Of a stretch of 64,000 bases of DNA, positions 1 through 64,000 are shown piece after piece. The notes beneath the pieces were generated by a model. That model had not been told where the DNA came from. It saw only the letters and a program-made list of their open reading frames with translations, and searched no databases. How positions within the stretch are numbered: position 1 is the first letter of the stretch; each line of letters starts with the position of its first letter. The translations under genes and the position numbers were made by a program. Source of the DNA: Daphnia pulex (Eukaryota; Arthropoda; Branchiopoda; Diplostraca; Daphniidae); NCBI RefSeq assembly GCF_021134715.1, contig NC_060017.1, positions 1,488,001 to 1,552,000 on the forward strand. The letters are read 5' to 3'.

Positions 1-687
1 CGATGTCTTTGTAGACATTGATCTGCGGTGCGAAATTGTAATCTTGAGGCTAAACGTGAAAAAAGGGGGAAAACAATAGAAAATCGATAAGTGATCGTAG
101 CTCGACTCAATGGGCCGTCTCTCTGTGCTTGCACCTTGACATTCGCCACCACATCGGTGGGTTGAAAGTACACAGAGTATACGACGAGGGGGAAAAAAAG
201 AAATGGCAGAAACAAGGCATAACTCACGTCATGTGACCAATAAGAGTAATCAAAGTTAAAACTCTTGGAAGCCTCCTTGGAACCGGCTGGAGCTTTCGGA
301 TTGGTTATGACTGTGGAAGACAGAATGATTAACAGTTACGACACTATTATATGAAAGATGGCGGTTCTTTTCGACGATTAACAAGGGAACCAAAAATAGA
401 AAAACACAGTGTGGGCGGGCGGAGGATGAATGCGTCATTTACTTCCATTTGTCTAGTTTTCTTTTTCCTACTCCGGAACGGCCGTGATATTGGCAACAAG
501 TCTTGCGCTTTTAACGAAGGCTTAGAATCCAACTTTTTTTTTACGGCACACGAATAATCCTCCATTTTTGATGACGTCAATCCTTACCCGTGGTATTGTC
601 GACCATCTCGATAATGCATTTAGAATCGCGGTTGATTTCTCGACTATTGAACGGACGCACACGAACGGCCACTTTAACGGACGACAT
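1..687 (-). CDS. unc-104: Kinesin-3 motor (Unc-104/KIF1A-like), 5' end only
   Basis: N-terminus of a plus-end-directed kinesin-3 motor that carries synaptic vesicle precursors along axonal microtubules. Three coding exons are visible on the minus strand: 588-687, 228-310 and 1-49, and the gene runs off the left edge. The start ATG (687-685) has a good context (gtcaaaATG) and opens [17 protein letters not shown], the hallmark start of the KIF1 motor domain. Exon 2 encodes [12 protein letters not shown] and exon 3 [16 protein letters not shown], colinear with KIF1A strands beta-1 to beta-3. The exons join with phases 1 and 0 and GT-AG borders, and the frame stays open. The P-loop and the FHA and PH domains would lie outside the window. 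It diverges from MAN2C1, 1.4 kb away. Family is certain; KIF1A versus KIF1B type is inferred. Confidence 0.9.
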
Positions 688-2084
688 TTTGACTTGATTA
701 ACGGCTGCAATCCAAATGGAAACAATCACAGCCCAGCAGCACTTGATGCAATATCCAGCAGCGACCCTGTCAATCAAACAAGACATTAACACAATTAATA
801 CACCCCATTCGCGCGAAAGAGATAACAAATCTATTTTTCGATTCCTTTTCTGTTATCTCTAAATCGAGACGCTGTCAGGGGAATCGAAACTCACGCCCCT
901 TCTTTTCCCTCTTCTATTCGATCGACTTAACAATAGGCAACGCCGGAATGTCGTTTCGTGACAATATGAGACGCAATCCAGTCGCGCATAATACGGGCTA
1001 CTTCATTTTTCCTCTCGAAAGAACCGCTGCACTTGCACTGTGCAGACCCTGTTCGTCTTTCAAGGCGATTTAACATTCAGAAAACAATATGGCCATGTAA
1101 CTCGATGCATGGAGGCCCAGCCCACGCTCAATATATTTAAAATGTATTAAGGTAGACCCGCGTACGCTTTTTTTTTTATCGCATTAAGGATATAAAACTG
1201 TAAAATTGAATAACATTACAAAGGCAAATGATGGTAGAGCTTACCCGGCTTGGAACTATGAGTGTGACGTTTAGCTATACGGAGCTCAGTAACGTTGATC
1301 CATGACACACGAATCGATTATTTCTTCCTCCTACTCTTTTTCTTTTCTTCAATACTTCACGGGATAATAAAAAAGAATTTCAAAAAATAAAATAAAAAGC
1401 CCTGCCCTGCTGCCACTTTGACAACAACGAAGAAAACAACTTACTCGGGGACTGGGGCCAACACTGAAGGTGCCACGGCAGTATTCAACTCAGAAAAACC
1501 GTTCGTCACCGAAGAGCTGCTCTGTGACTCGACAATATCGATCGTCTTGGCCGACCTGCGCAGTAGCAAATCCCATCGGTGAAAGTGTATCGCTCCCCCC
1601 GCCTTCTGAAGAAGGAAAAAAAGGACCCCGTTGAGAGTTCTACTGCTGGCGGTCTAGCCGCTCTTTAAACCGACCGACAGCTTTACGCTTGGAAGAAGGT
1701 TTATTTTATTCGCAAGGCAACCCCATTTTTTTTTTCATTTCGACTTTCCCCAACCGCTGCATGCAGTACCGCACAGACGCGGAATGATGGTAATTCATTC
1801 TACAAATATGCTCCAAGGCATGCGTGATCGATAAAATAATGTAAAACGCAACAAAACACTGCAATATTGATCTATCGATAAACATTGATAAAAAAAAATA
1901 GACTTTTACGGCCACTAGTGTTGGAAGTAAAAAAATAATAAACAAAAAAAAAACGTCAATAAGGTTGCCGAAACCATCTTGTTTACCACCGAATGGCCGC
2001 CAGGGACCAGCTGGAAAGTTAAACGACCGTGTCATCTCAATTTTTGTTAGAATTAAACAAACAGACGGTCCTTAGCCATCACAG
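688..2084. other. Intergenic region between divergent unc-104 and MAN2C1
   Basis: About 1.4 kb between two divergent start codons. It should hold both promoters and the 5' leaders. It is AT-rich with a few GC-richer stretches. A 109-codon minus-strand reading frame (1706-2035) is present but has poly-lysine/hydrophobic composition from T-runs and no family resemblance. I see no convincing further gene. Confidence 0.5.
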
Positions 2085-5000
2085 ATGGCTAGTTTACACA
2101 AAAATCGACGAACTACCCTTGAAAGGATTGAAAAATTCGTTTCTAGAATTTATTTTACTGATGTAAATTTATATGGACGCATTTACCCACATCAAGAGAA
2201 TGTCGGTACGAGAAAACACTCAGACATTAGAACTTTAATCACTCATTAACGATATTTTGCTTATAACATTTTAGACATATTTCACTGGGCCTTACCTCAA
2301 GATAAACACTGGAAGTCAATTTCCTTTGATGAAATCATCAAACAAACATTTCTCCCACAGAAAATTGGGGACTGTTTTGGACCCACTTGGGCTACACACT
2401 ACTTTAAGGTGTTGCCAGTTGTCAATGCAAAATAACAGATATTTTTGTACATGTATTTATTCAATCCTCTCATTTTCTTTTAAAATACTGAACATCTTTT
2501 TGGCCTTTAAAAGATTGTTGTGAAGATTCCTGAATCTTGGTCTGGCAAAGAAATCCACCTTCGATGGAATTCAAATTCAGAAGCACTTCTTTTCAACACT
2601 CTTGGAGAACCTCTTCAGGTTTATAACCAATCATTTTGTGTTAACAATAGAATAATTTCCATTGATACCATCTATGCAGGGATTCACTGGAAGTCCTGAT
2701 CACCAGAAACGAGAAGAATTCATAATCTCAAAATCATGGGAGAAGAAAGGTCCAGAAGAACTGGTTTACTTTATTGAAATGGCTTGCAATAGGTATCTTT
2801 GATTTATTTATTCATGCTCAGGTTAAAGAGAAATAAAAACAAATTTTGTTAAAATTTCATAGCATGTTTGGAGCTGGCAAAGGAGGAATGATTGGTAAAA
2901 AATATCTTCAATGTATTACCAATTTTTACCATTGAGAATTTTAGAAGCAGCATTTATACATTACAGACGCTCCCGACCCTGACCGAAAATATTGTCTGCA
3001 AATGGCTAATGTTGCGGTTTGCGACACAATAGCATACCATCTCCTGATCGACTTAGAACTTTTATTTGACATGGCCAAAGAATTGACGGAAGCAGACGGA
3101 AAGGGTGACAGTCGTGGTTATCAGGCTTTGTACGCAGGAAATCAAATCATAAATGCCATTCAAGCTGATGATTGGAAGTAATTTCGCGTTGCATAATTAA
3201 TTAAATTTATATTTAGTAAATACTTAAGTCCCAGAAATTCTTTCAGGGAAGCTCAACGAGTGTCAAACGAGTTTTTTAAGTACCGAAACGGCGAACGCGC
3301 GCACATCATAGACGCAATGGGTCACTGTCATATCGATACGGCTTGGCTCTGGACGTACGATGAAACTATCCGGAAGTGCGCTCGCAGCTGGTCATCTGTG
3401 ATAGCACTAATGAAGGACTATCCTGAAATGACTTTTGTTTGTTCTCAAGTAGGTTGGAGCTATTTTCTACAAAAAGTTCACTATTTTGTCTCATAACGAC
3501 TGAATCATTGATTTATTCAGGCCCAGCAATTCAGCTGGGTAAAACAGTACTACCCTTCGCTTTATGAGGAGATGAAGCATTTTATAAGTTTGGGACGATT
3601 TATTCCTGTTGGTGGAACATGGGTTGAAATGGACGGCAATATACCAAGGTTCATTTATTTATTCACTCTTCAAACAACATTGAAGCGAATTAATCAATTG
3701 TAAATTAATTTTATAGCGGCGAATCATTCATACGCCAATTTTTGTACGGGCAGCGGTTCTTTCTAAAAGAATTTGGGATACGATCGCAAGAGTTTTGGTT
3801 ACCGGACACTTTTGGTTATTCAGCACAGACTCCTCAAATATTAAAAGTGTCAAAATATTTAAATTTAACAAATCCCTCAAATTATTAACTTAATATTTAC
3901 TTGTACATGCAGCACGTTGGAATTTCCAGATTTCTAACACAGAAATTAAGTTGGAGTCTGGTTAATAAATTTCCACATCACAATTTCTTGTGGGAAGGAA
4001 TTGATGGCAGCACAGGTATGTATTTGTTTGTTTGTTTGTTTTTTTTCAATGCGTGTTCGCACATTATATAGACTTTTAATCTCCCACATTTATGTCTTAC
4101 GCAGTTATCGTTCATTTTCCACCTGGCGATTCGTACGAAGCCAACTGCAAGTAATGTTTTATTGATCATTGAATGGACCTACGTATGTTTAAACTATTTT
4201 TAATTTGTAGAGTGAGCGAAGCATTAAAAACGGAACGAAACTTGTTGGATAAAGGACGGGTAACTCGGTCTGTGATGCTTTACGGTTTTGGAGACGGTGG
4301 CGGTGGCCCTCACAAACCAATGCTTGATCGCATGGAACGATTAAAAGTAGACCTAGATTCTTTGTATACCAAATACTGAAACTAGAAAAAGTTTCAAATC
4401 TGATTTACAGGATGTCGATGGTGTGCCTAAATTCGAGAATTCAACGCCTAACAAATTCTTTGAGAATTTGGAAGCCGAGAGTTCACAGCTTTGTCGTTGG
4501 GTTGGAGAACTATATTTAGAACTTCATAACGGCACTTATACATCTCAAGTAAATACGAATCTTGTTTATCTAAAAAAATACATGATTAATTTCGTTCATC
4601 CATTTCTGACGTATCACATTCAGGCCGATATGAAGAAATACAATCGCAGCTGTGAATATAAATTGCGGGATGCCGAGCTCCTATTGGCAATTGCATTTAC
4701 TCTGGAACGGATTCCATTGGCGGATTTGGTGGATTTACGAACCAACATCGAGGAAGGCTGGCGCCTTCTTCTGGTGAACCAGTTTCACGACGTTTTGCCA
4801 GGGTCTTCTATCGAACTAGCGCACACGGAAGCCAAGGAGTGGTTTCGTAAAAGCCTTCAACTAGCAGCGGAAGTTGTTGATCGCTGTATTAGTTATCTCC
4901 AGGGTACGTCTATCGCTAGTTATTCTTTGCTCAACACACTGCCTTGGTCGAGAAATGCTTTGATCTACGAGAACGAGAAACCTTTGAAAGCGATCAGTGT

Positions 5001-6495
5001 CAAGCCGATGAGTTGGGACGATGACGAGCTCGGTGATATTTCCCCCGTTGTCATGGGTAATTTTCGCAAAATTAATTTCATTTTTGTCACTGTCGATCAA
5101 AACTCGCAACTCATTTATTATTGCAGAACAAGGGGGAGGAATCCACAAAATAAGCAACAAATGGTTTTCGGTGGAAATAGATTCCAGCGGTCGTATTTCG
5201 TCCATGATTCATCATGCTAGTGGCAATCAGGTCGTTCCTACCAAAGAATTTGGGAATCAACTTGTACTTTTCGATGACATTCCTCTGTATTGGGATGCGT
5301 GGGATTGTATGGACTACCATATTGAAACTAGAAATGCTGTGAATCGTCCGTCTTGCACCGAAGAAGAGGTTCACGTAGAGCTTGCAACTCCTCTGAAGGT
5401 GACTTTGAAGTGGAGCCAGCCTGTTGGCCAGAAAAGTCGTGTTCATCAGAAAATTCACATCACCGCCGTTCATTCTTTCATAGAATTTGAAACTCGAGTT
5501 GAATGGGCTGAAAATAGAAAATTTTTGAAAGTTGAGTTCCCCGTTGAAGTTCACGCCAATCAAGTAAGGTTTTTTTTTTGCCTTATTTGCTTTTTGTAAT
5601 TAACTTTGTAACTTTTTTTATTCAGGCTTCCTTCGACACTCAATTTGGTTTCCTGAACCGACCGAATCATAAGGTTTATATATTTTTACTGCAATAGTCA
5701 TTCGTTTGCGATTCTAAAATAATTTATATCAATTGTTCAAACGTAGAACACTTCTTGGGATTCTGCTAAATTTGAGGTTTGCGGACACAAGTGGGCAGAT
5801 TTGTCAGAACCTGCGTGGGGTGTTTCTGTTTTGAATGACTCGAAGTATGGATGGAGCGTGCATGGACGAACAATCACCATGTCTTTGCTCCGTTCACCCA
5901 AAGCCCCGGACGCTAATTGTGATATGCACGAACATTTCTTCCGCTACGCTTTAATGCCACACAATGGTATTGCATACCTAGACGATATTTTAAAAAAAAT
6001 GGATATAAATATTTCAAAATTGTGATTATAGGTTTAAAATCGAGATCCGAGGTGATAAGGGAATCCTACAATTTTAACTGTGAGTTGATTTCAACCAAAT
6101 TGTCTAAAGACACGAGCACTAGTGGCTCGTGGTTTACAGTAAATTCGTCTTCCGTCATTTTGGAGACCATCAAACCCTGTGAACCAGTGCTCGGTGATGA
6201 GAAAACTCCAGTAAAAAATATTCTCGTTCGGCTCTTTGAATCTTGTGGTGATCGAACACACGCTAGGTCTGCATCTATTCTCTCATTCAAAATATTTCTT
6301 TGATTTCTAAACTTACTTGTATTTTGACATTGAAGGATCGAGACGAGTCTTCCGTTTGTGAACTACATGGAGTGCAACGGATTAGAAGAACCAATTGGAC
6401 CTCTACTACCTTTCGTAGTTTCTACAGAAGGGCAAAAGTTTTTCACTGCTTCATTTACCCCATTCCAAATTAAAAGTTTCTTACTTTCCTTTTGA
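2085..6495 (+). CDS. MAN2C1: Cytosolic alpha-mannosidase, glycoside hydrolase family 38 (MAN2C1)
   Basis: Trims mannose from free oligosaccharides released in the cytosol during glycoprotein turnover. Nineteen exons: 2085-2205, 2275-2408, 2514-2618, 2680-2792, 2863-2894, 2967-3177, 3247-3448, 3521-3648, 3717-3846, 3913-4015, 4105-4150, 4211-4346, 4411-4548, 4624-5056, 5127-5563, 5626-5673, 5747-5966, 6032-6266, 6336-6495. They join in frame to 1043 residues, against about 1040 in human MAN2C1. GH38 signatures are intact: zinc-binding [10 protein letters not shown] near residue 265, the nucleophile aspartate in [12 protein letters not shown], and [22 protein letters not shown] and [15 protein letters not shown] are typical of the 2C1 subfamily. 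No signal peptide, as expected for the cytosolic enzyme. The start [18 protein letters not shown] matches the family N-terminus. A poly(A) signal AATAAA lies at 6508-6513. Confidence 0.95.
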
Positions 6496-6591
6496 AAATG
6501 TTTTGCTAATAAAAATATATAGTTGGAAGTGAATACAAAAACAAGGTGGCAGTGGTTGATTACAAGAACGACATGTAAATTTTATTAATGA

Positions 6592-7587
6592 CTAGGGTAG
6601 ATCTGGATCGAAATTTTTACAACATTTAGATGGAAGTACGGTCCAGTTGTAGTTGTAGGAATATCGTACGCGTAATTCTGAAGGGCACAATTTTCCTGTT
6701 TTTATGAGATTGTCGTGTTTTTCTCGCATTTCGTTGGCACTTTGTTTGTGTGTGATGAGATAATCGTTGTAACATCCTCGAGACTTAAACTCGGTATCAA
6801 ATCGGACGTCATGAACTCGGCGAATTTTCAATGGTGAAAGCCACACACCAACCGAAACATCTTCACTCTTGTACTGTTGAAGTAAGGGTCCACTTTTTGC
6901 TATAAATTCTACCAAGTCAGATGACAGAATATAGCCACCACCCAAAGCATAGGGTAGATAAGTGTCACAGAGAAACCATTCAGATTCTTTCCACTTTCCT
7001 TTTTGAAAAACACTGCTTCCACCCTTGAAGAATCCCCAGTAGAGATGACTTTGTGGTTTTTTCTGTAGTTCTTCTAGAAGTGGAACTGTTCTTACAAATG
7101 AATCATCATCACATTTGAGTAAAAAATTGAACTGATAATTCAAGTGTAGCCACTGGAATCCAGCCAAGACTTTTACGGTTAAGCTGGAATATGATTCACT
7201 TACAGAATCAAGAATTAGCATGTCATGATGAGTAGTATTTTCTTTAAGCACATCATTCAAAACATCTTCAGCCAATCCTTTGGAACCAATAACAAACAAA
7301 TGTTTCACTTTTTGGTGGCTAACTGAAAGCCATGTTTCTCTGATTGCTTTCCGTGTGGCAGATTTAGTTGGATCACTCATGATCAACACAATCAAGTAAA
7401 ACGATTTTTGAGTTAAACCAACTACGGTTTGGCTTGAAATCTCATTCGCCATCGGTAATATTTCTGCATTTTTGGACTTGGAGTAAACCACAACTGCCAA
7501 CACAAAAAGTGGTAAGATAAATAAACAACCGAAACAAAAAATATTCTTTACAATCCGATTTTTGCTTTGTCGCCAAGCTCTAGCCAT
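6592..7587 (-). CDS. B3GALT6: Beta-1,3-galactosyltransferase 6 (GT31)
   Basis: Golgi enzyme that adds the second galactose of the tetrasaccharide linking glycosaminoglycans to proteoglycan cores. One uninterrupted 331-codon frame; the human gene is also intronless (329 residues). The protein is type II: a short basic N-terminus, a membrane anchor at about residues 14-36, then the catalytic domain. The metal-binding DDD (residues 160-162, in FLLKCDDDSF) and the family blocks AIRETWL, YLPYALGGGY, EDVSVGVWL and RFDTEFKSRGC are present. A minus-strand AATAAA (6586-6581) lies about 5 bases after the stop, so the 3' UTR is very short. It is tail-to-tail with MAN2C1 (stops 97 bp apart) and head-to-head with UAP56. 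Confidence 0.93.
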   Translation of the reverse strand: MARAWRQSKNRIVKNIFCFGCLFILPLFVLAVVVYSKSKNAEILPMANEISSQTVVGLTQKSFYLIVLIMSDPTKSATRKAIRETWLSVSHQKVKHLFVIGSKGLAEDVLNDVLKENTTHHDMLILDSVSESYSSLTVKVLAGFQWLHLNYQFNFLLKCDDDSFVRTVPLLEELQKKPQSHLYWGFFKGGSSVFQKGKWKESEWFLCDTYLPYALGGGYILSSDLVEFIAKSGPLLQQYKSEDVSVGVWLSPLKIRRVHDVRFDTEFKSRGCYNDYLITHKQSANEMREKHDNLIKTGKLCPSELRVRYSYNYNWTVLPSKCCKNFDPDLP

Positions 7588-8111
7588 GATAAAAAATATC
7601 CCTCAACCCTTGACAGAAAAATAATACGTTAGTATTTTGACAAGAGCATGATTAGCCTAGCACACAAGATCAATACAAAAACCTTCCAAATGTTTACATT
7701 GCCGACTTCTCCCCATGACAACGCTGGACAGGAGCGCAATCAATATTTGAATTATTAACAAAAACGAAACAGTTCGGCATCGTCGCGTTGCACCCAAGCG
7801 GCTTGGCTTGTCCTCAATTTGGCTTGCCACGACGAAGTTCTTACTTGTCAATCTACTACTTGCAACTTCGGCGTCCGCATTAACTTGGTAAGTTATCAGT
7901 CGTCATCCTCTATATTTTACATTTTTTAAGTAAGGAAATCGTATAAGAACACAGCCTGTATCTGTACGCTTTAGATCGTGTTATAATTTCAAAGACCCCT
8001 ATAAAATTCTATGGGTGGAAAGTGAAGTGTATTGTTGACGTGGGAACCGTTGAGTACTGTACTAACGCGTCGTTGTTTGTATGGTTATTAGAAATTGAAT
8101 TTACCTGAAAT
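7588..8111. promoter_or_regulatory. Divergent promoter region B3GALT6 / UAP56
   Basis: A 524-bp gap between opposed start codons, too short for two independent insulated promoters, so a bidirectional promoter is likely (inference). A 64-codon minus-strand frame at 7657-7851 lacks an ATG at its 5' end and matches nothing I know; I did not call it as a gene. Confidence 0.4.
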
Positions 8112-10865
8112 ATGGCAGACAACGAAGATCTTTTGGATTACGAAGATGAGGAGGCGACGGAACAAGTAGCCGTGGAAGGAGCTGGAGATGCCCCAGCGAA
8201 GAAAGAAGTTAAAGGCACATACGTATCCATTCACAGCTCTGGTTTTCGAGATTTTCTGCTCAAGCCGGAAATTTTGAGAGCTATCGTTGACTGTGGTTTT
8301 GAACATCCTTCTGAAGGTAATATTTTTTATTTCAATTATTCTAGTCTCATTCCAATGTTAGCAATTTCATTGTTTCGACAATCTTCGATAGAAAATTGTA
8401 GTAGCAATGCTAAATGCTATAACCTGGGGCAAATTTCTGTACCATGCAAACTTGTGGTCTTGAGCTGAACCCCAGGAACAGAGAACTCACTTGTCTGACT
8501 CAATTTTTTGCTTGATGACAATTTGTACTTAAGCTCCAGACTTGTGATACATTTTTGTGTTGGCTCATTATATTCTACTTAGAAATCTAATTCCGCTTCT
8601 TATCTTTTACAGTTCAGCATGAGTGTATTCCTCAGGCTGTTTTGGGAATGGATGTCTTGTGTCAAGCCAAATCTGGTATGGGTAAGACTGCTGTTTTCGT
8701 ATTGGCCACCCTCCAACAGTTGGAAATGGTGGAAAATCAGGTTTCTGTTCTTGTCCTGTGCCATACACGAGAGCTAGCTTTCCAGATCTCCAAGGAATAT
8801 GAACGTTTTTCCAAGTACATGACTACCATCAAGGTAAAAGCACTTGTTACATGAGTTATCTGTAACATATGACTTAAATTATAATTATTTTAGGTTGGTG
8901 TATTCTTTGGTGGTTTAAATATTGCCAAAGATGAGCAAACTTTGAAATCAAATTGCCCTCACATTGTGGTTGGAACCCCTGGTCGTATCCTGGCGCTGGT
9001 CCGCTCGAAGAAACTAAACCTCCGCACACTTAAGCACTTCGTTCTTGACGAATGTGACAAAATGCTTGAAGCTCTAGGTAAAGCATTTCACTAATGTATT
9101 ATATTGTTAATGTGAAATGTAATATTAATTCATATTTTAATATCTAGACATGCGTCGAGACGTGCAGGAGATTTTCCGCAACACACCTCATGAAAAACAA
9201 GTGATGATGTTCAGCGCCACGCTGAGCAAGGAGATCCGTCCTGTCTGCAAAAAGTTTATGCAAGATGTAATTAGCCCTTTCTCAACTTGGCCTTTTTCGA
9301 ATGGAAGCAATGGAACGAGCCCTTCCTGCACAATCATCTACGGTGTTTCGCTGGGAATCTTACTGGAGCCCGTCGTCCCTTTAAATTGCTCTAGAACACA
9401 CGTTTCATGGGGAAGGGCCGGGGGATAAAATTGTCTTCTTGCGTCATATTGGGGAAATTGCAAGTGTCGTCAACATGACAAACGAAATCTTTATACCACA
9501 ATGTAGATCACGCTCTCAAGCGGATGAACCTCAGCGTACAACAAACTACGCTAAACACCTCCCTATCACTCCGGTCAATGGGGGACTAAAGCAACACGAC
9601 CACCACATAAGCATCTCACCAACATTTTGCTGAAGGGGGGGTTGGACGGGTGGGGAAGCAAATCCCTCGGAATGATTCGGCTAACGGAGCGATCGAGTGT
9701 TACAACTTCTGAATCGTGAGCTACTAGAGGAACGACGTTTTCCCACTGCTGCGGTGATGTTGGCTATCGACACCATGTACGCACTGCAACTGCCGGCAGT
9801 CTGGAGTGTTGTGTCAAGCGGTCCTGCTCGCAGCTCGATTCGAAGGCTCGTCCATGTTGAATGAATCCTTCACCCTAAACGGACAACTTCGTGATGACTT
9901 GTCTGGCTTCCATTTGCTGTACCATTCCAAGGCCATCCAATTTTTCATCCCTGGCTTGAAGTCATTTTTTTATTATTATTTTTCATTTAATTTTGCTCTT
10001 ATCCCTCCCTTATTCTCCAAACAACCTTGCATGTAACGTTTCTTATGTTTAACAAAATTTAATCTTGGATATAGCCAATGGAAGTATACGTTGACGACGA
10101 GTCCAAACTCACTCTGCACGGTCTTCAGCAGCACTATGTCAAACTAAAGGACAACGAGAAGAACCGAAAATTATTTGAGCTGCTTGACGTACTTGAGTTT
10201 AACCAGGTTAGATAAACAACTTGTACTATTATTTAAGTGTTTCCCGCTAATTTTCAACCTTTTCCCATGATCAGGTCGTTATCTTCGTCAAATCCATTCA
10301 GCGTTGTATGGCGCTCTGCCAGTTGCTAGGCGAGCAAAACTTCCCTGCCATCGCCATTCACCGCAGCATGACTCAGGAAGAACGTTTGTCGCGTTACCAA
10401 CAGTTCAAAGATTTCAAAAAGGTATGGTGGTTTAAATTAAATATCACTTATTTCCTTTAATGTAATTAATGTTTTTTTTTCAGCGAATTTTGGTAGCTAC
10501 AGATTTGTTCGGTCGTGGCATGGACATTGAACGTGTCAATATCGTTTTTAACTACGACATGCCTGAAAACTCAGACTCGTACCTGCATCGTGTCGCTCGC
10601 GCTGGTCGTTTTGGAACTAAAGTAAGCTCATTTGTAATTTAATGACTATTCACTACTTTAATTTCATTTATAAATAGGGATTGGGAATCACATTTGTAAG
10701 TGATGAGAACGATGCTAAAGTTTTGAATGACGTTCAAGAACGTTTCGACGTTAGCATCACACCGTTGCCAGATGAGATTGATTTGTCATCCTATAGTAAG
10801 ATCTTTTTTTATTGAAACAAAGTTTTATTACTAATTTCTTAATTTTTTTAGTTGAGGGACGTTAA
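8112..10865 (+). CDS. Hel25E: DECD-box RNA helicase UAP56/DDX39B (Hel25E)
   Basis: ATP-dependent RNA helicase of the TREX complex, needed for spliceosome assembly and nuclear mRNA export. Nine exons: 8112-8316, 8613-8833, 8894-9077, 9148-9266, 10075-10206, 10275-10421, 10484-10621, 10678-10795, 10852-10865, giving 425 residues (human 428). Motifs: Q-motif region GFEHPSEVQ, Walker A AKSGMGKT (about 87-94), DECD (194-197), SAT in [10 protein letters not shown], and the C-terminal lobe motif [13 protein letters not shown]. The acidic N-terminus [14 protein letters not shown] is characteristic. Intron 1 (8317-8612) holds a probable H/ACA snoRNA. Intron 4 (9267-10074, 808 bp) is far longer and more GC-rich than its siblings. 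Orthology is essentially certain. Confidence 0.97.
8420..8554 (+). ncRNA. Candidate H/ACA box snoRNA in UAP56 intron 1
   Basis: The intron can fold as hairpin-hinge-hairpin-tail. The 5' hairpin closes with CCTGGGG (8423-8429) against CCCCAGG (8470-8476), with an inner ACCA/TGGT stem. The hinge carries AGAGAA (8480-8485), which fits the H box ANANNA. The 3' hairpin closes with TCAC (8487-8490) plus GTCTG (8493-8497) against CAGAC (8537-8541) plus GTGA (8544-8547). ACA follows at 8549-8551, leaving exactly three bases before the predicted end. At about 135 nt it has the usual size. Intronic snoRNAs in translation and RNA-processing genes are common in animals. Target site and exact 5' end are unknown; no alignment or folding program was run. 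Confidence 0.6.
9267..10074 (+). other. Unusually long, GC-rich UAP56 intron
   Basis: The intron splits KFMQD from PMEVYVDDE. Its siblings run 54-296 bp. The first ~700 bp have high complexity and near-coding base composition, while only the last ~100 bp look like ordinary T-rich Daphnia-type intron. Reading through from exon 4 stays open for about 54 codons (to 9428), so retention would truncate the helicase before its second lobe. A cassette exon, retained intron or embedded RNA gene are all possible; I could not resolve which. Confidence 0.4.
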
Positions 10866-11367
10866 ACTGGACGGAGACTTATGAGCAGGTCGTTTTTTCA
10901 TGTGACGATTCCAATGTTTTTATTTGTCCTACACCGATTGGAAATTTTTTTAGCCCGAAATAATACAAATCAATGATGGTACTCGATGTTCGATTTATAC
11001 GTGTAATTAATTTCATTTCCCGACAAATACACTCAGTTGTAAGTTAAGATCTTTACCTTGAGTTGAAAATAAGAATAATGAAAAAAAAATATGCATCATA
11101 CAATACAAAATAGAATACTAGTTGTATTATTAAAATTTTTGACCCACAATATCTTCAAAAATCGAATTAACTGCTTATGTAACTTTATAACACCAATTCA
11201 TTACTTTTCCTTGTTGAAGCCATGGGAGTCAGTGTGGTTATTAATAGAAATAAATTTAAAAAAAAACATTATATAATTACTTAAATTCCAAAGTTATATT
11301 TTAATCAAAAATCCAATTCTTTGAAAAAGTTAACTGTTTATTCATGTCATTTCAAAACATTAATGCA
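10866..11367. other. Convergent 3' UTR region UAP56 / DNTTIP2
   Basis: About 500 bp of AT-rich sequence between convergent stop codons, accounted for by the two 3' UTRs. A minus-strand AATAAA at 11342-11337 serves DNTTIP2. No gene seen. Confidence 0.5.
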
Positions 11368-12366
11368 TTACTTCCTCTTTTTCGTTTTTGAAGCAATGCG
11401 AGTGCCTGGTTTAGTTTGGATAATTTCAGCATACTTACGTTTGTTATATCTAACAAAATAACCGAATGTTGTAGTTGAAAATCTATGACAATCATATGAA
11501 AACTATACCTCTGGAAATCTGCGTTCGCCATCAACTCATCGACAAGATTCTTCTTGCGGTCCTTTTTAGGTACTCTGTCATGATAAAAGTCTGCGTGACT
11601 GTCAACTACAGTTCCAATCTGTTATTTATAAATTTTTTGAATTACTTCCTAAACAGAATAAATATTAACTCATTTTTGTTTCATTACCTGGAAATATTTT
11701 GGAACAACTTTCAGGTCATTCTTCTTGTAAAACTGTTTTGGATTCAAGATGGACCTCATTTGGATTATTTCAAGATCTCGAAGTTTTTCTTCAGTCATTT
11801 CAGTTGCAGGAAGATTAAACCACTTTCCACCTTTGGTTTTATCAGCCTCCTTTCTCCTTTCCATTTTCAACTGTCGTTTGCTTGCACTATACTTAGGAAC
11901 GTTATCCAATTTTTCAAATCCAGGGGTTAACACAGATTTTTCCATTAATGTGTCTGTATTAATAAGTGATGATGAGCTGCAAGTTGCATTGTTGCTGTTG
12001 GAGGCTACGGTTTCTACACTCAATTTCTTTTCCTTGTGAGGGTTGACATCAATATAAACTCCAATATCTTTCATACCAGTTTCTATTTGGCTCGCAAGCA
12101 CAACACTGCAATAAATGTCACAAGTAAATATTAGGATCAGATTGGATGAGTAGTTTTTAAAAGTTAAAATCTTTCTAAACATGAAGACTTATTTAAAATG
12201 TTGAACAGATACATTTATCTTACCTCTGTTTTTTCCCATATCTCTTCGGTTTGATGATTTTAGTTTTAGAAACCGGAACTTCTTCATCAGATTCTAAATC
12301 TTCCTTGTCAATTGTAATATTGATGGGAAGTCGAACAATAGACTTGATAGAGTTTTTAAGCGCCAT
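11368..12366 (-). CDS. DNTTIP2: Fcf2-domain pre-rRNA processing factor (DNTTIP2/TdIF2-like)
   Basis: Nucleolar protein of the small-subunit processome, acting in early pre-18S rRNA cleavage. Four exons on the minus strand: 12224-12366, 11688-12105, 11509-11618, 11368-11449, giving 250 residues. The C-terminal Fcf2 domain is clear: GGKWFNLPATEMTEEKLRDL, then RSILNPKQFYKK, VPKYFQVG-type block, DFYHDRVPKKDRK, VDELM and RRYNKRKYAEI, ending in a basic tail. It is much shorter than vertebrate DNTTIP2 (about 750) and closer to yeast Fcf2 (about 220); the N-terminal extension is short, acidic/basic and low in conserved blocks. Start MALKNSIKSIVRLPI is the only ATG in the first exon. It is head-to-head with OLA1 copy A. 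Confidence 0.88.
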
Positions 12367-13060
12367 GCTTGAACCTATTTTCTAGTTCCTGTGCGATAGG
12401 ATAAAAAAACACTTAAAATTGCAGACGAAAAAAAAAATACTTTACAACATTGGCAAGTCTATAAAATTGTCATTCAAAATTCAAAACGTTTACGATTTAC
12501 GAATAAAATATTAAAAAATAACAACTAAAAATGTCCAAATTTAACTTGAAAATCTAACAGAAGTCAGGAATTTTTCGTCAGAATACAATCGCAGGAACGT
12601 CTGTAAATGTCTTGTTTATACCACTTCGACAGTTTGGCTTCGACATGCTTTCGAATTCCCGCATTTATTTGAGACATCTAGCTGTTGAAGGACACACTAA
12701 TATAAGAATTCACGTAACATTCACACCACCTCTTGCGTTTCAGACTGTGACGAAGTGTGTTCTTTTAAATTAACCGGCTTGTTATAGTTATAGAGAAACT
12801 TTATCATTCTTGTGAAATTGATCGTCAGTTTATTGGTAGGCCTAATGCTTTTTTCAAACCTCAGACAAAATAGCTGAAAAGTCTGTATCAGTCAATGTCA
12901 TTGGTTGTAACAGATTAAAGCGGGACAGCCGTGTGTCAGCTGTCACTTGTTGATCCTCTCACTTGTTATTAAAGTTTTCACTAATATGTCCACTTACATA
13001 AAGTAATTGAGTTTTAACCAGATTGATATTTTTCTTTTGATTTGGTTCCAAAGCCTTTAA
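12367..13060. promoter_or_regulatory. Divergent promoter region DNTTIP2 / OLA1 copy A
   Basis: 694 bp between opposed start codons, AT-rich, no open frame of note. Presumed to contain both promoters and 5' leaders; no element was pinned down. Confidence 0.35.
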
Positions 13061-14879
13061 ATGCCACCAAAGAAAGAAACTGCCCTTGAACCCAAACCTC
13101 TCATTGGACGTATTGGTACAAGTCTTAAAATTGGAATTGTTGGGCTTCCCAATGTTGGTTAGTCTAGTCATTGTGTCTAAGTTTATTCAGTTATTGATAG
13201 ATATCAACAAAATATTTGTTTTTTTGTTTTTCAGGAAAATCCACTTTCTTTAATGTCTTAACTAAAAGTGCAGCACCAGCTGAAAATTTTCCATTTTGCA
13301 CAATCGATCCTAATGAAAATAAGTGCCTCTTTGAATTCTGATTTTTTCCCTGTTGTGTGATGTATTGTATATTAAACTTATTTTTTTTTGTCATTACGTA
13401 AGGTAGGAGTTCCTGATGAAAGGTTTGATTGGCTGCTTCAACATTACAAACCATCCAGGTAAAGTTTCAAGGGGGTGTTAACTTTTGATAGTATCTTTGA
13501 TCATAATTCACTTTATAGTTAAAATATAGCCCCAAAATCCAAGCATACCTTAACATTGTCGACATTGCTGGGCTAGTAAAAGGAGCACATGAAGGCCAAG
13601 GATTAGGAAATGCTTTTCTTTCTCACATTCGGAGCGTCGATGCAATTTTTCATCTTTGCCGTAAGTAATTATACAAACAAATGTAAAACTAATCAGTGAT
13701 AAAAAAAAACCTTCAACTTGCATTTGCATTACAAAGGAACTTTTGAGAGTGAAGAAATTACTCACGTTGAAGGCGACGTCAATCCTGTTCGAGATATCGA
13801 AATCATCAATGAAGAACTAAGATTGAAAGATGAAGAATCTCTCAATGCCGCAATAAAAAAAACGGAATCGCTGATGCGCAGTGATAAAAAGTTGAAAGCG
13901 GAATATGTAATGCAAAGTACTTCACTACTTTGGTTAGATTTGACACACATTTAATGGCGTATTTCACTTTTTAAGGATATTTTGTGCAAGATTAAGACCC
14001 ATCTCGTTGACCAAGCAAAGCATATTCGGTATGGCGACTGGAACGTTCAAGAAGTAAGAAATTGTTAGAATATCATTAAATTATATACTCATAAATTTGC
14101 ACTCACATAGATTGATGTTTTGAACAAGCATTTGTTCATTACGTCTAAACCAGTCATTTATTTGGTTAACATGGCAGAGGCAGATTATATAAGAAAAAAG
14201 AACAAATGGTACTCTTATTTATCATTAGAGTGATTACTGATTTATTGATGTTTAAATTAATAGGTTGCCAAAACTTAAAGAGTGGATTGATTCGAACGAT
14301 CCTGGCGCTATAATGATTCCTTTTTCTGGTGCATTTGAAGCTAAAATTGCTGATATGGATGAAGACTCACGGAAAACGTTTTGCGAGGAGAATAAAGCAA
14401 ACAGTACCTTCGATAAGATTATTGCGCAAGGCTATAAATCTCTGAATTTAATGTACTTTTTCACTGCGGGCCCTAAAGAGGTCAAAGCTTGGACCATTCA
14501 AGTTTGTTACATATTTGATTCTTCATTTAAATTTAGAAAAAGGAAACTGATAATTGGTTTTTGGTTTGTGTTTTAAGAAAGGAACTAAAGCGCCACAGGC
14601 AGGCGGTCGAATCCATTCGGATTTCGAAAAAGGTTTCATAATGGCCGAAGTTTTTAAATTTAGTGATCTGAAAGAAGAAGGCAGTGAGGCAGCTGTTAAA
14701 GTAATTTAATCAAAATACTATTTGTTTGAAAAAGTTATAATGAGTTTGATTGGATACAGGCTGCGGGAAAATATCGTCAGCAAGGTAAACTTTACGTTGT
14801 TGAAGATGGTGATATTATTCTGTTCAAATTCAATGCTGGAGCTGGACTTACTGCTGGAAAAGATGCCAAAAAGAAATAA
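13061..14879 (+). CDS. OLA1: OLA1 (Obg-like ATPase) tandem copy A, apparently frameshifted
   Basis: YchF/OLA1-family P-loop ATPase that binds ribosomes and modulates translation and stress responses. Exons parallel copy B: 13061-13157, 13235-13322, about 13403-13457, 13530-13660, 13737-13906, 13976-14053, 14111-14208, 14264-14501, 14578-14700, 14760-14879. P-loop GLPNVGKST, switch [14 protein letters not shown], the NMAE specificity motif and the TGS block are intact. The oddity is at exon 3. Exon 2 ends in phase 2 (AAT AA) and the only canonical acceptors give AAG TAG or a stop soon after. Relative to copy B (tag|ggttgcag) copy A reads taag|gtaggag, one base short at the acceptor. Every other junction is in frame. 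Either a young pseudogene or a lost G in a G-run of the assembly. Confidence 0.75.
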
Positions 14880-16007
14880 AAACTTTCGTTAAATTGATAC
14901 CCCTTCCACTCAATATCATGAGGAAAAGAGCGGATTGATGAGATATACAATCAAAAGTAACGAAATTGTTAACCATATTTTTTTATTTATTTTTGGACGA
15001 AAGCAAGACAAGAGACCTGAAAATTTCGGTCAGAGGGATTCGTAATAAAAGCATACACTGAAGCTGCTAAGGCAAACCAGCAGAAAAATTTTGACACCTG
15101 ACCATACACATGCTGAGTTAATAACATGCAACAAAAAATTGCCCAGTATTGTTTCTTAAATGAAACATGGTAGATGAAAAGATGACACATATGACATGAT
15201 AAGAGAGCTATACCAGAGTAATAGGTTATCTATTATTCTGGCTATACCGGTGTAGACTGATGGGTATGATTTGATAATAACATGATGAACAAAAATAAAA
15301 TCGACAAAAAATAGTATTAGATGTTTTAAAAAAGGCAATCACTTTAAATTAAGGAATTTTTCTATTTCCTTTTCCAGCTTTAAATAAATATAATTAATAA
15401 AATATTATTTTAAGTATTTATCACAGAGTAATTTAGATTGTCACGTTACTACAACTACTGCAAATAAGTTGAAACTTGAAACCTTTTCGTTTCGTCGAAA
15501 GAACTTAGGTGTACACATCATCTTCCTGGAACAAGAACAGTACCGGTACACATTTTGAACAGTCACGCATAATGGGACCCCGAATTCTCTTGGCCTATAA
15601 TACATTTTTAAAATCGAAGCAAACTGGGGGAATCACATTTTGAGTTTTATAAATCCCGCACAAATACAAATTTAGACATCTAGTAGTCATTTCGTACACT
15701 TCAAAAACTTTGGCCCCCACTTGCTTTTTGAGTACTTTACCCGGTTTGGTTCTCCTAAGTCGGAATCTATTTTTAGTAATTTCGTGAATTTCAATCAGGT
15801 ACGCACAATTTTCTTTTATATTTAATTAGGAATTAAGGTGCGTGTAGTAATCCATCTGCAAAGTTCGAACTCGTCTGATTGTAATTTTTTAAGCCTTTGA
15901 ACAATCTGTCACCTACTCTGTCTTGACTTGACTTAGCTCCATGTGCTCATTGATAAAAACCTATATTTTGTAATACTTTTCCCTTTGAATAGATAAATAA
16001 ATTTAAA
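14880..16007. other. Spacer between tandem OLA1 copies
   Basis: 1.13 kb holding the 3' UTR of copy A and the promoter of copy B. AT-rich, no open frame with family resemblance on either strand. The upstream regions of the two copies do not align by eye, so the duplication either excluded the promoter or is old. Confidence 0.4.
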
Positions 16008-17832
16008 ATGCCACCTAAGAAAGAAGCTGCTCCAGAGCCCAAACCACTCATTGGACGTGTTGGTACAAGTCTTAAAATTGGAATTGTTGGACTTCCAAAT
16101 GTTGGTGAGTTATCATTTTAACGGTTACAGAAATTAAGGATAGATAAGCTATTAACATTTTTCTTTCCTGCTCAGGCAAATCCACTTTCTTCAATATCTT
16201 GACTAAAAGTGCAGCACCTGCTGAGAATTTCCCATTTTGCACCATTGATCCTAATGAAAATAAGTGTTATTTTAGCTGTTTTAATTTTTTTTTATATGTC
16301 CCTTTTTATGTTGTATTAAACTTGTATTTCTATCTTTACGTAGGGTTGCAGTTCCTGATGATAGGTTTGATTGGCTTTGTGAACATTACAAACCAGCCAG
16401 GTAAGATTTTGAAAAATGTCTTACCTTCCATAGTAATATTGATTGTTAATAACATTTTACATAGTAAAGTCCAAGCTTATCTAAATATTGTGGATATTGC
16501 TGGATTAGTAAAGGGAGCTCATGAAGGTCAAGGTTTGGGAAACGCCTTCCTTTCTCACATTCGAAGTGTCGATGCAATTTTTCATCTTTGCCGTAAGTAA
16601 TTATACAAACAAATGTAAAACTAATCAGTGATGAGAAAGCTCAACTGGATTTTATATTACAAAGGAACTTTTGAGAGTGAAGAAATTACTCACGTTGAAG
16701 GTGACGTCAATCCTGTTCGAGATATCGAAATCATCAATGAAGAACTAAGGTTGAAGGATGAAGAATATCTCTTGGCAACGATTAAAAAAACGGAGTCTCT
16801 AATGCGCAGTGACAAAAAGATGAAAACAGAATATGTAATTATTATTACTTGTTTTCATTAACCGCATTTGGTTCTTATAATTTGTTCCCGTATTTCAGGA
16901 TATTTTGTGCAAAGTTAAGGCCCATCTTGTTGATCAAGCAAAACACATTCGGTATGGCGACTGGAACGTCCAAGAAGTAAGGAAAAATTACAAAAAATGA
17001 CTAAAAACTTGAAATCCAGTTAACCTGATTGAATTCTTTTAAAATCTGTTTTCTCAGATCGAAGTGTTAAACAAGCATTTGTTTATCACATCGAAACCTG
17101 TCATTTATTTGGTAAATATGGCAGAAAAAGATTATATTCGGAAAAAGAATAAATGGTATTTTCAAAAGTCGATCCAAACATTGAATTTGTGAACCATGCA
17201 TATACTGTTTCCCATTTTCATAGGTTACCTAAGCTCAAAGAGTGGATCGATGCAAACGATTCTGGCGCTATGATGATTCCTTTCTCTGGTGCCTTTGAAG
17301 GCAAGATAGCCGATATGGATGTTGACGCACGTAAAGCTTTTTGTGAAGAAAACAAAGCAAATAGTACATTCGAGAAGATTATTGTACAGGGCTACAAATG
17401 CCTTCATTTGATGTACTTCTTCACAGCGGGTCACGACGAGGTCAAAGCTTGGTCCATTCAGGTTTGTGTAACTTTAGTTTTAAAAAATCTCCGATTTCTG
17501 ATCATCCAAATTGATTTACAATTGCAGAAGGGAACCAAAGCTCCACAGGCGGCTGGCCGAATTCATACGGATTTCGAAAAAGGTTTCATTATGGCGGAAG
17601 TCTTTAAATTCAACGACCTAAAAGAGGAAGGCACTGAGGCAGCTGTCAAGGTAATATTCATATTTAATGTTTTGTTATGGATTTAAGTGCAATACGTTCA
17701 TCTCGGAGACAGGCAGCTGGAAAATATCGTCAGCAAGGTAAACTTTACGTTGTAGAAGACGGTGACATCATCTTGTTCAAATTCAATGCTGGAGCTGGAC
17801 TTACTGCTGGTAAAGACGCCAAAAAGAAATGA
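16008..17832 (+). CDS. OLA1: OLA1 (Obg-like ATPase), tandem copy B, intact
   Basis: Ten exons: 16008-16104, 16176-16263, 16344-16400, 16465-16592, 16665-16834, 16899-16976, 17058-17155, 17224-17461, 17528-17650, 17713-17832, giving 398 residues (human 396). The start [17 protein letters not shown] and the C-terminal KDAKKK are family-typical. P-loop GLPNVGKST sits at about 28-36, DIAGLVKGA follows, and NMAE at 226-229 replaces the guanine-specific NKxD motif, which is why this family prefers ATP. The TGS domain at the C-terminus ([20 protein letters not shown]) is complete. Encoded protein is over 90 percent like copy A by eye. It is the likely functional copy. Confidence 0.95.
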
Positions 17833-17981
17833 AAACGCACTATTGAGCTAACACTCGTTCCTCAAAAGCAAATAAGAGTGAACTGATGAAAATAAAATCG
17901 GAAGACTGAAAATAGTTGCATTGGTTGTTTTACTGGTAGTTTTTAACATAATCCATATTCCATTATACGAAACAATCCATA

Positions 17982-20900
17982 CTAGAGACATGAAGATTTG
18001 TGCAATGTCCAATCAGAGCGTTGACAGTCTACACTACAATACTTCACTGAACGACATCGTGAACAACGTTTGAGATTAACTTTGATCTGTTTACATTTGG
18101 AGCAAACACTCGACTCTAGCGCCTGTTCTTTAAGGATCATTTTTTTTTCCTCTTGTGTTTGGATGGAAATTCGGTTTGTTGTTGCCACAAGATCTTCCAT
18201 TTCAGCCTCAGTTCCTGTCTGATCAGCATAGCAAGGAGAAACAAATGTGGCAAGCCACGGGCTAGTTTCTCCAACGGGCAGCTGCTCGATCGGCCAGGCG
18301 TTGGTGAGTATTTTGGTCGAATTTAAACGGAACAAATATCGTAGCACACCTTCTTCTTCCTCCGATTTGACAAATAGAGGACAAACTTCGGACGAGGATA
18401 CTCCTTCGACGAAGATACGCTTAAAATCTTCTGTAGCCTTTGTTTGTTCAAGTTCACCACGATCAACCAATTTTTGGGCTAGACGATGGTCATTAGCTGT
18501 CAACAACAACATTGGAGCTCCTAGGGGAGAGATCAGCACAGGAAGATGCACCCGAATGAACCATAGATTTTTAAGTTTGGGGTCATCCTAAGAAATACAT
18601 TTTCGACATATAAGTTAAGTTACAGATTTAATTAAAACAAAAATCTGAAAATACCTTGGACCGAATAACATATAAAAGATTGCCATCAAGTGTAGTGGAC
18701 TGGAAAAGCGTCCGAACGATCTCCCTTACGCCTTTCACACAAGAGTTAGTTCTCACTGAATCATCTTCGGTCTCGTTCAACATCTGTTGCTTCAAGTCAC
18801 GGCAATGGAATTGAGCGCACAGATGATAGTTAAGATCTTTCAACAGGCTTTTGGTATCCCATAAATTCAGAGAACTGACATCCCATCTCTTGCGATCTTT
18901 CCACTCGTAAGGATGAGGCTCATTGGTTGATTTAGGTAAAATCAAGCGAACGCGATTAGTTTCCGTTTCACAAGACGAGTGAACGTCAGCAACTTTGAAC
19001 GGCCAAGGGAAAGTCAACTCCTGACAAACTCCACCAGCTAAAAGCGTGACTTGATGTGCTGCTTCGGCCGGTGGCTGTCTGTCTGTAGACAAGATCATAT
19101 CTAGGTAAGAAAAATCAGAAGTAAATAAAAAAGCAAGGCTATTGGATTGGTTAAGTGAAGAAATACCTTCTTGGTTAATTCCCGGTAGATCAACATGGTA
19201 AAACCCTTCAAAATCTATGCATGTAAGGAACGCAGCGGAATTGGTCTTGCGCGGGAAAGGCGCAGAAACATCCAATACTGTAGTCGAAGCATCAGTCAGA
19301 AGACAAGTAGAAGAAACAGATGCGTTGCCACTTATCAAATAGGCAATGGTGTTTTCTAGGTCAAGACGGTGATCCTCCAAGAGCATGAATGACGCTATTA
19401 TATTACAACCATCGCGGCTTAGTCCGAAGTTATCGATAAAGTGAAAGCACTTGTCGTTTTGATTGGCCAAAATAAGTCGTAGGCCTTTTGCCTCTCTGTT
19501 TGTGAGTTTGAGAATGATTTTCAGACAAAGAATTTTTCCGCCGTTCATCCAGGATTGAAGGGTATTCCAAGAAAGTTGGGACGACGGATGTAAAGATGCT
19601 GGTTGCTCCAAAGATTCACGATGGGTTTCAAGAAGATCAACTCGAGAAGTAAACGAGCTGACGAAATAACAATAAGTAAGGGGAGTAAATGATGATTCGA
19701 TTGTGTTTGATTGTGGCACCTCGAGTTCACTGAAGATCTTTGTTTGAAGCGCTTCAAAAAAGTCGCTGATGGCACCGGAATTTTCAAGACGCATATTTGT
19801 GAAATTTGGGGAACGTTTCCATTGGAGACGGACCGACGATCGCCAGCTTGTTTTAAGTGGTAATGTGTTGCCCAGATGTACATGATTAACCAAGACGAAA
19901 CCATATAAAGAGGGAATAATCTGAATTGAAGTGCAGAGAGATGCTTCAACGAACTCTTTTGAAGAGTCGTAACGACTGACAGCAGAGTTTTCACGCCAAG
20001 GAGAAGATTGGGTCAAGATAATTGCATGAGGATCATCAGCCAATACGAGGTGAGCAGCGTTGAGAATATTTGCTAAACCAACATGGTTAGGTAATTTTGA
20101 AAAATCTACAATATTAAACGGTTCTGTCCACGTTTTGCGATAACACAGCTCTAATGCATCACCAATGTGAAAAGTCAATGTAGCTTCTGTAATCCATTTT
20201 TGATAGCTCATAACTTGATTGCACAAAGCCTTCTTACAGGATTCTAGAAAGTTCCCCTGAGCGGGCAACTGTTTGAGATTTAAATACATTTCAAACGGTG
20301 AAACGGAAGAAATCAGTGTCCAGTGGCCGGTTGCTGGTTCCAAGAGCGTTGGATTGATGCAGATCATTATTTCTTTGTCCTGAGAGCAGTTGCCCGTTTC
20401 AAAATAGATACGCATTTCTTCGGCATTTCTGCTTGCTTTTTGATCAATATGAGCTTTTGTCTGCGCAATCATCCACTTCCATACTTCAGCTAATGTTGGC
20501 TTGTAAACACTGTCATCTGATTTTGAGGTTTTGCTTGACCCAAGTTCATGAATGTTATTTATAATGGATTCATACCTGGAATGCATAAAATTTTATTATT
20601 AAGTCTGTTTCACAATAGTTTGTTTCTTATTATTTTTACCTTTGTTTGTGAATTTGTTGCATGGTAGCTAAGTTTACTTCAGACACTGATGAAACCCAGA
20701 ATTTCCATATGTTCTTTAGAACAGACAAATCACTTTCAACAGGAACCTTTAAATTATCTGAGAAACAATCAATGCTCAATTCTGTGATGTCCTTCAAAAA
20801 CCTCTCTTTAGTTACTGATGACCACTCCATATTATACCATATATCCCACAAATATTGTAAATCTTCATTGCTGTCAGGATTAAATTTTGTATCAGTAATT

Positions 20901-21238
20901 ATTTTTGCAAACAAGATATTTCGTGCCATGGCCATTGCAGACATATCTGTTACAGTGATGTTAGCAATTCTTTGATTGGAACTGAGAGAAGTAGACTTAA
21001 CAGCAAAGGGTAAATCTCCACATGATAATATTAGCACCTAGGAAATGATTTTCAAAATGATTTTTCATTTTCAAGGGAAAAGACAAAAAAGCAAATAATA
21101 GCTGCCAAACCAATTACATACCTTGATAGGGATATCATTCGAACCATGATATTCCTCAAGAAAATTTTCAGAGGGGTAGTTTGAAAACGAATAGCAAAGA
21201 GAATTCGGCAAATGATATTTTCGCGAAGGAGATAACAT
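17982..21238 (-). CDS. DUF4470 protein with C-terminal MYND zinc finger
   Basis: Four exons on the minus strand: 21122-21238, 20640-21037, 18655-20575, 17982-18587, encoding 1013 residues. The N-terminal part (ILSCGDLPFAVKSTSL, then TDMSAMAMARNILF) looks like DUF4470, the Rossmann-like N-terminal domain also seen in dynein assembly factor DNAAF3. The last ~40 residues form a MYND finger: CSKCKQIKVNLKRCSRC, then KYCSVDCQ and HKSSC, with all eight zinc ligands (seven Cys, one His). The 640-codon third exon is unusual for this intron-dense locus. MYND fingers mediate protein-protein contacts; no catalytic SET domain is visible. Function unknown. Head-to-head with RhoGAP68F. Confidence 0.85.
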
Positions 21239-21710
21239 TTTTTAAATTTAAGTTACAGGATTTCTAAATTGATTAGCCGTAGCATCTATCAATTAGATCT
21301 TCTATCAGATCAAAGTTGTACTAGTGTTACACATTCAACATTGAAAGAAAATTCGAAAAAGAATTCGTCTGCTACAAGTTTTCAACAACCTTGGGCCCAT
21401 AAGGTTCAACAACTCGTTACGGCAAAAGGGTTGCGTTGCTGCGTTTCCTCTTCCTCATATGTGGATTGTTATCTTATATTTGACAGTTGCCTCGAGCATA
21501 GAGGTATATTAACCGATTCTTGTATGGAAAAGTGATCTTCCGCAAAAGATTGTACAGTGATATAACTAATAGTTCGTTATGGGCAGTTGTACATTTTTTA
21601 TTCCTAATTCGTGTATTTTCTCTGATCTGTAGGTTAGTACCACCCTAGATCTGTTTAGAGAACTTATTGTGAAGAAAATATTAACCAAATGCCACAAAAA
21701 AGGACACAAA
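21239..21710. promoter_or_regulatory. Divergent promoter region DUF4470-MYND / RhoGAP68F
   Basis: 472 bp between opposed starts. An 88-codon plus-strand frame (21269-21535) lacks an ATG until its end and is not called. A 12-codon upstream ORF (21689-21724) overlaps the RhoGAP68F start out of frame and may dampen its translation. Confidence 0.4.
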
Positions 21711-23772
21711 ATGAATCGCGATAGCCCCAGCAAACCAAGATCTGCAATACCAGGTAAATGTTGATTAAATGCATATTAAAAGTATGGGAGAAGTTGTGTC
21801 TGTTGTTATTATTTAACATTTTCCTTGCTAGCTTATTTGACTGGAGAGACTGAAGATCCATATCCAAGCCTTTCTGATATACATGATTATGAACCAAATT
21901 TAGAATTTGACGATACTGAACTCCAACAACCAGTTGATGATGAAGGTGTGTAACTTTGTATAATATTGATTTTACTAAAGGTCAAATAAATTAATATGCG
22001 TTTTTGAAATTTTAGGGGAAATTATTGGAATTGGAATAGAATCCGATGAATTTCTAGAGACTCCTGTGTCTGATGGCACCATTGAGGAGAACTTTGAAGA
22101 AGCATTTGGCTTACCATCTTTAATTCCAGAATATCCATCTCTAATTCCAGAGCAAAGAGATTCATTAAAGGAACTTGATGTGGATGATTTCATTGATGTT
22201 GCTCAACATAGAATTGTTGATGTAGTGGGTGATGACACATATGGCCGCAAGGTTATTGGTATGTTAAATTATTATTTCATCATTCTAATCATTGTTTTTT
22301 ATTTATTTTTCATTATTTTTTGTTAATATTGGGTTTTTTTGTGTGTTTTCTCTACAGTTGTCTCTGCTTGCAGGTTGCCAAGTAACAAAGTGCTGGATCA
22401 TAACAGATTGCTGAGGTAATAAAATATTGCACATGTATGCTCAACAGTAAATAATACATGTATTCATTTTACAGTTACTTGATGCACACTTTGGATAACT
22501 ATGTTGAGACTGATTACACTGTTGTGTACTTTCATCATGGTCTCAACAGTCAGAACAAACCGTCTTTTCGGTGGCTTTTACAAGCGTATCGCGCTTTCGA
22601 TCGAAAGTACAAGAAAAATCTGAAAGCCTTGTACCTTGTACACCCTACAAATTTCATTAGAGTAATTTGGCAATTATTCAAGCCATTTATCAGGTAGATC
22701 TGTTTTCTGTGTTATGCGACATTTCAGCATATAGTAACATTTTTTTTAAGCATTAAATTCGGGCGGAAGATGATGTACGTTAATTACCTCAGTGAATTGG
22801 GTAACCATATCCATCTTAATCAAGTTAACATACCGCCACCCGTGCTAACGTAAGAAAATGTAAATCATATGTTTAATCGTTTTTTAATTAGTTCTTTAAT
22901 GGCAGACATGACGCTCAGCTGATGTCAAAAATTGCTAACAAGTCAGGACAAGGTTCTCAGGTGGATTCTTCTTCATCTGTCCAACCTTTACCTACCCAAC
23001 AGTTTGGTGTGACACTGCAATTTATCAAGGAACGCAACAATGGCCAGGTCATTCCGCCGGTAGTCTCTCGCTGTGTGGAGTTCCTCAGCCAACCAGATGG
23101 TTATTTCCCCAGTTATTTAAATCAAAGGAATCAATTACTGTAATGGAAATCTTAATTGACAGCTTTGGAAACGGAAGGATTATTCCGTCGCTCAGCTAGT
23201 GTTTCGTTAGTACGTGACGTTCAGTCCCGGATTAATCGGGGTGAATCGATTGATTTTCAGCGTGACTTTCCTGGCGATTATCATCTAGCTGCTGTAACAC
23301 TGAAAACATTTTTGCGTGAACTGAAGGAGCCCCTAATGACGTTTGACCTCTTTGACGACATTATAAATTTTCAACGTAAGTTTGTTCATCATTGGAATTA
23401 TTGTCTACTGAAACTTTAAAGCTGTTTTATAGGTTTGAACAAGGAGGAACGTGCTCAAATGGTAAAAACACTTATCTTGGAAAGGTTACCAGAGGATAAT
23501 TACATCTTATTGAAATACCTTGCACAATTTCTCGCCAAAGTAGGGTCTAATTATTATCATTATTTTTTAATTCCTCGATACAAACTATATTTTAATTCTA
23601 GGTTCAAGATAGAAGCGACTTGAACAAAATGACATCGTTCAATCTCGCTGTGGTATTTGGGCCCAATTTAGTCTGGTCTCAGAACCAGCAAATGTCTTTA
23701 TCGGCTATCGGACCCATTAACGCCTTGACGGAGCATATTTTGTCTCACTATTTAGAAATTTTCATCTTGTAG
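21711..23772 (+). CDS. RhoGAP68F: BCH/CRAL-TRIO plus RhoGAP protein (ARHGAP1 / RhoGAP68F)
   Basis: GTPase-activating protein for Rho/Cdc42 with a lipid-binding BCH (Sec14-like) domain, acting on actin and endosomal traffic. Ten exons: 21711-21753, 21832-21945, 22016-22258, 22358-22415, 22475-22693, 22751-22849, 22906-23099, 23163-23375, 23433-23539, 23602-23772, giving 486 residues (human ARHGAP1 about 439). An acidic N-terminus is followed by the BCH domain (VVSACRLPS through [14 protein letters not shown]) and then RhoGAP. The arginine finger is in [20 protein letters not shown] and [11 protein letters not shown] are the other conserved blocks. The annotated ATG is chosen because the upstream ATG at 21689 closes after 12 codons. 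Confidence 0.93.
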
Positions 23773-25054
23773 TTGAGACTTTCCAATGGCTTTCTCTCCA
23801 CCTAGTCTTCTCGGACTGCTGATTCCCCCGTTATTGGAGCCTTTTCGTTATCAGATTAGACTCGCGCTTACCCCCTTTTTAGTTAACGGTTGTGTCAAAT
23901 GAGTGTTCTGCAGGTCAAGGTGTATACAAATACCTCTCAAATTGATTTATATTCTTTATAGGTAACCAATTCATTTAGTGAATTGTAAAAAAATACGAAC
24001 ATTGTCCTACAAAAGTTTTGACTTTGTTTACCGAATTTGTTAATTTTAAGTGAAACCATAATACCAAAAGAAACCAAACATTGCAAAAAAAAAACTGGCT
24101 GGGGCTATATTAATTTATTTGTCACTTATGAACAAAAAAAGAAAGTGCAAAAAAGAGCGTAAGAAAATACATAGTATGATATACAATTTTTAGTTGATTT
24201 TTTTTTTTGCTTCATTGATGAGTCGCCACGTTTGAATTAATAATGAGTTCAAAAGTATTCAAAGCCCCACAGACGGATAGAAGATGAAAATATCCCTACC
24301 ATACCCCACGAAAAAAAAAACGACACGCACGTTTTCCATGCACTTGATGAAAAAAGCTTGACATTCCAAGAAGGAAAATTTTCTGTTTACTCAACAATAA
24401 GTTTTACAAAAAGAGAATTGCTATTTTGGCATCGCAAAAGCCAATAAGAAATTGCTCGGTAATATTCTACATCTACGAGCATCAAGCAAAAAACTTCTAT
24501 CACACCAAAGATTCTCAAACATTTTGAGATGTTATCTATGTGAAAGGTTGATGTTTCCCCAAAGACAGCGTTAATGAAAAAAAAAAAATACGATATGCCC
24601 GGAACCGAACATTTTTTTCTGAAGGACAAACTGAAATAAGTCCACATTTCTTATCCAGAAATTGAAGAGGGAAATAGAGTAAGGAAAAAATTCACACACG
24701 GAAAGTGAAATAACTAAATTAAAGCGGCCTTCGATCGCACCGTTGGGAAATGGATAAATCAAAATGAATTCGCGTGATGGTTTCGTTAGGTGTGGGCTTT
24801 GTTTTGCAAACACGAGAAAAGGAAAGTTTACACCCCACCCAAAGGCACACTACTTCACTGGAGTCCTGTATTTTTTTAAATTTTTTTTTCAAGAATTGTT
24901 TCTTATTTTACGTCTGTTTGAATTTGATAAATCTGGAAAAGTTTGGGCAGACTTTTTTTGTAAGAGTAAACTAACCAACTTTCATTATTCCGCGTTTTGT
25001 ACTCGTGTTTCCTTTTCAGGTTGAATTGTTTCTCTCTTAGTCGGGGGTTCCTTC
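23773..25054. other. 3' UTRs and intergenic sequence, RhoGAP68F / LARP1
   Basis: 1.28 kb between convergent stop codons, with A- and T-runs. Several short frames occur on both strands but none shows splice borders or family resemblance. Long 3' UTRs are the simplest reading; LARP1 3' UTRs are long in other animals. Confidence 0.4.
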
Positions 25055-28000
25055 CTAAGCGGTCGAATTATCGGTAAAGCTCTGTGAACGGGTTCTTCGA
25101 CTGGTGGTCTTCGCGACAGTCACAGTCTTGGCTGTTGGCTCGTCAGAAGAGCCATGTACAATCCGGCCAGAGCCATACCTTTTTGTCATTTGATGATGAA
25201 ATGATTGCTTAGTGAATCGGCGTGCATCACCTAAACTTTCTGATTCCGATCGTTTTCGGTTGCCAAGTGACTATTAATAATAATTAAAAAAAAAAATCGC
25301 AATTTAGTTATTGTAGGTATTTAAGAAAGAAAACTAATAATTATTACCTTGGATCTACGTTGATCGGGAGGCTGGACAACACGAAAATCTTCAATAGTTT
25401 TAAACTTGGACAAATACTCCTGAAGCTTGGGGTCGACCGAGAGTTTTTTTCCGTTTTTGTAGTACTTCAAAAAGGCCCAGAACTTCTCAAGACCGTAGAG
25501 TTGACCCGTTTCATAATCACGAATAGTTTCTTCTTGGAAGACTTGATAGAGTTCGTTGCGATAGTGCTTTTCCAACCCATACGAAAAGTAACGGAATAGA
25601 CATTCCAGCCCGTAGCGATATCCGGCAGCTGCGTCTTCTAGAGCCAGACGACGGAATTCATCAAACATTTTCCGGTTAAAGTTAGCACGAAGGAAAAACG
25701 ACCAGAAACGGAAAAGCGTATTCATTTCTGGTGATTGGCCAACTCCAACGCGTTTACGCTCTACAAAATGAAAAGACCGTTAACAAAACAGATGTTTTAA
25801 AAAAATATATAAATGATAAATTTTACCTTTGAGACAACGGGCTCGGTAGCGCGTGTACACTTGTTGCGTAAAACCATTTTCCTTGAGCAGTGCGTGTGAT
25901 GGATGTTGGAAACTGGGTAGCGACTGCGGTGTACTACCGTAACTACCCGCTATCGAACTCTTTTCTGCCGGACTAGTGCCCAGTTCACAGCTTCCGACAC
26001 TCGTCGTCCGTACTCTGTGTTCCTTTGAATCCACGACCCAGCTAAGATTGGAAACGGGGTAAAATTTTAACAATATTACTACATCAGAAAATTTTATTTT
26101 AATTACCCGACGTGGCATTCTACCGGAGGATTGTCACCGTGTCTCGTCTTCCTTTTACGCGGTGTGCGTTCATCAAAGCTGATTGGATCCGTTTTCGTGA
26201 CTGGATAGAAACGTGGCACCTGATGACGAGAAAAAAAAAACAGTTAAATTAAAAATCTCACGATTTTGTGTGTACAACTAATACTTCATGTTTTCTCCCT
26301 CTTCCTCGGTTAGGCATCGAAGATACTTTAAGGGAAGGTGGGGGTGGTGGAGGAGGTTGAGGAATATCCTGTTTCTGTGATTTGGGCACTATCTTTTCGA
26401 AATCCTCACGCGATATCAGATTTACAGTCTAAAGATCATCAAAACAGTTAAAATCAGGCTGCAACAAATTACAGACAACTTGGTACTTTGAAAGTGGATG
26501 TGGGATTGACGGACGGGGCCCATTCGTGATCGTTCCACAAGTCCTGCTCATAGTAACGTAACCCATCCTCAATGTGATGAACGAGTTCTTGTGTGATTTT
26601 CGTGCGGGAAGTCCAGTCTCCTGTCCGGTCATATCCTTCGTGTTTGGTTGGTCGCGTACTTTGCGTAACAATCAAAATCTAATAGAAATAGGTTAATACT
26701 ACTATTTATGAAAACATTGATCGAATGTTACTACCTTGTTTATAAAGTCGTCGCCAACTTCGTCATATTCACCATCGTCCGAATCGGACCAATCAGTGGT
26801 AAAAGTATTCTGTTTGACTACTGGCAGAGGACGATCTAATTCCTCATCAAACTGAAAATCCAGCTCTTCCCTATCTTCACCTTTAGCATCATTTACATTT
26901 TTGGGTAGGCAGATGGATGACTGCCTTGAGCGACGACCGACCGACTTTTCATCCGCTGCAATTTCGTAAGGTAAGCCTCCATTTGACGAAGAAACTGAGG
27001 AGTGCCTATCTCTTACGCGGCGTTTAACCTAGGGGTAAACCAATAGAAGAAAAGTCGTATAAAGCAATTGTTTGATTATTAAGATGACCATCTTACCTCC
27101 TTCCATTCATCATCATTTGTTTTAGAAAGACTAGTCTTTGCAATTTCGTTGTTTGTGACTAGAAAAAATAAATGTTATTCCAACAATCTTAGATTTACAA
27201 CAAAAAGTTGCAAACCTTCAGATTTAGTTGATTCGATTTTCGTTGGTTTGGTTTTAGACGGTTCAATTTTGGTTGCTTCAGTTGTAGTCACTTCGACTTT
27301 GGCAGGCTCAGCTGTTGTAGTTTTGGTTGTTTCAATATTTACAGGTTTCTCTATATGACTTTCTCCTACAGATGCCGGTGTAGTTTCTTGTTGTGGTTCT
27401 TCAATCTTAACGGTTTCAGGAAGAATAGGCCATTTTTCCGGATCGTTGATAGTTCGAACCTTTTAAAGAAATATAATTAAACAAATACCATTAATTACTG
27501 TAATCAAGTTAACAAACCTTGACTAAATCCTTGATTTTTAACACAGTTGATTGTTGAAGCGCTTGTATAACTAAACTGACATCCTGTGTGAGTGCCTGGA
27601 CGCGATGGAAAGACGCAATAAGCGAAATAGGAAGGTACCCTTCCGTGTCCATTTTACGACGTAAAAAGAAGTCCCTTTGTAAATTGTCTTCACTGAAGTA
27701 GTATTCTCTATCATAAATAAATCACGTATGAAATGTGTGTTAGAAGAAACAAAAAGATAAAATGTCTTTCTCTTACACTTGTTTTCTGACAAGATCTTTT
27801 ACAACTGATGCGTCTCCAACCGCTTTTGAATGCGGTTGCAGAGCTGCGGGTACGAGAAGTGCTACGTTGGTAGGAACGTGACCTAGCCCAACGCCTCCGA
27901 CGGCCATGCCAACAAACGGAGTTACAAATGGCGAATCTTGAGTGCCGTAGTCTGCCAATCCAGCTGAGAAGATGGGTGCCATAAAATCGGAATATTCGAT

Positions 28001-29959
28001 AATTCCGTCACCATGCTGTGTCGATCGCGAGCGGCCAAGCGCATTGCCACGGGATCGATGACGTCCTCGACTGGCGCGGCCAGGACCAGACATTCCACGG
28101 TTATTTCTTTGAGGAGCACCAGATTCTACTGCTTCCCCATTCAATCGTTTTTCTTTGACTTCTCCTATTAAATGCAAAAATAATTATAAATATGGTCAAT
28201 AAATGAAACGATTAGCAAACAAAAACCTTTTGCAACACTTTTCCGTCCATCTTGAGCAGAATTGTTAGAAACATCTTTTGGCGAACGGGTTGATTTGTTT
28301 TTCTGAGACTTAGGTCGAACAGAGGGCGGCTCAATGTCCAGAGGGACCCAACGTGGTTTAGGTCCTGTTAATATGAAACTTAATTATTGAAAAACGGCGC
28401 AATAGTAATCAAATGATAATATACCTTTCTTCTTCTTGTCAGCGCGATTTTCTTTATTTTCCACTCCACGTTTGTCTTTATTATTAAGGGCTGCATTATT
28501 AGGGCTCGACTGAGTTGTCTTTTTCTCTGTTTTTCTAGTCAAAACTGGAGGTGGTTGGGTTTCTTCATCCGAGCTGACAATTTCTCCTTCCTCCAACTCC
28601 TCTCCAGTGGATCGACGAACGTTTTTTTTGGGAGTAGCGGGTTTGTCGACGCGGCTCTGAATTTCTGGTTTCTTCTTAACTTGGTCATTCTCGACAATTT
28701 CACCTTCTTCTATCTCTTCCACAATGACCTGATATTTCAATTGTATTAAATTCCATGCTATGATTTGACAGGAAACATTAAGCACAATACCTCATCTGCC
28801 CAGGTGGTGCGAGTCTTGCTGATAACAGAAACGGTAACAACAGTTGGTACTTCCTCTTTCGGACGTACGACTGCAGCTGCAACGGCAGCCTCGCCCAAGG
28901 TTGGCCAGTCTCCAACGTCACTGAAATCGCTAGCCTGATTACGATGTCATTATAAAAATCAAAGCAATGAAAACGTGATTACAAATCCGGCTATTTTAAA
29001 CTAACAAATTCAACTAGACTACGAAAGCAATTTTTAGAAATAACCTAATCTTTCAACTAGGTCAAATATCCCGAGGCAAATGAAATAGATCAGTTTTCCC
29101 CTTCTCCACCCATTTTCAGACCGCACTATATGCGACACTTTGTTCTGCAAAGGGAGAGGGATGGGTTTTAATCTTGCCGGAGGCCATCATTCTTTTTCGC
29201 TTCGTATGAATTGTAACGGAGTTTTACTGAAGAAAGTAACACGTGGTCTCGCTACGTTGCCTACTAAAATCACGTTTAAGGAACCCGATCCCTTTTTAAA
29301 ACTTGGACTTTTGAACATATTATCTTATCCTAGCCTAGATGTGTTTTTACTTTAACAAGACGAAACATCATAAGAGCTTGCTCCGGTTCGGCCACACGTA
29401 CCTTGACATTGATTTTCCTCCTATCCATAACGTTGGCCTTAACAACTGTGGGTTGCTGCTGTCTCTGCTGCTGGAGTGGTCTCCCTATGAAATAAACAAT
29501 TAATTACATTTTGCATATCCACATATAAAAAGAACATTTCTCAGTTTTGTCACTCTTCTCACAAGTGGCCATTTGGCATCTATTGCCATGGACACCTGTG
29601 TTTACACACAGACATACATAAATGGGGAATGAGCACAAGCAAATAGGTCTCAATGCCTTACCTAAGAAATGACGTGCTGATGGCTTCAGTGGACCACCTT
29701 GCTGTGGACCATTTCGGTTGACAGTCCAGGGATTTACTTTTGGAATTGGGGCTTCAATAAACTTGGGCTTATTCTCGTTTTCTTCCTTCATTACATCTTC
29801 GGCAGATTTTTCAGTGGAGCAGGAATTTTCATCATTGGTTTCGGGATTCTTGTTAGAGATTGCTTGACAAGTGGATCCATTCTCTCGAGAGTCGCTTAGG
29901 GCCTCTTTGGGATTGACGGAAGGTGAATCGACAGCAATTGACTCTGTTAAGGCCGCCAT
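25055..29959 (-). CDS. larp: La-related protein 1 (LARP1)
   Basis: RNA-binding protein that controls stability and translation of 5'TOP mRNAs downstream of TORC1; its DM15 region binds the cap and adjacent pyrimidines. Sixteen exons: 29662-29959, 29402-29484, 28791-28934, 28425-28728, 28227-28364, 27777-28164, 27518-27707, 27216-27459, 27097-27158, 26735-27028, 26487-26678, 26285-26428, 26107-26219, 25827-26041, 25348-25760, 25055-25270; 1145 residues. N-terminal PKVNPWT, then [11 protein letters not shown], the La motif at about 440-515 ([20 protein letters not shown]), an acidic middle, and three DM15 repeats in the C-terminal quarter ([49 protein letters not shown]). The start [14 protein letters not shown] has the context atcATGGCGG. 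Confidence 0.95.
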
Positions 29960-31141
29960 GATTATTTTACGTCTTAGCCAACTGGCCTTGCTGACACGTG
30001 TGGATTCCAATTAGCAGTCACAAATGATCTAGTTATGCGGATCGCGATAAATAACTTGCAATAACGTTTACATACACACAAATGTTCTATGACTCGTCAT
30101 AATCCATCCGATGGATCACTACGAGTTTTCTTCCCTTCACTTGTAAATGAGATGAGGAATAGAGAGCGTGACAAAAACTGACACGCGGAAAACAACACAA
30201 GTCCATATGCACAGCACAGACAGATACTTACGTTTCCCTATTTCGCCGTGTGAGGGCTGCCAAACACATGTGTTCGAGAACCGACAGGGTTTTGAGACAC
30301 GATTCCCTGCTAACTTTATTATTTCTCTCTTTATTTTTTGCCTTAAGAAATGCATGATAATTAGTTTTTAATACTTTAGTGCTACATAACATGATTCTTC
30401 AGTAGTAATATACAATCTTAATTATTTTTCAATTTGTACATCTGGAAACCCTGACGAGCTCCCACGGAATAAATTGCGGAAGATGGAAAGCGGATGTCTA
30501 CTTGTCAATAAAAAGTTAGAAAATACTTTTTAACGTTTTAATTTTACACGAATCTAAGAAAATGACTAAAGATTTCAATTGCTTCATATTTTATTAACGT
30601 CACTCAAACTTCCTTCTTTCAATATGCGTCGAAAATTAATGATTTAAAATCGTAAATTAAAGCTTGCTGTAAAATAGATTAGATGTGCCTTGAATTGCCA
30701 TGAAGTGTAAAATTAAAATTTATTTAAAAATTAAAGCAAACATCTTAAAAGTTGGAATAAACTATAATTTTAGAAAACTATTTTTTTAAAGAAATGGCAT
30801 CAACGAAAAAAAGAGGCTAGCCCGGCTCTTGATGGGCGCATCAACGATCTCATTCAGCTTGGCACCGTCGCCAACAACTTTGACCAAGAAGAGGCTTCTA
30901 CTGTTGGTCGTTCTTTTCGGATTCTTTTTGGCACGATATTTTCCAAGACTGCTCGTTGCAGAGGAAACCCGAGGTAAGAAATAGTTATTTATCTATTTTC
31001 ATCTGAGAAACTACCTTCTTCTTATTGTAAGGAATTGCTTATTAAGAATCTCCTATTTATTTCGAATCCTATTTTGCCAGTCGACTTGAGGTACGATTGT
31101 ATTAATCTATATTATTCTTGTTCCTTCTACAGGCCGCAAAG
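29960..31141. promoter_or_regulatory. Divergent LARP1 / RpL9 upstream region with a probable RpL9 leader exon
   Basis: 1.18 kb between opposed starts. 30786-30973 is a sequence island with fewer stops than its surroundings, preceded by a T-run/AAAG acceptor-like site and ending in a strong plus-strand donor (cccgag|gtaag at 30974). Splicing to the acceptor at 31131-31132 would make it a 5' leader exon of RpL9 with a 159-bp intron. It is open in frames on both strands, so a gene fragment cannot be excluded. No TOP-like start site could be fixed. Confidence 0.35.
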
Positions 31142-31885
31142 ATGAAGCAGATTTTGGTGTCTCAAACCGTCAAAGTTCAGGAGGGTGTTACTGTTAAAGT
31201 AAATGCCAGGCGAGTTACCGTTGTCGGCCCGCGCGGCAAGTTGACCCGAGACTTCAAACATTTGGCACTTGATATGCAGGTAACGATTTTTTTCCTTGTT
31301 AAATGGTATGCCGGGTTCTAATCTATTCTTTCCACAGATGATTTCCAAGGATGAACTCCAGGTCAATAAGTGGTTCGGTAAAAAGAAGGAAATCGCTGCC
31401 GTCAGGACTGTGTGCTCTCATGTTTCTAACATGATCAGAGGAGTCACCAAGGTATAATTTGAATACTTGTTAGAGTGACAGGTCATGTAACTCAGGTTAT
31501 ATTCATAGGGATTTGAGTACAAAATGAGAGCAGTCTATGCCCATTTCCCCATTAATTGTGTCACATCTGAGAACAACACCATCATTGAGATCCGTAACTT
31601 CTTGGGTGAAAAGTTCATCAGGAAAGTAAAGATGATGAAGGGAGTCACTGTTGTCAACTCTCCAGCCCAAAAAGATGAGCTGGTCCTCCAGGGAAATGAC
31701 ATTGAAGCCGTTTCCCAATCAGGTATGCTTACAAGTAAGCTTCTGTTTGTTTACAATACTTATTTGCATCTTTTCTTTTTACAGCTGCATTCATCCAACA
31801 GTGTGTTAAGGTCAAGAACAAGGACATCCGAAAGTTTCTTGATGGCATCTACGTCTCTGAAAAATCAGCTGTAGATAAGGAATGA
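31142..31885 (+). CDS. RpL9: Ribosomal protein L9 (uL6)
   Basis: Large-subunit protein near the sarcin-ricin loop and translation-factor site. Four exons: 31142-31279, 31338-31451, 31509-31722, 31785-31885, giving 188 residues (human 192). Starts [18 protein letters not shown]; conserved blocks [43 protein letters not shown] and [17 protein letters not shown] are intact. An acceptor (ctacag) sits 9 bases before the ATG, so the 5' UTR is spliced. Its neighbour LARP1 regulates mRNAs of this class. Confidence 0.97.
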
Positions 31886-32180
31886 AGCGGGTTTTGTACT
31901 GTTTGAGATGGAAACTGAATACACAGTACTTGTGCCTGAATTTTTAGTTATTTTTAATTTTATCTGTCAGAGAACAGAGAGAAATTGTGCTCCACAGTGT
32001 GACTGGGATGGGAATAATCTATTTTGTTACACTAGCAATTTTAATTTAGACTATTAAGGTTTTCAGACTAACAATGTATTTTTGGAACAGAAATCAGAAT
32101 TCAAGAATTTCAAAGGCAGAAAAACCAAGATCATTAAAACTAGAAGTTTAATAATAGTCATTGGGATAGCATTTTTCAGT

Positions 32181-33897
32181 TCAAATTGTTAGTCCAGCTT
32201 GTTGACGACAACGTTCCATCAAGGCGCGAAGCATGAACTGTTTTCGCGACAGAGAGCGCACATTCTTAAGAAAAACATCAAGCTCGATGACCCCTCTTCT
32301 CAATCCTTCTCCTAAATAGTATATGGCATCCTCTGTTGCTGCCTCTTCGGCATAGGCATTGAGTAATCTAGATAGATTACATTTAATTGTAATGACTTGA
32401 TAAATAATTCTTCGAATATGTCAACTTACTGTTTGTAAATCGGTGCCGTAGTGACAACAGCTTCGTCGACATCAAAATTTTTATCCTGAGATTTAAGTTT
32501 TCCCAAAGAGTCTTCTAGTTCGGAATTTCGTTCTTTTAGCGATGCGATGCTACGTTCAACTTCGTTCTTTAATTAAAATAAAATAGTAATAATGGGTGAA
32601 TGTTCAATAGGAAATCTTTAAAAATTCTACTTGTTCTTGGTCAAGCCGTCTTCCGAGATCTTCCAATTTACTCTGCCCCATGCGCAATTCATTTTCTGTC
32701 TTTTTCAACGTCTCAATTTCAGCTTGAGCTTGGGCGAAGATCTCACTTAGTCTTCTTCGAACCTGAAAAACAATAACGGTATTAATGGCACTTTGTACCA
32801 TGACACCTGATGAATATTCTAATTCTATACCTTGTCTTCAACTGCAGACAGCAACGAAGCTCGAATGTGGTCTTCAGATATGGTTCCAGTAGACTGTGCA
32901 TTGGGTACACCTGCCGGGGTTGGATAAGGAGGGTACGCTGCTGAACTGGTGATGGTTCCTGGAGCAGGCGGGTACGGTGGGTATCCCCCCGAATAAGATG
33001 GGTAAGAAGTAGAAGCTGGTCCATTCACAGGTGGATATGGCGGATATGGGGTAGCAGGGGGGTAGGCGGTGGCAGATGTCGGGTAAGGTGGATAACCTGG
33101 AATTTATTTCTTCACGTGAGCAAAAGCATTTTAAACAAATCAACCATAAATACTACCTGCCAAGGATCCTGGATATGCTGCAGCAGGATTGCTTGGTGGT
33201 TGCCCAGCCACTGAATAGACAGGGGGCTGTTCACCAAAGATAATAATCATCACTTGCACTAGGGCAACAAGATCTGATTCATTCTGTTGATGAAATGATT
33301 AATCATTAGAATACAAGTCTGGCATGAGTAGGACTATAAACTAACTTACAGGTGACCATACATGGAGGTATGGCATGTAAACTTTTCCATTATGATCAAC
33401 ATGCTTGGAAATTCTCAACCTCATGTCTGATGTTGGTCTGACAAATACCATTGGAGCATTGACTGGATGGGTCTCTAGCAACCAAAGAGCCACAGGAATA
33501 TTGTAATCACTTCCTAAAAGATCAAGAAGTGGGTTATTTCATTTCAATGAACACATGAATAATGGTGTACCTTTGTAATGAACTGGAATTGTCCCTCCTA
33601 GACAAAGCAGTTGCTTTGAAGCACCATCATTGAAAACTGTCAAGACAAATGAACAAAGACGATTATTGTAAAGACAAAAGTGGAAAAGATAATACAACAC
33701 CATTTTATACCAAATGTCTCCACTTTAGGCTGTAATCCTCTATAGTGCTGAAGTAAATTCTGAACATCTCGCTTGGCTTTTTCAGGATTCTTATAATACT
33801 GTAAATAAGAAAGAACATGTCAAAATCATTGCCCAAGTTGCGACATCATTGATTCGGATTTCACCTTCTGTAAGTGCGAGCTTACGTACGAATCCAT
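32181..33897 (-). CDS. TSG101: ESCRT-I subunit TSG101 (UEV domain)
   Basis: ESCRT-I component that sorts ubiquitinated cargo into multivesicular bodies. Nine exons: 33865-33897, 33711-33798, 33571-33636, 33350-33513, 33157-33283, 32831-33096, 32631-32762, 32430-32566, 32181-32367; 399 residues (human 390). The catalytically dead UEV domain (about 1-145) contains GTIPVHYKGSDYNIP and VYMPYLHVWSP and has no active-site cysteine. A Pro/Tyr-rich linker (YPPYP repeats) follows, then GTISEDHIRASLLSAVEDK, a coiled coil, and the C-terminal steadiness box (YYLGEGLRRGVIELDVFLK). The internal PTAP motif of vertebrate TSG101 reads TTAP here. Start MDSYVSSHLQK fits the short UEV N-terminus. Confidence 0.95.
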
Positions 33898-34574
33898 AAG
33901 GAATACCGTTCTGCACTAAGGCAAGCTTTTGTCCAGTCAGTCACTTCTATGCAATTAATCTATTTTCAGAACTGTTAACTCGTTTAATCGAATCAATAAC
34001 AAGAGATCGTATGTAAGCAAAGCAAATTTCTAGATCTGACTCGTCTACTTTTTTTTATGGGAGTTACGTATTGTTGTTTTCGTTTGGTGGCGGCCGGTAG
34101 AGTGCGTTTTAAAAAGTTCAAATTTCCAACACCAGGTGACGCGGACTTTCTTCTTTTGATTTCGCCTAGAGCCACCTGTGACAAGGGGGGAGTGGATCAC
34201 CTGAGACTAAGGGTCCGCAGGTAGCTTCAAGAGAACTTGTTTGAAAAAATTTTGTTCGTTGAAGTTTTCGAGTCTGGCTTGTGTACGGTTTGCCGAAACC
34301 GGGCAATTTTGGCGTGCTTCTTTTTCTACAATTTCACCAATTATCGTTTTGGAACTCGAAGACGTGTTACTGCAATGTCAGGGTGATCAAATTACAGCTT
34401 TGTATTTAATTTCTTAAGGGCATTCCTCAATTTCCAAGACATTGGGGTGTGTAAGAAGTGTGTTTGTGTGTGTGTGTGTGTGCAAGGGCCACAGCCCCAC
34501 CCAGAAATAGCTATAACCACGCCGTCTTCGTCGACAAGTTGTTTTCTTCGTTATTTCGAAGGCCTACACTTCGA
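33898..34574. promoter_or_regulatory. Divergent region TSG101 / Mcr with probable Mcr leader exon
   Basis: Region between the TSG101 start and a consensus donor (tcga|gtaagttt at 34575). The sequence just before that donor is the best candidate for a non-coding first exon of Mcr. A 64-codon basic minus-strand frame at 33993-34184 follows an acceptor-like cacag but begins without ATG and matches nothing known; not called. Confidence 0.35.
34465..34482. repeat. (TG)n microsatellite
   Basis: Nine uninterrupted TG units. Confidence 0.9.
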
Positions 34575-36766
34575 GTAAGTTTTTAATTCTCCATCTGTTT
34601 TTAATCAGTGTGATAATTGTTTGCAATCTTATTTTTAAGTTATTCCTAATAATTTTGTTGAAAATGGCAGCATCTCTCTGTTTTTTTTTCCACGTCGAAT
34701 CCTTACGTTGTTTGGGGGATTTATTTCTAAAAATTTAAGATTGTTTAAGAATCCTTAATAATGTACTTTTCGCCAAGTGGTCCCATAGAAAAGTTTTGTG
34801 AATGCTAGCTGCGGTCGGGTTTCAACAGAGAAAAATACCCAACGTCGTGTACGACGTCTAACCTGAATACTAATCTTCCACGCATCGGCTTCCAATTATT
34901 AGCCGATAAATGCAATGGCTGCTGCTACATATAATCCTTGTCGACATTAGCTTTTTCTCCCTTTGAGGTGCTCTGTCATCATTTATCGTCCCCGATAAAA
35001 ATGTTGAACTTGTATGTTTTTCAATGGGCGGGAAAAGGGAGAGGAGCGTGTTGTTGTGCAATGCGTTCCTCTTGCGTGCTGATCCTGCTGAACGAACGTT
35101 TTAAATACATCAGCAGATGGGTTATGCCGGACGACTAAGCACTGTCTCGCGTGTTTACCACACACAGTTTTTAGTTGTCCAATCAATACGATCCTCGATG
35201 GGAGCCAAACACAAACGAAAATTAAAATGGGATAACACACAGTGGACAGATGTGTCTCTATTGATCTGGGCCTTTTTTTCTTTTTCCAAATAGAAAAAGA
35301 AAAAAAAAATGTGTTTCGGACACTCATCCACTCGAGTGGTAGTCGTGGAACTGCTGGTATAATCCGTCGTGGATGAATAAGGACCCTCCCACGCTAGCCG
35401 GAATAATATATAGTGTTGTTGGGATCATGAAATTCAAGCTAGTCGTATGGGAGGGTCAAGCGCTTTTGTTTGGGTGGGGGGTCACATCGTAACGGACATC
35501 ATGTTCGGTTTTTCGCCCCTATTGTCGTCTCGATGGCTCCTATTCTGCTCCTAGTCGACGCTGAAAAAGAGCAAATGGGGAACTTGTTGTCACGGATCCG
35601 TGGGACTTTTGATCGTCGCCGAATGATTTTGATGATCTGCCCGAAAATATGGCGACAGATGGAACACCCAGTCAAAATGCTGCTGTTTGTTCCAAAACAG
35701 CCGTCGTCGTTACCCCTTTGATGATGGGCGACCAAGAAAAATACTATCTGATCATTCATGCCCATCTGTCGCTATTCATCGGGCGACGTGTCAACTTTTT
35801 CGTGTTGTTGTGGGTGTTGACAGGGACAAAAGTCATCATCATAGCCTGGACTAGAAAAAGAAAAAAGAGAGACCTAACGTCGCGTGCCTCTATTGTTATT
35901 TCCGTCATTAGCCGGCACTCTTGTAATATGCGCTCCAGATGTCCCTTCCCAAAACACCAGCAGACGTGAGGAGAAGAGCGAGTGGTGTAAAACAATCAAG
36001 AACTTGTCAGCAATTTGGCGTTGGGGCTTTTCCACTTTCCGAGAGAATAGAAAAACTATTTAAACTAGTTTAAACGAAACGGCAGGAAATGGCATTCCTT
36101 TTTTTTTGTGTGTGTTAACTGTTTTCGTCTTCTCTCACGATTGAATAGGCCCAAGACGCGCACGTCTCCCGAGGATTTTGCGGAAGAATTTCCTTCTTCT
36201 CGACTTTCGACAATGTTACGACTCCCTTGTTGTCCTTAAAAGTTTCATTTTACCATGTCCTGGGAACTTATCTCCGTTTCCCACCAAAAAGAAGAGAGAG
36301 AGAAAAAAGGCATAATGAAATAATCCCACCAGATTTGGAGCCGAACGAGTCGCGTGCCGGGAATTTTAAACTCAAACGTTGGACAATCCGATGTTAGAGA
36401 AGAAAAAAAGATGGCATTACCAGATAAATCTGTATTCTTAATGCATTTATCTGTCGAATGTTTAGTGGAAATGCAACGTAGCGTGATGCATCGCTCCCAG
36501 CTTCTTTCTTTCTTTCTTTTTTGGCCTTTTTTATCCTCCGTCGAATAAAATTTATGCGTTCGATTCAATAGAGTTTGGCTGGTCACCTTGTATGCTCTGT
36601 GTGATCACTTGACTGTGATTTTCATACTCTCTTTACTATTTCCCATCGTTTTTTTTTTCTCTCCCCGATACGGATATACGGTTTTAACGTGGTCCCCTTC
36701 GTAGTAGGTATCCCAAAAAGTCTTTTGTTATCTCCGGCGCATACAACACCCCATATATATATTTTT

Positions 36767-36789
36767 CACACACACACACACACACACAC
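36767..36789. repeat. (CA)n microsatellite
   Basis: Eleven and a half CA units in the putative Mcr leader intron, next to an AT-dinucleotide run. Confidence 0.9.
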
Positions 36790-38344
36790 GAGTTTGAATA
36801 GAGACAGTAGTACTACGGCCATCAACAGCCCCTCCCCTAATATCGCTGTAGAGTAAGTCGGTGTGTTGGACGGTGCGTCCTAGTCCTGCCAGCTGCAGTT
36901 GCTCCTCAGTCGGCCTCCCGGAAAGTCACACGAGTTTTCTACGTGTCATACAGTTTTTGTGCAAGTTACATGCTCTTACGCAGCTGGGATTTCTCCTGCC
37001 AGTCAACCGTTCAAAAAAAGACATTCTTTCAGTTTCACTTATTTATTTTTTGAATTTATTTCCGTCCTGGCAGTGCACAAATAAGAGGATAAACTGTCAA
37101 GTGTTTTTGAATGTGACGGAATTTCTGTTGACAGGAGTGACGGGAGTGTTCCATCATCAGCGAGGTCGTGTCACGAGGTGTTTCGTTCGTCCTCAGACGG
37201 GATTTTATGAGGTTTTGTGCGTTACGCTGGGCTGCGCCGGTGTAATATCTCTGTCTGCCTGATATTCTACTCTTCAGTGTGTGTTTATTTTCTGCCGCTT
37301 ATTTACGATACGCGTCCGGTCATCATCGAGCCGGTAATTTCCCGTCATTCCGACAAAAACATTTTTTTCTTTTTATCCTTTCATTTCTGTTGTTGTCAGA
37401 CACAGTCCAGGTTTCCTGTACCAACAAAGATGGAATTAGCGCTGACTATATGAGGGGGACCAATCAAAGCTCATTTTTCTCGACGTGCAACAACAACATA
37501 ATACGACCACGTCCAGGTTGTTTTCGTTGTGGGGGTAAACCAACAGCTCCGTTTAGGCCACCAATTATTTTGAATAGCAATCCGGTAGTTTTCTCCTTCG
37601 TCTTCTTTAGTATCTTTTTACAGTCTAAAAAAGAAAGAAAAGGGGTAATGACGGCTTCCGCTGGCTGAACGCGTGCTACTCCTAACGGACTTTTTCTAAT
37701 CGTAAATCAGCAACTTGTTCTTGTCTGGCTATTCCAGCCGCCATGAGAAACTCTGAGCACTGTTAAGTGATGCCATTATTATCGCATAGTAGGATTTTTT
37801 CAGTAGACCTGACGAACCATTCAAGGCATTAAGAGATTCTATGGGATCACCGGTGATGACATGTCTCTCCCCCTCTCTTGATTCATCTTTTAGTGTGTAC
37901 AATACGTAATGATTGATTTCTGCGTCATCATCATTATTATCATCCCGTCGAGTGTGTGCGGAGGGGAGAGAAAGATTTATTTGCTGTAATCCAATCTCGC
38001 TCAGCTATAGCGCGTGTTAGTCATTGACAGACGTCATATGACGTCCCCCCTCCCTTCGAAAAAAAAAAGAAAATCACGAATCCTGTCATGTCAACTCTGC
38101 GTGTTCGAGTGCAGATGACGTTCCCCGCCGAAATATTTTTTCTACCAACTCAGCTCAAGCGAATCAAAAATGAAAATAAATAGACAGACAATTTTTGGGG
38201 GGGTACGAGGTCGCTTGGGGGGTCATGTCGTTCGGGATAAATATAGACTTTGTGTTAGGAAAAAAGAAGTACAAAGACCCCGGAAATCATTGCTATTTTT
38301 TCAAAGGTGCTGCTGCTCCTGTAGTGGTAAAGAGGGAGGGTGTG

Positions 38345-38360
38345 GTGTGTGTGTGTGTGT
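38345..38360. repeat. (GT)n microsatellite
   Basis: Eight GT units. Confidence 0.85.
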
Positions 38361-38521
38361 ACTGTGAAAACATATGCCGGACCCCTTACCACTGGAAAAG
38401 ATTAAAAAAGACCAGCACTATGTTTTTAGGCTGGCAGCTGCTGCTGCTGCTGGACTATTCCGAAATGAAATTTACTTTTTCACTCTGGCGCGCTTACAAG
38501 ATAAATCTCAAGTGTGACCTC

Positions 38522-38540
38522 CTCTCTCTCTCTCTCTCTC
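38522..38540. repeat. (CT)n microsatellite
   Basis: Nine CT units; purine-pyrimidine tracts of this type can act as GAGA-factor sites in arthropods (inference). Confidence 0.85.
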
Positions 38541-39404
38541 TAGCGCGCGTGTTTTTCAAAAAAAGAAAATGTAAATGCTTTTTCTTTGTAGTTTTGTGTG
38601 GCCGGCGTCAGTTCGGAAAGAGAGAGAGACGGATCACTTGAATTGTTATTCCTCTCCTGTTCTCATCCACACCAAAAAAAGAGGGAACGACATTTTGGAA
38701 AATCGATGCGATTAGCATATCAGCTTATGCAACGTTAACCCGACATGGGGAGGAATGAAAAAGTCACTGTGATCGTGGGATCATCCGGCCATCGAACATT
38801 CCTTTCCATATGTTATCGTCGCCATCATCAGACCCGGCTGGATTACATCCGCAATCATTTTTTCATCCTCCCCAAACCCAAAAAAATTATAAAAATGAAA
38901 AGAAGGACTTTGACAATGAACATATAGGCGGGTATAATAGCCCAGTTCATCTTTTTTTCTTTCTATGCTGCTGGTCGTGTTGTTATAATAATGATGAAAA
39001 AAAGATGAAAAAGTTATGAATGGGACGCGTCCTTCTTCGCTTGTCCCGTATAATAATAACGCCGCCATGAGAATTAAAAGCGTACAAGGCTCCCCACAGT
39101 TCCGTTTCCGGCTTTGAGGATTTTCGGGTGTCGTGTTTCTCCCGGTTATTTATCCCTCCCTATTTTTCTCTTTTGTGTTTACAGTCCCGTTTTTTTCTTC
39201 CTATTTTTTCCTATTCTTTTTTTCATGATGAACTGCCAGGGTCAAGTCACACAGACCGCTTAACATTTACATTCGTTTGTTTGTTTTGGTTTATTAGGCG
39301 TGTGCTGTCCAGTGATGCGACAGTAGCAGATCTCGTCATTTTCTCCCAGAAAGAAGAGAGACCGACCCCCAAAATAGAAGAATTCAAACACATTTATCGC
39401 AACA

Positions 39405-42400
39405 ATGAAGCCTTTCTTCGGTGCCGCATCGTCCCTTATCCTTTTAGTTTTGCTGGACTCGACAGCGGCCCAACAGCGGCAGCAACAGCAGCAGCAGAAT
39501 CCCCCCACGCAATCGACGCGCATCAATTTCCAGGACCCCATTAGAGACAATAATCAAAGGCCAAATCTTTTTAATAACAACATTGATCCGTTCTCCCGGC
39601 GACCGTTTGGCGTCGGTGACAACGCCAATGCCATTTTTGAAGAACCGTAAGATCACTTTAAAACGTTTAATCCATTTTTGAATTTGTTTGTTAATATTTG
39701 TTTATTCCATTTCATTTTAAAGGACGTATTTCATCGTGGCCAGTCGGATCATCCGGCCCAGTCAAATTTATCGAGTGGCTGTCTCCATTTTGAGTTCGCC
39801 CATCACTCTTTCAGTCCGTGCCTCCATTTTACGTAACGGCGTCGACATTGGCTCGGCCACGCAAGAGTGCAAGCCGGGCATTCCGGAAACCCTCCTCATT
39901 AAAGTTTGTTTTTGTTCTCCCCTCTTGTTGTCTGCTGAAAATTGAGTCATAACAATGAACTCACAATGAAAAAGATATTCATATTTGTTTTGTGGCTCGT
40001 GTTCATACTTAACAGATTCCAAGCACAACGGTTCCAGGCCAGTACCGACTCCGCGTCGAAGGCAATACCGATCGAGCCCTGGGCGGGACCGCTTTTCTTA
40101 ATGAGACTCTTCTCAACTTTTCCCAGCGTTCCATGACGATTTTCATCCAAACGGAAAAGCCCGTCTACCACCAAAGTCAAATCGGTAAATCAAAAACATG
40201 AACCATGTTCGATATTTTACGATTCTAATCGTATACAACTCGGGCGTACATATGTGTACGTGTATCTTCTTGATTCGATATCTAATAATTTCGAAAAATT
40301 TGATTGTAATGACAGTGAGATTCAGGACTATCCCAATCAACACGGAGTTGCGTGCATTCGACGATGCCGTCGATGTCTACATGATTGATCCCCGGGGCTT
40401 CGTTGTACGCCGCTGGCTCTCTAGACAGGTATATACTATAATCATCAGAAATAATAATCAGCGTGAATTAGCGTCATCATCGGGTCATTTCCCCCCTTCT
40501 TTTTTTCCCATTCCTTGTGCCTGCTGCTGCAGTCCAATTTCGGTGCCGTCAGCTTGGACTACGCCCTGTCTGACCAGCCCACCTTTGGCGAGTGGACCAT
40601 CCGCGTGACGGCCCAGGGTCAGACCGAGGAGGAACATTTCCACGTCGAGGAGTACTACCAGACCCGATTCGAGGTCAACGTCACGATGCCGGCCTTTTAT
40701 TTCGATTCCGACGATTTCATCCACGGAACTGTCATGGCCAATTACACGAGTGGTGCCCCCGTTCGAGGCAATTTGACCCTTAAGGCCACCTTCAAGCCCA
40801 TCCGAGCTACGCCTTTGATTCCGGACAGGCCGGGCTCGATTCGCGACTCTGTCATTGAAAGGAATCTCACCTTCAAGGAAGTCCGCGGAGGATGGTTCAC
40901 GCCACACACCCGCGAGGGATCTGAAGTCCTCAAAGACGTAAGACTACGCTGTCATTTGGCTTTTTTTTTGGTTGGCATTCCTAATTATTTTTTCCTTCTC
41001 TCTCTCTCTCTTTTTAGTTTCGAGGCTTTTACACGTTCAAATACCCGATGGCGGAATTGCAAAGAATGGTGCCCAAGCTGGACGGAATCGAGCTTCGAAT
41101 TACGGCCATCGTGGGCGATCGCTACCGTGAAGACTACGTCGAAGGGTTCTCGACGGCCCGCATCTACAACTCGTCTTTGAAACTCAACTTTCTAGGAGGA
41201 AGCCCGCAAGTCATCAAGCCGGCCATGCCTTTCACTTGCTTCGTACGTTCATCCATCCGTGGCTAACAGCATTTCCCAAACAACAACCAAATTTCTATTC
41301 GCATCTTAACTTTTTTCAATTTTATTTAGTTGGCCGTGTCGTTCCATGACGGATCGATTTTACCAGCGGAACGATTTAGATACGACCGATTAGAGATCCG
41401 GCCGACGGTGCAGTTCCGCTCGAGTGCTTCACGAACGCTTGAGGTCCGCGAGGCTAAAGCCCTTCCAGAACAGCCGGGCATTTGGGAGTTTACAATTGAC
41501 TTACGGTCTGAACTGGCCCAGACGACTGGCAGCAATGTCGGGACGGGAGATAAGCGCGTCAAAGATTTGGTGAATGAAATTAGCGCCCTCAAATTAATTG
41601 CCAATTACAAGGACGGGTACGGAGAACGAGCCACTGCCGAGATGCTGGCCATCACTCACTATTCAATTGGCGACAAACACATTAAAGTTCTCACTTCAAC
41701 CAGAAGCCCAAAGGTATTTCATTCGCCTTTGATTACAATCAGATTGACGGAGATGATGATGGATGACATTCTGGTTTATTGTAGGTGGGAGAATACCTTA
41801 TCCTGCACGTGCGGACCAATTTCTACGCCGAGACGTTCAATTACATTGTCGTTTCAAAGGGGATCGTCCTCGTAACTGGCTCTCAAAGCAGTTCGCCCAG
41901 CGTGACGACTCTGTCGATCCCGCTGAGCGCCGAAATGGCCCCAGTCGCCACGGTGGTCATCTACCACGTCGCCAAGTACGGCGAAGTCGTTGCCGACAGT
42001 CTCACCATCCCCGTCAACGGAATTTCCCGCAACAATTTCACGCTGACTCTCAATCCCATGAAGGACAAGACGGGCGACACTGTCGAAGTGGTCGTGCTCG
42101 GAGATCCTGGCTCCTACGTCGGTATTTCAGCCATCGACAAAGGATTTTTCAACATGCAGGTACGTCCATTTATTTGAAATTGAAATTGAAACAACCGTCA
42201 AATTATTCCAATTGAAAATCCGCAGGCTGGAAACGAATTGAGTTACGCCGAAGTCATTACCAAAATGACGTCGTTTGATGAATCCCTCAACGGAACTCTG
42301 CGCCATTACTGGACGTCCCGCGAAGGCGACGCCGAGACGGTGGTGAATTATCCGGCGTCAACATTCGGCATCGATGCCAATCGAACGTTCGAATACGCCT

Positions 42401-45272
42401 CGCTAGTCGTCTTTACTGACGCTTTCGTTGTCCGTCGTCCGGATGCTTGTAACATTACCCTGGGCTTTTTGGCCTGTATGTCCGGATCGTGTTACCGATC
42501 CGAGCGCCGCTGCGACGGCCAGTACGATTGCGATGACAGATCCGACGAAGCTGGATGCCCGTCCAACACTCGCCGGGAGTTGGCCCAGTATCGCCTCAAG
42601 AGGATCAACCGTCTGCTTCGCATGTACGAGAACTCTTGGCTGTGGAAGGACATCAACATTGGCCCCCACGGCCATTCCATCTTCAGCGTCCAGATCCCTG
42701 AAATCCCCACCCACTGGGTCGTTTCGGCCTTTTCCGTCAGCCCCAAAAACGGATTCGGTCTCGTCCGATCTTCCCGCGAATTCGCCGGTTACCGCCCGTT
42801 CTACATGAACGTTGAAATGCCGACCAATTGCCGGCAAGGTGAGCAAGTGGGCATCCGGATTACTCTCTTCAATTACGCCACCATCGAAGCGGACGTGGTG
42901 GTGACGCTGGCCGACTCGCCCGACTACAAGTTCGTTCACGTCGAAGAGTTTGGTGAAGTTAAATCTTACGAGGCCCGGACATCTCGCGGAGAAAAGCAAC
43001 ATCTGACCTGGATTCCGGCCCAGGGATCTCAAGTCGTGTACATCCCCATTGTCCCGACCAAGCTGGGCGAGATCGAGGTGACGATCCAAGCCAAATCGTT
43101 GATTCGCAAGGATCAAGTCGTCCGTCGCATCCGAGTGGAGGCCGACGGTGTTCCGCAATTCCGCCACACTTCCGTCATGCTGGACTTGAGTAACCGCGCC
43201 TGGTTCTTGCAGTACGTGTACGTCAACGTGACTGAGACGCCCATCATTCCGTACGAGAAGGATCGTTACTACGTTTTCGGTTCCAACCGAGCCAGGGTTT
43301 CGGTGGTCGGTGACGTTGTCGGCCCGGCTTTCCCCAACATGCCCGTCAACGCCACGTCGCTGTTGACTCTGCCGATGGATTGCGCCGAGCAGAACATGTT
43401 CAGTTTCGCCGCCAATCTCTACACCGTCAAGTACATGCGCCTGACAACACAAAGGAAACGGGAAATTGATCGACAGGTAGGATGATGATGAATGATTCAG
43501 CAGGCCTTTTAGTTGTACTACTTACGTAATTTGTTTGGTTGATGACGTCAATTGTTTTCGTTAACAGGCCTTTTACCACCTCAATATCGGCTATCAACGT
43601 CAGCTGTCGTTCCAGCACAGAGACGGGGCCTTTTCCTATTTCCGAGCCGATTGGGATTATTCGTCAAAGTCGGTTTGGCTGACGGCCTTCTGCGCCCGCA
43701 TTCTGGCCGAAGCCAATTTCAACGAATGGGAGAATTACTTATACATCGATCCTGGGGTCATCGCAAAGGCCGTTGACTGGATGATTCAATTTCAGTCACC
43801 CGAAGGGGCGTTCTACGAAGTGGCGCCCCGTTTTGCCGATCGCAAAATGAACAGCACGACGTCGTGGGGCTTCAACGATCCCATTCGCTATCGCAACATT
43901 TCGCTGACGGCACATGTCGTCATCGCCCTGACAACAATTCGTGACTTGCCTGGCGAACTGGGCCCCAGAGTGGCCGTTTCCCGTTCTCGCGCCATCTCCT
44001 GGCTCGATCGCAATCTCAACTTGCTGGAAAAGTTTGGCGATCCCTACGAAGTGGCCATCGTCGCTTACGCCATGATGTTGGCCAAGAGTACGTCAGCCGA
44101 GGCGGCCTTTGGCCTTTTGCAACAAAAAGCCCGTGAGGACGGCGGATTCAAATATTGGGGTAGAGAGCCTGTTCCTCTTCCTGCTCAGAGACTTGAAAAT
44201 CAACGCCCTTTCCTCCTTCCTCGATTGCCTAATGCCTTTGACGCGGCCAACGTCGAAACCACGGCCTATGCCTTGCTGACATATGTTGGCCGTCAGGAGC
44301 TTTTCGTCGAACCCATCGTCAAATGGATCAACACCCAAAGGTTGACGGATGGCGGCTGGGCTTCTACGCAAGACACTATCATCGCCACTCAGGTATAGCT
44401 ACAGTTTCCTGATTAAATTAAATAAGTAGATTATTTAAAAAAATACTATTACAAATTTGAAATAGGCCTTGATCGAGTACACTGTGCGCCACCGAATTCG
44501 TGAGGTGACATCGTTGACTCTTCACGTGGAGGCGACGTCCAATCCGCAATTGCAGCGGACCATGTACATCACGGAAAACAATTTGGCGACGCCGCAGTTT
44601 ATGGACATACCCAACGCCTGGGGCACGGTGAAAATCCAGGCTCGCGGAGCCGGTTACGCCATTGCCCAGCTCTCGTTGCAGTACAACGTGGATGTCAACC
44701 GCTTCGTGACACCTCCGGCTGTGAGGGCTTTCTCTGTCGTGCCCCGTTTAAGTTTTTCGGGTCGCAACAATTCTCACATCAATTATGACATTTGCTCGAG
44801 CTGGACCAACCAGCGAGAGTCGAATCAGTCTGGAATGGCCGTGCTGGACGTTGCCGTCCCTACTGGCTATTATATGCAACAGCAGGTGCTGGATGAGTAC
44901 ATTCTGTCTAGGAAAGTGCGCAATCTCCGACGGGCCAAATTCCTTGATCACAAAGTTGTTTTCTATTTCGACGCCCTGGACGGCGATGACACTTGCGTGA
45001 AATTTACGTTCGAGCGCTGGCACCCCGTTGCCAACATGACCCGCTACTTGCCCGTCCGCGTCTACGACTACTACGCTCCCGAACGCTTCAACGAAACAGT
45101 CGTGCAGACCTATGAGCTCTACGTGATGGACATTTGTCAGGTTTGCGGGAGCTATCAGTGCACCTATTGCCCTACTTACAATCACGCCACTAGGGGGTTA
45201 ATGACATCATCGCTCACGATGATTGCCGCCCTACTAATCTCTCTTGTCTTTACGGCCATCTATCAAAGATGA
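39405..45272 (+). CDS. Mcr: Mcr-like macroglobulin complement-related protein (TEP family, LDLa insert)
   Basis: Secreted or membrane-tethered alpha-2-macroglobulin-fold protein; the Drosophila homologue acts at septate junctions and as an opsonin. Eleven exons: 39405-39646, 39723-39903, 40016-40184, 40316-40428, 40533-40937, 41018-41242, 41330-41713, 41785-42159, 42226-43476, 43568-44392, 44466-45272; 1658 residues. A signal peptide (about 1-22) precedes a Gln-rich stretch, MG domains, an LDLa module at about 770-810 (CYRSERRCDGQYDCDDRSDE), the alpha-2-macroglobulin/TED region and the receptor-binding domain. The LDLa insert is diagnostic of Mcr. The thioester motif reads PMDCAEQNM: Cys and Gln are kept, both flanking Gly are replaced. 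A hydrophobic C-terminus (about the last 25 residues) suggests a membrane or GPI anchor. Confidence 0.93.
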
Positions 45273-46097
45273 ACGAATTTTTCCTCCTTCTTTTAACGAG
45301 ATTATCCGTGAAAATTTTTTAATTGGATCGAATCTTCAACAAACCCCCAACCCCCCTTCCAATGTATCTCTTTTGACGATCTTGAAGATGTTTGCCAGTT
45401 GAATGATATGATGCCGTCCATACTTTTGTGTCTAGATTTTTTTCACAATGTATATCAAACTTGATGCAATGCGCCCTTCTTTCATTTTTATTTTATTTTA
45501 TTATTTTTTTTACATAACAAATGTATTCGTGCCATTGTAGTTACTATCATGGCGATGAAAATTTGCGAGCAGTGTGTAGAGGCTTGTCACCTCTGATGAC
45601 CATTTCTTTTCAATCACTTCCCTCATTCTATAACCTCTTTCAGAACAAAAAAGGATTCACTTTTTTATTACCGGCGTCCTGTTTTTAATTTTTAGCAAAT
45701 AGCGAAATACAGTTTTTGTGACTTTGAGAGAGATCCTTTGTTGGTGTTCGCGCTGAGTCATTTCAATTTATTTTTGTTTTTTGTTGTTTTGTTGTTTTTC
45801 CAACCTCCCCGTGCTGGCATTGCTTGGGCTTCGTGCGCAGTGTGGTACATGCGTCTTTCTGGCGTTGGCCTTTTCCTTGCTAAATAATTGGGGAGTCGAC
45901 AATTGGATTTTCTCTCGGCTGTTCACGTGGACATCCACCAGGCAGGCAAGCTGTTTTTACAAACTTCAGTTGTCTTGAAACTGCTCAACGAGCTTGTACT
46001 ATTCAAAACTGGCGTCGCTAGGTAAGATATTCTTTTCTTTTCCATCTCTTTGCTGTTTGAAAAAGTAAAGTATTTATTTGCTGTTGTTAAACATTAG
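45273..46097. other. Mcr 3' UTR and start region of the CUB/LDLa gene
   Basis: 0.8 kb holding the Mcr 3' UTR and, somewhere, the first exon of the next gene. A donor (gctag|gtaaga, after 46021) could join to the acceptor at 46096-46097, but that frame meets a TGA before any ATG, so the true start exon remains unidentified. Confidence 0.35.
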
Positions 46098-49000
46098 GCT
46101 TATTGCTGCTACTATGGACGGTATGCCAATGCACAAATGCCCGGTCCATGGGGCCGGAACCGGGGACTCTCACCAATGTCATGTTGCATGATATCTGCAC
46201 TCAGAATCCTTATGGACCGAAGCGTTTCTTCTTTGACCAGGGAGAAAATGGCACCCTCATCGCCAAGAATCTCGACTACGATCGCATGGTCGCCATCACA
46301 TCTAAAAGCTATTACTCGACTTTCTACGACCAACAGCAGCAAGCCATGTCCGGTGGCAACAGTCGAGTCTGCTCCGTCGAATTGACAACTTGTCCCGCTT
46401 GTTCGATTCAGGTTCACTTGAAAATCCTCAATCTTCCCGCCTGCGAAATCAGCCCCAACGTCACAAGCGCCAACCGATGCAGGTAATTTATTATCGTTTG
46501 TTTATTGGCTATTGCGTAGGTTGCCATTCGCAGGAAACAAAGGCGCAAGATAACGGTACGAAATTGATTACAATCTCGGAAACCTATCCAAAGACGATGC
46601 ATTCCCTTTCTCTGTGTGTAGCACCGAATCCTATTAGGGTGTTACGTAAATGCCACAGTTGACGCAAGCATCTTGCAGCGTTAGTACGGCTTCAATCCCG
46701 ACATTCATTTCTTTTTTCTCCTTTACACAGCGGATGCGATCATTTAGTTATCAAGGAGAACTTTTATTCGACTCCGCGTCTCATTTGTGGCAAGTCTGCC
46801 AGGACTGTGCACGACCCACGCACGCAGGAAAACTACCGTTCGGTCGGCCGTACATTGACCATTAGTTTCTCATTTAGTCGTAATTACGAATACGCTTTCC
46901 TACTGGAATTCGCCTCTGTTGGTAAGTTTCATTCTGCTATTTTATCAGGATACAGTTGATACATTTTAATATTATTATTTTTTTTTTAAGTAAATACGAG
47001 GACGATTTCAGCGAGAAGTGGCGAAGGCGGATACATCAGTAGTCCTCATTTTCCCGCCGTCTATCCGCAAGATTACAGCAATGAAATCAAATTACAGAAC
47101 CTCGACTTCGTCAACGGCACTACGTCTAACACCGGATGCATCATGCTCATTTTTGACGACTACGCACTCGGATTGTCATCTTTCATCGAGGTATATTGAT
47201 TAGCTTTCTCATTAAGGCCTTTTATCTTAATAATTAACAAGGGGTTGGTCCGATTATAGATAAGTGACAGCAATGAAGTCAGGCAGTATGCCCTTGGAAG
47301 TTCGCTATTCCGCCCACCGGTTGTGTTGATCCAGAGCTACAGAATGGCAATCCGGTTCTTCGCTAATGGCGGAAGAGCTTCTGGCTACCGAGCCTCTTAC
47401 AGATTTATCAACGGTACACTACTTTTAACTTACATTAACTGGAATCTCAATAGTTAATAACATAATTCACTTTTGTAAATCAATAGAATCGGCAGATTTG
47501 ATAGAGATTCCGATTACGGATTGTGGCGGATTAGTGGACGATTTTGGTGGTGTTATTACCATGTATAACATGTCTTCTCCAAACGCAGCAAGGCTTTACG
47601 TAAGAACATTGTTCACGTAATCAAATAAACAGTGTAAATAATCTAAATAAAATTCTAGGATTGCATCTGGCTGATTAAACCGCTGCCCACTTACCAGCAA
47701 AATACGAAATCCCATCTGTTTGTTCGAGTGGAGCAACTCAGCTCTCTTGGTAAATTTATTTTGCCACTTTCTAAATGAATTCTCTACCACTAACAGTTTG
47801 ATACGATAAAATGAAGAACGAGGAACATCACTAGACATCCGCCAAGGATTGATATCGCTGTCTCCATTGATTGAATCCCTGACAACTACAGTCAGTCCAC
47901 AATCCTTAACTTCCGAATACTTGGTTCCGGCGGACGTTGGCTTTTACATCCGACTTCGCGGAAGATTGAACAACGAATTCAAAATGGCCATAGCTTATGC
48001 GGCTTTCAGCTACACTGGTAAAATCGTGTTTTGCGAGTTGTTTTATAACTCGATTCGACAATATGCGTCTCTTTAAATTGAGCAGAATGCTTCGCCATCA
48101 AAGACTTTGTCTGTCTGAATCATCGATGCATTTCAAGTGATTTGCGTTGCGACGGATTCAATCACTGCGGCGACGACAGCGACGAGCAAACATCGTGTAG
48201 CGACAAAGGTTTGCCCTAAAGATTTTATTGATTTCTTCTAGTTATATAATAATTTTCAATTGGAAAGCAGCAATTTCCCCGCAAGACCCTATTTGGTGGA
48301 TGACTCACACTCCAAAGTACTACTTTCCAAAGCTCAACGATTACGGCGACTTTGGCGCCACTTCATTCGTCTTGCTGGTTGCTACATTGGGTACTATTTT
48401 GCACAGACTTTTGCCATTTCTTTTTTCGAATGACATACTTACATTCGATTAGGTGTAGTCCTTTTTATCGCCAGCATTTTGGCTTTGCTCTATCGAATGT
48501 CGTCTCATTCCCAACTGATGCGGGAACGCCAAGCCCGACTGGATTTCATTCGCTCCCAAATAAGTAGGTTAACTGTAAAACGAAATTTTATCTGTAACAA
48601 GGTAGATAACGGTCCTGACCTACTAATTGGACTCACGCAGTCAACAATCCAGATGAACGTGAGGTCGAAATAGAAAACCCGCCAAGCTACGAGGCGCCAC
48701 CTGATTACGCTGAAATAGCGAAAATAGCCCAAATGGAAAAGTAATTTCATACAATTGCGTTCGTTCAGCGGGAAGAAGTATAATATATTTTACCTTTCAG
48801 GGAAAGTGAAATCAGTTACACGAATGGGAGAGTTTTGGTGATTTCGACGCCAACTCCCGGTAACAAGAGACGTAGAGAATTGATGAGGCAATCAAGAAAC
48901 CAGTTGGGATCAGGAGATTTACTGAGTGCTACGCCAACTTCATCAAGATCGTCGACACCTGCTCGCTCACGCAACTCTACTCCTCAACGGAATCGAGTCC

Positions 49001-49536
49001 GTCGTACTCCCGTCCAAATTCTCACTCCTGTCCACATCAACCACCTTCAGGCTATCGATTCCTTCATCCCAAACAGCCCACCTCCTCCTTACGAGATCAA
49101 TCTGGATAGTCCGTTTCACATTGTTCGACTAGTGGAAGACGGCCAAGCAATTCCACCCAATGAGAGCAGTGACGATCCAAATATTGAGGTGGCAACTGAA
49201 ACTCCACTTCCTGTCAAAGAGTCGGACTGCGGTTGCCCAGGAGCCTGTGGATGCGGACCTCCTTCGCTTAATTATTCCATGGACTCGACGGCCCCTCTTC
49301 TTCGATCTCTCTCATTTACATCGATCCATGGTGCGGATTTTGAAGTAGAACAGCCACCACCAGCTCCCATTGAAAACCCATCAGACAAAAATGAAAAAGA
49401 GCAGCTTCCCTATCCCGACGGAAGTTTTAATGAAGCAATTAACCATCGCTTAGCCCGTTCTTTCCTCAGTGTCGATCGCAGCCGTCATCAAGCTCTTGGC
49501 AAGACAAAGAAGATGCCCTGGAATAAGTCGTTTTGA
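46098..49536 (+). CDS. Single-pass membrane protein with CUB-like and LDLa modules and a PPxY tail (5' end unresolved)
   Basis: Exons: 46098-46482, 46731-46921, 47012-47190, 47260-47413, 47487-47599, 47659-47749, 47817-48017, 48086-48208, 48271-48390, 48453-48563, 48641-48740, 48801-49536; about 833 residues visible. The first visible exon opens with a leucine-rich leader (LLLLLWTVCQC), so an upstream exon probably supplies the ATG; an in-frame ATG at 46148 would lose the leader. CUB-like blocks (GYISSPHFPAVYPQDYS; CGGLVDDFGGVITMYN), an LDLa module (CISSDLRCDGFNHCGDDSDE), a transmembrane helix around VVLFIASILALLY, then a ~280-residue tail with PPSY, PPDY and PPPY motifs that could recruit Nedd4-type WW ubiquitin ligases. 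Not assigned to a named family. Same strand as Mcr, which also carries LDLa. Confidence 0.85.
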
Positions 49537-50096
49537 TTCCGTTTTGTTAACATTATCCGAGTAGTTAATGTATTATGATGCATTATGTAAGTCTAATACT
49601 GTATATTATCCAAGTGCAGAAAAACGTTGATTCATTCAATAATAATCACGTATGTATAATTTTTTAATCGATTTTATTGTTGAAAGGTTTCCCTTGTTTT
49701 CTTACTATTTATGCAGAATAATAATACACCTGCTGATTTCGATCGTTTTGTATTTCCACCCTTGAAGTCCAGACTATCTGGTACATCACAAGGTATTTCG
49801 CACTTGTTTTTCTATGTTTGTAAAATATCGCAATGAACATCACATTATACAGTAAAATAAGTTTTAGAATCAAACGGTTATTTCATTTTTCATCTAGTTC
49901 TTACCATAGTAGGCCTAGTAACAAAAGACGCAAATCCGCCAAAAATGTTGAGCTTTTTTAAGCTTTGAATGTTGATTTTTTTGGCTAGAATACATGCGCA
50001 TCAGGCGTAAAAAATTTAATTTGTCGTAATGTAAGAAAAACTACGTTTTATTATCACATTTGATTTAACCCGATTTAACCATCACATTTAAAATCA
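49537..50096. other. Convergent 3' region, CUB/LDLa gene / COQ3 copy a
   Basis: 560 bp of AT-rich sequence between convergent stops; 3' UTRs. No gene seen. Confidence 0.45.
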
Positions 50097-51120
50097 TCAC
50101 ACAGCTTTTGTAGCGTGTAAAGCATAATTGATATCAGTTGATTTTATCCAATCCCAGTTGTTAAGGAATGGATTGTAAGTGTATCCGCGGAGCTGTCGCA
50201 GCTGGCAATTATCTGCAAATTTTCATCAAATTTTAGCAACCATAATGACAGTTATGTTTACTTTGTTAGGACGTATACTTTTATCAAGGATGGAAGTCAT
50301 TTCATCAAGAGTGATAAATTTATTCCAATCATGAGTTCCTCTTGGCACAACGTTCATGATGTATTCTGCACCACATATGACCAGTGCCCAAGATGCAACA
50401 GTTCTGTTTTGTGTTGTAATAAAAAGCGAACCACCTGGCTAGAAAAATAATGGCCGGTTATTAAAAGCCTATTATTTTTAAAAAGCCAGTAAATCAAATA
50501 CTTTGAGGGATTCACTGCATTTTTCGATAAACAATTCCGGATTGTCCACATGCTCAACAACTTCGGATGCAATGACTGCATCGAAGAGAGTCGAATTGCA
50601 TGTTTGGAAATGTTCAATAGTTTTTGCTTCATAGGCTACGTTTCTCAGGTTAATTTTTTTAGCGTGACGATGAGCTTCTTCAATGTTTTCTTCGCTTGGA
50701 TCAATCCCTGTAACCTCGGCGCCTAGACGACCGAGACTCTCAGTCAAAATACCCGCTCCACACCCGACATCGAGTACTTTGAATCCGGCCAAAGGAAATG
50801 CCTGACTAGCGTTCGCAACAGTTGATTTTTGACGAGAACGAATGCCTTGTTCAAAAAACGGCGTCCTGTGAGGGAATAGCGAAAGTTTTTTTAAAACACA
50901 ATTCGAGTTTGCGTTCACGGAAAGAAAATTTATTTTAATTGGCCTACCTTAATTTGTTTAGCGAATGTATCGCTTTGAGTGGTCCGTTTACATCCCACCA
51001 TTCGCTTGCCATTCCACTGAATTTTTGAACCTCGCTTACATTTACTGTGGATTTTGCTGTGGATTTTAGTGAAACGTTTCTAGACAAATGCGGAACTATG
51101 GTTGTTAAACGTTCCAACAT
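50097..51120 (-). CDS. COQ3: Ubiquinone biosynthesis O-methyltransferase COQ3, copy a
   Basis: Mitochondrial SAM-dependent methyltransferase that performs both O-methylations of the coenzyme Q ring. Four exons: 50948-51120, 50502-50865, 50279-50438, 50097-50212; 270 residues, with a short presequence-like N-terminus. Family blocks: KFSGMASEWWDVNGPLKAIH, SAM motif I LDVGCGAGILTESLGRLGA (from about residue 89), GIDPSEENI, the ASEVVEHV block, PGGSLFITT, VPRGTHDWNKFI and the C-terminal GYTYNP / NYALHA. The ATG at 51118-51120 is the first in the exon. The intron phases (2, 0, 1) are identical to copy b. It is head-to-head with HPDL. Confidence 0.93.
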
Positions 51121-51798
51121 TTCTCCTTTTTTAAACTTATGGCTGGGTAAGATTTTCAAAAAAGTACCGATAAAATGCTATGCTGTACGTTTTACGTAAC
51201 AATTGATTATTAAAAACGCTGACAGTTTTTGCGATGAGTGTGACACGTTCTAAGACAGTGAAATAAGGTGTATTCAAGCACAGTTTCAATAACAGACCAG
51301 AACAAAGTCAGTGGTAAAACGCGATTAACGCTAGTTGTTTTTCAACTCTTTCCATTTCAACTTTGGTAAAGCTGTGGCCTAGTTAACTCTATTTAAAAAA
51401 AGTTGAAGTAAAAGTTTCTTTAGATTTCACCGTAAGAGAGCCTGTTAAAGGACACTTGTTTCGAAAGTAGTCGGTTATGAAGATTTACGCAACGGACCAG
51501 TCTTGCAAATCCAATCCGAATCCAATCCGAAACACAACGTCGGGTCCTTTTGTTACCACATGTGAAGTGAATGAAATTTAACCGAAAAAAAAAAACTTTC
51601 TATAAACTTAAAATCAAAAAACCATATTTTGTCACCGCCGTACCTGCTAAACTTGTTTAAAACATGCTCTTTGCAAAGAAACAATCACAATCACGTTGAG
51701 AATTTTCAATAGACACGAACCATCAGTTTGAGCTTGTTGATTCTTCAAGAGTCTCTCTTTTTTCTTTAGACCATTAATACAATTCTGATTTGAATCGA
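51121..51798. promoter_or_regulatory. Shared divergent promoter region COQ3a / HPDL
   Basis: 678 bp between opposed start codons of two coenzyme Q pathway genes. No open frame. A single bidirectional control region is plausible and would coordinate head-group synthesis with methylation (inference); no element was identified with confidence. Confidence 0.4.
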
Positions 51799-53213
51799 AT
51801 GCATCTAAGCGCATTACACCATGTCGAGCTGTGTGTGGCTAACGGAAAAAAGATCGCTTCGTATTTCACTGAGAAACTCGGATATTCTCTCAGAGCACAA
51901 AGAGATACTGTACTAAGCAAACAGTGGGTGGTTGGAAGTCAGAAATCTACATTCGTCGTCACGGAAAAGAAGACAAAATTTCAACAGGAACATGTGCCAT
52001 TTTCTTACTTCTCTGCGCCTCTTCGCCAAGTCGACTCTGTATTTAATGTGGCTTTGGAGGTGAAAAATTTGGAATCTGTAACTGAAAGAATGCAAAATGT
52101 AGGAGGAAAACTATTTCACCCGGTAACAGAAGTAGAAGACCAGAGTGGAAAAGTGAGATATTCAATTGTCAGTTCCTGTTGCGGCAATATAGTGCATACT
52201 CTTTTGGACAAGTCACAGTACAAAGGATCGTTTCTGCCCACTTTCGATGAATCATTTACAACCCGTGGTGAAGAGAAAATAACCCACATAGATCATCTAA
52301 CTTATGTTTGCCATCCCGGAGAATCACCGGGCATCATTCAGTGGTATCAAAGTTGTTTGGGGATGCAAAAATTTAAAACCAACCCAACAGAGGATCTTAC
52401 AGAAGGCTTAGTGATCAAAGATGGAGTTGGTATGAGGCTACGAGTTATGGACTATTGGCCTTGTGCCGAGTCTGGCATTTGTAATTCCGATCCCAGCAAT
52501 GGCATGGACGAAACGTCGTTGAAAATTGTCATCGCAGAGTCCCTTCCAGGAATAGGTAAATTTTATAAACCTTTTTTTTTTATTATTATTCTCACGAATA
52601 ATACCGAACACGTGATTTCTAGAAAATTTGCACATAAATGCTTTCCTTGACGGTCATGGAGGACCAGGACTTCAACACATCGGTCTTAGCACCCTTGACA
52701 TCACCAGCTGCGTGGATAGCATGAGCCGCAAAAAGGTTTCATTCCGAACACCACCTGCAGCCTATTATCGTAACGTACGTAATGTCCGTTTTTAAAAAGA
52801 ATTTTGCTCACACATTCTTTAATGGAATTTGTTAAACCTTAAATGAAACCCAGAAATGGAAAAGAAATGAAATAGAAGCGGCAGGCTACGACATTAACAA
52901 ATTCGAGCAATTGGGAATTCTCATTGACTCCGAAGCGGATACAAATGCTAAAGACAATCAAGACAAGTGAGATTTTGTGTTATATTTAACTGCTTCATTA
53001 TAAACTGACCTTTCGTGTCGTTTTGTCATTTTGAACAGGTTTCTGCTGCAGATTTTTACACTTAATTTATTCAAGGAAGAAACTTTTTTTCTAGAACTGG
53101 TTCAAAGAAAAGGAGCTCGTGGGTTTGGAGCCGGCAACGTAACGGCACTAGCACGTTCAATAGAGGAAGAACGGCAGGTCTTAAAAAATCCAAATGCCGT
53201 CTGTAATTTATAA
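51799..53213 (+). CDS. HPDL: HPDL, 4-hydroxyphenylpyruvate dioxygenase-like (4-hydroxymandelate synthase)
   Basis: Mitochondrial non-heme Fe(II) dioxygenase; human HPDL makes 4-hydroxymandelate, a precursor of the coenzyme Q head group. Four exons: 51799-52555, 52623-52774, 52854-52966, 53039-53213; 398 residues (human 371). The iron triad is visible: His166 ([13 protein letters not shown]), His271 ([10 protein letters not shown]) and Glu360 ([18 protein letters not shown]). It is HPDL and not the tyrosine-catabolic HPD because of [11 protein letters not shown], the [14 protein letters not shown] block, IAESLPG and FLELVQRKG, all HPDL-specific. It lacks the HPD C-terminal tail. It sits between COQ3a and COQ10, which supports the CoQ role. 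Confidence 0.93.
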
Positions 53214-54137
53214 TACATAACAAAAATTAATTGATGCGTATGTAAGCGATGTAAGGGAGATTGTCTAAAATAATAATAATTGAAGATATCAAAGCTTCCA
53301 AACCAAATACATGGTCCGAACTATTCAGAGATTTCTAATGTGCACTGGTATCCTATTATACAACAGAAATAACTTTACACTTGTACTTTGTACTCGGCTT
53401 AAAATTGCATTCGATCATTGCAATTTAATTACTGCCACAAGGCATTATATTTGAAAAATTGGCGACATGCGAAATGGCACGTGTGACTGAAAATCATGCT
53501 TGAAAACGATTGTGTTTGTATTTTTTTTGTGTACGCCTTCAGTCCGGATTATCGGGGCTTTGTTATTACCAAAAACAATTAACTTAACAAAAAAAAATAA
53601 TAATTAATAATAATAAGATACGTCTAGCCGGTGGGGTGACCCAAATAACATCAGAGAAAGTTGTTTGGTCACATTTAAGAAAAAAAAACTTATTTACTTA
53701 CTTATTAAACTCGCCTTTATTAGAATAAAATATTTATCGTGTTATTCCGATAGGCAAAATTTAATATTCAACATGAATTTCTAAAGGTACTGAAAGTAGG
53801 CTGCTTTAACGATAGATTTCAGACTAGTTATACGTAAGATAAGTTGTGCTAACTTTAAGTCGTGATTCGTAAACGCACAGCACCGCGTTACATTAATCAT
53901 GGTCATGATGTTTCGTCAGACCAAAGGTTTCTGACCCGTATAACAGGTTGCTAGTAGAACCAAAACGAAAAGAGAGAAAGAGAGAATTGGAAAGCAGCAG
54001 TTTTAGTCTTTCTCGGTCTTTCTTTATTAACTAGTCTCCAATGTTTTACTTAAACTGCTCGTGTATCGCTGTTACTCACTTCATAGTTGTTAAAAATTTG
54101 ATTTTAACTAGTTTGTGGTAGAAAAACGTTCGCAACC
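53214..54137. other. Spacer HPDL / COQ10
   Basis: 0.92 kb with the HPDL 3' UTR and the COQ10 promoter. AT-rich; no reading frame or repeat stands out. Confidence 0.4.
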
Positions 54138-55027
54138 ATGATTTCGCTATCAGTTAATAGAATGGCAAGGTTTCCTTTGCTGTCTTTTACTGCCACAATA
54201 GGAAACCCTGTTAGGTTTCATGCTCCGACTGGAACGTATTCAGTTGGTTTCTCAAAGTACAACCCTTTCTTAAGACATACCATTAAGACACGCGTGCCAT
54301 TTTTAATCTCTTTTTACTTTTTACACAGGGAATTAATTCGTCATCGGTGTAACTGGACACAAGCGGGCAATCGTGGAACTATTCTATCTCAAAAGTCAAG
54401 AGCAATTCAACCTCTTCCATTCATAGTTATCTCACAACGTAACTTTAAGTTATCCGGGGGACTGAGAAATGATAGAAAAGATTTTTCTGAAAGGAAAATT
54501 CTCGGGTATTGGATAAAAATACATTTAAAAAATAAATAACATTGCTGTAGACAGAATCTCTTTAACGTGATTTTTACAGGTACTCGATGGAGAGACTTTT
54601 TAATATAGTGGCTGAGGTTGAGCAATATAAACATTTTGTTCCATATTGCATGAATTCAGTAGTCACTTCCCGAACTTCAGCAGAACGATTTACAGCTGAT
54701 TTAACAATAGGCTTTCCACCGTTGGTGGAAAACTATACAGCTAGCTTCATGCTAACATCACCAACATTAGTGAAATCCGTTTACATACAGGGAAATCTGT
54801 TTAATCATCTGGAAACAATATGGAAATTCAGTCCTGGACCTAACGGAGATCCTAAAAGTTGTACCTTTGATTTCTACATGTCCTTTGAATTCCGTTCTTT
54901 ACTGCATACTCAACTATCACAATTGTTTTTTGATAAAGTTGTGAATAAAATAACTGATGCGTTTACAGAAGAAGCAAAAAGGCGTTACGGACCACCGTCC
55001 ATAACTAACCAGCGATCGTATGTATGA
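54138..55027 (+). CDS. COQ10: Coenzyme Q-binding protein COQ10 (START fold)
   Basis: Mitochondrial lipid-binding protein that delivers coenzyme Q to its sites of synthesis and respiratory use. Three exons: 54138-54256, 54329-54505, 54580-55027; 247 residues (human COQ10A 247). The basic N-terminus looks like a presequence. Core blocks: FSERKILGYSMERLFNIVAEV, YKHFVPYCMNS, GFPPLVENYTA, GNLFNHLETIWKFSPGP, and FEFRSLLHTQLSQLFFDKVV. The 72-bp intron 1 has a strong T-rich acceptor but is in frame and stop-free, so its retention would only add 24 residues; the choice is inferred. Confidence 0.92.
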
Positions 55028-55531
55028 ATAAACTGATTTTCCTTCGTCAAAAGTCTCAAAACCCAGTTTGTTCTTAAACTTCCAGTCGACTTGACAGCCT
55101 TATTACAACAATTCTATCATAACGACAAAATTTTACATTTTATGTTGAAAAAAACGTTTTGTTTAAAGAATTTACGTTTATTTTTGTCTTACCTTGATTA
55201 TCAGTATGTGTGATATCTTGATAATTGATTGAAGCTGAACAAGTTTCACAAAGATTTCCGTCGACAACTTGTAAATAGGGACCAATATCTGTAGGCTTAT
55301 GTAAAATTTCTTTGATCCGGTGATGTTAGCTGCATAAAAAACAATTAAACGCTAAAACAGTTGGCAACAATTTTGAAAAACAATTACGCATAGCGGAATC
55401 GAAATTCTATTAACATTTTCATCAATACTTTTATTACACATTGTCGAAGTATTCAACCCGATTTATCGCAACAACATAAAAAAGGAGAATAGATTTGTCT
55501 CATTCTCGAACATTTGTCTCTATAGAAAAAT
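55028..55531. other. Convergent 3' region COQ10 / COQ3 copy b
   Basis: 504 bp between convergent stop codons, AT-rich, consistent with two 3' UTRs. Confidence 0.45.
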
Positions 55532-56606
55532 TCAATTCAGATTTTGTATCACATCATCTGTTACTACCTGAGACGATTTTGTAGCGTGTACAGCATAGTT
55601 GACGCTGGTGGTTCTTGACCATTTCCATTTGTTCATAAAAGGGTTGTAAGCCATGCCACATATTTGTCGAAGCTGGCATCCACCTAAAGTATGCAGTAGA
55701 ATATATATAAAACACATATTTCAGAACATGTTTCATGGTAATTCAAAACATACTGCTATTAATGTAGTCTATTAGTTCATCAGGAGTGATAAACTTATTC
55801 CAATCATGTGTTCCTCTTGGTACAACATTGAGAATATATTCTGCACCACAAATGGCAAGGGCCCAAGAAGCAGGAGTCTTATTTAAAGTTGTTATGAATA
55901 AAGAACCTCCTGGCTAGAAAAGTATGTCAGTTATGAAAGTCTGTTCTGGTAGTTGTACAAAAAATTAAATACTTTGAGTAATTCAGTGCATGTTTGGATG
56001 AAAAATTTTGGATTTTCTACATGCTCAATGACTTCAGATGCAACAACTGCATCAAAGGTGGTTGACAAACTAGTGTTTAATGCTTGAAAATGTTCAATGG
56101 TATTGACTTCAAAGGTCACATTCTGAAGCCTCATTTTATTAGCATGAAGAGAGGCTGCTGCAATATTTTCTTCACTTGGATCAATTCCTGTAACACTTGC
56201 TCCCAAACGGCCCAGACTTGTGCTCAAAATTCCACCACCACATCCTACATCCAATATGCTACATCCTGCCAATGGACTTGTCGGAGAATTGTTAACAACA
56301 GCTGATTTTTGATGAGAGCATATTCCATTTCGGATGAATGGAACTCTAGGAAGAAAAATCATTAGGTTTGAAAAATAAAGTGCAAAACATATGTTGTAAG
56401 TGGGGCTCACTACAACATAGATATGGTTACCTTAGTTTATTTAAAGAGTGTAACCCACTGAATGGTCCATTAACATCCCACCATTCCTTTGCCATTTTAC
56501 TGAATTTCTGGATTTCATTTTCACTCAGCGTTGATTTGATTGAATAGTTTCTTACAGACGACAGGCCTCGGACTGGGAGAGAAGTAACACAATGCTTCAG
56601 CAACAT
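55532..56606 (-). CDS. COQ3: Ubiquinone biosynthesis O-methyltransferase COQ3, copy b
   Basis: Second COQ3 gene in the same orientation as copy a, with the two intervening genes on the other strand. Four exons: 56431-56606, 55973-56345, 55754-55913, 55532-55683; 286 residues. SAM motif I reads ILDVGCGGGILSTSLGRL, followed by GIDPSEENI, ASEVIEHVENP, PGGSLFITT and VPRGTHDWNKFITP. Intron positions and phases equal copy a, but the proteins differ at many positions and the C-terminus is longer here (ends VIQNLN), so the duplication is old and both copies have been kept under selection. Whether they divide the two methylation steps or tissues is unknown. Confidence 0.93.
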
Positions 56607-58493
56607 TGTAGCTGTGAATCCTGTGATTGTAGTTTCAACTTTCAAATGCTCGTCTCAGGATTTCGATTTCTGTTGTGACTCGATGTGTCTGCTATCCTGT
56701 GTCTAATGTTGTGCAAACGACAGTGATGCCATTTCGTTGCAAAGAACCACAAGTGGTTCTTTCCGCGAAAGTTTTCGCGGAAAAGTTTTTTTATTTGTTT
56801 TGTAGTTATGTTGTTTTTGTATATTTTCGATTTTTGAAAATAAAATAATTTAGTTCTGTTTATTTTTTGAGTGGTAGTTTACTCAGCACTCAATCAGTCA
56901 ACTAGCCGAAAACAACAGCGGCAAAAAAAAATTTCGTGCCTTAAAAAAAGTCTTTAGATTTCCCGAAATCATAGCTTACAGCTAAAAATGAACATTCGCC
57001 GACTCAACCGCCGTCAAGTGGAATCGTTTTTCTCTCTCAATGTTTGTTCTCGTGCTCAATTGAATTTCAGTCCATTTAAATGTAATTGCTCTTTTGTTAG
57101 CTTATCAAAAAATGTTACATTATCTTAACTATCGGTTGATCTGCGTCGTTGCGGACGGATATTCACACAGAGCGAAATCAAATATAAAAGAGAACATTCA
57201 CTTTGAAATCGGTGCTGGGCTGACGGAACGAGCTAGAAGAGCCTCTTATGGCTTGTATAGTTTTTCTTTCCCAGTGGAGATTGAATTTGGCACGAGATGA
57301 CTAGGAATGAGGTCAACAAAGATCCGGTTGACTGGTCCAATAAGTACCTACAAAGTGAAAGTGGTTAATCAAATTAGTACTGACAAGAAATCGTAGTCTT
57401 TCCTAAGTGTAACTTTATATCTCTAGTAAATAATTAACACGCAAAGGAATTAAGGAAATCGGACACAAAATCGTAAAAGTAAACGACCATTTGACGACAA
57501 AGAACAAGTAAATTCAAAAGTTTTGGCTCGATGCGCTAAAAGATAACGACTAGAAGACATTTTTATTTTTAAAAAATGTTGGATGGTCAAACAGATTTTC
57601 ATTTTTTTTTCAATAATTTTCAATAAGCAATTTGAAAAATCCATGAAAATTTTTGTATGTTGTGACTTGTTTGTCTTTGAAAGTCACTTAACAGCTTTCC
57701 ATGCCTCCACGGCAACGTAGTCATGGAAAGCTTCGTTCACTTGCGGAAAATAAATCAAGTTTTTAGTGGTTTCTCAGGTCCTATTCCGCTTTTAAGAAAC
57801 GGAATGTCACAATGCCAGTAAACAATCTTTGTTTTTAAATTTCCGTAATATCTTGAAGCTGGACTCACTTGAACGAATAGAAATCCCCCGCTTTCGATTT
57901 CTCTATTGAAATGCAAAGTAATATTCAAGTCTGTATCTACGGAGTAATATTTGGTACTTTCGCTTATTAGACACTCAATCATGAAAAATGACTTTCTCAT
58001 TAGAACTTGATTTTTTACAGTGACCCAGAACATTTTCTGAAATGATCACAAGTTGAAGGACTCCGTGACACAGAACTTTGTTTATTTAGGAAACACTAGC
58101 TGATGAAGGTATAATAACTACGAAATTCATCACATGACAACCGGTCTAGATGCGATTGTCTGTGCATTGCTTATGACTCAGACAACTACTATAAATGATG
58201 TTTGTCATTGAGTATTGCCGATAACTGACTAGTAGGGATATCTACGGAAATTTTACTTTCGCTTGGACTTTCAACGTGGCTTTCTCATTGAAACTTGATT
58301 TCTATTGCCATGCCCCAGAAAAATGTAGATTTGCCTTACGGATTTGTCAGCGACTTTCAGTCACATCCATAGTGGGTTAAGGATAGGAAATAAAAGCAAG
58401 TAAAAACTCCAGATTCCAACTAATCACAAAACAGCGGTACACTGGAATTGAGCTCGTTTGGATGGTGGTGTCCATCATTTTTTTACTTGTCGA
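56607..58493. other. Intergenic region COQ3 copy b / FAR
   Basis: 1.9 kb with the promoters of two divergent genes. Contains a 92-codon ATG-initiated minus-strand frame (57755-58033) that matches no family I know, and a degenerate direct repeat sharing a gactttctcatt-type core at about 57985 and 58280. Not enough to call a gene. Confidence 0.4.
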
Positions 58494-60518
58494 ATGTCAG
58501 AAAATACAAATATGGAGCAATTAAGTATACCCGAATTTTACAAAGGCCGATCCGTGTTCATCACCGGCGCAACGGGTTTTATGGGCAAGGTGTTAGTGGA
58601 GAAGCTTTTACGATCCTGCCCCGAAGTTGATCGAATTTACTTGTTGATGAGACCATCAAAGGGCCAAAGTGTCGAGTGTCGTCTTGAGGATCTAATCAAC
58701 AATCAGGTACGGATTTTAAATTCTTATTTTATACGAATTGTCACAAAAGTGATTTTTTTTTACAGATATTCGACGGGGTCAGGAAACAAGAGCCAAATGC
58801 ATTGACGAAAATTGTAGCCGTGACAGGCGATGTGACCCTGCCCGGATACGGGTTATCGGCATTCGACTTGAATCTATTGATTGAAAATGTTTCTATCGTC
58901 TTCAACTCTGCCGCTACCATTAAATTCAACGAAGAACTCAAAGATGCCATCGAGATGAACGTCAAAGGTCCTATGCAGTTACTAGAAATTTGCCGACAGA
59001 TGAAACGCCTTGTGGTAGCATCTCATAATTAACAGAGTTTTATAACGCCAATATACGTTTTAATTAACTCTTACAGGCTTTTGTTCACGTATCGACGGCT
59101 TTTAACAATCTCGACCGAGAAGAAATGAAAGAACAGGTTTACCATTCGAAAGTTGATCCCGTCAAATTGATTCAATTGCTTGACTGCCTTGACGACAACG
59201 CAGTGAAAAAGATCGCACCACAGTAAGAGCTTTATTAAAATGTTCTTGCAAGCGAAACCAATTTAATCTTTTACTACCATTTACTGTCAAGACTTTTGGG
59301 AAATTCCCCCAACACATATACCTACACAAAAGCATTGGCCGAGCAACTTCTCGAGGAACAATGCGGAAGCGTTCCATTGGCAATTGTAAGACCCTCAATA
59401 GTTACTGCAGCCCTCAAAGAACCCGTTCCCGGTTGGGTTGACAATTTCAACGGGGCAACAGGTGAAAATTATTGATTGGCACACACGAGTATCATTTTAT
59501 TGAGACAGCCTTTATTGTCTTATAGGAACGATCGCTGCGGTCGGGAAGGGATTTTTCCGTGTCATGAAAATCAACGCAGATCTAGTCGCAGACATAATTC
59601 CTGTTGATTACCCTATCAATTTAATGATTTCCGTGGCTTGGCACTTAGCCACTCGCAGGTATAACAATCAAATATTTTTTCGAAATAAAATCCCGACAGC
59701 TACATGGTGACCAATGATTGACGTGGAATTTTCTGTTAGACCAAACGAAGTACCGGTTTACAGCTGTACAACTGGTCATCGAAACCCTTTAACTTGGGGT
59801 GGTCTGAAACGTTGTACCTTGCAGTCTTGGTTGAAATTCCCTGCCCAAGATATGATGTGGTACCCTAGCGCCCTTTACACAATTAACGACGCTTGGTACA
59901 AAATGAACGAAGTTTTGTTCCATACCATTCCGGCACACTTGTTCGACTTGTTTTATTCTATGACGGGCAAACGCACTCGATGGGTACGATCCAATTAATT
60001 ATCAACAAATTTCCCGAGAGAAAATTCCTTATGTCTTTCGTGATTGCTAATAGGTCCGAATGTATGCCAAAGCAACTCTAGCATTTTCTACATTGGAGTT
60101 TTTTACGACGCATCAATGGAGATTCCTTAGTAATAACCCGATTCGTTTGTTGGAGGAAATGTCCAACCAAGACAAGAAAACTTTCTATTTTGATGTCCGC
60201 GAAATTGAATGGAAAAGCTACTTCGATGTTTTCATACAGGGAGCTCGGCGGTTCGTTCTTAAAGACGACCCAAGCACTCTGCCCCTCGCAAGACGCAACC
60301 TTAGCAGGTATAGTTGTAAATTCATAAAAACAAGAACCAGCGATTATTATTTTTAATCGTGGCGTTGGCCAATTTGCAGGCTGTACGTGGCACGGATGTT
60401 TCTGCGTCTACTTTTTTTCTTCGGTTTATTCACTGTATTGTGGCGCTCTTTTAGACCATTTTTACTACCTGTAACTGCAGTGTTCTTCTTAACAGAGTTT
60501 TTATCTGATAAGTCTTAA
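58494..60518 (+). CDS. Fatty acyl-CoA reductase (FAR family)
   Basis: NADPH-dependent reductase turning fatty acyl-CoA into fatty alcohol for waxes, ether lipids or cuticular lipids. Eight exons: 58494-58706, 58766-59014, 59077-59222, 59292-59461, 59526-59658, 59740-59983, 60054-60307, 60380-60518; 515 residues, the usual length. The Rossmann motif is TGATGFMGK (24-32), the active site is YTYTK (Tyr212, Lys216), and the substrate-specificity block is [21 protein letters not shown]. The C-terminal FAR_C domain ends in a hydrophobic segment ([12 protein letters not shown]), suggesting an ER or peroxisomal membrane anchor. Start MSENTN is the first in-frame ATG. Arthropods have many paralogues, so no symbol is given. 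Confidence 0.92.
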
Positions 60519-61348
60519 GCAAAGACAACGACGAATCAAACCTGAAGAGGTAAATCAGCCGGTTGTTTTACTTATCCTTACAACACGTAAAAATAGCATT
60601 CCTCTTTCATTTCTCCTCGTCGTCGTACGTAACCGTTTCCCTTGATTTTAAATAGTTAAATTGCGCTTTATAGTATTTAGCATGTTCAGCGAAGATGCCA
60701 AATGTTGTTGAGTATAGATTCAGCATTTTAAATCACCTAAGTTACAAGCCCTAGGATAAGGCTATCTAATATCTGTAAGTTTTATGTAGAACTTAAAAAT
60801 CATTCCTTTTTCAAAATACCTTCATTTTAGACATTTTGGCTAGTATTGCGCCATTGAATTTTGCATTAAACGTGTTCAAAAGGTTTTTGAGGAACGTTTT
60901 ACAGCTAACAAGTAATTAAAAGTCGTTCATGTAAACAATTTAATTCAACAAAATTAATTTCAACATTAGCCTTTGAAGATAATTCAACCGATAACGGAAA
61001 GATTTCTGTGAAATAAAATGTTCAAACCCCTCAAAGAAAAAAGACAAAATATCCTGTAAATTTCCGAGTTCGTCTTCCGAGATATGCGTCATCTAATCGT
61101 TGCTTGTATTGCGCAAACGCAATCATTACTGTGTAGTACTCATTAATGCATTGATATGATTTCTTGAGATTTTATTTTGTAAAAGAATATACGTATAATT
61201 GCCACCATCCCCAGAAAAGTTGCTCAAAAATAGTTCCCTTTCTTTGTTTGCTACAAAAACGTCTAATTTTATGTTAAAATGTTGATTGTAGAAAATATGC
61301 GATTTGTATAACAAATTATTACATATAATAAACATAATATATTGACGA
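60519..61348. other. FAR 3' UTR and intergenic
   Basis: 0.83 kb, AT-rich, no gene or repeat recognised before the direct repeat begins. Confidence 0.4.
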
Positions 61349-61633
61349 ATTGTAGCCTACATGTTGATTAGCAGACAAAGCAGCCCCACGAAAGGACTAA
61401 GGTTAAATCTTCACCAACTCGAAACCGAAAATTGAAAAATTTCTGATTAGCGTTAAATTAAATTGATTAGGAGTTAATTTTTTTAAATTGATTTATTTCT
61501 TTTGATAGGAATATGATATGATTTATTTTTCTTAAGGGATTGTAACTTTAGAGCTGTGAAAAGTGTCGAGTAGGTGGTACGTCGTTATTTGGAACGTGTC
61601 AAAACGAATGACCGGATCTTTGTTACATTAGTT
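61349..61633. repeat. Direct repeat, unit 1
   Basis: About 285 bp starting attgtagcctacatgttgat and ending at the ttacattagtt block. It matches unit 2 with roughly 90 percent identity by eye, with a short insertion (cgtcgttat region) absent from unit 2. No coding frame or terminal repeats. Confidence 0.9.
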
Positions 61634-61718
61634 ACTAGATGCCCTGGCTAAACCTGCGCGGCTAAGGTTGCAAAAAATATATCTTTTCTTTTCTCAATAT
61701 CTTTTAGCTTAATTTCTA

Positions 61719-61995
61719 ATTGTAGCCTACATGTTGATTAGCAGACACAGCAGCCCCACGAAAGGACTAAGGTTAAATCTTCATCAACTTGAAACTAAAA
61801 ATTGAAAAATTTCTGATTAGCGGTAAATTAAATGGATTAGGAGTTAATTTGTTGATATTGATTTATTTCTTTTGATAGGAATATGATATGATTTATTTTT
61901 CTTAAGGGATTGTAACTTTAGAGCTGTGAAAAGTGTCGAGTAGGTGGTAGTTGGAACGTGCCAAAACGAATGACCGGATCTTTGTTACATTAGTT
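61719..61995. repeat. Direct repeat, unit 2
   Basis: Second copy of the ~0.28-kb unit, offset by about 370 bp. It ends just before the Na,K-ATPase pseudogene fragments, so it may mark the edge of the rearranged segment. Confidence 0.9.
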
Positions 61996-62049
61996 CACTT
62001 GACTCCCCACAAACATTTGCAGTTATTACGCTTGCCGCTGCCACTAGTC

Positions 62050-62079
62050 CACGACCACCACGTTATCGTGGTGGTCGTG
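62050..62079. repeat. Perfect 13-bp hairpin at the rearrangement edge
   Basis: CACGACCACCACG (62050-62062), four-base loop TTAT, then its exact reverse complement (62067-62079). It abuts the point where homology to the Na,K-ATPase first exon begins, and resembles that exon's own gacgaccac. Confidence 0.9.
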
Positions 62080-62911
62080 AAAATCCCGATTGCTGAACTT
62101 TACAGACGACTTAATGTCAATCCGGAAACTGTAAGCATAAAAAAGTCCTTAACCCCTGTTTTATTTTCTAATTAGAAACCAAATTTTTAAAAACTGTTAT
62201 TAATACGATTGTTTTATTTGACGATTAGGGTTTGACGTCTGCGCAGGCCAAGGCCAACTTGGAGCGCGATGGGCATAATTGCCTCACCACTCACCAGTCC
62301 TCCCCAAACGACGCCGGAATGGATAAAATTTTGCAAGCAGCTCTTTTGTGGCTTCTCCATGCTCTTGTGGGTTGGTGCCATCCTCTGTAATGTCGCCTAC
62401 GCCATTGAATACAGCCAGAACCCCGACATCCTAGGAGACAACGTGAGTCTTACAAACCAGACCATTTAAAATGATAAGCTATATTATTTCTATTCTGAAT
62501 TTCTTTTTTTTTTTTGGTCTTGCAGTTGTAACTCGGCATTGTATTGGCGACCGTCGTCGTCGTTACCGGATGCTTCTCTTATTATCAGGAGAGTAAGAGT
62601 TCCAAGATTATGGAATCCTTCAAGAATTTGGTTCCCCATTCGGCCTTTGTCATCCGTGATGGCCAAAAACAGACAGTCAAAGCCGAGGAAGTCTGCCGCG
62701 GTGATACCGTTGAAGTCAAATTCGGCGATCGTATTCCGGCAGATATTCTTGTCATTGAGGCTCGCCAATTCAAAGTTTACAACTCTTCATTGACGGTAGA
62801 ATCCGAGCCTCAGAGCCGATCTCCCAAATTCACTTACGACAACCCGTTAGAAACCAAGAAATTGGCTTTCTTCTCCACCGACGCCGTCGAAGGTGCTAAA
62901 AATTACTGTCT
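62080..62911 (+). pseudogene. Na,K-ATPase alpha-subunit pseudogene, plus-strand part
   Basis: Three exon remnants of the ion pump's catalytic subunit. 62080-62130 encodes KIPIAELYRRLNVNPET with a donor. 62229-62442 encodes [15 protein letters not shown] then [15 protein letters not shown] and the first transmembrane helix, but a duplicated ACTCACC shifts the frame. 62526-62911 encodes the second helix and actuator region ([29 protein letters not shown]), with a TAA four bases after the exon start (L*LG for LYLG) and SSLTVESEP in place of SSLTGESEP. It ends at VEGA, far short of the phosphorylation site. Not functional. Confidence 0.85.
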
Positions 62912-63420
62912 CACGTTGTCTCCTAGGATCTGGCTGGTCTCCGGGTTCTGGCTGTATTCAATGGCGTAGGCGACATTACAGAGGATGGCACCAACCCACA
63001 AGAGCATGGAGAAGCCACCAAAGAGCTGCTTGCAAAATTTGATCCATTCTGGCGTCGTTTGGGGAGGACTGGTGAGGCAATTATGCCCATCGCGCTCCAA
63101 GATGGCCTTGGCCTACGCAGACGTCAAACCCTAATCGTCAAATAAAACAATCGTAAATTAATAACAGTTTTTAAAAATTTGGTTTCTATTTAGAAAATAA
63201 AACAGGGGTTAAGGACTTTTTTATGCTTACAGTTTCCGGATTGATATTAAGTCGTCTGTAAAGTTCAGCAATCGGGATTTTGTGGTCGTCAATCTCCAAC
63301 TCTTGCTTCAAATTGTATAGATCCTCGGATCTCCCAACAGTGACGACAACAACGGTCGTCAAAACAAAACCAATTAACTCTCTTTTTCTTCACTTCAATA
63401 ACGAGAATAAACTTGATTGG
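62912..63420 (-). pseudogene. Na,K-ATPase alpha-subunit pseudogene, inverted part
   Basis: Inverted copy of the first two exon remnants. Exon b (62915-63130) encodes [18 protein letters not shown] and the first helix without the frameshift of the plus copy, but has TAG in place of a Gln codon near its start (TSA*AKA). Exon a (from 63231 to about 63340) reads NLKQELEIDDHKIPIAEL, the cytosolic N-terminal region. Upstream of that the frame runs into a VLTTVVVVTVG stretch resembling the second helix, so the segment is further shuffled. Both arms are therefore dead. Confidence 0.8.
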
Positions 63421-63502
63421 TATCGATTTTAAACGTCAAATGTTTATTGTTAATGTGACATCAGTAACGGTCGTTTATTATTATATCCAGTATATAAGAT
63501 GA

Positions 63503-63517
63503 TGTGTGTGTGTGTGT
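63503..63517. repeat. (TG)n microsatellite
   Basis: Seven TG units, in a region that looks like a minus-strand 3' UTR. Confidence 0.8.
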
Positions 63518-63901
63518 ATGTGAATCGAGTTACAAAACTCATGGAACCGTCTAGACTCGGCTCGTCGTAACACTCGTGGATTGAAGATGATATCTTGAGG
63601 CGTCGCACATCGTATGTATAGAGATTACAGAGTTGGTGCGGGGAATAATAGTTAACAAAACTAAATAGATTCATCATACACATGACGTTGAGATGCTAGA
63701 AAAAGGAGGGCAGAAGTTCGCATGGCACTAAATAATTAAAATAGAGAAACATGGCATCCAACAATCGAAAAAAGCCGTCAAAAAAAGGGATTGAATGGAA
63801 ACTGCAATCAGCACTTGATTCGCGAATGAGAAATGAGCCAAATAATAAAAATCCAAAATGAGGTCTGGCTTGGTAGAAGATTAAAAAAAAAAGAAATCGA
63901 A

Positions 63902-63961
63902 TCAATTTGTAAGCACTCTTAAAATGTCTTCATAAAGAAACCGAGTTCTCTTAGCTTTGAT
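63902..63961 (-). CDS. Possible terminal coding exon of a gene beyond the right edge
   Basis: On the minus strand an acceptor (ttttcag) is followed by a 20-codon frame reading IKAKRTRFLYEDILRVLTN and a stop. Downstream (63420-63900) is AT-rich with AATAAA-type signals on the minus strand (63446-63441), like a 3' UTR. I do not recognise the peptide, and the reading frame entering the exon is unknown. Confidence 0.3.
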   Translation of the reverse strand: MKAKRTRFLYEDILRVLTN

Positions 63962-64000
63962 CTGAAAACAAATGAATACAATTCGAAAGCTAACTTCTAG

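Follow-up and report, generated by a model that had tools for sequence, protein, structure and literature searches.

Coenzyme Q (CoQ) is a mitochondrial electron carrier. Metabolic clusters of unrelated genes have been described in fungi and plants, and they are little understood in animals. One animal system to which the locus described here can be compared is the gene pair GPAT and AIRC, which we take to be PPAT and PAICS. In the chicken, these two genes of de novo purine synthesis form a divergent pair (title cited in the excerpt of PMC2871058). Gene relocation gave rise to the yeast DAL (allantoin) cluster (Wong and Wolfe, 2005, as cited in excerpts of PMC7826186, PMC3847288 and PMC2871058). 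Biosynthetic gene bundles of animals include oro of sponges and the GAMT bundle of vertebrates (excerpt of PMC12833800). Gene order was not given in PMC12327078, none of the gene names occurred in PMC7015314, and PMC4236883 contained no statement on co-expanded pathways. No description of a COQ3-HPDL-COQ10 cluster was found in the open-licence literature, in agreement, within that literature, with the initial annotation, which knew of none.

The window analysed here is a stretch of 64,000 nucleotides from Daphnia pulex (NC_060017.1, positions 1,488,001 to 1,552,000). Four genes lie side by side at 50097-56606:

51120..50097, minus strand: COQ3a, predicted UbiG/COQ3 O-methyltransferase of 270 aa; 4 exons (51120-50948, 50865-50502, 50438-50279, 50212-50097)
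51121..51798, no strand: divergent (head-to-head) COQ3a/HPDL intergenic region of 678 bases; candidate shared promoter region
51799..53213, plus strand: HPDL (clustered copy, HPDL1) of 398 aa; 4 exons (51799-52555, 52623-52774, 52854-52966, 53039-53213)
54138..55027, plus strand: COQ10 (clustered copy, very probably derived) of 240 aa; 3 exons (54138-54235, 54329-54505, 54580-55027)
56606..55532, minus strand: COQ3b of 286 aa; 4 exons (56606-56431, 56345-55973, 55913-55754, 55683-55532)

Gene models derived from the sequence gave the four genes 11 introns in total, all GT-AG, and no internal stops. With this clean splicing and the family signatures kept, the four adjacent intact genes of the initial annotation were confirmed, and its coordinates, including those of the intergenic region, were exact to the base. 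The gaps between coding regions measured 678, 924 and 504 bases from COQ3a to COQ3b. The longest ATG frames touching them were 55 aa, 47 aa and none of at least 40 aa, respectively, so that no recognisable gene lies between the four, as had been claimed. No tRNA was detected in the window, and Rfam gave no match at gathering threshold within 45000-64000. An operon would have a single strand and close spacing; here the strands run - + + - across these gaps.

The locus resembles the DAL cluster in that once-scattered genes of one pathway appear to have been brought together (excerpts of PMC7826186, PMC3847288 and PMC2871058). However, DAL is fungal and nutrient-related, whereas the CoQ cluster comprises three of about 13 CoQ families and unclustered copies persist. 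Like GPAT/AIRC, COQ3a and HPDL may be an enzyme pair of one pathway on a divergent animal promoter. The GPAT/AIRC promoter was analysed by experiment, according to the title cited in the excerpt of PMC2871058, whereas the 678 bases between COQ3a and HPDL are a candidate promoter; the CoQ cluster has, in addition, a third gene family and a tandem duplicate. As in the bundles, animal primary-metabolism genes are grouped in a single chromosomal region, and horizontal transfer is not involved. According to the same excerpt (PMC12833800), oro serves a specialised alkaloid and occurs in every producing sponge examined, and in most bundles other genes are interspersed. In contrast, the CoQ cluster is compact and its chemistry appears to be that of ordinary CoQ.

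COQ3a and COQ3b scored 275.5 and 288.7 bits against TIGR01983 (UbiG/COQ3 equivalog, cut-off 102.95), covering positions 1-227 of 228 of the profile, and COQ3b matched E. coli UbiG (4kdc) with E 2.4e-54. Across the genome, all eight COQ3 matches at E<=10 were exons of these two genes. Both copies lie in the window on the same strand, with 61.9% identity, a dS of 1.37 and a dN/dS of 0.21.

The HPDL protein scored 190.8 bits against TIGR01263, under the 277-bit cut-off for HPD proper, and is a distant 4HPPD relative; it is distinguished from HPD by this cut-off and by the genome's own HPD. The strongest 4HPPD exon match in the genome came from that separate HPD gene, on contig C7. Local pieces of HPDL and the C7 HPD were 27-35% identical, introns being included in the comparison; a similarity of about 35% between HPDL and HPD is given in the excerpt of PMC13111500. 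The iron triad comprises H166 (codon 52294-52296), H271 (52676-52678) and E360 (53094-53096). H271 and E360 aligned with the HPD iron ligands in the HMMER alignment. At H166 the printed alignment was gap-shifted, and the DH-WY spacing was 15 residues in HPDL1, in the second copy (HPDL2) and in the genome's own HPD. No obvious presequence was seen by eye at the N terminus. The second HPDL is located at C1:7093110-7094570, 5.5 Mb from the window, with 76.8% identity over 397 aligned residues, all three introns at the same sites, a dS of 1.28 and a dN/dS of 0.12. Scans for HPDL relatives beyond this genome, one of viral contigs and one of genome contigs, each confirmed none of eight pattern matches. 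A weak HPDL-like match at 44183-44311, scoring E 1.7e-4 against one exon of the second HPDL and 0.30 against the window copy, runs antisense to a gene of the A2M/TEP family and was dismissed as a chance similarity.

The window COQ10 scored 62.2 bits against PF03364 (START-like domain, cut-off 23.4). Its sole PDB match at E<=0.01 was the Caulobacter protein 1T17 (E 1.3e-6), presumably a COQ10 homologue, and in NCBIfam it hit only the related RatA family, at 48.8 bits under a 258-bit cut-off. The profile scores bear out the COQ3, HPDL and COQ10 signatures that had been reported, and HPDL keeps its His-His-Glu triad. A second COQ10 was detected at C11:4647754-4648621, with 59.3% identity to the window copy over 216 aligned residues, the last intron at the same position, a dS of 1.48 and a dN/dS of 0.21. 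The gene order on C11 was COQ10-SF3B1-PGAP1. SF3B1 was nearly identical to solved SF3B1 over 95 aligned residues, and PGAP1 was identified by PF07819 (64.4 bits) and a GPI inositol-deacylase match. COQ10 and SF3B1 are tail to tail on C11, whereas human COQ10B and SF3B1 are head to head.

The human order is PGAP1, ANKRD44, SF3B1, COQ10B, HSPD1 in the excerpt of PMC4919381; a second human list runs ANKRD44, SF3B1, COQ10B, HSPD1 with unnamed transcripts in between (excerpt of PMC6027313), and a chicken interval contains the same genes (excerpt of PMC11050503). The C11 COQ10 thus shares the SF3B1 and PGAP1 links of the vertebrate SF3B1-COQ10B-HSPD1-HSPE1 neighbourhood. It differs in that the sole Cpn10 (HSPE1) match here was on C5, and that ANKRD44, between SF3B1 and PGAP1 in the human list, was not seen among the open frames listed there on C11. 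Because the C11 COQ10 sits in this old neighbourhood, the window COQ10 appears to have joined secondarily: from gene order, the ancestral COQ10 site is very probably that on C11 and the copy in the window is derived, and a move from the C11 neighbourhood to the window is strongly indicated. The window COQ10 brought with it no remnant of SF3B1 or PGAP1 and no other flanking sequence from C11, and a search around it for the repeats that would flank a mobile insertion gave weak pairs only.

The three paralogue pairs together displayed dS values of 1.28-1.48 and dN/dS values of 0.12-0.21, indicating old silent divergence and purifying selection; codon identity was above the saturated expectation in all three. 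For comparison, mean silent divergence between D. pulex and D. obtusa is 0.134 (PMC12926508). Tajima counts, taken with very distant bacterial outgroups, were 17 v 13 for COQ3a and COQ3b (chi2 0.53) and 3 v 5 for the window and C11 COQ10 (chi2 0.5). Since introns were at the same sites (three in HPDL, at least the last in COQ10), neither window gene is a retrocopy. A wider segmental duplication was also ruled out, as a 38-kb region with the C11 COQ10 at its centre and a 20-kb region with the second HPDL shared no more than the COQ10 and HPDL genes with the window and 10 kb on either side (E 1e-4 for protein, 1e-3 for DNA). An equally old duplication of the whole pathway was rejected, because the second COQ9 was near-identical and carried two in-frame stops; COQ5, COQ6 and COQ7 had one genomic place each.

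The other CoQ genes searched were dispersed, with COQ4 on C2, COQ5 on C8, COQ6 on C4, COQ9 on C10 and COQ7 on C1 at 4.15 Mb, 2.6 Mb from the window, which rules out clustering of the whole pathway. UbiA-type prenyltransferase matches, not assigned to COQ2, were located on C11, on C1 at 7.94 Mb and on C8; PDSS1/2 and COQ8 were outside the search. If a metabolic cluster is defined as at least three adjacent non-homologous genes of one pathway beyond chance, this locus is one for CoQ: in Monte Carlo simulations with random gene order, three different CoQ families fell within three consecutive genes with P ~3.7e-5 (15,000 genes) or 2.1e-5 (18,500), the gene set having been picked after the cluster was seen. 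Random insertion of one gene beside COQ3/HPDL genes had P ~2.6e-4 (assuming 15,321 genes and 4 gaps). The co-location of four genes from three unrelated families in one pathway, as originally described, is real and unlikely by chance for CoQ.

We regard it as moderately probable that this is a derived CoQ metabolic cluster, built by duplication and relocation around COQ3. A tandem duplication would have produced COQ3a and COQ3b on the same strand, and copies of HPDL and COQ10 would have come between them by duplication and relocation at the DNA level with introns kept. As the donor of COQ10, the SF3B1-COQ10 neighbourhood that now lies on C11 is very probable; relocation of HPDL to the window is weakly suggested. 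If the products do their families' usual jobs, HPDL would make 4-hydroxymandelate for the CoQ ring, COQ3 would O-methylate the ring, and COQ10 would carry or present the finished lipid. The cluster might then act as an additional CoQ set, co-expressed locally and existing alongside the dispersed copies, within a common open chromatin domain and with a putative divergent COQ3a/HPDL promoter. That selection assembled it, drawing HPDL and COQ10 duplicates to the tandem COQ3 pair to give a separately controlled second CoQ set (e.g., serving in hypoxia, in eggs or in one tissue), perhaps with a modified quinone, is unlikely. If the derived cluster is confirmed, it would be a rare animal case of a metabolic gene cluster being assembled. 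The apparent ancestral site of COQ10 is preserved in the same genome, so that one can tell in which direction assembly went, and the copies outside the cluster provide a built-in control for the effect of clustering on expression. For CoQ biology, it would offer a testable example in which a head-group enzyme, a ring methylase and a lipid-binding partner were duplicated and have stayed together.

A neutral coincidence, in which COQ3 was duplicated in tandem and two unrelated duplications dropped HPDL and COQ10 beside it in a functionless neighbourhood, is possible though doubtful. Over an assumed ~200 pathways, a similar triplet is expected in ~1% of random genomes; the searched CoQ genes elsewhere are dispersed, the HPDL and COQ10 copies outside the cluster are no less intact, and the upstream regions share no promoter words beyond chance. 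However, coincidence conflicts with the low probability for the CoQ pathway alone and with the age of the pairs, far above the D. pulex-D. obtusa value (PMC12926508), the genes being together here, although the pairs may be older than their adjacency. An old COQ3-HPDL-COQ10 unit duplicated head to tail, with HPDL and COQ10 of the second unit leaving later, would give as leftovers of a direct tandem duplication the order and strands observed, including the common orientation of COQ3a and COQ3b. Silent divergence is also similar in the three pairs, a weak argument because dS is near saturation. This course of events is very improbable, since the other COQ10 has SF3B1 and PGAP1 as neighbours, in line with the human list (excerpt of PMC4919381), and so did not come out of a COQ3 cluster, short of a return to its ancestral site. 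To the right of COQ3b, the window also contained no HPDL or COQ10 remnant, the best match being 29 residues of COQ10 at E 5.8.

Even more improbable is that the clustered copies form a module devoted to another quinone or a methylated phenol. Three families were duplicated with copies gathered in one place, primary-metabolism orthologues are bundled for oroidin in sponges (excerpt of PMC12833800), and the window COQ10 scored 62.7 bits vs 82.8 for its C11 paralogue. However, the Tajima counts against the very distant bacterial outgroups indicated no accelerated evolution, dN/dS is low, the iron triad is kept, and no UbiA-type prenyltransferase match fell in the window. Because both COQ3 genes are in the cluster, at least one must serve ordinary CoQ. 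An assembly artefact joining unrelated loci is hardly credible: the window contains no N, the assembly comprises 133.19 Mb in 13 contigs, the intergenic gaps are short, and the paralogue pairs are too diverged for collapsed alleles.

Under the derived cluster that we favour, co-regulation of its genes is plausible, given the one divergent region between COQ3a and HPDL, but the genes lie on both strands, COQ10 is preceded by an upstream region to itself, COQ3b points the opposite way, and the three upstream regions had no more words in common than random sequences. The 12 8-mers shared by these three regions were mostly A-rich; first-order Markov sequences (n=200 sets) shared 7.2 on average and 18 sets reached 12, while for 9-mers and 10-mers 20 and 16 of the 200 sets reached the observed values. 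No repeats of at least 14 bases were present in 51121-51798. Selection against separation, which the initial annotation had also proposed, is unsupported because HPDL and COQ10 copies persist far away and unclustered; as these copies are also intact, function does not depend on clustering. The first intron of COQ10 can also be read through in frame.

The cluster comprises four coenzyme Q (CoQ) genes, whose models were reconstructed exon by exon from the window sequence:

Genes of the CoQ cluster, as exon-by-exon models (window positions)
51120-50097, minus strand, COQ3a
51799-53213, plus strand, HPDL
54138-55027, plus strand, COQ10
56606-55532, minus strand, COQ3b

The initial annotation had described four adjacent intact CoQ genes, and its coordinates were right to the base. 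All 11 introns displayed GT-AG borders and the reading frames were unbroken. Retention of the first COQ10 intron would also keep the frame open, and the N terminus of this protein is therefore uncertain. No ATG frames longer than 55 aa were detected in the intergenic gaps, no tRNA was found in the window, and Rfam at the gathering threshold gave zero matches in 45000-64000. The window contains 0 N bases and corresponds to C1:1488001-1552000 in an assembly of 133.19 Mb in 13 contigs. The genes on both sides are unrelated: on the left lie an A2M/TEP-family gene and a frame that no Pfam model matched, on the right a fatty acyl-CoA reductase-type gene (PF07993). Upstream of COQ3b, at 56741-56783, lie imperfect palindromes of 22 and 24 bases, each with a self-complementarity of about 91%.

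COQ3a and COQ3b scored 275.5 and 288.7 bits with the UbiG/COQ3 equivalog model (cut-off 102.95), and COQ3b could be aligned along E. coli UbiG. HPDL scored 190.8 bits with the HPD model, below the cut-off of 277 bits, and solved HPD chains aligned with it across both domains. Its His-His-Glu iron triad is H166, H271 and E360. H271 and E360 align with the HPD ligands in the solved chains; at H166 a gap shifts the alignment printed by HMMER, but DH and WY are equally spaced, at 15 residues, in HPDL1 (the clustered copy), in HPDL2 (a second copy) and in the genome's own HPD. That separate HPD gene, on contig C7, contains the genome's best 4HPPD exon match, and its pieces showed 27-35% identity to HPDL with introns included. 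HPDL is reported to be about 35% like HPD with the triad retained, and to convert 4-hydroxyphenylpyruvate to 4-hydroxymandelate en route to CoQ10 (PMC13111500). COQ10 carries a PF03364 domain (62.2 bits), with 1t17 as its sole PDB match.

In a whole-genome search for COQ3 (E up to 10), all eight matches were exons of COQ3a and COQ3b. A second complete HPDL was detected at C1:7093110-7094570, with 76.8% identity and all three introns at identical sites. A second COQ10 is located at C11:4647754-4648621 (59.3% identity over 216 aligned residues); across the common last exon the pair shares about 65% identity, and the intron of this exon occupies the identical site in both. For the genes searched (COQ4 to COQ7, COQ9 and the UbiA type), the remaining pathway is scattered: COQ4 on C2, COQ7 on C1 at 4.15 Mb, COQ5 on C8, COQ6 on C4, and UbiA-type genes on C11, on C1 at 7.94 Mb and on C8. 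Two COQ9 copies are located 6.6 Mb apart on C10 (C10:3302202-3302478 and C10:9923464-9923739). The second is a near-identical, decaying copy with two in-frame stops and therefore falls outside the old duplication of the cluster pairs. Apart from the fuller COQ4 on C2, a partial COQ4 match of 36 positions (C7:6894443-6894550, 32.2 bits) is perhaps a gene fragment or due to chance.

The C11 COQ10 adjoins SF3B1, tail to tail. An exon of this SF3B1 matched solved SF3B1 over 95 almost unchanged residues (E 1.5e-55), and a PGAP1 exon (PF07819, 64.4 bits; GPI inositol-deacylase match, E 5e-5) lies past SF3B1, about 6 kb from the matched exon, giving the order COQ10-SF3B1-PGAP1 in C11:4647754-4655870. 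One human gene list gives PGAP1, ANKRD44, SF3B1, COQ10B, HSPD1 and HSPE1 (PMC4919381), another gives ANKRD44, three unnamed transcripts, SF3B1, COQ10B, HSPD1 and HSPE1 (PMC6027313), and a chicken interval is listed with the same genes, not necessarily in order (PMC11050503). COQ10-SF3B1-PGAP1 is thus apparently an ancient animal gene neighbourhood. Since the SF3B1-COQ10 link is common to this crustacean-like genome and vertebrates, it is best read as ancestral, which makes the C11 site very probably ancestral and the window COQ10 the derived copy. The block is incomplete: the sole Cpn10 (HSPE1) match here is on C5, and the orientation of COQ10 relative to SF3B1 differs from the human arrangement. 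No ancestral anchor was found among the neighbour genes inspected near the second HPDL, namely a KCTD9-like gene with a BTB domain, an aminotransferase, a PIGO-like gene with a phosphodiesterase domain (both likenesses judged by eye) and an LRR-7TM gene; we know of none of these beside HPDL in other animals.

The three paralogue pairs showed similar dS (Nei-Gojobori; COQ3 1.37, HPDL 1.28, COQ10 1.48), with dN/dS of 0.21, 0.12 and 0.21, respectively. Codons at conserved residues were identical in 83/160 (COQ3), 168/295 (HPDL) and 65/125 (COQ10), where independent codons would give 39.5%, 38.9% and 37.2%; the observed identity was reached in 5, 0 and 4 of 5000 simulations. Silent divergence is near saturation, not at saturation. 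Compared with the mean silent divergence of 0.134 reported between D. pulex and D. obtusa (PMC12926508), the duplications seem to predate that split by far, with the reservations that estimators differ and that this dates the duplications, not the adjacency. Relative-rate counts revealed no fast-evolving copy in the COQ3 pair (17 v 13 over 229 sites, COQ3a v COQ3b) or the COQ10 pair (3 v 5 over 133 sites, window v C11), the outgroups being bacterial and very distant. The Pfam scores, 62.7 bits for the window COQ10 and 82.8 for the C11 copy, count against this result.

The initial annotation attributed the co-location to co-regulation or selection against separation. COQ3a and HPDL diverge from the 678 bases between them, where no repeats of at least 14 bases were found. 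Upstream regions of 678, 924 and 1000 bases were compared: all three had 12 8-mers in common, mostly A-rich, and random sets shared as many words in 18/200 (8-mers), 20/200 (9-mers) and 16/200 (10-mers) cases; no positive sign of co-regulation was found in the sequence of these regions. An operon was ruled out, as COQ10 has its own upstream region of 924 bases and COQ3b is opposite in direction. Selection against separation is not supported, given a COQ10 copy that seems to have joined later and the persistence of intact unclustered HPDL and COQ10 genes. Chance was estimated by random placement of 12 CoQ families, three with two copies, among 15,000 or 18,500 genes, numbers assumed in the light of the reported D. 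obtusa count of 15,321. Three different families fell in three consecutive genes with probabilities of 3.65e-5 and 2.1e-5, and in four with 6.6e-5 and 4.3e-5, respectively. These estimates are slightly generous to chance because COQ9, with its broken second copy, was among the doubled families. A single random insertion beside the COQ3/HPDL genes has P of about 2.6e-4. If about 200 pathways are of this size, by our own estimate, some triplet would be expected in roughly 1% of genomes with random gene order. A chance origin is thus unlikely but still conceivable, the more so since the gene set was picked with the cluster already in view and since same-pathway metabolic genes reportedly have a tendency to cluster (PMC2871058). 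The CoQ cluster is best read as a derived assembly with the COQ10 copy as a later arrival; with intact unclustered copies retained, it is more testable and somewhat less extraordinary than first thought.

Neither the COQ3-HPDL-COQ10 adjacency nor a Daphnia HPDL was found described in the search listings of open-licence literature. The nearest kinds include the yeast DAL cluster, cited as having arisen by relocation of scattered pathway genes (PMC7826186, PMC3847288, PMC2871058), the divergent purine gene pair GPAT/AIRC of chicken (reference titles in PMC2871058), and animal gene bundles such as oro, described as primary-metabolism orthologues gathered in one region (PMC12833800). By analogy, the CoQ cluster would work like a small relocated cluster.

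Elsewhere in the window, two frames about 3 kb apart (14256-14576 and 17153-17686) are similar by eye, and the latter has a YchF-GTPase_C match, which suggests that an OLA1-like gene was duplicated in tandem.
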